In this document: piece by piece, positions 1 to 64,000 of the stretch
Layout: each line of letters opens with the position of its first letter
Numbering within the stretch: position 1 is the stretch's first letter
Source of the DNA: Stenocarpella maydis
Taxonomy: Eukaryota; Ascomycota; Sordariomycetes; Diaporthales; Diaporthaceae
Direction: 5' to 3'
NCBI GenBank assembly: GCA_002270565.1
Contig: NQMI01000024.1
Coordinates: 248,001 to 312,000 of the forward strand
Length of the DNA stretch: 64,000 nt
Made by a program: the position numbers and the translations under genes
The notes under the pieces: model-generated
Seen by the model: the letters and a program-made list of their open reading frames with translations, nothing else
Databases searched by the model: none
What the model was told of the DNA's origin: nothing

Positions 1-1087
1 TTCGAGCAGACTCGTAAGCCTCCGGTTTGGATTCCCAGTTTCTTGTAATTTCGTCAAGCACCTCATACCATTCCGGCAGGGCTCCAGTGAATTCGGCTCC
101 ATACGTACGTATCCGTGGTGGTGTTCGTCCGTAGTACCCGTAAACGAGGACTTCATTCCAAGGTGCAACTGGAACTGCTTCAGCAAAGGACTTGGTGTAG
201 GTAGGCGAGAAATTATCCGAGTGTGACAACAGTATGCCTGAAGAGCACCAGCAAACCCAGAAACCACCGCGATAGCCGAACTATATTCAGTGGAAGTCAC
301 TTACTTGCAAGCGCAATGATCTTCTCAATGACCTTGTATGCTGCTGCGTGATGTGCGGGATGTAAATTGTTGATGTAGGACGAGATGTGAACTTCGGTGC
401 CAGTGTCTTGGGTAAACTCGACCTCGCAAGGAAGCCACTGGAATTTCGGGACCACATGCCTCTAGCCTCATGACCCATTCCACGTGAATCATGAGATAGG
501 GCTGCGAGATCTGGTACGGTCTCTGCACCTTCAAACACTTCAACACCTGTAAAGTTCAGAGGAACCTTGCCCCCGTTGGTCAGAACCCTTGTTCTCCCGA
601 ATACGAGGGGGAAGAGAGATGGGTGCACAAGGTTGAGCACCTTGCCGTCCGAGCCGGGGTGCCAGTCTCGCTCGCCATCAGGCCGTTCGAGTAACGGCTT
701 AATAGCGTCCTTCAGTTCTTGCCTGAGAGACTCTGACACTCGCCGATCAGACTTGGACAATCTTGACCCGCCATCGAGGACAAGGACCCGACCGGTCCCT
801 TCAAAACGCTGGGCCTTGTCGCGAAGTTCGGTCACACACCAATTCCACGCCGCATCGCTGATGAGATGGATAGTGCAAGCTTCCTGCTTCCACTTCCCAA
901 CTATCTCATCGTCGAAGACTTTCTTATGCCAGTCCTCTTCAAGCCCAAGCTCCAGTTTCGCCATGGTACTATGCGACGGTGAGGCTGATTGGTTGAAGGG
1001 GGGTGCAGAGCAATTCGAAGAAATGGACGCTTCAAGAGATTGCAAGAACGACTGAGATGCATTCTGGAGAGAATTGTTTGCACCCAT
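1..1087 (-). CDS. DUF4246 family protein, 3' part beyond window, one frame break
   Basis: The gene runs leftward off the window, so its C-terminus is missing. The first ATG of the open frame is at 1087. The N-terminal block typical of DUF4246 is not seen upstream, so an unrecognised 5' exon or a truncation is possible. Family-like blocks are WHKKVFDDEIVGKW, then LVHPSLFPLVFGRTRVL, then FQWLPCEVEF. The last block is in a different frame from the first two. The sequence around 444-446 (AAA on the coding strand) reads as if one A were missing, because restoring it gives WSRKFQWLPCEVEF without an intron. A clear intron follows (304-238, GTAAGT...TTCAG), and the next exon stays open to position 1. 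DUF4246 has no established biochemical function; it is a fungal family. The identification is good, while the intactness of the gene is uncertain. Confidence 0.75.
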
Positions 1088-2849
1088 GGGTGAGGCTATC
1101 TTTTATATTGAGAAAGACGCGGGGTACACTTGGCCTGTTGGGAATAGCGCAAGGCCATGTGCTGCCTTGGTAGCGTCCCGAGCACCCAGCAGTTCAAAGA
1201 GAGCGCTGCTGCACGTACTTGGCCCAAAGCAGAAAACCAGGCTGATGTGTATCCCCACTGTGGGAAAATCGCTTTGTACTACTTTGAATTCACCGGTCAA
1301 GACTGCCCTTCGTGTTCATGTCTCCATGGCCAGATCATTGTGTGGCCAAGGCAGCTTGGGCAGCCGGCACTGATAAAACACCACGAGACGGTGCTGTCGA
1401 TCATCTTCCGTAACACCTGTAGGCCGCGCGGTTGACTGGAGTCTTGGTGTCGCCCTGGCACTGGCAACATTGAGCAATGGCTATGCGGATTAAGGATGAA
1501 AACATCGAGACTCTGACAGATCCAGGGTCAAGCCATCCCATAAAGGTAGTCTTAGATGTGGAACTGATTCCCAGCGGCTTTCTCGAACGGTGAACTACCC
1601 TGCCCACCTTTGCGGTACATACTACCATCAACGCAGATGCTGATCTGGAAATAGGACGACGCATCACGTATCATGTTCCACTGACGTCTTTGATATGATG
1701 GAGCATAATTTAAAGGGCACCACGAGATGAAGCCTCCGGACGCGTCCAAAATTCCAAAGCATGGTCCTGACGCGGTGATATAACCTGGGGTCGTACAACA
1801 TTGAGACATACTCATCAAGTACCTACCAAGTATGATGCGGTATACAAGGCATTATCCATGATATCAAATGACCCATGCTATTGATCTTACATTCTACATT
1901 CTACATTCCAATTCACTTTAACCCTCCAAGCTTTCTACTATGAAGAAGAGAACAGAAGCTGAAGACAAGAAGGTAAAGAAAGGGATAAAAGAGATGCTCA
2001 CATTAGCAAGGGACCATGCAATCTTGGTTGAGTACCTCCCCTAGCTGAGACGGCAGGGTTATTTTGGGCGTGAAAACGAGAGGAAGTACACATACAGATG
2101 GGTGAGATGTCGCTGACGTACCGTGGATGCTACGCCCTATACAGATTATTACATAGATAGCCATGAAACAGATGCAGGCCGGCAAAACGGCCATATCTCA
2201 CGTGGGCGGCCTGGGGGACGACCTCGAGGGGTGATCAAGTGCTTCACTGAAGCTGCGCTGTTGGCTGCAGCTTATGATCATAAGGCTTGAGTTGATTTGG
2301 CTGCTTTAGCTCTGAACACAGCGTCCCAAGCGTGCGTTTTGATGCAGACGGTGCATTCCTCTTGGTTGCAGCGACAAAGGCGCGTTCCCTGATTTTGGCA
2401 TAGATTTGCTTGGCTGAAGGCCAGCGCTTAACAGGCCAACGGCAGCCACGGGTGTTTGGTTGTTAGCAGCATCCACTCGGCTACCCTGCCAGCCCACGTC
2501 ATTCCACAGGCCAAAAAACGAGGCCCTTTTGGAACAAAGCTTGCTTCCTCTCGACCTCGTCTCGTCGTCCAAAAAGGAGAGGAAAGAGGCCAGAGAAGCT
2601 GGGCCCAGGAAGACGGCGCTCAAGGACTCTGAGGACTCAATTGGCTTTTTGGAATCTGCCGTCAAAAGGGCCAATTTGTTCTCTCCACTTCGCCCTCACC
2701 AGCTCCCGGATATCGTCACCGTCACCCAAACCCGTGATCCGGTGAAAGCTCCGCCCGCAAATTAAGCTCGAGGCAGGTTCACCCGACCAGGCGACAAAGA
2801 GAGCACAGAACATACGAGAGGCGCTGCAGCTTCTCTCCTTCTGCCCACG
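1088..2849. other. Intergenic, 1.8 kb, no supportable gene
   Basis: Only short overlapping open frames on both strands, none with a recognisable domain or convincing splice pattern. The right end should hold the promoter and 5' leader of the channel gene starting at 2850. It could also hold an unrecognised first exon of the leftward DUF4246 gene. Confidence 0.5.
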
Positions 2850-4952
2850 ATGGCGCCCAGGAGATGGTTCGATCCCCGCTACTTTCTGGGCTTCGACAAC
2901 CCACGCTCTCGCGGCAGCAGCAGCTGGTGGCACGAGTCTCACCAGCGTCTCCTCCCCAGCTACGTGGACGAGGCCCTGCAGTCCGCCATCCCCGCCGCTG
3001 AGGTCACCAAGATCTCACTGCGCCTGCGCCACCTCGTCGAGGAGGCCGTCCCCGTCGAGCTGGCCGACGACCAGATCACATGCCCCCACTCCAAGATCAT
3101 CACCAAGAAGGTCATCCAGGCCGCCAAGGAGGCCGGTGGCTCGCAGCACCGCGCATGCGTCGTCTACGGCCTGCTCGTGTGCAAGCGCTGGTTCAAGCAG
3201 CAGTCGCTGGCCGAGCTGTGGGACTGCGACCTGCACGCCCTGAGGGCCACCGCCTGCGAGGTGATCGCTAAGCAAATCATCGAGACGGAGGAGGACCAGG
3301 AGTACCTGATGCACTCGGTCCTGCTCAAGCGCTACTCCATCGTCGTCGACAACCAGTCCACCCCGCCAAGCAACGTCATCGAGAAGGCCGTCGACCTGCA
3401 CGCCCTGCGCGTCATCGGCTCCTCGGGCTACCAGAGGTGTGTGAGCTACCTATGGAAGGGCTGGCTGGTCCAGGATGAGGACGACCCGGCCAGCTTTGTC
3501 GATTTCAAGGACAAGGACAATACCACCTTCTACGTCCACCTCGACCCGGATCGCATGCGCGCCCCCATGTACCAGAACGCCGCCCAGCTGCTCATCTCGC
3601 TGATCTACCTGGGGCTGTATACCGGTGCTATCAACTCCATCAACAGGGACGCCGACGTCGATTTTGTCGAGATCATGCTCTACGTCTTCACCCTGGGCTT
3701 CGTCTTCGACGAGTTCACCAAATTCTGGAAGGCAGGCTACCACATATGGGGGTTCTGGACCGCCTTCAACGCCGTGCTATACGCCCTCCTTGCCACCAGT
3801 CTCGGCTTCCGCTTCGCCGCCCTCAGCCACCAATTGTCACCCCCCGGTGCTGACCCGGGCCCCCGCGAGAGGCTGAACGTGATATCCTACAACTTCCTCG
3901 CCTGCTGCGCGCCCATGTTCTGGATGCGCCTACTGCTATACCTCGACAGCTTCCGCTTCTTTGGTGCTATGCTGGTCGTCCTCAAGGTCATGATGAAGGA
4001 GTCCATCATCTTCTTCGCCCTTCTGGGCGTCATCGTCGTTGGCTTCCTGCAGGCCTTCATTGGGCTCGACAAGGCCGACGACAACCTCACGGACCTCAAG
4101 TTCATCTCGCAGGCCATGGCTAATGCCCTCATGCAGTCGCCCGACTTCGACGGTTTCGACAGGTTCGGGGCGCCTTTTGGCTTGATCCTTTACTACCTAT
4201 TCACCTTCGTGGTCATGGTGATCCTCCTCAACATCCTCATCGCGCTGTACAACTCCGCGTACGAGGACATCTACACCAACGCGAACGACGAGTTCCTGGC
4301 GCTGTTCGCGCAAAAGACCATGCAGTTTGTGCGCGCTCCGGACGAGAACGTCTTCATCGCCCCCTTCAACCTCATCGAGGTCTTCTTCCTGGCCCTGCCG
4401 CTCGAGTGGTGGCTCCCCAAGAAGCAGTACGAGCGCATCAACGACGTGGTCATGGCCGTCATCTACTCGCCGCTGCTGCTTGTGGCCGCCTACTTCGAGA
4501 CCAAGACCGCGCGCGAGATCCGCGCCAACCGCGCCCGCGGCCAGGATGACGACGACACCATCGAGGAGTGGGAGCAGATGGCCGACCAGGTCGACTTCGA
4601 GAGCGACGGCTGGAACAAGAAGATCGAGCAGGCCAAGACGAACCTCGAGGTCGACGCCACCGTCCTCGAGGTCCAGAAGCTCAGGTCAGAGGTCGAGAAG
4701 CTGCAGGACCTGGTCCTCCAGCTGACAAAGGCCATGGGCAACGGCGCCGGTGGCGACGGCGACGGAAATGGCGGAAAGTCGACGTCTCATCTTAGCAGGA
4801 CGAGCACTGTAAGTAAAAATTGGAGTCTCTGGGCCCCTGCATGGGTGAGAATTTTCACTGACCACCACCTGCAGGCCGTCGCAGACAGCCAGCTCGTTGA
4901 CACCGTCCAGGACGATGATAACGGGCACCTCGAGCCAGAACCCACGGAGTGA
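2850..4952 (+). CDS. yvc1: Yvc1-type TRP vacuolar cation channel
   Basis: The open frame gives 700 aa. Fungal Yvc1 (TRPY1) channels release calcium from the vacuole and respond to membrane stretch and cytosolic calcium. A soluble helical region (1-240) precedes six hydrophobic segments near 245-262, 272-290, 300-320, 344-365, 384-403 and 441-465. A pore loop lies between the last two (about 413-437). After the last segment come family-typical stretches NILIALYNSAYEDIY and VRAPDENVFIAPFNLIEVF. The C-terminus has an acidic cluster (DDDD near residue 560) and a coiled coil (about 605-635), as in fungal homologues. A perfect GTAAGT...CTGCAG intron at 4809-4874 is 66 nt long and in frame. Splicing would remove residues 654-675 and leave 678 aa, which I think is the true form. 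No other frame problem; identification strong. Confidence 0.9.
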   Translation: MAPRRWFDPRYFLGFDNPRSRGSSSWWHESHQRLLPSYVDEALQSAIPAAEVTKISLRLRHLVEEAVPVELADDQITCPHSKIITKKVIQAAKEAGGSQHRACVVYGLLVCKRWFKQQSLAELWDCDLHALRATACEVIAKQIIETEEDQEYLMHSVLLKRYSIVVDNQSTPPSNVIEKAVDLHALRVIGSSGYQRCVSYLWKGWLVQDEDDPASFVDFKDKDNTTFYVHLDPDRMRAPMYQNAAQLLISLIYLGLYTGAINSINRDADVDFVEIMLYVFTLGFVFDEFTKFWKAGYHIWGFWTAFNAVLYALLATSLGFRFAALSHQLSPPGADPGPRERLNVISYNFLACCAPMFWMRLLLYLDSFRFFGAMLVVLKVMMKESIIFFALLGVIVVGFLQAFIGLDKADDNLTDLKFISQAMANALMQSPDFDGFDRFGAPFGLILYYLFTFVVMVILLNILIALYNSAYEDIYTNANDEFLALFAQKTMQFVRAPDENVFIAPFNLIEVFFLALPLEWWLPKKQYERINDVVMAVIYSPLLLVAAYFETKTAREIRANRARGQDDDDTIEEWEQMADQVDFESDGWNKKIEQAKTNLEVDATVLEVQKLRSEVEKLQDLVLQLTKAMGNGAGGDGDGNGGKSTSHLSRTSTVSKNWSLWAPAWVRIFTDHHLQAVADSQLVDTVQDDDNGHLEPEPTE

Positions 4953-6044
4953 TCCAGACGGGGAGGGAGGTCACAGCACCATTAGGGGAGAGACCGCCGT
5001 GGGCAGAAAACGGGGCTGCTAGCCACAGGGTCGCCATCCCTGGGACTTTGGCGGGGATACGGTGGCGAGATTGCTGGATATACCAGGCACTGGTTGCTTA
5101 CCTCGTCGGCTCGCCCGGAGTTTTAGGTCTTGCTCAGTTTGTAAAGGTTGTTTAGCTTTGTCCGCGCAGGCGTTTCGAGCGGAGTGGCTTTTGGCGCGTA
5201 CCTAGGTCTTCTTGGCGTGACCTACGAAATGCTGCAACGCAATGAGCAATGCTATCATTGTTTTATCACTCAAGGCTGGATGCATGGAAGTGCTGTGACA
5301 GCGCTTCTCTGGTTTGGTCTGTGATTCCCAGTTAAGCCGACTTAGAACGACTACAACGTCGGGACCAAGAGGCCACGGCTTGACTTCATACGTCGTTCGA
5401 ATCGCCGGCACACCTCCTAACTGCCTTGGTGAAGGCGAAAAGCCACGGTCCTCGGTCTAGATGCAGACCCCAGATTCCACATGTTTAACCAAGTTTTTCA
5501 TCAATTACTTCCCACGATGGGAGGCAAGCTCCATTTGACGTGGCTTCCAGAGAGGGTACCCTGAAAGCATCGTTGTACCAGGAAACGGGCAGGTCTTTGA
5601 CAGGGCTAGTAGCTACCAGCCACCAGCCTCTCACTCTGCCACCTTCACACAAGCAGATCAGCATTTGTCGCCATGGTTTCCTCAGAAAACACATCAGCCG
5701 CCACATGAGGTCTTTGAACCTGAGCATATTAACACCAAATTAAGGAATTTAAGTAGGGCATAATGTTCAGGAGTTTGCTTAAGGAAGAGTATACTAATAC
5801 AGCTTATATCTTATAAATGGACCTTAGTTCCCCGCACTCTTCTGACAGTGGATCTCTGATTTCCTGGAGCAGTAGACATAGGCCAGACGGATTATCAGGC
5901 AGCCAGCCAGCTTATTCCATGTCCATGATCATGGCCCCGTGTCCGGAACAGCTTGTGGTCTTCTCATCCTTGCGGCTTTAGCCGATGCCTGCTCCCCCAA
6001 AATGCCGAGGTCACACCATCCCGCCAGCCCTGACTTGAATTCAG
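4953..6044. other. Intergenic, 1.1 kb
   Basis: This should contain the 3' end of the channel transcript. No domain-bearing frame is visible. An N-terminal exon of the downstream phosphoesterase is expected here because that gene starts at an acceptor site, but I could not identify it. Confidence 0.5.
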
Positions 6045-7934
6045 TCGGGAACGCCTGCCACACACACGTGCTATCACCACAGACCTAACCATCAGCTTCT
6101 CCACCTCGCCTGAGTCAGCGTGCGACCGCATCCAAGACCCAGCTATATCGAAATGGAATCGCATCAACAAGGATCTCTACCTGCACTCGGCCACGCATAG
6201 CGCTTGGCTTCTGATAGCGGAGGTAGATGAAGAAGAACTCAAGGCTGATGACCTGGTGGTTACAGACGTCAGGGTTGCGGCACTTGACTCACACGACCAG
6301 GAAGACGTCCCTGACTTTTCTGGAGACAATCCCACAGACAGCGCCAGGACCACTACACCAGCATGGGAAAGCCGGCCTGGGGGCATCCAGGTGGCGAGAG
6401 CGAGATATGGCGACATCATTCTCGGGGATCGTCCGCAGGATATCTTCCCTGTCACTGGAGTCGATGTCCTCTTCGGTGTAGACGCCGTCGACCCGCGGCC
6501 CTACTGGACCCTCCTGCGACAGCCGCTTCAACTGGCCGGCGCTCAACTAGATATGGCTGTCCCGAAATTGACGATACGGCAAACGGGGCGGGGCATGCCG
6601 GCTCCAGAGCCTCGGCAGCCACTGCGTGCCAGGGAGGATGGCACCTTCAAAATCGTCCAAATATCCGACACGCACATGGTGACAGGCGTCGGGGTGTGCA
6701 ATGACGCCGTAGATGCCCATGGGAGACCCCTGCCACCCCTGGCTGCCGACCCGCTCACCGTAGACTTCCTCCGCGACGTCCTCGATCTCGAGAAGCCGGA
6801 CCTGGTGATCCTGACAGGCGATCAGCTGCACCACGATATACCCGACAGCCAGTCCGCTCTATTCAAGGTGGCCAGTCCCCTGATCGCACGCCGGATTCCC
6901 TACGCTGCTGTCTTTGGTAATCATGACTCAGAGGGCGCACATGTCTTGTCACGTAAGTGAAAATCCCGGGTTGATTTCCCTTCACTTCCTTTCCCTTCTC
7001 TTTATATTTTTCTATTTGACTCTGTGGCGGTGCTGTACTGTGTCGCCCCATAGCAGGGCTTTTGTTCACTAAACACTATGTCCAGGCGAAGCGCAGATGT
7101 CGCTGTTGGAGGACCTACCGTTCAGCCTGTGCCAGGCTGGGCCAGAAGACGTCGACAGAGTTGGCAACTATCACCTCTCCGTCTTCGGCCGAGGCGGAAA
7201 TAACAAGTCAGGATCCGAAGCCCCCTTGGCAGCTCTTTATTTCGTCGACTCTCACGGCCAAGTACCGAGCTATGTCAAGGACCCAGACTACGACGCGACC
7301 AAGCAGAGCCAGATCGATTGGTTCACACGTACCTCGCAGTCGTTGCGAAGGACGCGAGAAGACTACAAACGAGGAGGGAATAACGCCTGGAACGGCCGTG
7401 CACACTTGTCTCTTGCCTTTTTTCTATATCCCTCTCCCCGAGTTCGAGGACAAGAATCTCGTGATGGCGGGAGGCCAGCGGAGAGAACCGACAGAGGGCC
7501 CCAGCTTCAACTCGCACTTCTATGAAGCTCTTCTCAGAGAAGGCGTCGTAGCAGTAGGATGCGGGTATGACTATGCCAATGACTTCTGCGGTCTGCTCTT
7601 ACAACGTTATGACAATAATGCAGATTGTGTAGAGGCAGACTCGATTTCCAACAGTGGGCAAACCGCCGGGACGCAATTCCGGCCCTGGTTGTGCTATGGA
7701 GGTGGTAGTGGGTTTTCAGGGTACTGCTCGTACGGCGGAAACAGATATCACCGCCGGACACGTGTCTGGGAGCTAGATACGGAGACGGGAGGAATCAAGA
7801 CCTGGAAACGGGTTGAATATTCCCCGGAAAAGGTCGATGAGCTGGTGCTAGTGGAAGCCGGCGCCGTGGTTGACCCACAAGAGCCTCAGGACATAGACAA
7901 AGGCGATGAGACGGCCATTCAAGCCGAGCTATGA
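6045..7934 (+). pseudogene. DCR2-like metallophosphoesterase, probably inactivated
   Basis: This resembles yeast Dcr2 and its fungal relatives, calcineurin-like Ser/Thr phosphatases with an N-terminal anchor and a lumenal catalytic domain. The readable part starts after an acceptor at 6043-6044; an in-frame stop lies just upstream and the anchor exon was not found. Metal-site motifs in order: SDTH, GDQ and GNHD. An intron at 6953-7085 (GTAAGT...CCAG) then leads into AQMSLLEDLPFSLC. The frame breaks in a run of six T at 7418-7423; five T would restore AFFYIPLPEF, the expected motif. The C-terminal metal motif normally GHDH reads GYDY (codons TAT at 7566 and 7572), so two histidine ligands are gone. 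Each is a CAT/CAC to TAT/TAC change, the type RIP makes. A frame break plus lost ligands argues for a pseudogene; the T-run alone could be a sequence error. Confidence 0.7.
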
Positions 7935-8264
7935 TCCATCCCAGAGATGGGAGCTGTTATTGCACAAACCCTTCTTAGATTAGGATGTGACAGCTTAGTC
8001 GGGTGCGACGCTGGGACATGTTGTATATCGGCGGGATCGACTGTACATATGTATCTAGCTGTTTTCGTTCTTAATCCGATCACACTCCATACCCCCCTCC
8101 CCCACAAGACAAAAAGGCCACAGCAGCACTTTATATAGTTGCGAATGCTTAAAGACTTATAACGTAACAGCAGTCTCCTAGTAGAGTTTTTAGTTTAGTT
8201 ACTGTACTGGGAAATGGGGGCAATTCCCTAGATATCCCAGATAGGCTATAGTTACGTTAAGGGC

Positions 8265-8688
8265 AAGCCTTCCCCGGCGGGGCTAGGGATATCGAGTTTA
8301 GGTATAAAGGTCACATGATCAGTTTCTTAAGTACCTTATTTTGCTTTGGCGCAAGGTCTGGCCCAAGAAGAAATCGCTTCTTAATTACTTCTGAGACTTC
8401 CTTTTAGTCCTAAGGTCTACTAGGCTTAGCTATCTTAGAGGTTTATTTAAATCTTAGAAATTCTAGACCTCTCTTGATCTATCTTTATGATTGCCTCTTT
8501 GTAACTGCCTCTTTGTGACTGCCTCTTTGTGACTGCCTCTTTGTGACTGCCTCTTTGTGACTGCCTCTTTGTGACTGCCTCTTTGTGACTGCCTACTGAG
8601 GTATGTACCTCTCCCGATCTTACTTAAAACTGCTTATGTGACCTTTACACCTAAAACTCGGTATCCCTAGCCCCGTGGGGTAAGGCTT
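8265..8688. mobile_element. MITE-like element with imperfect inverted ends of about 70 bp
   Basis: The segment 8265-8335 and the reverse complement of 8614-8688 match over about 70 bases with scattered mismatches and small gaps. Shared blocks include GGGGCTAGGGAT, CGAGTTT and AAAGGTCACAT. No transposase frame lies between the arms; a 14-bp tandem repeat does. This fits a small non-autonomous DNA element that has since picked up mutations. I could not recognise a target-site duplication, so an inverted duplication of other origin remains possible. Confidence 0.55.
8489..8595. repeat. 14-bp minisatellite, about 7.5 copies
   Basis: The unit CTGCCTCTTTGTGA repeats head to tail. The first two copies differ by one or two bases and the rest are identical, which suggests recent expansion. 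It lies inside the inverted-repeat element. Confidence 0.9.
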
Positions 8689-10015
8689 CCCCCGGCAGGA
8701 ATTATTAAACTCTGCGTTTCCCTAACCCCTCTGTGTGGGGGCGGGGGCGGTTGACGCGGCGACCTCAAAGCTGCCCCTAGAGGCGCGGGGCTCTATCCCC
8801 GATAAGTTTGGACTGGTCTGCGCAGTGTAGAGTATTTATATAGTTATGTGAATAGTACTCACAGGCGCCTTTGCGTCCCCGGGCATGCTGCAGTTGGATG
8901 TTTCTGGTGCTGACTGTTCCAGACTGTTTTTTTTTTCGTTTCTTTTTTGGGGCCCAAAAAAAAAACCACTACGATTAAATAAACGCGGAATACAGCGCCC
9001 TCTAACGGGCTGTTGAACGGTTGGGGGTCTAGATGTCAGGCAGGACATCTTTAAGTAGCTTGCCGGGCTCTAATGTCAGCGGGTCCGAAATCTCTGCCCT
9101 GGGGCACTCCCAAGTTGATATAGTATGTAGTTATCTAGTCACCTTGAGGTGCCGCCAGTTCGCCATACTATGGACCAGCGCGGAATCCCGCCCCCAACAC
9201 AGCGCCATATAAAACCACACGACAATTCCCATCCGTGGTCCGTCCACAAGGCCCACCGAGAGCATTCTCAAAACCGCCCATGCATAGATATATGTAGTTG
9301 GTCCTCTCTACACCAGAGATGGCTGGTCACTGACCACACACGTTGAATCCGAGTGTGGTTCCAGGTGGAGCACACCACCCCAGGAAAGCCAAATCCACCC
9401 CCCATTCCGGGGCGGGCCGGCCGCTCGATTCACGATGGTACCTGCAGCAACTGTGGCTCCGCGCCCTGCGCTAGATCCTGAACCCTAAATATCACCGAGA
9501 TGCGGGTTGTCGAGGTGTCGGGCGGTGGTGCTCGATGCAAGGCCCTTTTCTTGGCCACGAGAGGAGGGGCCAGGCGGGTTGACGTGGCACCACTGCAGGG
9601 TGGTGAGCATCCCAGTCTCCGCTTGAGAATCACGCACTGCATCCATAGTCATCAAAAAACCGGGAGCAGCAACAATGCTCTCGGCCAGTTGCAGGTGTTT
9701 AAAGAAGACACTGTCCGCTTTTCTCCCCGATGAAGCGTGATTGGGGGGAAAAGAATGCTTGAGCTAGACTGAATCAGGTATTTAAACAACTAATAGGACG
9801 CACGCATCTTGTGTCGATGCCCGGGGGGGGGGGAGCTATAAGATAGGTCAGGTCTATCCTGGACGAGTGACAACTAGAGAAATGTTTCCCTGAACAGAAT
9901 GTACGTCCCCACCCCGGTTCTACATAATGGTCTGCAGACGATCCAACTATGGCCAAAGGGCAGTAAACAGAGCAACATATCGTTGAAACCAAGATCTGCT
10001 GGCAAAGATCTGCGT

Positions 10016-10999
10016 TTACTCTTCGTCGTCCCCGCCTGCAGCAGCAACAGCTTCGTCTTCCTTATCCGCGGCCTCGGCAGCATCTGCAGCCTTGGCCTCT
10101 GTCTTGTCGGTCCCGTTGCCGACCACCTCGGCGTCATCGTCGTCTTCGGCGCCGCCGGCCTCTTCGTCGAACTCCTCTTCGGGTTCCTCGTCATCTTCCT
10201 CGCCCTCGGCCTCGCCTTCGGGAACTCCGTCCTCCTCGGCAGGGGCGGTCTTTGCTTTCTTTGCGGGAGGGGCTTTGCCTGACGAGTAGATGTATTGTCA
10301 GCAACTTGGGATGGCTTGGCCTGGCAAAGAGTTGGGGACACTACCATCAGTCGGAGCCTCCTCGTCATCCTCCTGCTCCTCCTCCTCATCGTCTTCATAA
10401 TCATCCTCTTCCTCCTCATCACTTACATATCTGACGGGCGGTCATTAGCGCACGACCCTTCTGAGGTATAGCAGCGAAGCTTCAACAGATGCAAGGCAAT
10501 GCAGCGGATAGCCCATAGCCCAACGACGCCACGCGCGCGCCCCAATAAGTCGGCCTGCGCACGACGCGGAAGAGCCGAGGATCGAAACAAGAGCAATGCT
10601 GCTCGTCCACGCTGTTTCGCCTGTCGAGGTGCCCAAGTAGCAACCCTAAGTCCAAGTGGCGGGGACTCGAGGATAGCGAAAAGGTCACTGCGCGATTTTG
10701 TTTCCCAGCAAGGCTCCCCGTACATTACGCAGCTGACGGGGACCAAGGCGTGTTTTTTTTTTTGGAGGGGGGGGGGAGGGCAGCGCATTGTCCCGAGCTT
10801 TGCGCCAGAGGAGCGCAAGTCTTGTCGACGGCTCAACCGCAACCGCGCTCCTTGCGCGCTGGCTGCGACGGCGGGCGCAGCAAAGGTCGCACTTTTATCA
10901 AAGAAACACATGCACTTACTCTTCTTCGGATTCCTCGTCGCCAGACGGCAGGCTGACGAGCTCCTCCTCTTCTCCGGCCTTTCTCTTGCGCGACGACAT
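10016..10999 (-). CDS. Small highly acidic protein, probably nuclear
   Basis: Three exons join cleanly: 10999-10920, 10430-10345 and 10278-10016, with introns of 489 and 66 nt (donors GTAAGT and GTAGTG). The product is 142 aa. It begins MSSRKRKAGEEEE, a basic patch that could act as a nuclear signal. Long runs of Glu and Asp follow, then a short lysine patch (APPAKKAKTAP), more acidic sequence and an alanine-rich acidic tail ending GGDDEE. Almost no hydrophobic core is expected, so it is likely disordered. The composition resembles histone-chaperone or prothymosin-type proteins, but I do not see the CHZ motif and cannot name a family. The long first intron is unusual for so short a gene. Confidence 0.7.
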
Positions 11000-13900
11000 T
11001 GTTAAGGGAAGGGCACAGGAGGATCCAATTGGATAAGACGGGGATATCCGGAGGTTACAGAGGCTCAGATTTTGGTGCTATGGGGATGTGACAGTGGTGG
11101 GAGAGTGAAAGGAGGAGAGGAAAGGGGAACGGCCGGCTGGGAGGAAGGGGTAAGCTCGGGGGGTGGTCGCGGTCTGTTGGTGTGGAGAGGGAGGGAGCTA
11201 GGAGCTACTACTGTGCTGCCCTGCGCATGCGACCAGGACCAGAGCTATGCATGAGGAGGGAGTAGAGTGACGGTCATATTGGGGTCATGGTGCGTGAGTG
11301 AGGCCAGGCGCGGGCGCAAAAGAGCTCTAGGGGTAACTTGGGGGGGGGGTAGTATCTCGAGTGAGACAGACGTTGGAGGTAGGACGAGGCAGTCGAGCCA
11401 CAGCTTGGCCGGGACAGCTAGGGCCGGGGAAGCAGGACAGGACAGGACCGGCTGAGAACTGGGATGGGGAGCGGGGGCAGCTGGTGGTAGTGCTTGTGGT
11501 GCGAGGGGTAGGAAGGTGGGCGCGTGAGGGAGGATGCTGTTTCTCCGAGGTTCCAAGGCCCAGAGTCCAAGGTCCAACAAGGCCCACCAGCCCAAGATCT
11601 CCGCTGGCTGCTTGCTTGCTTGCATGCTTGATCAAGCATGCAGGCGATGTGGTGGAGTAGCACTTGCTTGTTTGCCCTCGTCGCCTCTCCTCCTTCAACC
11701 ACCTGCTCTGCCTGCCCACCTCGAGATGGACGTACACAGCTAGCTCCAGCCCCAAATGGCAAGGCAAGCATCTGGTGTGATGCGAGTAGAGGAGGGCAGG
11801 TTGGGTGGAGGAGAGGAAAGTATACTGTACCTCCCCAAAATGCTGCCTTGCCCGCATGACCGCTCGAACCTGTGACCCGTCCACAGCCGACGTTGATTGA
11901 GCGCGGGTTGGTTGGGGTTGTTCATGTTGTCGTTGTTGTTTGTGGCTGGCTGGACTGAACCGACTGAGTGGCTGGGGAGCAGAAAGCCATCGCCTGTCCG
12001 GTCCCGCTGCGTCTGGCGGCGATAACAGATAAGAGGGTGTGCTGCCCTGCTGCCGTGGTGCGCCCCCCCCCCGCCGGCTCCTCTCCCTCCACTGAATACC
12101 CAGTGTAGCAGCCAAAATGCAGTCTTCTGCTTGTATTGAAGCTCGGACCTCCCCACCACCCGCGGCCTTCTCAACTCTTCAGCTTCTTCTCGCCGGCCTT
12201 CGCGACAAGGGCCCAAGTCAAGATCGTCTGGCCGCCATCGTGGAGATGCATGCATGTATCTGCTCTGGCGGAGCTTTGCCTGACTCAAACCACCGCTGGC
12301 AAGCACTGCTTCACTGTGCTTGCCCCCCTTACAGTTGCCTTAGATCCTCCCGAGGGAATGCATCATAGCCCGGTGTACAAGGCAGAAAACCGAGCAGAAA
12401 GCCGTAAGCAGCTCGCCTGGCCCTGAGCTGCCGTCAGCGAGCCACTTGGCCCCCAACAGTCTCAATCCTGAGGGAACAGGCAGCCTGCACTTGCGGGCGG
12501 GGGATAGGCCCTGAACGCTTGGGGACAGGATATGGCCACTCCAAAAGACCCAGTCTCTCCAGCAATGGCCTTGTGGCAAATCAGAAGAGGCATATGTCTC
12601 CTGAGAACAGCCTCATGATATAATGGTGTGAGAGACAAGACGCTCCCGTGGCGATCGGCCAGAAGTCAAGTGGGAGGGGGTAGCATCCGGGAACAAGAGT
12701 GAAACGGACCGAACCTGTAGATCAGGCGGCCCAGAGAAAAGCCATCATCTGTCGCACACTGGAATATGGAGACGTGATATACTACTACTGTAGAAAATGA
12801 AGTGCGATGATCCAGAGGGGGCAAAAAAGAGAACCAAGTCTATGTTGCCGGCACTGCGCAGCAGCACTTGATAGTATGATCGGCCGGGTCGCTTCGACTT
12901 CGAGGCGGCACACTCGCGGCAGCCTCCCGAGTCTGTGTCACCCACTGTCCGCTGGCTGCAGCCTGGAAACGGATCCCCGTGCGCAGGGGGGGCCAGGATT
13001 AACAAGCAGCACGGACAGCGGCGTCAAGCGTGGACAGGTCCCGCAAGCGAGGGATGTTTTTGAGGCGAGCTGAGGCTGTTGGCAGCCCCGAGTGCTGGAA
13101 TCTCGGAGCTGTCGTCGACAAGGCCTTGTCAAGATGACCAAGACCAACAATTTAACGGCCCCATCTCGTGGCCTGCCCGGAGCCCCCAGTCCAGTGCCCG
13201 GCTTGGTGCTGCTGCAGCAGGTAGCCCCGTCTCTTGTACTCCAGGCGAGTGATCGATCGGTGAATGGGCCGACTGTGAGAGCACGATGATGGTGAGAGCA
13301 CGATGATGGTGAAACGGCGAGGCGAGTGAGATGCTGTGTTTGCTAGGGTCGAAGATCAATGGTCATTGCAGCCCGCTCAAAATGTGTCTTCGAGAAGTGT
13401 ATTGTATCCAGACCAGCCAGTATATCACTGCCGGTCCACTAACCCCGAGATTGCTGAGTCGAATCAGAACAGAGGAATGAATAGAAGCCTACACAGTAGG
13501 CTGCACCAGTCCAAATACCTAGTGACTAGTTAAGGGGTCGGGTTCGGATCCGAAGGCTGGCGCAACTGAGACGGCGACGAGGAACTTGACTGGATGAGGA
13601 AAAGTCCAGGCACAGAAGACTCTGAGCGGCCTGAACAGGCATAGCTGGCATGGCGACGTGGGAGGCCGCATGAGGGTCCCTTGCGGAGCAGGTGCCGACC
13701 ATTTTGCAGAGAGGCCTGGGCTGCCTGGTCGCCCTGTGGCACAGTCGGGAGGACAGGCCGATCCGGTCGGTGATGGGCGATGATGACATGTGGATTTTGC
13801 AGCATTGGCAGACTGATTGACTTGCAGACGAAATATGAGAAGAGATATACGAGAAGTGATGATGACGACGATGTCCAGGGCGACTTGAGTTCTGGGATGA

Positions 13901-15972
13901 AAGGGGTGGGGGGGAGCGGCTGGCTAGGGTTGTCCAGTCTGTCCTCCAGTCTGTCCCGTCTGACGGTCCGCCGGTCCTCCCGTCTGTTGGTCGAGACCAC
14001 GAATCCGTGGTTTAGCCTCATGCTATCATGCTCTCGGTGACATGGCCGCGCACAGGATCTGCTGCGGGCTCGGCGCTACTCGGGGTCAGGCGCCAGAGTC
14101 TTCAGAATCTTCAAAGTCTTCTTCACATAGAGTACTCGCAAATTGAAATGTCGCTCATGATGTGGAGACGTGCCAGGGTGAAGTGGGCACTATGGGAGTG
14201 AGGTCATAACAGCACAATAGTATAGCGTTGCAGGCATCTCAGATGTTATGTCGGTCATTGACACCGGATGAATACAACCCAGGCCCCGCGCGCCGGGGCG
14301 CGACGTGGAATGTAAAGCGCAGCGTTGTAGGATCCCGTCGGTCGAAAATCGCAATCTCTGGAGCCGTCGCCCATCCGGCTTCAGCCTCGTTGCGCCACGA
14401 GCACTGAGCCACGAGCCAACAAAGACGGGCAAACGGGCAAACGGGCCAGTGCGAGCGTGCATTGGCGTGTATCACCAGCTCAGGCTCGGGGCCCCGAGGC
14501 CAGCTGAAGCCAGCTCGGCGGTGGCAGCCTGCGCGGCGCGTTTCGTTTTGGCTTGTAGCAGAGGTCAGAGCGAGAGTGTGCGGTTGCGATGATAGTACTT
14601 GGTACGTGAGCGGGAGGGCGGGCGAGGCGAGAGGAGAAGGGAAGCAGGCGCTAATTTGGTTTTCTGCTAGCGTTGGATGAAAAGAGCTCGGGGTGGAACC
14701 AGGGGAGGGGGTGGTCCATTCGCCCAACGGCCGAGCCATGGCCCAGCTAGGGGTGAAATGGCCAAAACGGTCAGAATGTACTCGTGGTCTGGTACTGGGG
14801 ATACTCGTCGTATACTCTGTGATACTAATCACAATAAAATCACGATAATGAGGTCGAATATGAACAGTCAAGTGACAGATTGGTCGGCTGCCTCCCCCCC
14901 GTCTCCCCCCCTCTCTTCTCTCTCGTGTCCTCTCTGTCTCTTTCCTCCACCGTCGTGATGTGCGCTGGGGGCTGATTGATGATGCATGGCTGCTGCTCAA
15001 GATAGAAATGTTGGATGGAAGCTTGGAACCTTGGAAGCTTGGAACCTTGGTAGGTACCCTGGTACCTTGTTTATTAGCGTACGGGCTACTGCAGTCACCA
15101 GAGGGTACAGAGTTACTCGGGGGGACAGCACGCCTGCTTGGCTGTGCTACACTACTTGCTGCTAAAAACCAAAATACCAAGGGCTGCAATTGACATTTGC
15201 CAATTCCAATTTGATGGGTGCCAATAAGATGGCAGATGCCGTCGAGAGAGGGCACATGTTGCATCCACATTGGCTTTGACATGAATCACAGCACGCCGCT
15301 TTTGCTGCACGATACGATCCCATCCCCACTCTGTTCCTGAAAAAGTGAATCCTGTTCCTGTTGACCCTGCAGTGGCGTCTTCCTCTGCGGCTGTAGCATA
15401 CATGCTAAATGTATAGTGTAGGAGATACACAGTACCCAGGTGCTGTACACTACGTACACTACGTACACTACAAACACTACGCCCAGACAGCCAGTCAGTC
15501 AATCCGTGCTGATGTCTAAGTATGTACTATGTATTACCGCTAGATCGGCACTGCTTCCAGGGATGGCTTCCTTTTCTCCCTATTTGGCCTTCTTTTTTTT
15601 CTTCTTCTGTTCGATGCTTTGCCTTGTAGTAGATGGGGGTACCCCCTCCCCACCCCAGCACACGTACGCGCCTCTTTGGGGAGTCTTCGCCCAATATCGA
15701 AGGAGGAGCCGGGTCTAATTAAAATCATCTTCCCCGCCAATTGCGAGGCGCCCGACTCAAAAAGTCATGGACAATCTTCGTCTCGGTCCTCGCCTCGACC
15801 CTATTCCGTCTTGCATCTATCTTTCTTGACTGACTCTCTCTCTCTCTTTCTCGTCCACACATCCCAGCCCAACCCGCCATGCCCAGCCCTCGTCGACATC
15901 TCAGCGCTCGAGGCCAACCCGCGCGGGACGACGACTGACGGGAGAGAGAACCGAGGCAACGGCAGCCCAACC
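11000..15972. other. Gene-free stretch of about 5 kb
   Basis: Many open frames exist on both strands, some over 250 codons, but they are low-complexity, overlap one another and show no domain. The DNA is GC-rich with G runs (10768-10779, 11340-11349), C runs (12062-12071) and local duplications (13265-13311; 15020-15060). It probably contains divergent promoters for the acidic-protein gene and the TBC gene, and perhaps a long 5' leader or non-coding RNA. Confidence 0.55.
14891..14953 (+). promoter_or_regulatory. Pyrimidine-rich tract upstream of the TBC gene
   Basis: About 60 bases of almost pure C and T. A second CT run occurs at 15833-15853, close to the start codon. Such tracts are common in fungal core promoters and leaders. 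The role here is inferred from position only. Confidence 0.3.
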
Positions 15973-18900
15973 ATGGCTGGCCAAGGAGGTGCTGGAGACG
16001 GGGGTGCAGGGTCTCTGATTAACAAGATGGCTGTGGATCTCGGCAGTCTCAACCGAGAAAAGACGAGCACCTGGCCCCGACCACGCGAGAGTGCTGCGGA
16101 AATCGCAGGGCCGCCGCCAGCTTTTCACGTCAACTCGTCTCGAGACAGGGGCGCCGAAACCCACGATCCGGCTGACCTCGTCGCCCATTTCGAAGCCTTC
16201 CAGAAGACTCCTGATCGTCTCAACCACGACGAGCCATCGGACCCAGCCCGCCGCACAGGATACGGCCCGCCAGATCCGTCTTCCCCTTCCCGTAGCACGC
16301 AGATGCCATCACGCGAGGATCTGAGTCTCAAGGTCCTGCCACCGTTGCCGCGCCTGCCACACCAAGAGGCCCGGCTGCAGCAGCGACAGCGACAGGGTTC
16401 TCTGCCCACGGTTTCCCAGTACTCGCCTCTACATCACCACCACGATCAGGCTCACCGTGAACATCGGCCGAGTCGCTCAGAACCACAGTCTCTGGCCGCA
16501 CTGTCGCCGCGACAAGGTCAATTCGCTTCGTCGCCGTCTTCGTCGCCACACCCACACCCACACCCACACCCGCATCCGCACCATCAACCGCACCCACCCC
16601 AACATTGGGTCCCAGCTTCACCACGGCAGCGCCGGGTCCTCCCTCACACGGACCCTCATTTTATTTCCCACGACCCAAAACACACGGCAACGCCAGCACA
16701 ACCGCAGCCTAACCCGTCCTTCTCGTCATTCTCTCCCACGACGCCTCAGCTTCCGCACCTACAAACACGATACGCTCCCGCCTCTCACGCGCCTCCCACC
16801 CCGATCCAAGGCCATCCCGTCTACGGTGGCATCGAGTCAGACGGCACGTCCCTTGGCCGCGACTCCCCCGAGGCTCCGTGCATCCTAGGCCACCCGCAGG
16901 CACGGACAATCCCCAGCGTGGTTGTCACCTGCAAGCAACGTTCGCTCCCAAACACCCCTATCAGCCCAAGTTCCCCAGGCTGCCCAGGCCCTCGATGGGA
17001 TTCCCTGCCTAAGAGGCGTCAACATAGCCTTGGACAGCTCGCGAGTGTCGGCCTTGCGACCACCGCAGATGCGCCTGTAGTCTCGGACTCTGGGATACCT
17101 CCTTCGCCGGTCCGATCACCACAGTCGGCCACTTTCTCGGCGGGTCTGTACTCGCATCCTCAGATCCCAGAAGACGAAGCCTTGGATTCGAGCTTGGACC
17201 GCACAGAGACGAATCGACATGATCACGAAGCTGCGGTGACGCCCGGCTCGCCTTGCAAGATGTACCGGCCGGACAGTCGGCAGTCCGGAGAGACGGCGTA
17301 CAGTGTTGCAACTGACAATTATAATTTCTCACGCCCGAGAAAGCCTAGCTTGAGGAGTTTGAACCGTCCCGACTTCTCTGCACCCCTGTACCTCCGACCT
17401 GGAACAGCCAATACCTCAAACTCGGACTCCGCCCGTCTCGAGTCAAGGACCATGGCTACCAGCTACATACCCTACAGTGCAGGGCCAAGGCCCGCTCGGC
17501 AACCCTCAGTCGCTTCCAACATGTCCTCGAGTACTTTTGCTTCCGCCGCGCCAAGCCTTTATAGTAAACCTTCCTACGACCGCCTTGGTGCTGCACCTCG
17601 CAACGTGTCTCAGAAATCCGCCACAGGTAATTATATGGGCCTCCCCCACGCGGTCCGGCCGCAGTCTCCACCACGAAACCGTTCAGGCCCCTGGGCCCAG
17701 CACCCGTACCTAGACGAGGATGAGATGCGCTCGAGCATGCGGAGTCAGCTTACGACGTCCACAGCCCAGGATACCCTGTTCACGGACCCTGAGAGGTCCA
17801 GTGTCGCAACCAAAACAAGTTCCATCTTCAGCGCTGGCAACAGAAATAGGCTCTCTCCCTTCTTCGGTCCTCATTCACCCAGCACCGAAATCCGCGAGAG
17901 CCTGAGCGTGGACGATGTCATGGGAATGTACGAACAAGGCTTCTACGACAGCGACATGGACAGTTTTAATCGAAAGCCTAGCGTCGCCTCCGAGGTACCA
18001 GCCGTGCGGCTCACACCGGGAGGAATGGACGACCATGACGAATCCAGGCCAGGATCGGCAGTCTCACACAACAGCGACGCCGCCAGGCGCCTTCTGGAGG
18101 CCATGAACCAGCCGGGTAATTCCATCGCCATCCCTGGCCGAACCTTCCCTTTGAACACCGACGGCGCTATTCGCATCGGGGACACCAACGCCTTCTTTCG
18201 GAAGAGCCTGGCCTCATCAATACCCAAAGACATGAGGCTGAGTTATATCAGCGCAGAACAGAAGGAAATCGGCGTTGTGGATCTTGAAAGGCAAGACGAC
18301 GAGGACGAAGCCTTCGAGGCGGACAGCGTACGGCACAGCAGACATGACTCGGGCAAAGAGGTCGGCCCTCACGACGAGTTCTCGTCAATCGATGCTCTCG
18401 AGAAGGTGGAATCTTCGATACCGACCACAGACAGCACGCCGGCGCTTACTGACAAAGATACACTCTCCCCTCTGTCGCCAAACACGACCGAGCCAAAGCT
18501 AGTCACGCCTGCCCCGATGCAGCCCGTGCAGGGAGCAATGCAGCCGGAAGATCTGGACCCCGAGGCTAATGACCGCTACGGATTCCGGAAATCGAACCAA
18601 TATGTCACGCGCGAGCAATACGATCAGTGGAACGGGCCATATTCCGAATATCTCGCAAGACGTAGGAAGAAGTGGGAGGCTTTTCTCAAAGAGAATGGAC
18701 TGATGACAGACCAGCCAAACCGGTTCCCCCAGCACTCCGCCAAGGCAAAGAGGTTCATTAGGAAGGGCATCCCGCCGGAATGGAGGGGTGCAGCATGGTT
18801 TTACTATGCTGGCGGCCCCAAGATCCTGGCAAACAACCGAGGCGTTTATGACAACTTGGTCAAGAGTGCCCAGAACGGCGAGCTGAAGGAGGTGTGCCGG

Positions 18901-19965
18901 GAGGACATCGAGCGAGATCTCTACCGGACGTTTCCAGACAATGTACGGTTTCGGCGCTCGGCGGCACCGACGGGCCTGACGCCGGGGCAGGCTTCACCGG
19001 CGTCATCATCGCCGGGCAGCACCCCAATACACAGCCGAAGCGGCTCTACACAGTCTGCGAACCCCACGCCCAAAGCACCAGGCTCTGAACCTGCGATCAT
19101 CGAGAGCCTCCGCCGAGTCCTGTCCGCCTTTGCCATCTTCAACCCTAGCATCGGCTACTGCCAGTCCTTGAACTTCCTTGGCGGCATGCTTCTCCTGTTC
19201 ATGGAGACGGAGGAACAGGCCTTTTGGCTGCTCAACATCATCACGAGGGTATACCTCCCGGGCACCCACGAGATGAACCTCGAAGGGTCCAAGGTCGACC
19301 TGAGCGTGCTCATGAACGAGCTGGAAACCGTGCTTCCCAGTGTGTGGTCCAAGATCTCCGACGACGGTTCTGGAACCACCAAGAAGAAGTCCAGGCGCGC
19401 CCGGTCTCACAAGCATGGCGCGTCGGTCAGCGGCGATAATCTTCCACCTGTGACCCTTGCGCTGACGGCATGGTTCATGTCGTGCTTCATTGGCACCCTC
19501 CCAACCGAGACGACGCTGCGTGTGTGGGACGTCTTCTTCTACGAGGGGGCCAAGACACTTTTCCGCGTTGCGCTTGCCATCTTCAAGGCCGGAGAGAACG
19601 AGATCAAGTCCATCAGCGACCCTATGGAGGTGTTTGCTGTGGTCCAGAGTCTCCCGCGCAAGATGGTGGACGCAAATCAGTTCATGGACATATGCTTCTT
19701 CAAGAAGCGGACCGGACTCAACCACCTCACCAGCGACGCCATCGACCAGCAGAGGACGGAACGCAAGGAGAAGCTGCAGATCCAGCGCAAGGAGGCCGTC
19801 GCAGCTGCGGCGGCGTCCCCTGGGATCGCGACGGCCGCTACGATAGCCGTGCCCAGGACACGGAAACCAGACATGCTGAGCGTCACATCGGGCGACAGCA
19901 GCAGCGTCCGGAGGAAACACACCCTCTTTGGGCGCCGGCACAAGGAGCGCAGTCTCGAGGTCTAG
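15973..19965 (+). CDS. TBC-domain Rab GTPase-activating protein, Msb3/Gyp3-like
   Basis: Single exon. I start at the ATG at 15973 (context AACCATGG), because the frame to its left has no other ATG; this gives 1330 aa. The first 850 residues are low-complexity, rich in Ser, Pro, His and Gln, including a His-Pro run near residue 194. The TBC domain lies near residues 929-1240: RKGIPPEWRG, then IERDLYRTF with the arginine finger (about 984), then IGYCQSLNFLGG with the glutamine finger (about 1063). Both catalytic residues are present, so it should speed GTP hydrolysis on a Rab. A Ser/Thr- and basic-rich insert (about 1000-1035) interrupts the domain. Yeast Msb3/Msb4 act on Sec4 and Vps21 in polarised secretion and endosomal traffic; orthology here is inferred from motif style. 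The C-terminus has a basic coiled stretch. Confidence 0.85.
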   Translation: MAGQGGAGDGGAGSLINKMAVDLGSLNREKTSTWPRPRESAAEIAGPPPAFHVNSSRDRGAETHDPADLVAHFEAFQKTPDRLNHDEPSDPARRTGYGPPDPSSPSRSTQMPSREDLSLKVLPPLPRLPHQEARLQQRQRQGSLPTVSQYSPLHHHHDQAHREHRPSRSEPQSLAALSPRQGQFASSPSSSPHPHPHPHPHPHHQPHPPQHWVPASPRQRRVLPHTDPHFISHDPKHTATPAQPQPNPSFSSFSPTTPQLPHLQTRYAPASHAPPTPIQGHPVYGGIESDGTSLGRDSPEAPCILGHPQARTIPSVVVTCKQRSLPNTPISPSSPGCPGPRWDSLPKRRQHSLGQLASVGLATTADAPVVSDSGIPPSPVRSPQSATFSAGLYSHPQIPEDEALDSSLDRTETNRHDHEAAVTPGSPCKMYRPDSRQSGETAYSVATDNYNFSRPRKPSLRSLNRPDFSAPLYLRPGTANTSNSDSARLESRTMATSYIPYSAGPRPARQPSVASNMSSSTFASAAPSLYSKPSYDRLGAAPRNVSQKSATGNYMGLPHAVRPQSPPRNRSGPWAQHPYLDEDEMRSSMRSQLTTSTAQDTLFTDPERSSVATKTSSIFSAGNRNRLSPFFGPHSPSTEIRESLSVDDVMGMYEQGFYDSDMDSFNRKPSVASEVPAVRLTPGGMDDHDESRPGSAVSHNSDAARRLLEAMNQPGNSIAIPGRTFPLNTDGAIRIGDTNAFFRKSLASSIPKDMRLSYISAEQKEIGVVDLERQDDEDEAFEADSVRHSRHDSGKEVGPHDEFSSIDALEKVESSIPTTDSTPALTDKDTLSPLSPNTTEPKLVTPAPMQPVQGAMQPEDLDPEANDRYGFRKSNQYVTREQYDQWNGPYSEYLARRRKKWEAFLKENGLMTDQPNRFPQHSAKAKRFIRKGIPPEWRGAAWFYYAGGPKILANNRGVYDNLVKSAQNGELKEVCREDIERDLYRTFPDNVRFRRSAAPTGLTPGQASPASSSPGSTPIHSRSGSTQSANPTPKAPGSEPAIIESLRRVLSAFAIFNPSIGYCQSLNFLGGMLLLFMETEEQAFWLLNIITRVYLPGTHEMNLEGSKVDLSVLMNELETVLPSVWSKISDDGSGTTKKKSRRARSHKHGASVSGDNLPPVTLALTAWFMSCFIGTLPTETTLRVWDVFFYEGAKTLFRVALAIFKAGENEIKSISDPMEVFAVVQSLPRKMVDANQFMDICFFKKRTGLNHLTSDAIDQQRTERKEKLQIQRKEAVAAAAASPGIATAATIAVPRTRKPDMLSVTSGDSSSVRRKHTLFGRRHKERSLEV

Positions 19966-21341
19966 GAGCTCGGATTCTGGCGACGTCCTTCGATGCCGTC
20001 CCTCCGGCAGCCACCCGACAGCGGTGGTGCCACGAATTAGTGGGCGCAAGGGCACACCCTCTTCGATTCATTGTATTAATTTTAATGGTGTCGACTGATC
20101 TCCGGGCCGAGATCTACCCTCCTGGATACGAAAAGGAGGGGAACGCGTCGTCACGGTTAGGAAACGACGAAACCTCACCTGGCGGTGATGACGAACGATG
20201 GCGCGTTGGTGGGAAACATTGTGCAGAAGGGAAACGAAGCAAACAGAACTCTTGCCCAACCATTTTGTGTGGGCGGTCAAGCACGCATTAGCAGGCGGCG
20301 AACAAAAATTTCTAGCAACGCATTGGGCTGGACGGTAAAGCATCGGCGTTAAAATTTCTTTCCCAATTTCTTCCCCCGCTTTCTGGCTCTTTTCTTTTCT
20401 TCCGTTTCTTTTCTATGGCTGAAGTGGACAATCACACTGGTTTTTTAACGACATTGCTATACCTGTTTCCCTGTGTTTTTTCTTGAAGCAGCCTTCCTGT
20501 GCTTGTTATTCGATGTTGTTGTACAGATAGATATCTTGAAGATGTTTCCTTTAGTTCGCATTGGGCTGCATAACGGGGCAAAAAGAAGAGACACCCCTGG
20601 GGTTTTTGAAGCTCGGTCAGGGAAGAGAGAGAGGGAGAGGGAGAGAGAAGAATCCCAACATGAGAGCGGTTGGCCGCATTCTGGTAGAGAACCAGAAGAC
20701 ATGCGCCCTGGCGTCAACCGGAAACAAGACTTTGTCCCGAGCTCTCAGTCATGGTGACGATGCATGTACGTCCAGTGGTCACCACCCTCCACGGTTTGTG
20801 GCCACATACCCTGAGACCCCGGCAACGTGAAGAGCAGACTCGTCGCATCCACTTCCTATACCAGAGTCACGTAGCAGGGTAGCCAGTCTACCCGAGGTGT
20901 AGCGTAGTGTAATTCGTCATTAATCCATTATATGCTGGGCCTATGGTATCGTAATAGAGATGTCGAGGACTCCATAGCCATGCCGGAAGCCCCAAAACCG
21001 AAACGCCATTGACCTGTCCGTGACCATCTGAAATGCAAAGGAGCACAAGAGATGCGGCTTGACTAGCCTCACCCTAGCTTACTACCGACCCCGCGCCGCC
21101 GAGCTGGACACCTGTCGTCGGTCTGAGCAGGGGACCACTGCCTCATTTCACCAACTGGGCGAGTCGCATGGCACCGTCACTGTGACTGCCTCCATCGAGG
21201 GTGAAGGTGTCATCCTGTATGTAGGTCACCCCGGGCATGGGTAGTTTAACGAGATCAAGTGTCTGACCCGACGACATCACAGTTGGCAGGCAGCCCTGAA
21301 TAGTCCTCCTCCATGTCCCGCAGTTCCTCCTGGAACGCCTC
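19966..21341. other. Intergenic between two converging genes, 1.4 kb
   Basis: It holds the 3' ends of the TBC gene (rightward) and the E2 gene (leftward). A GA-rich run lies at 20624-20650. No gene is supported. Confidence 0.6.
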
Positions 21342-21961
21342 CTAAGACATGGGCGCCGGGTCGGCCTTAGCGCCAACACCGCCACCAGCAGCAGCACTGT
21401 CGAACCTGGGGGGGCCCCTAGCGTAGCGTGCGACGTACTCGCGTGCCGTCTTGTCGAACTGTGCCCTCTGCGTCCTGAACTCGTCTGCGACGCGGGGCTC
21501 GAGCGGGTCGTCCGGGTTGGGCTCGACGAGCAGGGTGCGGACGCTCTCGAGGACGGCGGCGAGCCTGCTGGCGGGCTTCCAGTTCTCGGTCTTGAGGAGG
21601 GCGATGCAGATGTTGCCGGCGTCGTCGTTGGTCACGTTGGGGTGGTAGATGCGCGTGGAGAAGGTGACGAGGGGCGCCTTGAAGGGGTACTCGGGGGGGA
21701 GCTGCACGACGAGGCCAAAGGTGCCCTGGCTGTAGACTGTCCCCGGGGGGCCCTGGAGGCTTACGTGCCAGCGGTGGAGGTTGGACTCGGAGGGGAGGGT
21801 GATTGTCATGCCCGCAGGGGGGTTCTGGGTGCACTCAGCGAGCTCCTGGGGGACGAAGGCGTAGTGGGTCAGCTTTGTGTGTGTGTGTTTGGGAGGGCGT
21901 CCCGGAGGTGGGGGGTGGTAAGGAGACAAACACTAACCTTGGCGATACGCTTTTGAGACAT
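21342..21961 (-). CDS. Ubiquitin-conjugating enzyme E2
   Basis: Two exons, 21961-21938 and 21845-21342, separated by a 92-nt intron (GTTAGT...CCCCCAG), give 175 aa. The short first exon encodes MSQKRIAK, the classic first helix of the UBC fold. Landmarks are PPEYPFKAP, YHPN (75-78) and the active-site Cys88 in GNICIALLKTENWKPAS. The ENWKPA motif recalls the Ubc4/UbcH7 neighbourhood, but I cannot assign an exact subfamily. The fold is complete (about 150 aa). A Gly/Ala-rich tail of about 20 residues follows. It carries ubiquitin from E1 to an E3-bound substrate. Identification strong. Confidence 0.88.
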
Positions 21962-22361
21962 GACGATGGTGGATGCTGATTATGGTCGGATGGTAGGTTT
22001 GAGTGTGCGTAATCAGTACTCTGAGAAATGGCTGCTGCTGGGAGCAGGCTCGATGACTCGTCTGCGGGTTCGTTTATCGATTACGGATATGCACGAATAG
22101 AGAGCAGCGGTTCAGGAGGGGAAAATTGCGAGTATGGCGGCGGTCTGTTGCAGACGGAGAGGGATTAAATAGGAGGCGTAGGAGGTTCTTGTTGGTTGTT
22201 GAGGTGAATCAGGCTGAGGCAAAGCAGGAAGGCAGCAGTGACCAGACCAGGTGGGCCTCGCAGGTGCATGCAGCAGGTATGGAGGAGGGGCAACTGACCC
22301 CCTCGTAACGAGGTACATTACTGCGGAGTGGGGGAGCTCCAAAGAGGTGCACAGTCAGATG

Positions 22362-22417
22362 CCTTTGTGCCTTTGTACCTTTGTGCCTTTGTACCTTTGT
22401 ACCTTCTGTACCTTTCC
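22362..22417. repeat. 8-bp tandem repeat, about 6 copies
   Basis: Units CCTTTGTG and CCTTTGTA alternate. It lies about 400 bp upstream of the E2 gene, possibly in its promoter. Confidence 0.8.
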
Positions 22418-22811
22418 ATTTATCTATTACCAACAGCTCTCCTGCCGTACTATGTCTAACCCCCTCGACTACCTACCTGTCCTAGGTAGGTACCATCCTC
22501 CAACCTAGGTACTCCAATATTTCCTACATCAAGACGTCACATCTACACAGACGGCAGCATGTACCTGTCGTGGTACGTCATCGAATACTCGCCCTGATGC
22601 GCGGGGCACCGCCCGGCAGGTAAAGAGACCCTTTGATGTACATTACAGGCTGACCCCTGAATGTTTATAATTGTGTAGCTTTTGAGGTGTTAGTAAAGGA
22701 TCCCCTATATAAGTAAGCACTGGGATGACTTCGAGAACGCGCTGCTGGAATCTGCTTCTTGATAACGCTGAAACACTGTCCGACCTCAACACAACGTAAT
22801 TCTTGATTCGG

Positions 22812-22985
22812 CTACGTTTTTCCTGCCTGGGTGGCTAGGTAGGTCCGGGTACAAGTCAAACAAATGCAGAGCACACCGTTGTCCCTGAGCAGCTTCCGCA
22901 TGTTGGCGCTGGACACGAGCAGGTCCTTGGTCGCGTGGATGCTGCATTTCAAGGACAGGACTATATCGAAACTGCCCAATAAATT
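22812..22985 (-). pseudogene. Relic of a polyketide synthase methyltransferase domain
   Basis: A 57-codon stretch encodes FDIVLSLKCSIHATKDLLVSS followed by ANMRKLLRDNGVLC and then a stop. This strongly resembles the core of the C-methyltransferase domain of fungal highly reducing polyketide synthases, where a block like SNCIHATRDL..ST.NIRKLLRPDGFL is conserved. No flanking synthase domains (KS, AT, DH, KR, ACP) are visible, and sequence upstream of NLLGSF is unrelated. The surrounding DNA is AT-rich. I read it as a leftover of a lost or rearranged secondary-metabolism gene. Confidence 0.6.
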
Positions 22986-24893
22986 GGGAGGGGGGGTGTG
23001 TGTGTAAGAATAATTGCATTAAGGGCTGGTCTCTATGTGGGCACCTTGACTTATCTCATCCCTTAGGCATTGTGCGAATTATTGTGCGGACATCCATCCA
23101 TATTCTTTTTTTATATATACGAACTGCTACCGATAACAAATAATCGCTGCTACGATTGTGCCCCAATCAAACCACCTGGCGACAGGTCCAAGGGCAGGTA
23201 AATTATGTTGTTCAGCAGCCGCTGAACTGCACCAGATTCCGTAGGAATAAGGTATAATTCAACCCTTCCACGACAGGTTAGGTTGGAATGTGCTCGAATA
23301 ATCCGAGGCAACCGCATTGAATTTTCTAGAACGCAGGTGGTGTACAATTCGTTCTGGCTGCGGCAGGCCGCGAAGCCGGTCAACATCAAGGTGACACTCA
23401 TGAAGCGGCAGTCTGGCTGTCCAGGATTGTAATAAACGTCAAGTTCTTATTCCGATTATTGGTTGTAATCATAGAAACTTGCAGCTTCAATTGGCGCCGG
23501 AATACGCGTAAGTCGGCCATTGACGGATGTCGCTACATAAGGAAGACCCATATACGTGTCCCATATGTCTTTTTTAATTCTTGTTTGCCAGATCCATTGG
23601 ACAAAGCGCTACTGGCTTCCATTAACGACGTTCACCTCTTGGCGAAGCCAATGCTGAAGATAATACGCAAATGGACGGCCCGAGAGGATTGATGTCGCAT
23701 ACTTGCCGAAAGTTTTCAAGAGTAACTCTCAGGTGCGCTCCTTACCCCTTTGGCCCTTGCTACTTTCCCCTCGAAAAGGCAAGTTAATGAGTGGTTGACC
23801 CTGAGTATACCTGCATCGTCAGCCATGGAGGGATTATGAAATAAGTCCTGTCGGTCAGCAGACCCCCAAGAGCAATCCGTTCTGGGGGAGAGGTCTCACA
23901 CAAAAACTGGGTCACAGAATCAGCGGCTTGTAAATGCCATGAAGGAGCATGGCACTTGTTGGAAGGACAACCAAGAAAAGCACTTTATTATGTCTCGTTC
24001 GGCAAAGAATATCAAAAACCAGTCAGTCCATCCCTGCCGGCAAGATTAAGAATATCATCCAACGAAACGTTGATATAGACACACAATACTCATTATCTTG
24101 TGCGGCATCACTCAAAGTAATGTTCCCTTCTTTCCTTAGCAATTTTAGTCTGGATGAAGTACTTTGAATCGTCACCTGGGCAAAGGCGGTATCGCCGTTT
24201 ATTATGTCTGCTGAAAGATGTTTAACATGTAAAGTTATATTCTATGTTCTTGCGTAGCTACTTCTCTGCCCGAGGTGTTTGGCTGGTTTCGATCTTAATC
24301 TGATCACAATACGTGTAAAAGAAAGGGCGCTGCGGCGGTCCCTCCATACAGTCGTAAACGCTCAAAGACCAAGCGTTAAGTAAGAAATACGATACCGATA
24401 ACAATAAACTTTAAAGGCGTGGCCTAGACTACCCCGGATAAAGCCAACACCGAATTTCTTTTGCTGACACGCAATGAATATAAATAAATAGGGGCAGGAT
24501 AACACTGATAAAGAAAGTCTAACCAAGGCATGTTCATGATTTCTCACCAGAAACTGTGGTTACCAGGCAGTCTAGGACCAATAATCAATAAAGCGTGTAT
24601 GGTCTGGCTTTGGACAAGTACCCAGATACCCTGATTTTCCGCGGCCCCAGATCAACACAAGGATGTTCAGGACAGGCCGGCCAGGCAAACGATTATCGTT
24701 CCATTTGGCGGTAGGCTGCCGCGCTATCCATCGGCGAGCTTAATGAGGATAGCCCCATAAGCAAACGCAATCTGACTGCCAATGCCGTCTGGCCTCATGT
24801 GCTCCGACCATAAAATTCTACACTGTCCTGTGATCGTAAAAACTGCAGTACAGTAAAGATCCACCTCTCTCGCCTCATCTTCCTACAGCCAAT

Positions 24894-25670
24894 ATGTCGC
24901 CTTCAACTGACACTTCGTCATTTTCACTCAGACCGGTTGTCCCGGCCGACTTTCCATCAATGGCAGAAATGTGCGGCCTATCTTTTGAGACTGACAGGCA
25001 CACAATGCTCAAGGCCGCTCATCCAACGAACCCATACAACCATGCTGCAGGGATGGCCGGCGCATTCGAATACTGGACCAGTTTGCCAGCTGGCAGATGT
25101 GAATTGACCAAGGCGGTCGATGACGCAACAGGAGAAACTATGGCCTTCGTGTGCTGGGGCATGAAGCTCGATAAGGTCGAGCCCAGCAAAGAGGAGGGCA
25201 ACCCACAAGACGCCGCTCCGGAAGAGAAAGAAACAGAGGTTAAGGAGACCAGTTCCAGAAAGCCAGAAGCCACCGCGTCAGTCAATGCCGTTCAGCCTCA
25301 AGACCCTCTCGAGCAGCTCGAGGAGTTCACATCCTCTCATCTCGACGCCTTCCAAAAGCGTTTCAAGAGTACGAGGTGCATGTACATTGTAACAATTACG
25401 GTACACCCCAAGTTTCAGGGCCGCGGCGTTGGCAAGGCTCTGATTAAGCAAGGCACAGACCGCGCAGATACCGAGAGGGTATTGTGCTGGGTTCACTCGA
25501 GCGAGGCTGCGGTCCATGCATATCAGAAGTGCGGGTTTCAGGAGGCTGATACACTGGAGATCGACCTGGATGAATGGGCAACGAAGTTGGACATCAAGCC
25601 ACCAGCTGGTAATGACAAATGGGGAACCTACACGTTTACATACATGATCCGGCAGCCCATAACCACATGA
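24894..25670 (+). CDS. GNAT-family N-acetyltransferase
   Basis: Single exon of 258 aa, ATG at 24894 in a clean context. The acetyl-CoA binding motif A is VHPKFQGRGVGKALI (about 170-184), with the Q/R-x-x-G-x-G/A pattern of GNAT enzymes. The C-terminal part has HSSEAAVHAYQKCGFQE, a typical motif B. A charged insert with little order (about 97-140, Glu/Lys-rich) separates the first strands from motif A. The substrate is unknown; this fungal group is often annotated only as GNAT. It converges on the MFS transporter gene, with about 100 bp between the two 3' ends. Confidence 0.85.
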   Translation: MSPSTDTSSFSLRPVVPADFPSMAEMCGLSFETDRHTMLKAAHPTNPYNHAAGMAGAFEYWTSLPAGRCELTKAVDDATGETMAFVCWGMKLDKVEPSKEEGNPQDAAPEEKETEVKETSSRKPEATASVNAVQPQDPLEQLEEFTSSHLDAFQKRFKSTRCMYIVTITVHPKFQGRGVGKALIKQGTDRADTERVLCWVHSSEAAVHAYQKCGFQEADTLEIDLDEWATKLDIKPPAGNDKWGTYTFTYMIRQPITT

Positions 25671-25772
25671 GCAAGGCCGAGAGCCATTGGGCAAACGTAG
25701 TGCAATGATTATGGGGATTTTTATACAAGAAATAGTTGAAAAGCCTAAGTCGAAAACGGAGATGGTATAATC

Positions 25773-27857
25773 TCATGCCATCTCGGAACTCCTGCGTCCC
25801 TCGCCCGCCACGACAGTCTGAGTTTCAGTTCGACCGACGGCCCCGTCACCCCAGCCAGCATCGCGCGTTCTTCTCTCTTTCTTCAGCGCCTTTCTCGTGA
25901 ACAATGTCCAGAAGTACGCCCCATTCACCACTTCGTGGCCCCCTTCTTTCCTCACCCAGACGTTGCCGAGGAATGTGGTCAGGAGCACGCAGAGCCACAT
26001 GAAGGGGATCACTGATACAAAGGCCCAGGTGATGCCATCCTTTGGATTCGCCTCGCTCCTGTTGTTGAACACAGTGCTCATCATGGTCAAGGCGATCATG
26101 CCACCAAATGGCACCGCAAACGAGAAGAGAGAGGTGAGAGCTGCCGTGCTAGCTGGGAAGTAAGCGAGACCATGCATAGAAGCCGGGCTGAGGCGGATGC
26201 CCACACCGTGGCCGGTGAGTGCCATCATGCCGTAAATCGTGTTCGTCTGCTGGGCTGAAATGGCCCAAGCCAGCACCGTGATGCCGACAGCGGAAGTGAT
26301 GGCCCCGAGAAGAAGCGGATGAAGGGTTTGGCGAGGCCATACATTCACGCAAAACATGGCCATATATGCACCAGCTGCGAATAGAACGGAATCAGTGACG
26401 AAGCTTCAGGGAACTGCCATGGATGGCGTTGCTCACCTCCAAGCCCAGGAATAAAATACAACAATGCTAGCCCGGCTTGACTTGAATTATGGCCCTCAAC
26501 GAGTGCGAAGTACAGATCCATGAAATACATTACAGCAAACATGGCCACGCCGAGGTCGAAGTTCACAAAGAACAACAGGGAGACATCCCGCTTGGCGAGC
26601 AACTCCCAGGGCATCATGGCCCTCTGCGAGCGAAACACGCGGGACATGAGGTGCGGCGGGGCCATGGAGTACTCGTAGAAGAGCCATGCAACGCTGAGGA
26701 CAGCCCCGACCGCAAGCGGCGCGACCACGGCCGCCGAGCCCCAGCCGTAGGCGCCGCCTGCCCACGTGAGCGCCAGGATGAGCAGGCCCAGGCCAAAGAG
26801 GAAGAGAAGCTGGCCGACAAAGTCGATAGTCATCAGCCTCGCGCCGAACCTGGCGCGCCCGCCGCCCAGCGCCCGGTGGCCCTCGCCCTCCTCCGCCAGC
26901 TCGGGCAGGGGCTGCGGGCCCAGCAGCTCGCGGCGCAGGACGGCGGCGACCAGCGCGATGGCGAGGGCGCCGACGGGGAGGTTGATGGCGAAGCACCACC
27001 GCCAGCTCGCCTGCGTGAGGTAGCCGCCTATCACGGGCCCGATGCTGAAGCCGATGCCGGAGAAGAGCGCGAAGAGCGTCCAGTTGACGGCATAGTCTGC
27101 CAGGGACACCTTGTCCGCGAGGATGGTGCGCACGCTGATGTTGACGCCTGCCGCGCCGACGCCCTGGATCGCGCGGCCCAGGAGGAGGACGCCAAAGGCG
27201 TCTGTCGGTGCCCCCGTGCAGATCGCGGAGCCGATGAGCATGATGATGATGGTTGTCTGGATCGTGGCGTGGCGGCCGAAGATGTCGGCGATCTGCGCCC
27301 AGAAGGGTAGGAAGGCGGCGGATGTGAGGTTGAAGACGGAGATGATCCAGTTCAGCTGGGAGATTTGGTCTGAGCAATAATTGGAAGCTCTTGTCAGTTT
27401 GCTGCCATGACAGCGGGTTCGGACACGAGGGTGAGCCCGGATCGGAGCGGACTGTGGTCTACTCACTGAAGTCAGATGCTATGAATGGCAAGGCGGAGGC
27501 GATGATGGTGGTGTCGAGGCTCTGCAGCGTGAAGGGAGCAAAGAGGCCGACGACAATTTTCCATCGATACGACCTCCGGCGGCGGTGTTCTGCCTTCTCC
27601 TCCGGACTCGGCTCTGGTTTCTCGGTCTTCTTCCCGGCCTTGTCACCCTTTACGGCCGCCTGTCTGCCGTTGATGGCAGCACCTGTGGGCGAGTTCGCAC
27701 TCCGGGGTGCATCACTCGCTGCAGGGTCTCTTTCTGCAGCTCCTGGAGCTGCCTGGACAGGGAGCTCTATCGTATTGGCCGGCGGCGACTGCGGCTCGTC
27801 ACGCGCTTGTTGGCGTTGCTGATACTTCTTGTGGGCCCATCGATATGCGAGGATCAT
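25773..27857 (-). CDS. MFS multidrug-type transporter, DHA2-like (14 TM)
   Basis: Three exons (27857-27467, 27369-26437, 26374-25773) with introns of 97 and 62 nt give 641 aa. The start is the first ATG in frame (27857); the sequence upstream in frame has no ATG. After a charged N-terminus of about 110 residues come motif blocks LDTTIIASALPFIASDF, LNWIISVFNLTSAAFLPFW and ADIFGRH, then LLGRAIQGVGAAGVN and the antiporter motif C GIGFSIGPVIGGYL. The number of hydrophobic segments fits 14. Such proteins export toxins, drugs or secondary metabolites by proton antiport; the substrate cannot be read. The lumenal and cytosolic loops are GC-rich (26600-27150), unlike the flanks. Intact. Confidence 0.85.
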
Positions 27858-30071
27858 AATGGCTGCTGAGAGTTGTTGAGCTGGCTGCCGGGCAGTGGAG
27901 TAAACAATCCAGCCGGGAAGCAAGGATGCTGAATCTGTACAAGACTGGTACCTATTTGTTCAACATAGAGCAGCAAGAAGAATGCATCAAAAGTAATGGT
28001 GTCTGGCTCATTTCTGAGGCACAGAGGAGCAACACCAGGTGATTTTAAAAGACGAGCAGCCATTATATTTCCTACAAGCGTAGGGTCCTACGGGTTCCGC
28101 CATGATCATTGTGGAGGCAGCCCTTGGGCTAGATCTCTGCTAGGTGGTAGAGGAAGGCGCAGTTGTGCCGGCATTCGCAAAGGAGCAAATGACACAGCTG
28201 TGCCACAGTATCGTCGAGGCGCCTCTCGTGGTATAAATCCCGTTCGGGATAAGCGCGGCCGGCCAGCGTCGTGGTTTTCAGCTTTGTAGCATGCCCTCGG
28301 GGCGAGGTTTGCCCGACAGCTTGCAGCAAGACTGTCAGCCGCAGTCGCGCTTGTCCACTTTCGGCGTCATGCCACGAGACGACCCGCAGGCAGCGCTTAT
28401 TAGGTCCATCATTCCAGGACCTGCTTGGTCGTATTTGTAACTGCAATTGGGTCAGTGAGGCGCAGCAAACCGCCAGTAGCATAGTGTGGGGAACTCCCAA
28501 GAATTCTCGAGTGCGGTCTATCCCTTGACCGAGCACATACGTTGGGGTCTATTAAAGGTGGTTATGGGCCTTGTTGATCCCATATCTGTAGGACGGCACT
28601 GTATGTAGTCCTCACTTATTAGCATGATATCTGCCTAGGTAACTACAGGTCAAATACGACACAAGAGGCTCACCTCCAGCCATATCCTTAATTTCCTGAA
28701 CATCAATCACCAAGGCAATCGAGGAAGGTAAAGTAGACTGTAGGCCGCTAGTTCAATTATCAGCCCTAATCTCTACACTCAAATGCCAGGCCAAAGCAAT
28801 CGTCAACTCATCAATAGTTAATAGCTGACTAGTACACCCAACGGCCAAGGGATCAGCGGAGCAGGATATAGACCAAAGCTTACGTACCATACTAAATACA
28901 CAGCGAGGAGGGTACGGCGAGAAGGGTACAGTAAGGAGGGATTCAAGAAGGGCACAAACATACCCTCGCCATACCCTCTTCTTCGCCATACCCTCCTTGC
29001 CATACGCCCTCCTCAACATGGCCTCCTGATTTAAGGGGGGTACGGCAAGGGGGTATAACAAGGGGGCTAGTTACAGCGAGGGCATGGCAAAAAAGAGGGC
29101 ATAGCGAAGAGGGCACAGCGAAGAAGTGGGCACAGCAAGGGCATAGCAAGGGGGCCATAATAAAGAAGAGGGTATATCGAAGAAGAGAGTATATCGAAGA
29201 AGAGAGTATAGCGAAGAATACGGTATAATAAAGGGGCCACCATTAATAGCAAACTCACGCCTTCCTCTTCAACATACCTACCTAACTAGCGATAAATTTC
29301 AACATTACCTTATCTTAACAAGTTCCTCTTAGCTAAATACTTCTAGAGGTACATACATCATCATTTACCAATCTACTTTCGAGAATCCTCAACGGACCAA
29401 TCTATATTAAGATAACTTCTGTCAAATGAAGTGTAGTAAGAGTGCTCCGCAGTCCGCGTATCTCGCAAGCTCGATCCACATCCCGCTCCACTAAATCATC
29501 ACTTCTATTGATCACAAGCACCCGGGGCACTTTTTTGAATAACAAACCCAACCAGAATTTGTAAAATAGCGAGATTTGACATCTCTGCTTACGTAAGAAT
29601 GGCTTCCTCTTCGCTCAGCCTAAGTCAACTAGCCCTGGAGGCCCACACAGGCCATATAGCAACCAGTCTCCCCTTATTCTAGGTATCGACTGACTTCTAT
29701 ACCACCTTTTTAAAGTTCCCCTATAAACTATGTATCATTGCTTCATAGGGGGCCTCACGAGGGCTTTAGATTGCAGAGCAAGGGTTGCAATGCTACAGAG
29801 GGGAGGCTGCACAGAGAATTGTAGCTAGGGTATTGCGCTGCTCCTATACGTCATACAACAGCGTTAGTGCCAAGGCGTGTCACAGCATATCCCGACTACC
29901 GAGGTGCAGCGAAGACATCTCCACCTATGCCTCCTCTCCTCATCGGACGTCCGCAGTTATCATAGCAACACGCGAGCAACTTGCGTGTCCAAAGCTTGAA
30001 ACCCAACAAGCCCCAGCAGCCGGCAAACCTACCTCGCCTCGAGCAATCAATCACGTGCATTGTCCAGGAAA
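27858..30071. other. Repeat-rich desert, 2.2 kb
   Basis: No gene is supported. AT content is high, with degenerate purine-rich repeats listed separately. Confidence 0.6.
28905..29245. repeat. Degenerate purine-rich tandem repeats
   Basis: Variants of GAGGGCATAGCGAAGA, with GTATA or GCACA in place of GCATA, occur many times. Unit length drifts between about 15 and 24 bases. Exact copies are rare, so the array is old or repeatedly mutated. Confidence 0.7.
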
Positions 30072-30615
30072 ATGGCCTCCTATCTAGGCCTCCCGACCCC
30101 CCTGATCAAGCCGGTCGCCGCCCTGGCCGGTTGGACCTTCGTCATGGAGGCATGGAGTAAGCACCATCCTTCTCTCGAAGCCTCGCTGCCCCGCGTCTGT
30201 CCCGGTTTAAAACACAGGATGCGACATTCTGAGCATTGTAGCAAGTGATTAACATGCAGTAGTGTATGCGACTCGCATCCCAGCGATCAGCAGATACGAG
30301 GTCTCAACCGACCCCGACAAAGTGAAGGAGGATATGAATACTAAAATCCCCATACACGTGCGCCAAATCGCAGATAACTACAACCATTTGCACGAGCAGC
30401 CGACGACATTCTTCGCGGTGGCTCTGGCCCTGACCATCCTCGGCGACAACCACAAGTACACCAAGGCGGCCGCCTGGGGCTACGTCGGCATCAGGATCGC
30501 CCACTCTCTGTTCCAATCCCTGGTCAACAAGGTCATGGTCCGGTTCCCCATCTTCCTCACGAGCTCGGCTGTCCTGGCCGGCTTGACTGGACGTCTTGCG
30601 CAGTTGGCATTCTAG
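30072..30615 (+). CDS. MAPEG-family membrane protein
   Basis: Two exons (30072-30156, 30260-30615) with a 103-nt intron (GTAAGC...TGCAG) give 146 aa. MAPEG proteins are four-helix membrane enzymes, including glutathione S-transferase and eicosanoid-synthesis types. Family features are the FVMEAWIVYATRIPA start of the first loop and DNYNHLHEQPTTFFAVALAL, where the His and Glu and Gln-Pro are the conserved signature. WGYVGIRIAHSLFQSLVNKV follows in the third helix. The size matches the family. Many fungal members have no known substrate. Confidence 0.85.
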
Positions 30616-33600
30616 GCTTGCAAAGGGGGATTGGAACAGGACGTGTTGGAAACGGCCCGATGCGATGTTATTACCACCATCGTCCACGGTTCGGGAGCTC
30701 CGAAGCGCCATCACTCTGGCTCACCTGAAGGGCTGGCGTGATCCACATCTTTCAGGTTCCGGCCCAGATTTTGAAAAGCCAATCGTCTGGAAGACATGGT
30801 ATACGTAGTATCTACTAGTCCGGAACGTGGGCTCCTGGGGCCTCCGGACTACTTGCTGTGGGGTGCCCTGTGGAGTTCAATGCAAACGAGCTCATTTCAG
30901 CTATCATGCCACGTCGCCGTCCTGTTATAACCGCGATGAAAAACTATTGTGAAACCCGTTTAAATTTTCATTGTTTCTTGTCTCCCTTAACCGTGGAACG
31001 GCACTGAGAGGCCCGAGATCCGAGATCCGAGATCTCGAACTATGCCAGTGGTGCATACATCATCCCATCACCTGATGTCTGCACTGCTCGAGCTCCATAT
31101 CTTTGATCCCAGCAGTTATATCTGCTCGGATAAGCGGTTATATTTGCCTGCCGCCACTTCCCAGCTGCACGAGGCGAACGACGCAGAACGTACCGGTTGC
31201 ATTGCGACCACGTGGGGCACTAGTACTGGCTGCCATTGCTTGTTCCCACGAGGCTGCATCGTGGGCGTCGATGCAACGGGAGGGTCCGTGCTGTTCATTC
31301 TCATCGAGTGGCGTTTTGGGGCCAGTCGACCTTGGGTTAGCCTGCTCCGTCACGAGGTCAAGCAGTGCGTTCTTTCTTGACTCCTGCCACAGGGAATATA
31401 TTCTACCAAAAAAAAAAAAAAAAAGCCTCCCCCGCGGCCATAGCGGTGGGATTATCGAGTGCGCACCCTTGGAAAACTACTTTTGCCAGGAGAGTCGACA
31501 CATGACCGAGGGTGTAATCAATGCACAGAAGCTTGTGCCNNNNNNNNNNNNNNAAAGGCCTCCCCCGCGGCCATAGCGGTGGGATTATCGAGTGCGCACC
31601 CTTGGAAAACTACTTTTGCCAGGAGAGTCGACACATGACCGAGGGTGTAATCAATGCACAGAAGCTTGTGCCACTTCTATGTATATTTCAAATTCTTTGG
31701 AGATGGCTCTAGACCGGTACGCAGGTTAATACTTTTCCCGCACCGAGATTTGGCCTTGGTTCAAGTTTCAGGTTCTGATGGCAAACCGTCCGATACCGCC
31801 TTCTAGTTATACCTTGAATCGCGTCGATTGATGAATGCTACGTCGGATCGTCAATCGGACCCGATAGGACAAGACATTGAGAACAAGATTGAGTCGTGTC
31901 AAAATCGATCGCCCCCCTGAGAAGTACATTGTATCGTATATATGTGCATGCACTAGGCTTCCCGGGAGGCGATTTGTTTGCCCATGTATGAGAGCTGGCT
32001 TATAAGTTGCCCCATCATATGCCATTCGTGGTCTGGATTGGCTGATTCGTTGATCTGATACTGTTCCAACGACAGAGGCTGTAGCCCAACGCGGCGAGGT
32101 TCTCAGGTCAAAGTTCTAGGTCGCCGGACCAGTGTACACTATTCCGGCAGATGGATAAGGATCGGCGCATATCAGGCCGCCTATGCACAATACACACTGC
32201 TCGGGCTCTTGTGTTGGTGCAAATGCCATCCTAGCCTATCCAATAGTCAACCGGTGCCTGCACAGAAAGACAACCATGTTTTTTTAGACACAATCATGAC
32301 TCCATATTTACAATCCGAGTGTAAGAGATCATGCGTTGATCCCTTTGAGGTGTGGCCCATAATGAGGAGATCCACTGTAGCATGTAAGCGCACGGACGCA
32401 GTTCGTCATGTTGTGACATTGGCCTGGTGTGGGTGTATCGTGGCATAAGTCAGATCTTTCAGAGGAACCCTGTCTAAATCTGACAGCTGTACCGGGGGTG
32501 CCTGGAAACTTTTCGATAAATGTGGATTGTGGAAGTGGAAATCAGGGCCTGTGTCTGTGGCTCGTTGATTCCAGACTCTGACAGGAGTTGTCTGGAGTTG
32601 AGCACGTGTGCGCACGGACTGCCTTTCTATCCGGATGACCATCTTCTGGCGGAGCCACAAGAGTGGATGCGGAGATCTTCTCCTGGCGGTTGACTGTTGG
32701 GGGGGTAAGCATCTCTGATGAGGAGTCTTGACGATGCCATAGGCGGTGCGTGGTTCCTCGAGCAGCATCTGAATGAATCGTACGCGCACCCGAAGGACCG
32801 GTTTATCAACCCCGGGAGGCAGGGAACTATTGAAAGCATAATACCCAAGGTACATAGCTTTCCGGTCTGACCGCCCACAATCTCAGTTTCGAGCACGTCT
32901 TCCCTGATCCCAGCATTGTCCCTGTCCCAGCAAATCAATATCAACGAGTTAGTGTTCCTCGCTAAATCCTCCCCCGAAATTCCTCTACCGATATTCAACC
33001 CAAGGGCGGATACAGTGCTAGCTTCTTGGCCCTGGTGTCCCGGGCGGTCGGCTCAGTTCTTGGATTCTTCCCCCTTAATAAGAGCCGCCACGGAACTTGC
33101 CCTAGCCTGGCCGTTGAGGTATCGGTCCCATTGAAATCTGGTGAATCGACGTTCCGACTTGACGGCATTGCCTGCCGCGGAAGGATGGTGGAGACGCCGC
33201 TGGTGGCATGTACTTGCGGGAGCCTGGGAAACGTGAATCCCAGAGGGTCAGCCGTGACTGACTCGAATCACAGATGGTCCGGACTGCATGTAGACCCCTC
33301 GGATGCCGAGAAGATCAGGTGGCGGGAGCGAGTTGCGTCTTGTCCAGTCAGGACGCCCACGACCAAGTGATACTCGGAGAATATCTGTTAGTCCAGTCTC
33401 AAATTCTGTCTGCGACCTGCACTTGTTGTTATCGGCCGTGGCAGACAGCAGAAGTGTGCGGCAACGTCTTCGTCTCGGTTGCCTCTCCGGGCCTTCTTAA
33501 CAGGATCGACCCTAGCTTATACCTACTTTGGTACCCTGCGAGTCTTGCAGCTTCTCGTCAGCGCTGTAGCAGTTCAAGAGCCCAGTCGTGTCCCCACAGC

Positions 33601-33669
33601 CTGTGCACTGGTTCGCAACGAAGACAGAAAGTTTTGGTATTTCGATCATCACAGATTGACCTTTTACTG
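30616..33669. other. Intergenic with assembly gap, 3 kb
   Basis: No gene is supported. A run of 17 A at 31408-31424 is followed by the duplicated segment and the N run. Open frames at 32400-33770 show no recognisable domain. Confidence 0.5.
31425..31672. repeat. Identical 115-bp copies flanking a run of N
   Basis: 31425-31539 and 31558-31672 are identical, separated by N at 31540-31553 and a few bases. The first copy follows a long A run. This is the pattern left when two contig ends overlap but are not merged, so the second copy is probably not real. Confidence 0.9.
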
Positions 33670-35745
33670 ATGAACTCGTGGATGTCCAGCGCCTGCCGGA
33701 ACCCTGGCGGAGTTCTCCTTTCCGTATTCCTGTCCTGGCTTACCGACGTCGACCGCCGATGTCTTTTAACCTGACTGGAGTTCCACAGTGTGGTGTATGT
33801 TCGGTACCAATCTATGTGGGCTTCGACGAGGGTATATCCACTGACACAGGAAACAGGTCTCCTGCATTGTTTCTTCTCTTCTCAAGTCCAGTTGCGCCCT
33901 GACCGATTACACCTGCTTGTGCCTTGACCAGGTGTACAACAATGCGGTAACGAATTGCGTGATAGCCGGTTGCACGGTCAAAGAACAGTTGGGTGCGTCC
34001 TTTGATGAACACTTGAAACATCCCGTCATGGTTTTCCTCAAGTCTGGTCAACGCTTCGTTAACGCCCCGACAGTTGTCAAAAGGATCACATCCACAAATT
34101 GCAATTTTCCGATCATCGACCGCGGACATATCGTCACTATACTCCAGGTCGTAGTCACCATCATACAGGACATTTTCTTCCTCGCAAGGATATCGTCCCG
34201 GATTCTAAAGATGGCGCCATGGGGACCAGACGACACAACGATTGTGATTGCCTGGGTAAGGAAAGCTCCAGTACGTGGTATTGAGTTGAATAGTTTAATT
34301 TCTGACAGTAGACAGGTCTTGCAAAATGTTTTTCTTGCCGGCGGTATCATTGGTGAGGCACACCGTCAACATTGGAACGTACCTAGGTCGCTTTCTAACA
34401 GCAGCCCTTTCTGACATTTATCACGCAGCCAACCAGAACGGACTCGGCATTGATATATGGTTTGTGCCTTTCGACCAAATAACAAATTTCCTCCAGATAT
34501 TCTTCGTCTTCGAGATTTTGTACACGCTCACCCTCGGAGCCATCAAAATATCGATTTGTTTTCTCTTTCTCCGACTCTTTCCCGACGCAAGGATCCAGCG
34601 CTTCCTCTGGGCAACCCAGATTTTTAACGTGGCCCTAATCGTGGCCTTCGTGATTGTTCAACTTTTACAGTGTCAACCCATGAGCTATTTCTGGGAGATG
34701 TGGGAGTACGCTGACCCCCCTTTCTTGGTGGACCAGAAATATGTCATCATAATTGAGTCGAAGTTTCTGACAGGAGCATCAAATAGTGGGGAACACGTCG
34801 GTCGTTGTATTAATATCTACGCTATGGCTTGGGCACATGCTATCATCAACATCGCCCTGGATGTCTGGATGCTGGTACTCCCTGCCAGCCAAGTATGGGG
34901 CCTGGAGATGCCACTGAGGAGGAAAATCGGCGTCATGGTCATGTTCTGGCTGGGTATCTTGTGAGTCCTCGCGGCGAAGATACCGTGACACGCTCTAAGC
35001 AACAAAGTTGACCCTGTCCCACCAAGCATCACAATAGTGAGCACCATCCGCCTTAGGAGCCTGATCGGCTTCTCGCAAACTTACCCACAAAACCCAACAA
35101 GTAAGACGGTGACATCCATTTTAACCAACAACAATCCACACCCGCACATGCAGGGCTGACGAGAACTTTCAAACAGTGGACTTCTTCGGCATAGCCCTCT
35201 GGTCATGCCTCGAGCTGACCACCGGCGTGACGGTAGCCTGCCTCCCAGCGACGAGGCAGGTCGTGGTGAAATACGTGCCGATCCTCCCGGGGATCATCTC
35301 GCGGTACACCTCCCGCATCACCAGCAACCTGTCGTACGTGCCCGGGGCCACCAAGTCGTCGACGACGGCCGCGGGCACGGGCAGCCAGCTCGGGAGGCCA
35401 ACGGACATTTCCAAGGACAGGACGCTGCAGAGGATTCCGACCGAGGACGCGATCATCCTCAAGGCGCTCCCGCCGGCACCACCCCGAAGTCCGGGAGACG
35501 GCGCGGCCCGGCCTTACTCCATGGCCATCACGCCAGCGTCGCTCGGAGACGGGTTCCCGCTTAGTTTCTACGACGGCGCAGCAAGTGGGGACTCGGCGGA
35601 GGAGATATCGGAGGACGTTAGGAGTGATCCGGAGCAGGGGAGGTCGGCGGAGAGCCCCGGTGGACCTTTGGGACCGGCCGGGGCTGGGCCATGGCGGCCG
35701 ATGTCGTACCCACAGCCACGGACGACTCGAACACGCTGGCAGTGA
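33670..35745 (+). pseudogene. PTH11-like receptor with CFEM domain, gene model does not close
   Basis: PTH11-type proteins are fungal 7-TM receptors; many carry an N-terminal extracellular CFEM domain of eight cysteines. Seen here: FNLTGVPQCGVC, then after a putative intron (33816-33886) CALTDYTCLC and NNAVTNCVIAGCTVKEQL. Next, after 33993-34073, come CNFP and WGPDDTTIVIAW, ending at donor 34256. The membrane core continues from about 34330: GLGIDIWFVPFDQITNF and further helices. Two good introns follow (34961-35026, 35101-35176), and the frame stays open to a Ser/Pro-rich cytosolic tail ending at 35745. No acceptor after 34256 joins the frames. A signal-peptide-like stretch at 33670-33745 is also one frame off. 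The first cysteine pair is CxxC, not the usual CxxxC. It is either decayed or wrongly sequenced; the family call is firm. Confidence 0.6.
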
Positions 35746-36064
35746 AGGACGCCATGTGGCATCGTATAAAGTAAGAGACCGGCGGTTGGCACACTCATAA
35801 GGTGTTCTGTGACTAATACAGGAGCAGAGAGATATAATGAAGTTGGGTATCAATGTCTATTGTTTGCTCTTGAGTAACTCGTGTCCGCCATGGCCGATCT
35901 AAGGTGTAATGGACAACGGTTTGCCAAGCAGCCTCAACAAGGAAAACCTATCTAGTGGAGTTGTGAAAATGTATAGGAAAGCCGACCCTAGCCCTCAGCC
36001 ATTAAAAAATCATCCTAATGTTCATACACCCAAAGGAGATAATGTGTTAAACAGCCTCTACCGT

Positions 36065-37852
36065 CTAATACACATTGAGGCCCCGGACATTCTTCAGTCC
36101 CATTTTGCCGACGGTCTTCTTCTGTAGCTGAGGCACGCCCTGTGCACCGAGACCCTTGAGCGCGAATTCGTTTGCCTGTCGGACAAGCTCGTCGATAGTC
36201 CAGCCCATCTTGGTCCTAGCATCCTTGTAGTATCCGAGCCAGGCCTGGTAGACTTTGGTCTGTTTCTCAGGTTCCATGCGCGAAGTGAAGGAGGTGATGT
36301 CGCCGCTGGCACCCAAGTCTGGCGGCGTCTCGTTCAAATTCATGCCCTTCAGAACGTTCCTCGGGAAGAAGGATTCATGAGAGGTGAGGACCAGAGTGCC
36401 GTGGCCGTCAGCGCCGGCTCGAGCAGTCCTACCCAGTCGGTGGATGTAAGACTCCCTGTCCATGGGCAAGCCCACCTGGAACACGTTGGAGATGGCAGGG
36501 AAATCTATTCCACGGGCGACCACATCGGTCGCACAGAGTATCCCGTTCGAGGCTGTCCGGAACTCATCGGTAATCTTGGTCCGCTTGCCCTGCGACAGGC
36601 GCGAGTGAAGTGCGCAGATAGGCGGTAAGTCTCGGAATGTGCCGAGAACATCGGCGTAGAAGTCGACTAGCGCTGCCGTTGGGGCAAAGACGATGGCTTT
36701 GAAGTTGGCCTTGCCGACCCTCGCCATCTCCTGGCGAAGGGCTCCAACTACACCAGCTGCCACATCAGAGAACTCTGGGACGATGGTGACGTGCTGGGGA
36801 ACGCGGTCGTGGGTTTGGGCCTCGCCTTCGGGGATGGTCGAGACGAACTGGTACCCATCGGCGAGAACCAGGCTGGCGAACTGTTGCACATGAGGGGCAA
36901 TGGTGGCGGAGAACAGCATGCCTTGACGCTGGGACGTCTTTTTATCCGCGAGAAGACTGACAATCTTCTGCAGTTCCCTGAGGAAGCCCATGTCCAAAAG
37001 GCGGTCGCACTCGTCCAGGACCAAGCTTTGGAGCGACTGCATCTTGGCTCGGATGACGCCGTCTTCCTGCGTCAGATGATCGTGCAGTCTCCCTGGGGTG
37101 GCGACGAGAATGTCACAGCCACTGCGGATCAGTCTTGTCTCAGCTTTCATGTTGGTGCCACCGATAGCAGTGCACACCTTGTACTGTGGGAAGCGCTGCA
37201 GCAGCTGCTTCGCCTCTTCCGCTATCTGCAGAGCAAGCTCTCGCGTCGGGGAAATGACGAGCAGGCATGGAAGCCTTGCGGGAAGGGGTTTATTATTATG
37301 GACCAGCTTTTGAATGACAGGCAGGAGGAAGGCCACCGTCTTTCCGGTTCCAGTCTTGGCTTGGGCAAGGACGTCTCTGCCGGAGAGCAGAATAGGCAGG
37401 GTTGCCGCCTGGACAGGTGTCATATGCTCGAACTTGAGGTCTTCGGCGATGGTCTTGAGCAGCGTGGGGTGGATCTGGTATTGCGCAAGGTCGTCAAATC
37501 TTGAGAGACCTGTCGTGTCGGCAGCGGTGGCAGGAGGAGGGGAAGCCGGCGGGACGACAGCCTTCTTTGGCTGGGCGGGTGAGCGCCTTGCCTGGGATGC
37601 TTGCTGTGATGAGGATGCAGGAGACGAGGAGAATGCTGCATTATCGCTTGGGCGGTAAGGGTGTCTTCTGTTCTGTCTCTTCCGACCTCCCCTGGCAACA
37701 GATGCATTGTTGTTGCCTGTCGAGTTGGAGGCCATGATTGTCGAGAACGAGCGCGGTCCTTGGAAAGGACGAATACGCCGAGTAATAGGTGGTGCGAGTA
37801 TTGCTGGTTGCAGTCTCGGGAGATAGCAGGCAGACAAAAGATTTCGAGACAT
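36065..37852 (-). CDS. DEAD-box RNA helicase, mitochondrial Mss116 type
   Basis: Single exon, 595 aa, ATG at 37852. The first 40 residues are rich in Arg, Leu and Ser without acids (MSRNLLSACYLPRL...ITRRIRPF), as in a mitochondrial presequence. Motifs in order: Q motif FEHMTPVQ (141-148), motif I AKTGTGKT (165-172), Ia PTRELAL, Ib TPGR, motif II DECD (280-283), motif III SAT (315-317), motif V DVVARGIDF and motif VI HRLGRTARAG. Motif II reads DECD, not DEAD; the catalytic acids are kept. Mss116 and its relatives help splice and fold mitochondrial RNA. Ortholog status is inferred from the presequence and the C-terminal style. Intact and intronless, so it stands out among damaged neighbours. 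Confidence 0.87.
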   Translation of the reverse strand: MSRNLLSACYLPRLQPAILAPPITRRIRPFQGPRSFSTIMASNSTGNNNASVARGGRKRQNRRHPYRPSDNAAFSSSPASSSQQASQARRSPAQPKKAVVPPASPPPATAADTTGLSRFDDLAQYQIHPTLLKTIAEDLKFEHMTPVQAATLPILLSGRDVLAQAKTGTGKTVAFLLPVIQKLVHNNKPLPARLPCLLVISPTRELALQIAEEAKQLLQRFPQYKVCTAIGGTNMKAETRLIRSGCDILVATPGRLHDHLTQEDGVIRAKMQSLQSLVLDECDRLLDMGFLRELQKIVSLLADKKTSQRQGMLFSATIAPHVQQFASLVLADGYQFVSTIPEGEAQTHDRVPQHVTIVPEFSDVAAGVVGALRQEMARVGKANFKAIVFAPTAALVDFYADVLGTFRDLPPICALHSRLSQGKRTKITDEFRTASNGILCATDVVARGIDFPAISNVFQVGLPMDRESYIHRLGRTARAGADGHGTLVLTSHESFFPRNVLKGMNLNETPPDLGASGDITSFTSRMEPEKQTKVYQAWLGYYKDARTKMGWTIDELVRQANEFALKGLGAQGVPQLQKKTVGKMGLKNVRGLNVY

Positions 37853-37864
37853 GAGACAGGATGG

Positions 37865-37903
37865 GGAAAGAGGAAGAGGAAGAGGAAGAGGAAGAGGAAG
37901 ACT
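37865..37903 (+). repeat. GAGGAA hexamer repeat at the 5' end of the helicase gene
   Basis: About six copies of GAGGAA on the plus strand, read as CTTCCT in the leader of the leftward helicase gene. It starts only about a dozen bases from its ATG. Likely a core-promoter or leader pyrimidine tract prone to length change. Confidence 0.7.
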
Positions 37904-38482
37904 CGTCTGTTTGAAAGGGGGGGCGACTCGGGATAGCTGTGTTTTGGCGCTCGGTTGGCAAAAGAAGTAAGAAATGCGATTTTAAGCGCAGGGAAAGTTG
38001 CTTATCGATAAGACTGATTGCGTTTCTCTTCAGGGTTCAAAATCCCTGCAACTTGTCTCCACCAGGACCACCACCAATAGAATCAGTTCCAGCCAACATC
38101 AAATGTACTCAGGTATTAAATGTTTTTGTAAAGAAATCGGATATTTGCACCTGCAAAACGGATGGTACAGCACCAATTGTGCCACCCAAAATCAATTGCA
38201 TCTCAAAATTGGATACAGATCAATGGTCTGCACGGGTAGTATAAGTTCGATGGTTAGTTCAAGTTGTAGGTGTACTGTCCGTTCTGCAGGAACATCCGGC
38301 TTCTTCATAAAAGTCTGCCTTAATACCTACTCCGCCCATTTCTTCCTTTCCGTCGTCTCTCAATTGTGCGTTTTTGCCCGGCACAAGCATGTGCATTATA
38401 CCTCTTTTCGCTCGGTCCGCGGTACTCTATCAGATCAAGTACCGCAACGTTGTCCCGGTGACAAAGTCGACCGAGTTGACAA

Positions 38483-40673
38483 TTAATGCCGAAACCTGAA
38501 ATCCAGTCTTTTATTGCCATGATCAGTCGTATTTTCAAGATAATCCAGCCGTTCATCTTCTGTCAAGGCATTCCATCTCTTGTCTCTTTGTTTGTTTCGG
38601 ACAATGTAGTACGTCTTGGTCAGAAAATACAAGACAATGTTCATACAGCACACAGCCAGGAGCTGTCTGTTCCCCCGTTTATACAACGGCTTATCGTCTG
38701 TTATGACGGTTAGCTCTAGTTCCTCCTGCCACCGGCCTGTGTTAAGACATACCTGCACGGTAAATATTACTGCTGATTATCCCTCCGGCCTGGACGAACA
38801 TGTTGTAGCAGGCAGCAGACACGGTCCTAGACCGAACGGCATTGGAATTCCGAGAGTTCCATCCCACCTGGATTGGATGGGCGTTCGGGTAGACGAGCAA
38901 GACAACCAGTACCGCGTATAAAGCCCATCTGTCGATAGCCGCCAAGTTGAGAACAACCAGACAGATGAGCAGCGGCAGTGCCCATATCTGACCGAGCATA
39001 GCCGTGAAAGTAAGCTCGTTCCAACTTTCAGCCAGATATGTCAAGACGAGCATCGAGACGACTGTCGTACCATTAGAAGTGTATCCATTGTTCATGACAA
39101 GGGGGCAACTTGCTATGGCCAGCATAGTACGGTATGGTCAACAAATTGGTCTGAAACGTGTCAAATCCGAGTCCCTTTAGAGTCAATGTCAAGTATTGAG
39201 TCTGGGGCGTCATGGGGATCTGGAAGGTCAGCCCCAGAATATATAGTGGCCTGAGGATCTGTCAGTATTGTGTCGCGACAGCGTTTGTGTCACTGATACA
39301 TCTTACCAGAGATCGAAGTCCTTCAAGCTCTGCCACAGCAGCCCCGGTGTTACTGGCTCCCGATTGTGCATATTGCTCTTTGATGGATCCTCTCGGAGAA
39401 CCCTGTTGACAATAATCGTTTGCTCCCTACCCGAGTCCAATAGTCAGAATTCGTCGTGAAAAAATGCCCAATTAGAGGCAATGACGCACCTCTCGTCGAA
39501 CCAGCCATTCTTTCCCCGAAACCAGCTGGCTGTCTGGCATGGCCCTGCGGGCATAAGGCCGAAGGCAAGCAAGCCGACCACAAGCGTGAAGAGGCCCTGC
39601 AAGGTGTCAGCCACCACATCGCGTTCGTTATACAGCACAAATACAATAAAATATCAAGGCACAAATTTTTTACCTCGATCAAAAACAGCCACCTCCATCC
39701 GGCCTGCCCGGCGACGCCTCGCATGTGAAGAAGGCCGTAGGCCAGAAGAGCCGACAGAATATCAGCGATACTCATGCCGGCCCAAAACCAACCCAGTCTG
39801 ATGGAGAGCTCGTGGTGTTTGTAGAAGTATGAAAGATATAGGATCACCTGTGGCGTTGTCAGTTGTGAATTCGATCTCAAGGTGATAGGCCTTAGTCACT
39901 CACGTCAGGGATAAATCCACCTTGGAGTATTCCGAGGAGGGCCCTGCAGGCGAGGAATGACTCCCTGCCGCTGAGCCAAAATTGAGTAGCCGCAACAATA
40001 CTCCAAAGAGTCAGTTGCATAGGGATCCACCTGTCCGGGCCCATCCATTTGGACACAAGCTGCGAAGGAAGCTCGGAACAGAGAAACGCGAGCTTGAATA
40101 CGGTGTTTCCAAGGTTATAATCTGGCTGGAGATCAGTCTTCCGGGTGCTAATAGGGTTGAGACAATATAGCACACCGTTTGTTGAGAGGTTCAAGTCACC
40201 AAGGAAACTGTCGGTCAGAGCTTGTGCAAGATTCGCCCGGTCAATCTCCAGTGCCATAAACATAACAACTGCCCATAGCATAATCCTGAGATCAATCTTC
40301 CGGATTAGGCTATTCTCTTCGGCCCAGGTCCACCGCGCCGAAGGATCAAATCGGTGGTAATTTTCCCTAATTCGGTTCAGTTTCACCACTGGCCTCGTGG
40401 TAGGACTTGATCAATTGCTACGTACCAGTCCGACCTAGGGTGGTATTTCTCTGCGGTTTCGGGATCATCAAAAACGCTCGGAAGCGTGGCGATTGCATCG
40501 GGATCGTAAGATTTTGACCTTTGCCAAAAGAACTGCCTCCTCTGAACGGATACCCCGAGTGCCAGCCCCGTCGGTAAGGACGTAGTTGATGTCAAAGGCT
40601 CATCTTTTCCACTCCCGTCAGAGTTGGCTCCTTTGTTAGGGACTGGGTAGCTTCTCGTGAGGACTGTAGCCAT
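38483..40673 (-). CDS. MFS permease of the Dal5 / allantoate-sulfonate type, one unresolved join
   Basis: Exons: 40673-40426, 40366-40176, 40121-39904, 39847-39674, 39596-39490, 39426-39307, 39250 to about 39100, then to 38753, and 38697-38483. Introns are 54-77 nt with good borders. Family blocks: [89 protein letters not shown] and [19 protein letters not shown]. Near 39,080-39,126 the frame slips by one base between [11 protein letters not shown] and [12 protein letters not shown], and no splice pair restores it, so a frameshift or base error is likely. Dal5-family members carry anions such as allantoate, nicotinate or sulfonates. The gene is head to head with the TauD dioxygenase at 42261. 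Confidence 0.72.
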
Positions 40674-42260
40674 TTTACTTTGTCGCAGGGAAATCAGTAC
40701 TTTGCCGGTGCCTACATATTTTACCCGAGAGCAATAAGTATCACGTCTCTCCCGTGATATTTATAGCAAGTAGGTGCTTGACACGACGATTATCCGATAG
40801 ACTAAGTCTTCAGACGACAAATCGCGGGCATTAAAGTCCCCCACGTAGGAGCGTGGTTAGCTGGAGCTGATGCCTGTTAGCTGAGGTTTATCGATGGCGA
40901 CGAAAGTCTCCATAATCACGACAAGCGACAGGATACGTGCACGCGTGCCCACACACCCGTCCGCCGATGCCGCCTCTGTATGGGATGCATGGTTCTGACC
41001 GAGGCCTGGATCTTGTCCCGGCTATCGCTGCCGGCTACCAAGGTTGTGTGATGGCTGCAGTGCTCTGTATTTGGTTTTTATCGCCCAATCCTGTCCTGGA
41101 TAGCCACCTCTGGATGGGCCAGACCCAAGGGTCGGCGCATGGAGAATGCAAACTAATCATGATGGCCACAGGCACTGCTCAAAACGAGAACGACTTGCAG
41201 CAAGATCAGCAGGAAAAGATGTCTTGGTCTTGGCATACCACAAGTCAACCTCTACTGCCATTACTTAGGGAAACCGTGGGGGTATCCAGTTTTCAATCAC
41301 TCTTGTCCATCTTCATGTGAAATATGTTGCTCAGGCTTATCATCTAATTGGAGTACTGTGCTGCACTCATTCTTCCCGTTATGGCGGGTTGGTGCTTGGC
41401 GCGATGGCGCTATTGCGTGATGACCTCCGCGTATGTCGACCTCGCCATCCCCTCCAGCCCTCCCTCCTCCATCAGGTATGGCCAATCATCCTAGAGCCAG
41501 AGATAGAGGCGTTGCCTTTTTGCCGAATTTTCGAGAGCTGTGCGTTATCTTGGGTTTCCACATTGGCGTTCCCCAGATTTTGTTCTGCATTGATCGAAGG
41601 AACTGACAGTGGACTCCACATGCGTCCTCCTGGTGAGGACGTATATTGACATGAATGCAACTCCGAACAGACAACAAAAAATAGTACGCGATTAAACGGT
41701 ATTCCACGCGAACTTGTGCTATCTCCATGAGCTTGGGAATACTGTAGTTCGTGAGCTGAAAGATTGCCGACAGCACCTCCAGAAATTCGAATCATCCCAA
41801 TTTTATGCAAGATTGTCGTGCTTTCTCTCCATGCTTCCAACCCAGTCACACGGCATTGACCCCACGCGGTACGACTGCTCTTGATTGGGTTGATTGATCT
41901 GAGATGGTTGCATGAACAAGACGACTCACACTTCCACCTCTGCAAACGAACTCGAAGCACGGAATTATGAGGCTGCCTTCCACCATTCGAGCTGATTGAA
42001 TGTTTGCAAGGTCTAGCCTGAGCTACTTTGAGCTCAGACCCTTGGGCATACTAGTATGTATACACTGCCGGATCACAGCGATACCCAGGAATTTTGAGCA
42101 GGTTCCGAGACTTGCGCTCACCCATATCTGCTCTGTATGCCCATGTCATATCTCGTGTGTGATTATTCAGGCCCATACTCTGGTAGATACAAGACACCAT
42201 TAGTCGATCACCAATCCCAACATTATCTTCTGTTCTCTTCCAATTCCATACTTCCTCAAC
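40674..42260. other. Divergent intergenic region, 1.6 kb
   Basis: It separates the two head-to-head genes and should hold both promoters. Short frames on the minus strand (41480-41960) have protein-like composition but no recognisable domain; they may be remnants. Confidence 0.5.
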
Positions 42261-43646
42261 ATGGCCCCGTCCGCCATCGACGTTGACACGCCTGTCCGGT
42301 CCAAAGCGGAGCACCAGAAGCCGCTGAAACTGTCGGGGGCTCTGGAGCCATATGAGTCCTTTGATGTCACTCCTGTTATTGGTAGAGAGTTTCCCAAGGC
42401 CAATCTCGTAGACTGGCTGGAGGCTGAGAGCTCCGACGAGCTGCTGAGAGACCTGGCCATCACAAGTAGGTCGCAATAAATCGTGAGCCAGTGCCCGAAG
42501 CCGCTGATAGCAAGCCCATAGTCTCGCAACGTGGTGTGGTGTTCTTCCGTGCCCAAGACGGCCTCACCAATGATCTCCAGAAGAAGCTAATCCTGCGGCT
42601 CGGAGAACTGACTGGGCGTCCCAAAACCTCTGGGCTTCACATCCACCCTATCCTCAATGACTCTCGAGAGCTAGGCGGCAATGACAAGGAAATCTCCACA
42701 ATCAGCTCTGTGCAGCATGGCAAGCTGTACAAATGGGAGACGGCGGATCAGCTCAGCGCCAAGAAACAGTACAGTGCCCAGTGGCACTCCGATATTGCTT
42801 TTGAGCCGGTGCCCGCCGATTACACCTCGCTGCGCTTGGTGGAGCTCCCCGAGACAGGTGGCGGTAAGTGCGACGACGAAGCCCAACTGTGGCTTCTGGT
42901 CCGTCGAACTCAGAATTTCAAGACGCTCACGCGGAACAGACACGCTCTGGGCCTCGGGCTATGAGATCTACGACCGCATCAGCGAGCCATACCAGAAGTT
43001 CCTGGAGGGGCTGACCGGGACCTTCGCTCAGCCGTACTTCAAGGAGGTCGCCGAGAAAGGCGGCTTCGAGCTATATGGCAAGCCCCGCGGCGCACCGGAA
43101 AACGTCGGGCTCGACCTCAAGGCAATCCACCCGGTCGTCCGCACCAACCCGGTCACTGGATGGAATAGTATCTTCCCAGTTGGCGGCCACGTGAAATACA
43201 TCAACGGCGTGACGCAGGAGGAGAGTGACCACCTTCTGCAGTGGTTCCTTGACCTAGTCTACAAGAACCACGATCTCCAGGCCAGGTTGAAGTGGCAGAA
43301 TAAGAACGACATCGGTTCGCTATCCTCTTTTTCTGCTCCTCTGATTAGAAATTCCGGAACTGACTTCGGGACAGCTATCTGGGACAACCGCAGCGTTTTC
43401 CACACTGCAACATTCGACTATAACGGCCTGGGTAACCGCTTTGGCAATCGAGCGGTCGGGCTTGGAGAGTAAGTTTCCTGCGATTCGTAACATTATTATT
43501 CTCCTGGAAGCACTTTTGCGAGAGCAGATTATTCGTACCGTAGTCCCATACTTTGCTAACCTACAGGGCGTAATTCTAGGAGGCCTTACTTCGATCCAGA
43601 GAGTTCCTCAAGACGTGTGGCTTTGGGTATACCTTTCGTGCAGTAG
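42261..43646 (+). CDS. TauD-type alpha-ketoglutarate-dependent dioxygenase
   Basis: Five exons (42261-42465, 42522-42863, 42940-43314, 43375-43468, 43580-43646) give 360 aa, all in phase. The Fe(II) ligands of the family are visible: His157 and Asp159 in QYSAQWHSDIAFE, and His317 in SVFHTATFDY. An arginine that could bind 2-oxoglutarate follows (R329 or R333, in GNRFGNRAV). Fungal relatives such as Jlp1 release sulfite from taurine and other sulfonates; others act on different small acids, so the substrate is inferred. The third intron (43315-43374) is 60 nt, has no stop and an unusual GTTCGC donor, so a 380-aa form with 20 extra residues just before the last iron ligand could be made. Complete and apparently functional. 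Confidence 0.85.
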
Positions 43647-44466
43647 TAAGTGTCCCAAGCAAATATGTGGTGCCGCGAACGAATCTCCGTTACGCGGGCT
43701 TTGCCATGTCAGAGGATTTCACCTAGAATGGCTACAAGGTCGCTTTTTTGTTCTTTCAATTTTTTTCTTTCAAAAAACACACAAGCAAGGCTCGGAAGTA
43801 TACATGTTCAGGATTTTCAAAATCTGAGGGAGTGAATCTGTTGGGAAGGGTTCTACGATTTTCGTTCATCCATCACTGTCGAGGATCCAGCGGAGTGATG
43901 AATTTTGGAGATCCAGAAATGATTTAAAATGCCGAGAGCCATGATATCATATCATTGTATGTACTTGCTTCGGACCATGCCTTCATCTTGGAAGGTTCAA
44001 TGAGATCGTGGTACCAATCAAGGCCCAACGGAAAGAGATCATGCATGTGTATTTAAGTACCACATCCTCTTGACATACCGTGAAATAAAATCCCATCAGG
44101 CTGTGAAAGGCTGATCAGAAATAAGCTCATAATGTAGGTGGTACCAGACCTCAGCTCCTTGTTTGTACAAGGAAACATGAATGAACCGTGCAGCCAAATT
44201 TCAGTAGAGATGCATATAAACTCGGCGGAGGCATGTGACAAAGAAGAACGAAAGCTCAAATCCAAAGCCAATCTCTCTTCGAATAACGTGACAAGAACCA
44301 CATTGTAAGACATCATTTGAAATGTTTGCCGACCTCAGGAGCCAGTCCCGCTCGAACATCAACTGGCTTGCGTGCTAGATATCGCCGTTGTCGAAAGGTG
44401 CACAGCTCCGAACATTCTGCGGGGTCAATATTCAGAATTTTAAATTCCTGTTATTTATTTCTATTC
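43647..44466. other. Intergenic, 0.8 kb, converging genes
   Basis: AT-richer, and holds the 3' ends of the dioxygenase and permease genes. No gene is supported. Confidence 0.6.
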
Positions 44467-46398
44467 TCAGTTTCTGTTAATTAAGCCCCGCGGCGATGTG
44501 TAACAGTTGCGGCCATGTAGGAAGTAGTATAACATCGCAAAGCCCATGCTTCCGCAAAACATGACCGAGTTCCAGTTCATGGTCTCTGGTGTAACCTGAG
44601 GCGAGATTGGGAAGAAAATAAAAATCCAAACCACAACCAGAAACAAAATAGCACCAATATTGATGAAGATCCCCATAAAACCAAGAGACCACCGGCGATG
44701 AGGAAGCGGCCCCTTGAAGCGACGCATTACCAGACAGATGAATGAGATGATGTAAGTGCCCAGCAGCGCACTGATACAAAGTGACGCTATGGCGTCGAAC
44801 GCGACTGTGGAGCCAATGCTGATCAGTGATAGTATCGCTGTGCCCATAAAGGTCATCAAGATCGCGTTGAGAGGTATGTTCCAGCCGGGCTTAATGTAGG
44901 CTATGAATTTGGAGAACGGAAGGCCGTTATCTCGTGCAAAAGCCCAAGTTTGACGGGAAACCGTGGCCAAGGTAGAAATGCACGCCGACGTCGTGTTGAC
45001 AATCAGGAGCCCCGTCATAATAGAAGTGCCCGAGTAGCTCTGTGTTCTGTGCTATTTGTCAGCTCAATGTTACAGGGCGTCAGACCAGAACTGGCGGAAG
45101 ACGATCCATGAAATTAGAAGGAAAGGCACGGGTGCAAAGCAGCTTCATACTCACACATCAAAGAAGACTTGTATAAAAGGGAATCCTGTGGGAGAATATA
45201 TGATTTCCTCAGCGTCTCCCATGGTGAAGCAGAATGTAATGATCATGACGAAACCCATACTGCCGTTCACAGCTGCTGCCCACATGACTGCTCTGGGAAG
45301 TACCAATGACGCGTCTCTGATCTCCTCAGCCATGTGTACTGCGGAGTCGGCTCCCACCAGTGTGTAGATTGGGGAGAGAAGACCGATAAAGAAGCTCAGG
45401 CCCTTTGTGTCCCATCCGCCAAGGTTTAAAAACTCGGTGAACACGCGGGATGGACTGTTTAGCGGTGCTAAGACCCAAAGTGGAAACAGAACCCCGGCGA
45501 AGCCCAAGATATGGATGCAGAGAACCATGCCTTGGATCATGGGGAGCCGTCTTGCCAGGATTGTGTTGAATACTATACAAAATGCTGTTATTGCGATGGC
45601 AAGTAGAGTACCATGCCACATCCTGAAGACGTATTGCGGTTGCGTGAGGATGAGAAGGCCCTGTATCATAGTTCCAGCAAGGAAAGCCAAAGAGGTCAGG
45701 CCGACTTGCCATCCAAGGACTGAGATCCATCCTAATGCGGTGTACAGATCAGTTACTATGGATTCAATACCATCAAATAAAGCTGACCTACCAACCGTAT
45801 AACTCAGAAATTTCTGTGTCCTTTCAGGTGCAAACTCAGAAACCCAATGGTACTGGAACCATATTTAGCCATTAAAATTTGTGGCGCATCCGTAAACTCG
45901 AGCTAGGGAATATGGGCATACATACCTGGCCTCCTGATGTTGGAGATATCGAGGCCATCTCTGATACTGAGGCAAATACTAACAAGTATCCGAGCCATGT
46001 TGCCAAATAGCCCCATATGAGACCTGCAGGGCCTCCATTTAGAAGACCAAAAGAAATTGTCCTATGATGCCTCTATAATCAGATGCGTGCTGCTTTGGCT
46101 GCCGTTCTATTAGGAGACTAACATCAGAGAGATCTCCCACGTGCTCATCAATGTGCAAGCAAACCCCAGGGTTGAAATGAAGTGGAAATTGCGCTGTTCA
46201 AGTTGTGAGCAAACTTTAGCACTACAACTTAGTTTAGGAATCGCTTCGTCTTTTACTGACGTTTAACTCCTGAGTACGTCCTAGATTTGCCATGTCATGT
46301 GCATCTTGCGAAATTCTCTCCTCATCGGAAAGCCTGCGTAACTCAACAGCCGTCAAAGGCCTGCCAGCATCTTCTACCGTAAAAGGTTTTCCTCTCAT
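44467..46398 (-). CDS. APC-superfamily amino-acid / GABA-type permease
   Basis: Six exons (46398-46261, 46193-46123, 46061-45926, 45852-45792, 45731-45155, 45046-44467) join in phase to 520 aa. I start at the ATG at 46398; an alternative start further upstream would need TTG. Family landmarks: NFHFISTLGFACTLMSTWE (TM1), GGPAGLIWGYLATWLGYLLV (TM2), SEMASISPTSGGQYHWVSEFAP (the loop typical of fungal GABA/choline permeases), SVLGWQVGLTSLAFLAGTMIQ, and DSAVHMAEEIRDASLVLPRAVMW in the middle. Twelve hydrophobic segments are expected. It probably imports an amino acid, GABA or choline at the plasma membrane by proton symport; the substrate cannot be read. Intact. Confidence 0.85.
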
Positions 46399-47294
46399 TT
46401 TGAAACTGAATGTCCAGGGCACATCAATCAAGGAGGACGAGGTGAATGGTTGGGTAGCAAGGACATGTCATCCAGGCGGATCCTTTGTGTGGTCAAGCGC
46501 GTGAACATGTGAAATAGGAACCAGGGAAGCGCCTGGAACTTAAAGCAACAAGCCTGCGTCGGCTGTAGCGTTCCAAAGCGCAAACGGGAACCCGGTGACA
46601 CGGACATCAGCTGTAAGGTTAAGTTCTGGGCAGCTGGGCTAGTAACCGAAAGAGCGCCGCCGGTTATGTCTTACGTCGGGCAGCTGGCACTACCTAGGTA
46701 CTTGATTATGATATTTATTAGGCCAAGTTTTAGTCGCGTTCGGATCCCCTCTGTGGCCAGGTGAAGCCTGTGCAACCAGCAGTCATGTGTCCAAGCTCCA
46801 AGCTACTAGTAGAGGCAAGCGCTTTGGGGCTTCAGCTCCCGATAGAATATCACTCCCGATCATTTCACGCACAATGACCTGCTCCTGTCTTCCTCCGATT
46901 GTGGCTTCTTCTATCTCCGCCACGGGATCACATGGAGGGGCAGCCCCGTACAAGCCAAAAGCCATATCTGCCGCCGCAGCCCCAATTGTCGATGAGATAC
47001 GCAAACCGAGACATCCCTGGTACGACAGGTCTATTGGTCTGCTTGTAAACGCATGTGACTAAATGCGCCAGACCTTTCAGAATAATCTTCTCGGCGTCGG
47101 CCTTCGGTTTGCCTCAGCAAATTACTCTAATGCAACCACAATGAGGAAAGACGCAGCAGAAACAGTCGGGCGTATCCTCAGATTTCGAAGTTGAGATTCT
47201 GGTGGCTAAGTCGGAGAGAACTAAATGTTCGGTCGAATCCAAAGACGAGATCCCTTCGAGAATTTGGAAGCTTCTGCCCTCGGTGCCGCATCTC
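46399..47294. other. Divergent intergenic, 0.9 kb
   Basis: Upstream DNA of both the permease (leftward) and the second PTH11-like gene (rightward). No separate gene is seen. Confidence 0.55.
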
Positions 47295-48611
47295 ATGGCG
47301 CCCCAGCCAGGGACTGAGGAGTTATCAGCGACTCCATTGCAACTTGAAGGGCAGTCCCCTCCCCTGGCAGTGTTAACGAACACCGACAAGTCTGGTGAAA
47401 TCGTCATTACTACGTTATTGTGTCTTGTTTTCAGTCTGTTTTCAATGGCCATCAGGGTATTTGTCAAGAAATCCTTCCGCCGCACTGAATTGGGCTGGGA
47501 CGACTTCGCGTCTACCGCGGCAATGGTTAGTTTGATATTGTCCTTACTTTCCGGCATCAATATCGCGAACTGACCGAACCTGAGAGTGAAGATAGTCTTC
47601 ATAATACAGTCCTCATTTGTGTTTGTCCAGGTGCGAGATGGGTTCGGGGAGACAATTGAAAATCTATCCGCAGCAGATGTGGTCATGTGGCAGCAAGTAA
47701 GTATGGTACTCTCTGGGAGTCCTTGGTTACATCGAATATGAATCAGAGAAGTAAAGAAGTACTGAACGTATCATCGCAGACTGCTTTCGCATGCGACATT
47801 CTATATGTTTTTGTCTTGTGGTTAACCAAGTGTTCTGTGGCATTTCTTTTCACCCGCCTCACCCCTCCAAGGGCTTACTTCAAGCATGTCACTCCATCTT
47901 ATGTTGTGATGGGCGGTTCAACTGTCTTTATGATCATTTCGGAATTTCTCATAGCGATACGGTGTGACGAAACCCAACCATGGAAAGTCGTCGGGGTGCA
48001 ATGCAACGACCTGGTAAGTTGGCATACCTCCTCTTTATTGATTTTGGGACACACACCAATCTGGATTTAGGTCACCCGGTGGCGAGTAATATTGGCCTTT
48101 GACGTGATTACGGAACTCTATTGTTCAGCATTTCTTTGTACATGCTTTATGGTATTACGATGAAGATGACGAGGAGACTGATCGTGCTGTCCGCATTCGC
48201 ACTCCGCTTACCGTCAGTCAGCCACTATTCAACAATTAGCGTTTGCTTGCTGAACAGGTCTATAGGATTATAATACCAGCTATTCTACGCTTTAAGTGGC
48301 TTGAATTCCAGCATAATAGCCTGGACCCGTTTTTGGACGGTGTATTGGCCTCGGTTTTCACACAGATACAGCTTTCGTTCGCTATCTTTGCGACTACCTC
48401 GCCGGTCCTGAGAACTTTTATGAAAGCATGGGACACGCAATACGGTGGACCGAACCACATTCGTACTCGCGTTTCTGATGGTGCGGGCCGATTGGGTAGA
48501 TTGAAAATGCAGTCCATTTTTCTGAGCTCTCCAGTGAGCTCTACCTGCCGGACAGACTGGGGATCTGTGAGCATGTGGGCTGTTCCGCAGACAAGATGGG
48601 ACAACATTTGA
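47295..48611 (+). pseudogene. PTH11/SAT4-type rhodopsin-fold membrane protein with 1-nt frameshift
   Basis: Exons 47295-47525, 47592-47696, 47780-48013, 48071-48212 and 48266-48611. Fungal rhodopsin-fold markers: RTELGWDDFASTAAM, VRDGFGETIENLS, ACDILYVFVLWLTKCSVAFLF and PAILRFKWLEF, then a TQIQLSFAIFATTSPVLRTFM helix. In exon 4 the expected DVITELLLFSISLY is broken: after GAA (48113-48115) one base is missing, giving a stop soon after. Restoring it also makes the exon end in the phase the next exon needs, which supports a true 1-nt deletion or a base error. No CFEM domain is seen. The likely role is surface sensing, inferred from PTH11 of rice-blast fungus; the ligand is unknown. Confidence 0.68.
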
Positions 48612-49284
48612 GTACAGAGTCCGAGTGACCGCTTCTGTAAGGAAGAGTACTAGTAAGAGTCACGACAGTGGGAAAAGAAGCATCTCCAAAAACATACCAT
48701 GGGCAGTCGACCACCTGCACAGCCCTCGCTGAGGCCACCAGCGCAGGAAAGTCTGTACAGCTTCGAACGTAACAATACCAGACGAATTGAATATAACGGG
48801 CAATCCAGACTCCAATAGAAGGAACGCTTAACCTTCCTGAAGGCATCTATTTTTCTTGATGAGAACTTGTCCGAGGTCTGTGTAACTACCATGCACTTCC
48901 TATGTGTGGTGCCCAGATGGAATGAGGAGAGCGATCGTTTTCAACATGGATACTTCTGCGCAGAAAGTTATATCTATTAGTACTTAGCTGGTTTTATTTT
49001 TCATCGGATGGTCATGACCCCCCAACCTTTTTTTGTTAGAAAAAAAAGAAAAAGAAAAAGAGCTGTGGTGGTCCCTTCATACAATCGTAAACTTAGTAAC
49101 CAGATTGTTGTGGAAATCGAGAAATGTGGGTCGCAAACGCAGGCGCAGCCATATGATTGGACAGCAAAAGTATTACACATGCAGTCGCTTGATTCAATGT
49201 TCGATGTTCCTACAACCTCCAACCGCGATGTTAGACGTCCCTCAGGCCAGCCTTCCATGGTAACTGCAATATGTCACCGACGCC
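48612..49284. other. Intergenic, 0.7 kb, upstream of the nuclease-ATPase fusion
   Basis: AT-rich with A runs at 49041-49061. It should hold the promoter of the gene at 49285. No gene is supported. Confidence 0.6.
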
Positions 49285-52200
49285 ATGCGCTCAGCCAAGG
49301 TCAAATGGCTGCTCCTGGCTGACATCCATTTCAAGCACCAGGACCTCAGCCGCATTACCCAGACGGCAGCGTGGGTCAGGTTGGTGGCTGAGCGACACCA
49401 GGTGCACCGCGTCATCGTCTGTGGCGACCTCCTAACGTGCCGTTCAAGCCAACCCACACATGTGCTCTCAGCCTGTTACCGCTTCCTCGGCTCGCTCGTG
49501 CACGATGCACAAGTGCCAAACGTCCACATCTTGCTAGGTAACCATGACCTAGCCTACCGTCGCGACTACAGCACCACCGCCCTCGATGCCCTGCACTTAG
49601 CCGCCCCGGCTGTGCAGCTGCACAGGGACGTAGGCTCTTACACCTGGGACGGCCGCCGCGTGCTGATGCTGCCTTTTCGCGAGGACCAGTCCGAGCTCAC
49701 AGGCGCCGTGGCAGCACTCGAGCGAGAGCACGCTTCCGAGACGGTCGCCTTCGCACACCTGGCCATTCACAGGGCTATCACGCAGCAACACGTTGTCCAC
49801 CCAAACTCTTCCGCTACTAGTCGTAGGACTGGATCTGTTGCATACCATGGGCTCATCAGTCCGGGCTGCTTTTCAAGCCTGGCCAGGACATTCACGGGGC
49901 ACTTCCACTGTCACCAGACCATCTTGCAGCAGCCCCCGGCACTGAGTACCCCTTCGGGATTCCCTGAGGAATCAGACACGTCCAGCCTGCGTGGAAGCGT
50001 GACGTATGTGGGGTCGCCACTGCAGTTGACGTGGGCGGACCTATGGGACGAGCAGCGCGGCGTGATCCTCCTGGATCCTGAGACGCTCGACCATGAGCTC
50101 ATAGTGAATCCGCACGCCGTGGGCTATGTCACCGCAAATGTGGAGGAGGTTCTGAGCGACGCTGCCGATCCAGCAGTGTTGCATGACAGACATGTTATGC
50201 TGCTGGGAGACCTTACACCGTTCAAGTACGCTACTGCAAGGGACAAGCTTGTGTCCCTCGGGGCTCGCAGCACAAGGAACTGGAGTCCCATGGCACCTAC
50301 CTTTCACGCCACGGTCGTGTCGCGAGGATTGGGAGCCTCGACGCCCGCTAGTGACTCTCTGGTACAAGATGTTAACATCAAGCCGGATAACGAGCCGTGC
50401 GAGGTCGGGATTGGCGGATCAAATACCCCGCCAAGTGTGACTGATCTGGCGTTGCCTGATTTCCCGCCCCGGCCTGTCCAGGTCGATATTCGAGAGCAGG
50501 CGGCAAGATACGTCGAGGCCATGGACATGGACACGCCACTCGAGAAGTCCCGAGAGCTATTAATCCAGGTGGGCCAAAAACTACTGGAAGCTACAGCGAG
50601 CGAAGAGAAGCAAGCCCCCGGAGAGGGTCAACCGGAGATTCTCGACTACAAATGCATCATATCACCACACGCGAATGCAATTACCGGGATAGGGCTGGCT
50701 GCTCCTCAAGTCGTGGCTACTGAGCTTATCTCATCTACTGTGTTCAATGCCCAGCCTCGGTCGCTTACTATAACAAACTTTTTGGGCGTACAGTCGACAA
50801 TTCATCTGAACTTCGGAACGGACATCAGGCGAGGTCTTACCTTCCTTGTCGGTGAGAATGGCTCAGGAAAAAGTACCCTGGTTGAGGCTATAGTGTGGTG
50901 CCAGTATGGACGGTGCCTCCGCACCGGACTGGCCGTCAACGACGTGGTGAATGACAAAGCGAAGCGCAACTGCAGCGTGCGCTTGGAGTTCAACAACGGC
51001 TACGCTATTCAAAGATACCGCAAGCACAAGGAATACGGCAACAGAGTAATAGTAGAACGGGACGGTAAGGCCTTGCCCGAGTTTGAGAAGGCGGATATTC
51101 GGGGCACGCAAGCGGCCATCAATGAGCTGATAGGCGTGGACTATGACACTTTCGTCAGGACGATCGTGCTAAGCCGGGAGAGCACCACGAGCTTTCTGAG
51201 CTCGACGCCCTCTGAGCGCAGGTCTCTGATCCTATCAATCCTAGGCCTGGACATCTTGGACCGCTGTTCCAATATAACCCATCGTTTTTTGAGGCAGTTA
51301 GGAGATGAAATGGGTCAAATTCAGTCTAATTTGGACGGGCTGGGGCAGAGAATAGACCACTTGAAGGGGCGTATCATCGAACTCACCAGCGCGAAGAAAC
51401 AGCTAGAGAACGAGCTTGATCAAACCACCCTTCAGAGGGGGACAACCCTCGCAGACCTCGAGCCGGGAACAGACTCCGACACCGAGACTACTACCGGTCA
51501 GACTGCGCGATCTGAAGGGCAGTTTTCCGCGGCGCAGCAACGAGTAGATGCTCTGCTGCATCGCAAGATGCTCGCAAACATTCGCAAGGCTTTCGAGGAA
51601 GCCAGGTCAGTCATTCAAGACAGGCGACTCACTGTGCTCCATCGTCTTATAGGACTGGAGAACAAGCATACACAGCTGTTATCGAAGAAGCCTTTCGTAG
51701 AACGAAACACTACTTCGATGCTCGGCTGGTTCTCAGACGCCGTTGCAAAGGCGTATCACCGTCTGCACTCCATGATGGCGGGCCCCGATTTTAGTTCTCC
51801 ACATACATCGACCATTCCCATGGAAAATAAACAGGCTGTCGGACGCTCGGTGAGGGCGTTGTTGTGCCGTTTCTTGACGATCCTGGGCAAACTAACCGGT
51901 GTGGAGGCTCGGAGGGAAGCAAAGGCAAGGAGGGCACAAGAGCGGCATGCCTACCAGGTAACCCTGGAAGAACTTGAGAGAAATATTACACAGCATCGAC
52001 ACCAGCTATCCCGTTTGGAGGATCTTGGTTCCGAGACGCAAATCACTCAAAAGATTGCCGCAGAAAGAGACATGCCGGTACAAGACGTGTGTGAAAGCCT
52101 CCAGGAGATTTCCGCAGAAAACGCTGAGGCTATCCCTGCACAGCTCAGCGATGCCCTCAGGACTCTGGCCGACCTCCAGCACCACCGCGAGCTTCGTGCC

Positions 52201-53016
52201 TCCAAGCACGCAAGGCTTAGGGACCTCCAGGTTGCGACGCGGGCGAAGTCTGAAAGGATAGCGACCTACAGACAGATCATCGAGGAGGAATCAGCAGCGC
52301 AGCAGAGCCTGGAGGCAGAATGCGGCGCCCTTCGAAAGAAGCTGGACAAGCTCGCAGTAGACCGCCTCCCCTTCGATTTCTGGGCCTCGGCCTTTGCGCA
52401 GAAATCCCGGCGTGTCTCCTCTACGTCCTCGGCCACGTCGTCCTACACGTTCCGGGAGTTCGTCCTGGAGCAGTCTCTCGCGGAGCTCAACACCATCACC
52501 ACGCAGATCCTCACCATCCTCTTTGAACAAAGCCGCCACGCCACCTCCCTGACGACCGGCATGCTGCGGTCCCTCTTTGTCGGCGACGATCCGGCGGCCG
52601 GGGAGAACCACGACGCCTCGGGCGCGGCCCTTGACAGCTCCCTCTCGGTTGACTCGCGCCTGTCCTATGGCAAGCGCAGCGGCGGCGAGCGCAAGCGCAT
52701 CGACCTCGCCCTCTTCTTCGCGCTGATGTACGTCGGCCACGCCCGCTCCCCGCACCGCGCCCACTACATGCTCGTCGACGAGGTGTTTGACAGCCTCGAC
52801 GTGGCGGGCCAGGCGGCAGTCGTGAGGTGGTGCAACGCCCTGGCTGCGGGGAGGCTCAGCTACATTGTTATCACCACCCACAGCGAGGCTCTTGTGCCCC
52901 ACGCGGCTCTCGCAGGTGGAGGCGAGCAAGAGGGCGGGTTTGGCGGGGCGGTTCTTGTTGTTAGAATGGGGAAGGCTGGTGTTGAGTTGGAGATGGATGG
53001 GCTGAGTGTCGGATAG
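49285..53016 (+). CDS. Single-chain Mre11/SbcD nuclease - Rad50/SbcC ATPase fusion
   Basis: One uninterrupted frame of 1243 aa, ATG at 49285, no intron. Residues 1-350 are a calcineurin-like nuclease with every metal motif: D13-x-H15 (ADIHF), GD48, GNHD (85-88), H158 (FAHLAIH) and GHFH (205-208). Residues 350-490 are a linker and capping-type region. From 493 an SbcC/Rad50 ATPase begins: SLTITNFLGVQS, Walker A GENGSGKS (523-530), then a coiled coil (about 670-1025) broken near 805-860. The ATPase then resumes with signature SYGKRSGGERKR (1127-1138), Walker B YMLVDEVFDSLD (1161-1172) and switch His1199 (ITTHSE). No CxxC zinc hook is visible. Rad50 and Mre11 of fungi are separate, larger genes, so this is extra. 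It most resembles phage gp47-gp46 and bacterial SbcCD in size. Likely an ATP-driven DNA end or hairpin nuclease; role and site are unknown. No targeting signal is obvious. Confidence 0.9.
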   Translation: MRSAKVKWLLLADIHFKHQDLSRITQTAAWVRLVAERHQVHRVIVCGDLLTCRSSQPTHVLSACYRFLGSLVHDAQVPNVHILLGNHDLAYRRDYSTTALDALHLAAPAVQLHRDVGSYTWDGRRVLMLPFREDQSELTGAVAALEREHASETVAFAHLAIHRAITQQHVVHPNSSATSRRTGSVAYHGLISPGCFSSLARTFTGHFHCHQTILQQPPALSTPSGFPEESDTSSLRGSVTYVGSPLQLTWADLWDEQRGVILLDPETLDHELIVNPHAVGYVTANVEEVLSDAADPAVLHDRHVMLLGDLTPFKYATARDKLVSLGARSTRNWSPMAPTFHATVVSRGLGASTPASDSLVQDVNIKPDNEPCEVGIGGSNTPPSVTDLALPDFPPRPVQVDIREQAARYVEAMDMDTPLEKSRELLIQVGQKLLEATASEEKQAPGEGQPEILDYKCIISPHANAITGIGLAAPQVVATELISSTVFNAQPRSLTITNFLGVQSTIHLNFGTDIRRGLTFLVGENGSGKSTLVEAIVWCQYGRCLRTGLAVNDVVNDKAKRNCSVRLEFNNGYAIQRYRKHKEYGNRVIVERDGKALPEFEKADIRGTQAAINELIGVDYDTFVRTIVLSRESTTSFLSSTPSERRSLILSILGLDILDRCSNITHRFLRQLGDEMGQIQSNLDGLGQRIDHLKGRIIELTSAKKQLENELDQTTLQRGTTLADLEPGTDSDTETTTGQTARSEGQFSAAQQRVDALLHRKMLANIRKAFEEARSVIQDRRLTVLHRLIGLENKHTQLLSKKPFVERNTTSMLGWFSDAVAKAYHRLHSMMAGPDFSSPHTSTIPMENKQAVGRSVRALLCRFLTILGKLTGVEARREAKARRAQERHAYQVTLEELERNITQHRHQLSRLEDLGSETQITQKIAAERDMPVQDVCESLQEISAENAEAIPAQLSDALRTLADLQHHRELRASKHARLRDLQVATRAKSERIATYRQIIEEESAAQQSLEAECGALRKKLDKLAVDRLPFDFWASAFAQKSRRVSSTSSATSSYTFREFVLEQSLAELNTITTQILTILFEQSRHATSLTTGMLRSLFVGDDPAAGENHDASGAALDSSLSVDSRLSYGKRSGGERKRIDLALFFALMYVGHARSPHRAHYMLVDEVFDSLDVAGQAAVVRWCNALAAGRLSYIVITTHSEALVPHAALAGGGEQEGGFGGAVLVVRMGKAGVELEMDGLSVG

Positions 53017-53420
53017 GATCGCACCCTTGGGGCGCCTCTCATCTTGAAACAGTTGCCGCTGGCGCACCCGCGACTCGAGCCGACTGTTGTGATTCACAAT
53101 GGCTGCCCCAGGAAGGCTTCACAACTTATTTTATTCCAGTGCATCGCCCAAGCCAGCTCATATACGCTGCGGCTGAGCGCAGTGACTCACCTTTTGCACA
53201 CTTCGGCTGAGGAACCTGGTTTTCGAGCAGTCCATATCTCCAGTGGCCACATCGTGTCGATGTCACAAAGAGAGTATAGGCCGTGGCGAACATGCTTTGG
53301 TTCGGCTACACGCTCGGCAACTAGGCTCTCAATCGACTGGTAGTAGGCAAGTACTTGGCCAGAGTCAAACAGCTCAAGTAATGAGAAGATCTTTGTTCTG
53401 TATAAGAACGGGAATTGCGC
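53017..53420. other. Intergenic, 0.4 kb, converging genes
   Basis: It holds the 3' ends of the fusion gene and of the NLR gene. No gene is seen. Confidence 0.6.
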
Positions 53421-56400
53421 TCAGAACATGCTGCTCCGATGATTTCGGGCAGTCTGAGCGGTGATGAGAGGTCGACTTTTCGGATCGGTTTGAGTCTTGA
53501 GATTGTGACCAAAAGCAAGCAGGCCAGATACATGAAGATAAGCCGTTTCACGTTTGTTGTCCTGTGACCGGTGTGGGATTTGGAGAGCAAGACGAAAAGA
53601 GAAATTGGAGATACGAATCTGTCTCCAAGAGGTACAAGAATTCCTAATAAGCTGCACGCTTAATGCTTGTACTGGGTGGGCGGTCCTGAAAAGCTGGGTA
53701 GGCGGACGTTGACTGTACTGAGAAGCTTCCGGGTTAACACCGTTGAGGAGGAGGAATCTCATCATATTGGCCGCCTTGGCGGACTTGTTCCCAGCGGCCC
53801 AATGAAGTGCAGTTCTCTCAGTCTTTTGTGTTTGGCTGTTCACATCGGCACCTTTCTCGATTAAAAATGTTGCCAGGGTAATTGAGAAGCCGAAGGTCGC
53901 TACGTGTTTCAACGTTCGAGTCGCCCATCTGGGCAGGTCGTTGACGTAAGGTAGCCATCCAGAATCTCTCCATAAGTAGAGCATTGATTCTTCCCTGGAG
54001 GAATGATGCGCGTCTCTCTTCGCCCATTCAGCGCGGAGCGAGTTGCACCAAATTCTCAATCCCTCAAGCCAGCCAGTCGAGACAAATTCAGCAAGAACTT
54101 TCGGGTGGACCAACCTATCCATTCCACTGGTTTTGGCAACAAAATATCGCAAATTTTTCCTTTTGCGACCCTTGATTGACCCGTAGAAGATTGATGACCC
54201 GTAGGTGCTTGTACCATGAAAGTAGAATCCGCTCGCGTCTTCATAGCTAGGGTAACCTAGTGCATCGAGCATAGCAGGTGAAGCTTCAGATGCTGCAAGC
54301 TTCATAAGTCCAAAGACCATGCTGGAGCGCAGGGGAATTGGAAAAGCTGACATATCCTCCTCGTGTCTTCCACTCGGTCCCCTTATACCAATTTTCTGGA
54401 GAAGCGGCTCGATATCGTCGTCTTTGAGTCCCTGCGTGCCGATTCCCGTTGCTTGCGGATTACTTGGATGGCCTTCCTGGATATGTTTCTCTCGCATGTT
54501 CTCGGACAAGAATCCAATACGTCCAAACTTGCAGCCGGAAACATCGCAAAACGAAGGCTTGTCATGCGAGCGCTCATGTTTGTTTCTGTCATTGCGGAAA
54601 CGAAAACCATATCGCGAGAATTTGCACCGTGAAAACTGGCATTTGAACGGTCGTGACCCGTAGTAGTGAAGGATATAGGCGCAGTTGTCATGACATATGA
54701 CGTCGGCAGAATCGGTCCAGCCACCAGGTTCCTCGCAGAGCAAGCTGTCGAAAGCCTGACGAACACGCCAGGATATTTTTAATGTTGTGAGAGGATCTCG
54801 CTTATCCTTTTGAGGATCTAACCGCGTCTTAGCATGGTGTGGTGGATTATCCAGACATTATTTATAGCCTTTCCAATGTTGAAAGATGTAGACGTACCTC
54901 GGTGTGACTCGCCAGTGTATATAAAAGAAGAAGATCGAAAGCGCGAGACCATGAGGAGCACATGATGTAGCAGGGGCCACTTTTCTCTGATCCTATCGAG
55001 AACGGGTTCTTTCTCGCCTTCACCCTCACTTTCATCCTCGTTTGCTTCCTGGTCTTGACTTTCACACTTAACATGACCCAAAATATCAGCAGACGTTTGA
55101 GAGCTTTGAATCTTCCTACATTCCCGCAGCATGAGGGCTGAGTTTGCGAGAGGTGCTGATTGGTCCAATGCCCCGCCTGACTCGATATACTGACAGGACA
55201 ACTCGAACCACATTCGTGTTGCAAATGCGTGAAGACTGTATTGACCCGTGAGAGTTCTCTCGGAAAATTCTTCTGACGAAGAACTAGGATCATGATGTCG
55301 CTGGCACAGATACTCGATACACACCGTAGCCAGATCGAGGGTCGCGCGGTTCATATCAATGAGCAGTGCTCCGAGGTGAGGACTTGATATATACCTGGGC
55401 AGTATTTTAAATATAATCTAGATCAACGCGGTGTGAAACACTTACTCCTTCGCTGTGAAATGAACAAGCTGTATGCAACCATCCCCAATCTCCACGATTG
55501 GACCCAGAGTCTCCAAGACGTCGAGTTTCGACACAATAGAGTAAGTCTGGTCTGGAGTGCACGGCTTTACAACCAGTGCTTGCTGAGCCTCCTCTATGGT
55601 GAGGGCTATTGGACTGCATGCTATCCATCCCAGGAGTCTCATGCCCGGCTCTACGGCGCCCTGGGTCTCTTTTCTTTTCAGGCGCGAGATAATCCGGTGG
55701 TAGCTACGTTTAGTCTGTTAATTTCAGTTCATGCATTCGGTATAGGCCTAAAGCTCATACGCATCATCAAGATCCTTTGGGAGAACTTTCAGCTCGGTTT
55801 TGATTTCTGACAAGTCTCGCATGTTTTCAACCATTTGCATGATAAGCCGAGCGTAGAGGAACATGCCCTCAGCCCGGCTTGCCAGAGGAGCCAGGAGCCC
55901 ACGTATCTCGTCCTTATACTTTGGGAGAATCCTGCGATACATCAGTATTTCCTCTGTGAATCCCTTAATATAGGCCTCGATGCTCTTTTCGTTGTGCTCG
56001 TGGATTGGTATGGCGAATGTCGCATCGTCCAGGATCCGGCCGAGATCGGCTTCTGGCCGGCTGCTGAGAATGATTTTCAGGCTTTCACATGCCTGGACAA
56101 GCTTGCAAAGCTCTGTGGCTAATGTTCCACGCTCTGTCCCACTGATCTCATCCCTGCCATCAATGACGAGGCACACTGGGCCGCCATGGCGGATCAGGGA
56201 CTCCAGAAGATTTGTCACAGCACCTAGATTGTTTTTCAGGTCTTCGCCCGTAGATGCGCAGACAACATCCGCGAGCACGTCGTCTCCCTCTGCCATCTGG
56301 AAGGCCAGAGACTGTAGTATTGACAGCGCTGAAATTTTCTCGTCCTCGTATGTCAGGAATGCAAATCCCGTCACCTCTGTCTTCTCCCTTTTGAGACGGT

Positions 56401-57492
56401 CGATAAGTGCTGAGGACAGGACTATCTTGCCTATATATATATGATATACATACATTAGAGCCGGTTGACTGAGAATGAAAATATCCAGTCTCTTCTCTGT
56501 GTCTGGGCAAGCCAGGAACGAAGATACTATGAAAAGCTTATCTGCTTACCTGAGCCTGGAATACCTTTCAACCATAGTATTCGTGACTGCTCCGGGGCGC
56601 TCTCAGACCATTTGATGTAAGGTTTGTGACCTAAAAGCCAAGCTTCAGACCCGAGACAGCGCTTAGCGAGATTCCGATAGAGAGCATTATGATACTCGCG
56701 CAGATTCAGGGATGTTTTGATGCGGTCGAATTCTTAGTGATGGCTCTCTCTTTCTTGTTTCTTGAACTTTTCTAAGGCATATTTACGGAACTCGTATTCT
56801 TGTTGAATATGCTCTAGGCTTATCTCAACCCTCATCAGCCGGGTAAGACGCCGTATATGGCTTGCGACCTCCAAGATAAGAGCTAGGTGTTTCGGCCATG
56901 AGCGATCGAAGATAGGGATCCAGCCTAGAACGACTGTCAGCAACTTTGAATGAGTCTGTTATTAGTATATGGTACCGGGCAAGTGTGGTTACCCGGTTGA
57001 CTGAAAGACCTCAAGGTTTCAAGACAGAAGTTGAGAATATCCTTGAAAATCAGGACCAGAACCTCTTTACTCTCAGGATTCTGACACGGAAATGGCCCTG
57101 GGGTCTGGAAATCAGGCAGTGCCTCCCCAATTTTGGCAGCGGCGTCGATGACGGCGTTATAGGCCATGATGAGCTTACTCGACCACCGTAAAAGCAGTGC
57201 AAGTGGGCCCCATAGATAGGCGAGGACATCTTGACTTCCACCAGTGGCATCGCTAACAATGCCAGCATAGTCGCGGAGGCACTCGACATACGGTTTTATT
57301 CTCTGTAGGTCGCAGAGATCCTGGCTGGCTTGAAGCTTTTCTGTGACGTCGTACAAGTCGTCGATGGGATCTTGCCTTGAGAACCTCATCCAGAGGCACA
57401 TTGGCTGGAAGTTCATCTCCGAAAATCTTCGTGAAATTTTGGAATTCACGCAATAAGCTATCACTAGAGGCAGCGGTTGCGATGACTGGCAT
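53421..57492 (-). pseudogene. NLR (helical N-terminus - NACHT - C2H2 - ankyrin), multiply damaged
   Basis: NLRs are fungal self/non-self and stress receptors. From ATG 57492: an N-terminal helical domain (SLLREFQNFTKIFGDELP ... IKPYVECLRDYAGIV ... YLWGPLALLLRWSSKL ... SWPKHLALILEVASHIRRL) of the kind that precedes NACHT in many fungi. Then NACHT (ILWLKGIPGSGK, VCLVIDGRDEIS), a winged-helix-like part (MRLLGWIACSPIALTIEEA), an acidic stretch, two C2H2-type fingers (FKCQFSRCKF..., FCDVSGCKFGRIGF...) and at least one ankyrin repeat (GADVNSQTQKTERTALHWAA). Introns include 55760-55704, 55445-55395 and one ending at 56431. Lesions: a frame slip near 57,380-57,400; in-frame TAA at 56734-56736 where CAA fits; and Walker A Thr replaced by Ile (ATA at 56425). 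The last two are C-to-T changes. It lies in frame with the kinase upstream. Confidence 0.7.
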
Positions 57493-57525
57493 GTCGGTAT
57501 GGACTGCGCCAGGAAGGCTCAGTGG

Positions 57526-59469
57526 CTAGGTGAAAGAGCCGCTGCTCAAGGTCATTCGGTGTAACAAATCTTCAGCAATTATGAGAAGGTTCTCAGGTAG
57601 CGATTCCCAAAGTATCTTGATGCTCAGATCTATGTCGTCTTGTATGGAGCGAAGGACAAATGAGTTTCCGGAGGCTTGCTTGCCTGGTTCTTCTCGTAGC
57701 AAATGGAACAGATTTCTCACATTTTGGGCAGGCTTGTCCATTGACTGAAGGGAATTTCCGGACTGATGATTCTCACCAAGGCCCAGAACTTGACCCCATA
57801 TTTCGAATCGCTTCTGTGCGAGCCAAAGACTCTCTAGGTGGTGTGCACGAGTTGCCGATGGGCCTTCGGCTCCGCGGACCTTGAGAAAGATATCTCGAAC
57901 AGAGTCGAAATGGCTTTGTAGAGTCAAGAATACCAAACTTCGGTGCAGCTCATCCATGTCAGGTCTTTCTTTGGGTTCCTTCCGAAGGGCTTGGAGGGAT
58001 AGATCGAGGAGGCTCGCCGATAAGCCCGGAAGGAGATCAATATGCTTCAGGCCCTCGATCCATTTCAGTACTTCCCGCTTGATCTCACCATGGGCCTGGC
58101 AGAAACCGGAATCTACGAATAGAGGCAACCGGCCATCCGTGAGTCTCTTCTTGCGGAACTCTTCGATGCCGTCCCTACCCTTCAGCATGTAGGTGACACC
58201 TTCCACAATGAGACAACCGAAAGCCCACACAGAAATTCCTCGATTGACAGTTTGTGGCTTTTCCTCCATATCGGTACACTCTGGTGCAATGTAGTCCCCA
58301 CCAATAGGCTTATACGGCGTATGTAATGAAGCCCCTGCGTCCTTCAAACGGCTCAGCCTGAAGTCGGTGAGAATGATAGTATCATGGCTGACCAATATAT
58401 TGGGAGGCCGGAGATCGTGATGATAGCCGATAGCCTCAATCTCGACATCATGTTCTTTCACGTTTAGATGGAGGCGATGTGTCATGGAGAGGGCCGACGC
58501 TAGGCCAGTAAGTGCCGAATAGAAGGTGAAGTCCCATTGGAACTCCTTGTGGCGATTTTCAGACGTCAGAAACTTGCCGAGATCCGTATCAATATACGAG
58601 AAAAGAAAGATGTACTCCTCTCCGTGTGTGTAAGAGCCCCAGAATTGAATGATATCCTGATGTCTGAGTTGGTTCAAAAGTCGCAGGCACTTGCTTTCTC
58701 TCTGAAAGTCGTCTATGCGGTCTCTGGCTTTGAGTCGCTTCCGCACCACACGCACATCTGCTTGCTGGAAGTCAAGATCTTGCCCCGCTCCTTCGGCCAA
58801 GTATTCGTGAGATTGCATCGCGGTGTTTGCTTCTTGGTGGATGAAGCTCTGCTGGGACGGTGATATACCGACTCTTTCCACGTCACCGTAAACACCAGAG
58901 CCGATTTGCTTGGCGCTTACGAATGGCAGGATGAGTCGTCTGTCTGGAATCTGACAATGGGACTCCCACATACGCTCGGGAAATTCGAAAGGTATAAATG
59001 TCCACTGGAAGTCTGATGCAAGCCGGGAACCGAGGTGACGGCCCACGATCACCTCAGCCGTCTCCTTCTTCAACGGAAACTGGCTATCGAGAATTCCATG
59101 TTTGCGGAAGTCAACGATCCAATCCTCCCAAGCATTATGAATGAGCATGGCAAAGACCCTCTTCCCGGCTTTGAATATCGTCTCCACCAGTTTGATCCGC
59201 TCATCTGGTTCACATCTCAACTCTTGAACAGCGGCCTTGATGACGTCGAAAGTGAATATGTCATGGAGTTTATCGTTAGGTAGGAAGCGATGCTGAGAGA
59301 TTGACGTGACTAGGCTGTCCCCTATCCGTCCACGAACAGCTTCAATGCATGTCCGGTCAATATGCGAGCGAGACTGCATGATTCTAGCAGCTATTATCAG
59401 CGATGGAAAGGCGAATAGACGGACGAGCTCGAGCAAGTAAGCTACGAGATTGAAGTAAGTCGAGGTCAT
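57526..59469 (-). CDS. Protein kinase-like frame directly upstream of, and in frame with, the NLR
   Basis: One exon of 647 aa from ATG 59469 (in-frame codons to 59481 have only TTG). An N-terminal region of about 180 residues is followed by a kinase domain: glycine loop QIGSGVYGDV, a Lys in VVRKRL (possible VAIK Lys), catalytic loop HHDLRPPNIL, DFR instead of DFG, and GGDYIAPEC for APE. The C-terminal 200 residues are family-specific. DFG to DFR would harm magnesium binding, so activity is doubtful; some fungal NLR-linked kinase domains may act as scaffolds. The frame ends in TAG (57528-57526), then 11 sense codons lead to the NLR ATG with no frame change. I think the two halves were once one protein. 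Another frame (MEKFEQFDDLDLLQ, near 59490) overlaps the 5' end and could be the true start by splicing. Confidence 0.75.
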   Translation of the reverse strand: MTSTYFNLVAYLLELVRLFAFPSLIIAARIMQSRSHIDRTCIEAVRGRIGDSLVTSISQHRFLPNDKLHDIFTFDVIKAAVQELRCEPDERIKLVETIFKAGKRVFAMLIHNAWEDWIVDFRKHGILDSQFPLKKETAEVIVGRHLGSRLASDFQWTFIPFEFPERMWESHCQIPDRRLILPFVSAKQIGSGVYGDVERVGISPSQQSFIHQEANTAMQSHEYLAEGAGQDLDFQQADVRVVRKRLKARDRIDDFQRESKCLRLLNQLRHQDIIQFWGSYTHGEEYIFLFSYIDTDLGKFLTSENRHKEFQWDFTFYSALTGLASALSMTHRLHLNVKEHDVEIEAIGYHHDLRPPNILVSHDTIILTDFRLSRLKDAGASLHTPYKPIGGDYIAPECTDMEEKPQTVNRGISVWAFGCLIVEGVTYMLKGRDGIEEFRKKRLTDGRLPLFVDSGFCQAHGEIKREVLKWIEGLKHIDLLPGLSASLLDLSLQALRKEPKERPDMDELHRSLVFLTLQSHFDSVRDIFLKVRGAEGPSATRAHHLESLWLAQKRFEIWGQVLGLGENHQSGNSLQSMDKPAQNVRNLFHLLREEPGKQASGNSFVLRSIQDDIDLSIKILWESLPENLLIIAEDLLHRMTLSSGSFT

Positions 59470-59925
59470 CAAACTGTTCAAACTTCTCCATACCGGGTGA
59501 AGTATGCTTGATGAAATTCGTCCTGGCCTTGTATGTCAGCTGGCCTGTGTGGCCGTGGCAAGGCTTTTTGCAAGCCATACTGCGTGCGCCCTTTTCTGCG
59601 GTCATCATGCATTGCGCCCCAGCACCGCCGAGCACATATCGCCAGGAGAATGCCTCGCTACTTCTGCAACCGAGGCCAAGCCTAAAATTGCCGTGGGAAT
59701 ATAAGGACTCTGCAATGTCCTAAAAGAATGTCCACTCCATCGGTCCAGCTTGTGGGCCATACTTCAGACGTCTTCGGCGCTCTACTGCGTGAGAAACGAA
59801 ACAACCATGGCCACTACCTACCTGGAAGCGCGCTACGTAGATCGAGCCAAGCTGAGTGCGTTACTGCAAGTTTTTTTTTTGAACAGAACTACAGCGTGCA
59901 GGTCAGTACCTGCTTCATGAAGACA

Positions 59926-60288
59926 TTAGCTCAAGTACTCGTAGCTAATGCCCCTCAGATTTCCAGTGACCTCATCTCGATCGAGGCGTCCAAGCAGCTT
60001 ACCGAAGCACGTGCTTCCATTCCTAGAACCATCTGATATCGTGAAATTGACCATATTTGAAATCTGGTTCAGGCAGAGAAAAATTCTATAACAGTCAACA
60101 AATGAGTGGCTCAAGTCGGGGTGTGACTCGGAAAGTGTGGCGGTGATTGCTGCAGGCTGAGCTGCAGTGAAACCTTGACTATCAGCAGTCCACCATGCAC
60201 AAACCCAGTTAGCACCTAAATGTACTCGAGAAGGAAGTCTCCGCACGATGACATAGGCGGTGGTAATGGGGAAGTTCAAGCTATTCAT
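59926..60288 (-). other. Possible exon of unknown protein
   Basis: A 120-codon minus-strand stretch with natural protein composition (AYVIVRRLPSRVHLGANWVC ... SHPDLSHSFVDCYRIFLCL). I cannot assign a family. It lies upstream of the kinase on the same strand, so it may be an exon of that gene or a remnant. Low certainty. Confidence 0.3.
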
Positions 60289-60456
60289 GCAAAATTGTCA
60301 GCAGCCGGTCCTGCCTTCATGTATTTCTTGTACTTCACCCCAATGCTCTAACATCATATTATGTGACCAAGCCGATGATCTGGTCATTCTATTTTACCCG
60401 CCATGAGAGCTGGTAGACTCGTTCAGCTGTAATATGAAACAATGGTTTCCTCGCAG

Positions 60457-62331
60457 TTTCTAGCTACTGGGCCGGAGAATCAAGGAATAGCTCCTCGTCA
60501 CGGAGCCGGTCTAGGTGGCTTATACTTAGCAGCTCGGTATAGAGGTCTTAGAAGTCTCTGGAAAGAATTTGAATCCAGAGTTTCAGACCTATTTATTGAG
60601 GATGACGGCGAGAGCAGGATCGGTCTTGCCATCAGCGGAAGGGATCAACTCCTATCGGCAGCAACTTCTCAAGATTTACGAAGAGCACTTGGAAAAGAAG
60701 TATCGAAGCTTTTGTGAGTCTACACTTTGTGTATACGTCTTTTTGCGTCTATTATTTGTATAGAAATCATTTTGTATCTCTGATTAATTTTTTTTCCAGC
60801 AGAATTCTCAACAGACGTAACTCCTGGAGTAGGATAGGCATCACCATCGATTGTTTCTCGGACGTGTGCCAACTTGCTCACCTCTCGCCATACTTCTTGC
60901 ACTTTGTTATGGGACTGGGGCGAAAATTCTCATCAACAGACGAAGACTTCATGTCATATTATAGCACAATATCCCCAAGCAACGATCGCACGGTCTGCGG
61001 CTTGAACAGCGAAGCGGCGACGAGTGTTGCGTCACACTGGGGTCAGCCTTTCCAACATATGATTCAACTACGGATAGTCTAACACTTCAAGCTCTTAGGT
61101 CTATGTTACAACATCCGATACTTTGAAAGGCATGGTCGAAGCCTAGAGGATCCGTGGTCATGTCGCCAGTCAGCTCTTCACCACAGTTTCTCGCAAGGTT
61201 CAAAGCAGTCTACCTGGGTGATAATACAGCCCCTGGAATCTTTCGATGCAGCTTTGGGCTCAGAACTACATACGATTTCTATACATATCAGGTATCTGAG
61301 CGGTGGTCTTGCCAATTCGAGGCAATACCTTGACACCTTCGCACAGAGGTTCAAGGTTCTCGTTGAGTGAAATCCTTGCAAGCCCCAAAGGTTCTAATTC
61401 TAACCACTAGGCCTGCCATTATTGTCTAGAGAACCAGCATATTGCAATACCAAACCCATATCAAAAGTTCAAAATCGGCTTTTCTCAAGAGCAGCATCTC
61501 CACAACTTCAGAGGCAAGCTTTGCCACGCACAAAATATTCTAATTCACACAAGCAATACTATTCAACTCATCCGCGAACACGGAAATAGTATGGCACATC
61601 AAAAAGGGATCTCCCACGAGGAGCACTGCAGCTTTCAGCGGGGCCTGAGCAATTTGTCCCGAGAGGTCGACGGTTACATTGGCATATCCCGCAAGCTCCT
61701 CCGGATGTCAGATGATCTCAAGTCGATGGCGAATGTCTCCAACGCGTGCCCAATATCCTCGTCACTCTCCTGCACGCCGCACCGGCTAACATCCCTGCCG
61801 CTACAGTACGACAACATCCTCACGTTCCGCGGCCAAGAGCTACATCATGATACCAGCCTCAAGCTCGCCCAGCTGGCGCAGGCTGATGCGGTCGAGAATA
61901 AGGACATGGCGGTTCTCGCGGACCTCACGTACAAGGACTCGCGGACGATGTGTATCGCGACGCTGATTGCCATGTTCTATCTCCCAGCCAATCTGGTCAT
62001 GGTGTGTCTCCTAATCGCCCCATATTCCTTCATCCCTCCCATACGTTTATCTTGGTGTAGACGCCACTGGCATAAGAGTCTTTAGCCAATATCCTGCATT
62101 CCCGCTGACATGCATTCTCTTGGCGATAACCAGTCGTTCTTTAGTAGTACGCTTGTATGGTTTGGTACAGCAGTTGACGCTGCGGAAAGCGATGGCTCGA
62201 GGATGTGAGTTCGAGATGAGGTGTGGATCGCAACAATCGCGTCGATTGTGCTGGCCGCCGCCACCGTTTGTCGGTCTTGGTTGTGGAATTCCAGGGAGCA
62301 GAGGAAAAGCAACACGGGTTACAAGCCCTAG
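60457..62331 (+). pseudogene. Two-TM CorA-like fungal protein, damaged
   Basis: The blocks resemble a fungal family of long cytosolic proteins ending in two membrane helices like CorA magnesium transporters, without an evident GMN motif. In order: GIAPRHGAGLGGLYLAARY, CFSDVCQLAHLSPYFLHFV, GLGRKFSSTDEDFMSYYS, DPWSCRQSALHHSFS, FSQEQHLHNFRGKLCHAQ, a coiled coil, YDNILTFRGQELHHDTSLKL, then helix 1 (TMCIATLIAMFYLPANLVM) and helix 2 (IATIASIVLAAATVC). Lesions: an extra A in the run 60693-60696 shifts the frame just before a GTGAGT donor; a TGA at 62206-62208 stops translation before helix 2; and the expected donor near 61730 reads GCGAAT, so 78 nt may stay in. The intron 62002-62133 is normal. The start may lie further left. 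The family name is from memory and moderately sure. Confidence 0.5.
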
Positions 62332-62594
62332 CAGCAAGAGTACACGTGAAATAGCCACACATGCCTGCTTTTGTATTTTCCATAGTAACATCAACTGGTT
62401 CTCATAGCATAATAGCAATCTATTTGATAATATTGGGTGGTATCATGCATACGAAGGTACACATCATAGATCCAATGCCTGCTTGAGCGCTGCCGATATG
62501 AACTCAGGAGCCATAGTAACACGCACACATATTAACAAATCAGGGTATTAATCCTCATTATCCAACATAATGCCGTAAAAGCAACGGACTCTCT

Positions 62595-63052
62595 CTACTC
62601 CTTCTTTGCACTGGTTTCCCCCTCCCTCACCATCCCCTCGCACCCCACAGCCTTACCAGCCATCTCCTCCGCCCTGCCGTACCCCCAGCTGCCCGCGTCG
62701 CGGCCCTCGGCCGCAGCCTTCATGTCCGCCGCGCCGCGCGCCTTGGCCTGCTCCCCGGAGGCCTTCCACGCCTTTGAGCCTGTGAAGTTGCCAATGGTGG
62801 CCTTTGGGATTGAATGTTAGCGGGTCCCGCCCCCCAGGTGTCTCCTAAACGTTAAGGGAGGAAGGGTGTCGGTGATTGTTGCGGTTGTGGGCGAAGGGAG
62901 ACCCTCCCGGAATGAGTCTGGGTGGACGGATATCTCTTCTTTTAAACAAAAAGAAGAAGGGGGGGGCTTATTTGACTCACCTCCGTGGCACCCTTGACGT
63001 ACTCGGCGTGTCCTCCAACAAGGCTGGGCTGCTGGTTCTCGGTGCTAGACAT
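62595..63052 (-). CDS. CsbD-like small stress protein
   Basis: Two exons (63052-62981, 62801-62595) with a 179-nt intron (GTGAGT...CAAAG) give 92 aa. The sequence MSSTENQQPSLVGGHAEYVK then GATEATIGNFTGSKAWKASG, with many Ala, Gly and Lys, matches the fungal group of small hydrophilic CsbD-like proteins (related by annotation to bacterial stress protein CsbD and to cruciform-DNA-binding Hmp1). The end GKAVGCEGM..EGETSAKKE is also typical. These proteins are abundant in spores and under stress; their biochemical role is unclear. Complete gene. Confidence 0.8.
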
Positions 63053-64000
63053 GTTGGTAGCTATTGCTCACGTTCTGAACTGATGATACTAGGATATTGC
63101 TCGACAAGGAAGGTTATTTCCGAGTTATGCCTGCGGCCTTTCTTCAAGCTCAAGATACAAAAGATACCCAAAATCACTCCTGAACAAAGGGATTTGATAA
63201 AATTCGTGAGTTGATGTAATAAGCCCGACGCTCGAGGCGTTTCAATATGACGTACTCGACCACCCGGGGCAAATTTGACGTCATCCAGCGGCCTCTTGGA
63301 TGTGCGTGTCGCCTATTCGACAACCACAACATCGACCACAACATCGACCACACCACCACATCCGCAGTGTATTTTGATCCCGTGGTGCTGGTCGATCTCT
63401 CTGGTGGGGGGAGGGGGAGGGGTTCGCCTCAAGGTATGAAGTAGGGTCGATTGGCGGTCGGTCACCTTGCGGGACGCCGTCAGACATGATTCTGGACAGC
63501 GTCAGTTGTCACCACATCCAGCTAATTCTAGAGAGGCAGTATATTGGCCAGGTATCCTCTGATAAGGCCAACATATTCTTTGCCAGAAAGGGTGTATCAA
63601 ATATTGGTGACGCGGAATGCCGGATTTGATAGACCGTTTAAACGGCTGGGCCAGTGTTGCGACCAGCGTGCGTCTTGTAGGTCAAGACCCGCCTGAATTC
63701 TTGATACCACGAAGTCCTCGCCGCAGCCATAAATAAGCCTGTCGATCACTAATGTATATGCATATATGACAAGGAATCGTGAGTGTGATGATTCGGTGAT
63801 TGTCTCGTCTCTCGTCTATTGCCCTTCTATTTCATCTACTGGTATCTGGTTCTACTGCGCACGCTGGGGTCTTTCTCTTCCAGCCAAAATCCTCAACAAA
63901 CCACGCAGACCCGTGCCTCCTCCTATAGGGCCTCCATTCCCTGGAGCAGGAGACATTGTAGATCCTGTGTCTATCTCTCTATGACGGACTAGAAAACCTC
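63053..64000. other. Right edge, no supported gene
   Basis: It holds the promoter of the CsbD-like gene. A minus-strand frame near the end (63840-63970) reads MSPAPGNGGPIGGGTGLRG and could be the end of a gene coming from the right, but the evidence is too thin. Confidence 0.45.

Follow-up and report, generated by a model that had tools for sequence, protein, structure and literature searches.

Known Mre11/Rad50 fusions and related systems

Natural fusions of Mre11 and Rad50 were published in 2011 by Yoshida, Claverie and Ogata, from Mimivirus (R555), one phage, five bacteria and six eukaryotes; that paper mentions no fungal fusion (PMC3175470). In the fusions it describes, the nuclease precedes the ATPase in one chain, most members carry a cap/helix-loop-helix-like stretch and a linker between the halves, the spread is sporadic, and separate canonical genes are kept in all cellular hosts except Deferribacter. 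The gene described here lies in the window (the whole 64 000 nt stretch of Stenocarpella maydis DNA that was analysed) and resembles the published fusions in domain order, in the region between the halves, in its sporadic occurrence and in the retention of canonical genes. It differs in its fungal host and in having no CxxC hook. Fusions as such are already known, contrary to the original prediction, which held the subunits to be otherwise always separate.

The fusion on plasmid pDF308 of Deferribacter desulfuricans (WP_013008908.1, 1197 aa) has the same order as the fungal protein, to which it is 21 % identical, and a similar distance between Walker A and the ABC signature (632 versus 607). 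Like the fungal protein, it matches both PHROGs; it has no NCBIfam match at E 1e-5. It differs in keeping the CxxC (CNTC at 766) and in being flanked by IS200/IS605 genes. The ‘DNA repair’ protein of Tenacibaculum phage pT24 (BAV39141.1, 1310 aa) also holds both halves in one frame, with GD at 54, GNHD at 88, a Walker A-like motif at 456 and a Walker B-like motif at 1239. This protein is highly diverged, matches the nuclease profile weakly and, unlike the fungal fusion, has a CxxC (at 885); the N-terminal DxH, the GHxH and the ABC signature were not found in it by pattern scan.

At the family level, the best match to both fungal halves is gp47/gp46 of T4-like phages and Herelleviridae, which have the short coil, the motifs and the helix-loop-helix of the fungal fusion but are two polypeptides. 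The eukaryotic MRE11 and RAD50, compared through the fungus's own copies, share the folds and presumably the chemistry of the fusion, yet they are separate genes that pass their NCBIfam models and have a long coil with a CHMC hook.

The fusion gene and its reading frame

The presence of a one-chain Mre11/Rad50-type (SbcCD-like) gene is confirmed, with both sets of active-site motifs located in a single frame (Table 1). Across 49285–53016 each of the other five frames contains 29–66 stops. Base shuffling (200 copies, one frame read) left no run of open codons longer than 277, versus 1243 in the real sequence. A simple scan revealed one splice-like in-frame segment, codons 116–135, which is probably coding because it aligns with phage gp47.

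Table 1. Features of the fusion gene, in window coordinates
Feature	Residues	Position	Strand	Basis
Whole gene, Mre11-Rad50-type fusion, single open frame	1–1243 (1243 aa)	49285..53016	+	frame translation
Calcineurin-like phosphoesterase and capping domain (Mre11/SbcD/gp47 type)	1–330	49285..50274	+	Pfam Metallophos, phrog_100, AlphaFold2, Foldseek
Nuclease motifs I–V	D13, H15, D48, N86, H87, H158, H206, H208	49321..49908	+	
Flexible linker, predicted disordered	331–398	50275..50478	+	pLDDT <50
Predicted helix-loop-helix resembling the Rad50-binding Mre11/gp47 tail	402–440	50488..50604	+	predicted helices 402–412, 420–440
Second flexible linker, nuclease part to ATPase	445–487	50617..50745	+	pLDDT <50 at 445–482
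ABC ATPase N-lobe, Walker A at 523–530	488–655	50746..51249	+	Pfam AAA_23, phrog_77, model
Coiled coil of phage-like length	656–1036	51250..52392	+	helices in model
Coil apex, predicted disordered; CxxC of relatives sits nearby, none here	833–848	51781..51828	+	
ABC ATPase C-lobe with signature, Walker B, D-loop, H1199	1056–1237	52450..52995	+	Pfam, model, motifs

The codon-usage distance of the gene is 0.107, within the span of five genes taken as core (0.073–0.189); the permease, ankyrin, NACHT-type and kinase neighbours lie at 0.220–0.275 and the neighbouring TauD at 0.176. Since this usage is core-like, an import of the gene, if it happened, looks old; a recent import is not supported. The lack of introns had been taken as a sign of transfer, but it proves little about origin because the fungus's own RAD50 lies within an open frame of 1389 codons; the RabGAP gene of the same window has one of 1473. 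Organelle targeting had been suggested too. In the fusion's own frame no presequence is visible: a stop stands seven codons upstream, the first strand begins at residue 7 and motif I follows at 13. An upstream exon might still supply one.

No repeats of 30 bases or more were found in positions 40000–64000 of the window. A reading of the gene as Starship cargo was rejected, as the DUF3435 matches found sit on other contigs.

Nuclease half

The nuclease motifs read DIH (13–15), GDL (47–49), GNHD (85–88), FAHL (156–159, with H158) and GHFH (205–208). All 80 viral, phage and plasmid rows share six of the eight motif residues with the fusion (D48, N86, H87, H158, H206 and H208), and 77 of the 80 share D13 and H15; the family motif GDxxD is GDLLT in the fusion. 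Pfam Metallophos matches residues 9–97 with 27.8 bits (cut-off 21.5), and Mre11_DNA_bind was not found among the 21 Pfam matches. AlphaFold2 pLDDT over residues 1–330 is mostly 80–97, with dips to 52–69, and the predicted fold resembles solved Mre11/SbcD (Foldseek, best E 5.4e-15), while against the sequences of solved structures the half reaches only E 0.11 at best. In the helix-loop-helix region, at least 25 residues are aligned to residues 398–445 of the fusion in all 67 viral rows.

ATPase half, coil and missing zinc hook

The ATPase motifs comprise Walker A (GENGSGKS, 523–530), the signature (SGGERKR, 1132–1138), Walker B (MLVDE, 1162–1166), the D-loop (SLD, 1170–1172) and the H-loop (TTH, ending at H1199). 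Pfam AAA_23 matches residues 493–712 with 62.7 bits (cut-off 27) and SMC_N scores 47.9 bits (cut-off 40); SbcC_Walker_B stays under its cut-off (23.8 versus 27). The predicted fold resembles solved Rad50 (best E 4.9e-15), with Chaetomium Rad50 as the top Foldseek match, and the best sequence match among solved structures is an archaeal Rad50 (64.9 bits).

The distance of 607 between Walker A and the signature compares with 391–639 in 64 of the 68 relatives measured and with 1171 in the fungus's own RAD50. A CxxC zinc hook was sought over all 1243 aa and is absent. It is present in 68/68 aligned relatives (T4-like/Herelleviridae gp46, also viral-contig sequences and one plasmid sequence) and in 6/6 other references, so that the missing hook is an oddity of the fungal fusion among these sequences. 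In one alignment a single cysteine of the fusion, C861, stands opposite a hook cysteine.

Canonical genes and family scores

Canonical MRE11 and RAD50 were both found as separate genes in the same genome, as the original prediction had thought worth checking. They pass NCBIfam TIGR00583 and TIGR00606, respectively, and MRE11 has Mre11_DNA_bind; for the fusion, neither model appears in the list of 25 out of its 33 NCBIfam matches. Its TIGR00618 (SbcC) score of 79.4 bits lies below the cut-off, which is 478.5.

That both halves are phage-like is borne out by family scores. PHROG 77 (gp46-like) gives the fusion 189.6 bits (2.3e-55) and the own RAD50 82 bits, and PHROG 100 (gp47-like) gives the fusion 86.6 bits (2.9e-24) but leaves the own MRE11, represented by its main exon, unmatched; PHROG families come without a curated cut-off. 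Profiles made from the viral, phage and plasmid rows, with the fusion's own row left out, give the fusion 102 bits for the nuclease, where the own MRE11 (main exon, without motif I) scores 1.6. For the ATPase the fusion reaches 258 bits, the own RAD50 67 and two bacterial SbcC 159–163. These profiles favour the fusion, because most of their rows were found by its sequence, with fusion-derived patterns and tblastn, and were aligned with it.

Searches for relatives

tblastn with the fusion protein hit 2070 records of phages and 898 of plasmids, at no place covering 80 % of the protein. Scans of genome contigs with the fusion alone and with an alignment (both with narrow patterns) found no relative, nor did a scan of viral contigs with the fusion sequence alone. 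A fusion-sequence search of the Deferribacter plasmid also gave no match though that plasmid holds a fusion; empty searches of this kind therefore prove nothing.

Five alignment-based scans of viral contigs, two of them represented by the best 80 of 485 and the best 80 of 515, yielded at least 275 loci. Among 275 of these the nuclease is present in 262, the ATPase in 266 and both in 253. All 253 loci holding both have them in separate frames; however, some of the input to the patterns that collected these loci came from phage genes that are not fused, and strongly diverged fusions escape the test profiles, two of which left pT24 undetected. A viral frame of 1050 aa was rejected as a fusion because it proved to be a gp46 carrying a large insertion at Walker A.

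Among the 50 of 222 viral structure matches listed (E up to 10), 12 are at least 900 aa long, including proteins of Tupanvirus, Yasminevirus, Harvfovirus and Pyramimonas orientalis virus; pT24 is the one in which the ATPase was checked. A7KV18, a published fusion, stands at 769 aa in this list.

Phylogeny and possible origins

The fusion is quite probably an accessory, non-canonical Mre11/Rad50 nuclease of the kind known from Mimivirus and scattered cellular organisms, with halves that look closer to gp47/gp46 than to the fungus's own copies. The best trees, which draw on a single canonical set from eukaryotes and on six to seven bacteria and have the focal rows as long branches, put both halves outside the canonical clades. 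By the AU test only the pairing of the nuclease half with the own MRE11 is rejected (p 0.0248). For the ATPase half, pairing with the own RAD50 is not rejected (p 0.187). Joining the halves with the Deferribacter fusion is not rejected either (p 0.178 and 0.191).

It is highly improbable that the fungus's own MRE11 and RAD50 fused and then diverged fast. The long branch, the surviving ATPase–RAD50 pairing and the leading Foldseek position of Chaetomium Rad50 would suit such an event, but the rejected nuclease pairing, the absence of Mre11_DNA_bind from the Pfam matches, PHROG scores far exceeding those of the own copies and a coil roughly half as long as that of RAD50 all argue against it. A gene-model artefact or non-functional relic, to which the missing zinc hook might point, is very unlikely given 1243 open codons, intact catalytic motifs and core-like codon usage.

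A bacterial or plasmid SbcDC operon that fused once and was then acquired by the fungus, not from the viral pool, is an unlikely source. In its favour, the plasmid fusion of Deferribacter matches the fungal protein in order, is similar in size and has IS200/IS605 transposase genes on either side, and the AU test does not reject a joining of either half with bacteria (p 0.104, 0.265); however, the sampled SbcCD form a separate, supported clade in the best trees (100/99 and 100/100), and the score for PHROG 77 contrasts with that for TIGR00618. That a non-canonical fusion was inherited vertically from early on, retained in slime moulds, moss, algae and this fungus and lost elsewhere, seems slightly more doubtful still: fusions are published from six eukaryotes and long residence suits the codon usage, but many losses would be required, and the 2011 authors held a cell-central scenario to be unlikely (PMC3175470). 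As a tentative scenario, itself on the improbable side, the fungal lineage may have domesticated a phage- or giant-virus-type fusion that lost its hook and was kept under selection beside MRN for hookless cutting of ends or hairpins, for example of foreign, plasmid or transposon DNA.

Proposed mechanism and role

By analogy with the Mre11/Rad50 family, the accessory nuclease would be active as a dimer gated by ATP. Two chains would pair through their nuclease domains, and in each the tethered helix-loop-helix would dock where that chain's coiled coil begins to leave the head. With ATP bound, the two ABC heads would be shut and the nuclease kept off; once the ATP is hydrolysed at a hairpin or DNA end, Mn-dependent cutting could follow. 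Fusing the halves would fix both the 1:1 ratio and the docking. With so short a coil and no hook, the protein would be expected to act in end processing and not to hold together two DNA molecules that lie far apart. Its role beside the normal MRN can be guessed at as the trimming of hairpins, blocked ends or foreign/extrachromosomal DNA, and restriction of invading DNA is a possible candidate function.

The gene extends the published fusions to a fungus, with the canonical set of the same genome available for comparison, and adds a further case to the question of how eukaryotes come by viral-type genes for processing DNA ends. If active, it would provide a compact, hookless single chain with which to ask whether the hook serves end bridging or only nuclease control. 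Among the PADLOC anti-phage defence families, the best of 74 matches (25 of them listed) is mad3 (8.6e-21), located inside the ATPase half.

Gene structure and domain organization

The gene is a single stop-free frame. The other frames of the same segment carry 29–66 stops; in 200 base-shuffled copies, open runs reach at most 277 codons. A 275-codon open frame, probably a by-product of high GC, lies antisense to its 3′ end. The frame runs through all 1243 codons without an apparent intron, as originally noted; as a sign of horizontal origin this is a weak argument, because several other genes here sit in open frames of more than 900 codons. Nuclease and ATPase motifs were re-located at the positions first proposed.

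Coordinates of the fusion, its segments and neighbouring frames
Feature	Location	Remark
Mre11/Rad50-type fusion gene	window 49285–53016 (+)	
Mre11-type phosphoesterase and cap	residues 1–330 of fusion	
Linker	residues 331–398 of fusion	predicted disordered
Helix-loop-helix	residues 402–412 and 420–440 of fusion	predicted helices
Second linker	residues 445–487 of fusion	leads into ABC ATPase
Coil tip	residues 833–848 of fusion	disordered in model
Antisense frame	window 52291–53118 (−)	
Fungal-rhodopsin frame	window 47687–48067	upstream of fusion
Ankyrin frame, NPHP3_N/NACHT-type NTPase, kinase		downstream of fusion, opposite strand
Amino-acid permease, TauD enzyme, DEAD-box helicase, RabGAP, TRPY1 channel		farther from fusion

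All seven residues that we take to be the Mre11 metal ligands are present in the nuclease half. In an alignment of 80 viral, phage and plasmid nucleases (a non-redundant choice from 184 candidates), D48, N86, H158, H206 and H208 are identical throughout and D13 and H15 in 77; T51 occupies the fifth position of the GDxxD family motif. The model of this half matched Mre11 and SbcD in Foldseek (best E 5.4e-15), and by sequence no solved structure matched better than E 0.11. The helix-loop-helix aligns with the tails of 67 viral nucleases (alignment A9); according to PMC3175470, such an element docks on the Rad50 coil root in Thermotoga Mre11-Rad50.

The N-lobe of the ABC ATPase is confidently predicted (blocks 80–97), ahead of a coiled coil of ~380 residues. 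Rad50 and SMC heads were matched by Foldseek, with Chaetomium Rad50 best (E 4.9e-15); owing to the long coil this match has an rmsd of 72 Å, and reliance was therefore placed on the E-value and motifs. By sequence, the best solved relative is an archaeal Rad50 (64.9 bits). Walker A and signature are 607 residues apart, compared with 391–639 in relatives (64 of 68, those measurable by pattern) and 1171, about twice as many, in the genome's own RAD50.

In Rad50-type proteins, the tip of the coil bears a CxxC zinc hook. All 68 of 68 gp46 rows from viruses, phages and plasmids have the hook. A CxxC also occurs in each of three bacterial SbcC, in the own RAD50 (CHMC), and in the one-chain proteins of Deferribacter desulfuricans pDF308 (WP_013008908.1; CNTC) and Tenacibaculum phage pT24 (BAV39141.1; CHKC). 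No CxxC was found in the fusion sequence. Since C861 aligns with a hook cysteine (alignment A10; one cysteine only), a remnant half hook may persist.

Relationship to phage, bacterial and canonical proteins

The fusion scores 189.6 bits on PHROG 77 (gp46) and 86.6 on PHROG 100 (gp47), and the Deferribacter fusion 209.9 and 86.3; the own RAD50 reaches 82 bits on PHROG 77, and the main exon of the own MRE11, lacking the first exon, has no match to PHROG 100. NCBIfam scores are far below cut-off for SbcC (79.4 versus 478.5 bits) and archaeal Rad50 (61.7 versus 847), and no eukaryotic Rad50 or Mre11 model is among the best 25 of 33 matches. Profiles built from viral, phage and plasmid rows, with the window row left out, tilt towards the window protein, through and with which the rows were largely found and aligned; they gave 102 bits for its nuclease (Deferribacter 103, two SbcD 75–84, pT24 18.5, own MRE11 without its first exon 1.6) and 258 for its ATPase (Deferribacter 170, two SbcC 159–163, own RAD50 67, pT24 23.7). 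The PHROG comparison is free of this row-selection bias, though the missing MRE11 exon applies there too.

Canonical MRE11 and RAD50, whose presence elsewhere in the 53.5-Mb genome had been raised as a check, were both found and pass NCBIfam cut-offs: MRE11, scored on its main exon, on contig C27 (TIGR00583, 583.2 versus 434.6 bits) and RAD50 on C245 (TIGR00606, 535.6 versus 453.75). Their best solved relatives are 4yke_A and 7zr1_A for MRE11 and 7zr1_C (Chaetomium thermophilum) for RAD50, and the host is probably a filamentous ascomycete. Searching the whole genome with the fusion yielded, apart from the fusion locus itself, only a weak match on contig C280 (E 0.0012), taken to be a putative SMC-type gene.

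Origin and surroundings

Trees retained 53 of 200 nucleases (without Rhizobium SbcD) and 44 of 203 ATPases after length filters and identity clustering. The bacterial clade, supported at 100/99 (nuclease) and 100/100 (ATPase), does not contain the window protein, which lies among phage branches without firm support; a Listeria phage contig row that falls with bacteria in both trees is counted as bacterial. This contig (OR846945.1) has no annotation and is filed under Listeria phage LM 4-11-1; its SbcCD pair is of bacterial type, and the contig is possibly host DNA. Grouping the nuclease half with the own MRE11 is rejected by the AU test (p 0.0248), and this outcome supports the conclusion that it is not a reused copy of the fungus's MRE11. 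The test does not reject joining the ATPase half with the own RAD50 (p 0.187). For either half, union with bacteria (p 0.104, 0.265) is not rejected, and neither is union with the Deferribacter fusion (p 0.178, 0.191). Derivation from a virus is our best guess, not proven.

The fusion gene resembles five presumed core genes (codon distance 0.073–0.189) in GC (0.58), GC3 (0.67) and codon distance (0.107), which favours long residence over recent import. The permease, ankyrin, NACHT-type and kinase frames have GC of 0.48–0.50 and codon distances of 0.22–0.28, a measure inflated in short frames; TauD has 0.57 and 0.176. Within window 45000–60000, the core-like fusion is flanked on both sides by frames of GC 0.48–0.50. 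No repeats of at least 30 bases were found in window 40000–64000 and no tRNA genes in the window. Matches to the Starship captain-like domain DUF3435 fall on other contigs, including three pieces, one with a stop, at C67:90157–91338.

Proposed function

Judging from family and motifs, a dimer of one-chain units would perform ATP-gated DNA cutting. Stoichiometry and docking would be fixed because the halves are fused; without the hook, distant DNA would probably be bridged weakly or not at all. Candidate tasks are the removal of foreign DNA and, alongside MRN, the clean-up of ends or hairpins. Among the best 25 of 74 PADLOC matches, all fall in the ATPase half (best mad3, 8.6e-21).

Known fusions

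Separate chains are not the rule outside this gene that they had been taken to be: the accessible text of PMC3175470 (2011) describes thirteen Mre11/Rad50 fusions. Two are viral (Mimivirus and a Bacillus phage), five bacterial and six eukaryotic; every cellular host except Deferribacter also has the normal genes as separate copies. Fungi do not occur in that text, and no fungal fusion was found in the abstract openings covered from further, largely open literature or in the accessible text of PMC7824862 (jumbo phages); one may already be in print. Our fused-frame test detected the Deferribacter fusion (positive control) and misses the very diverged pT24.

A 1050-aa phage gp46-like ATPase frame (IMGVR_UViG_3300020227_000010, 3142–6291) has a ~400-aa insert at Walker A that looks like an intein. 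Additionally, the fusion query matches 898 plasmid records, as if they were phage-plasmids; most come from Klebsiella, Escherichia, Acinetobacter and Enterobacter, and the one examined (CP056499.1) carries an unfused gp47/gp46-like pair.
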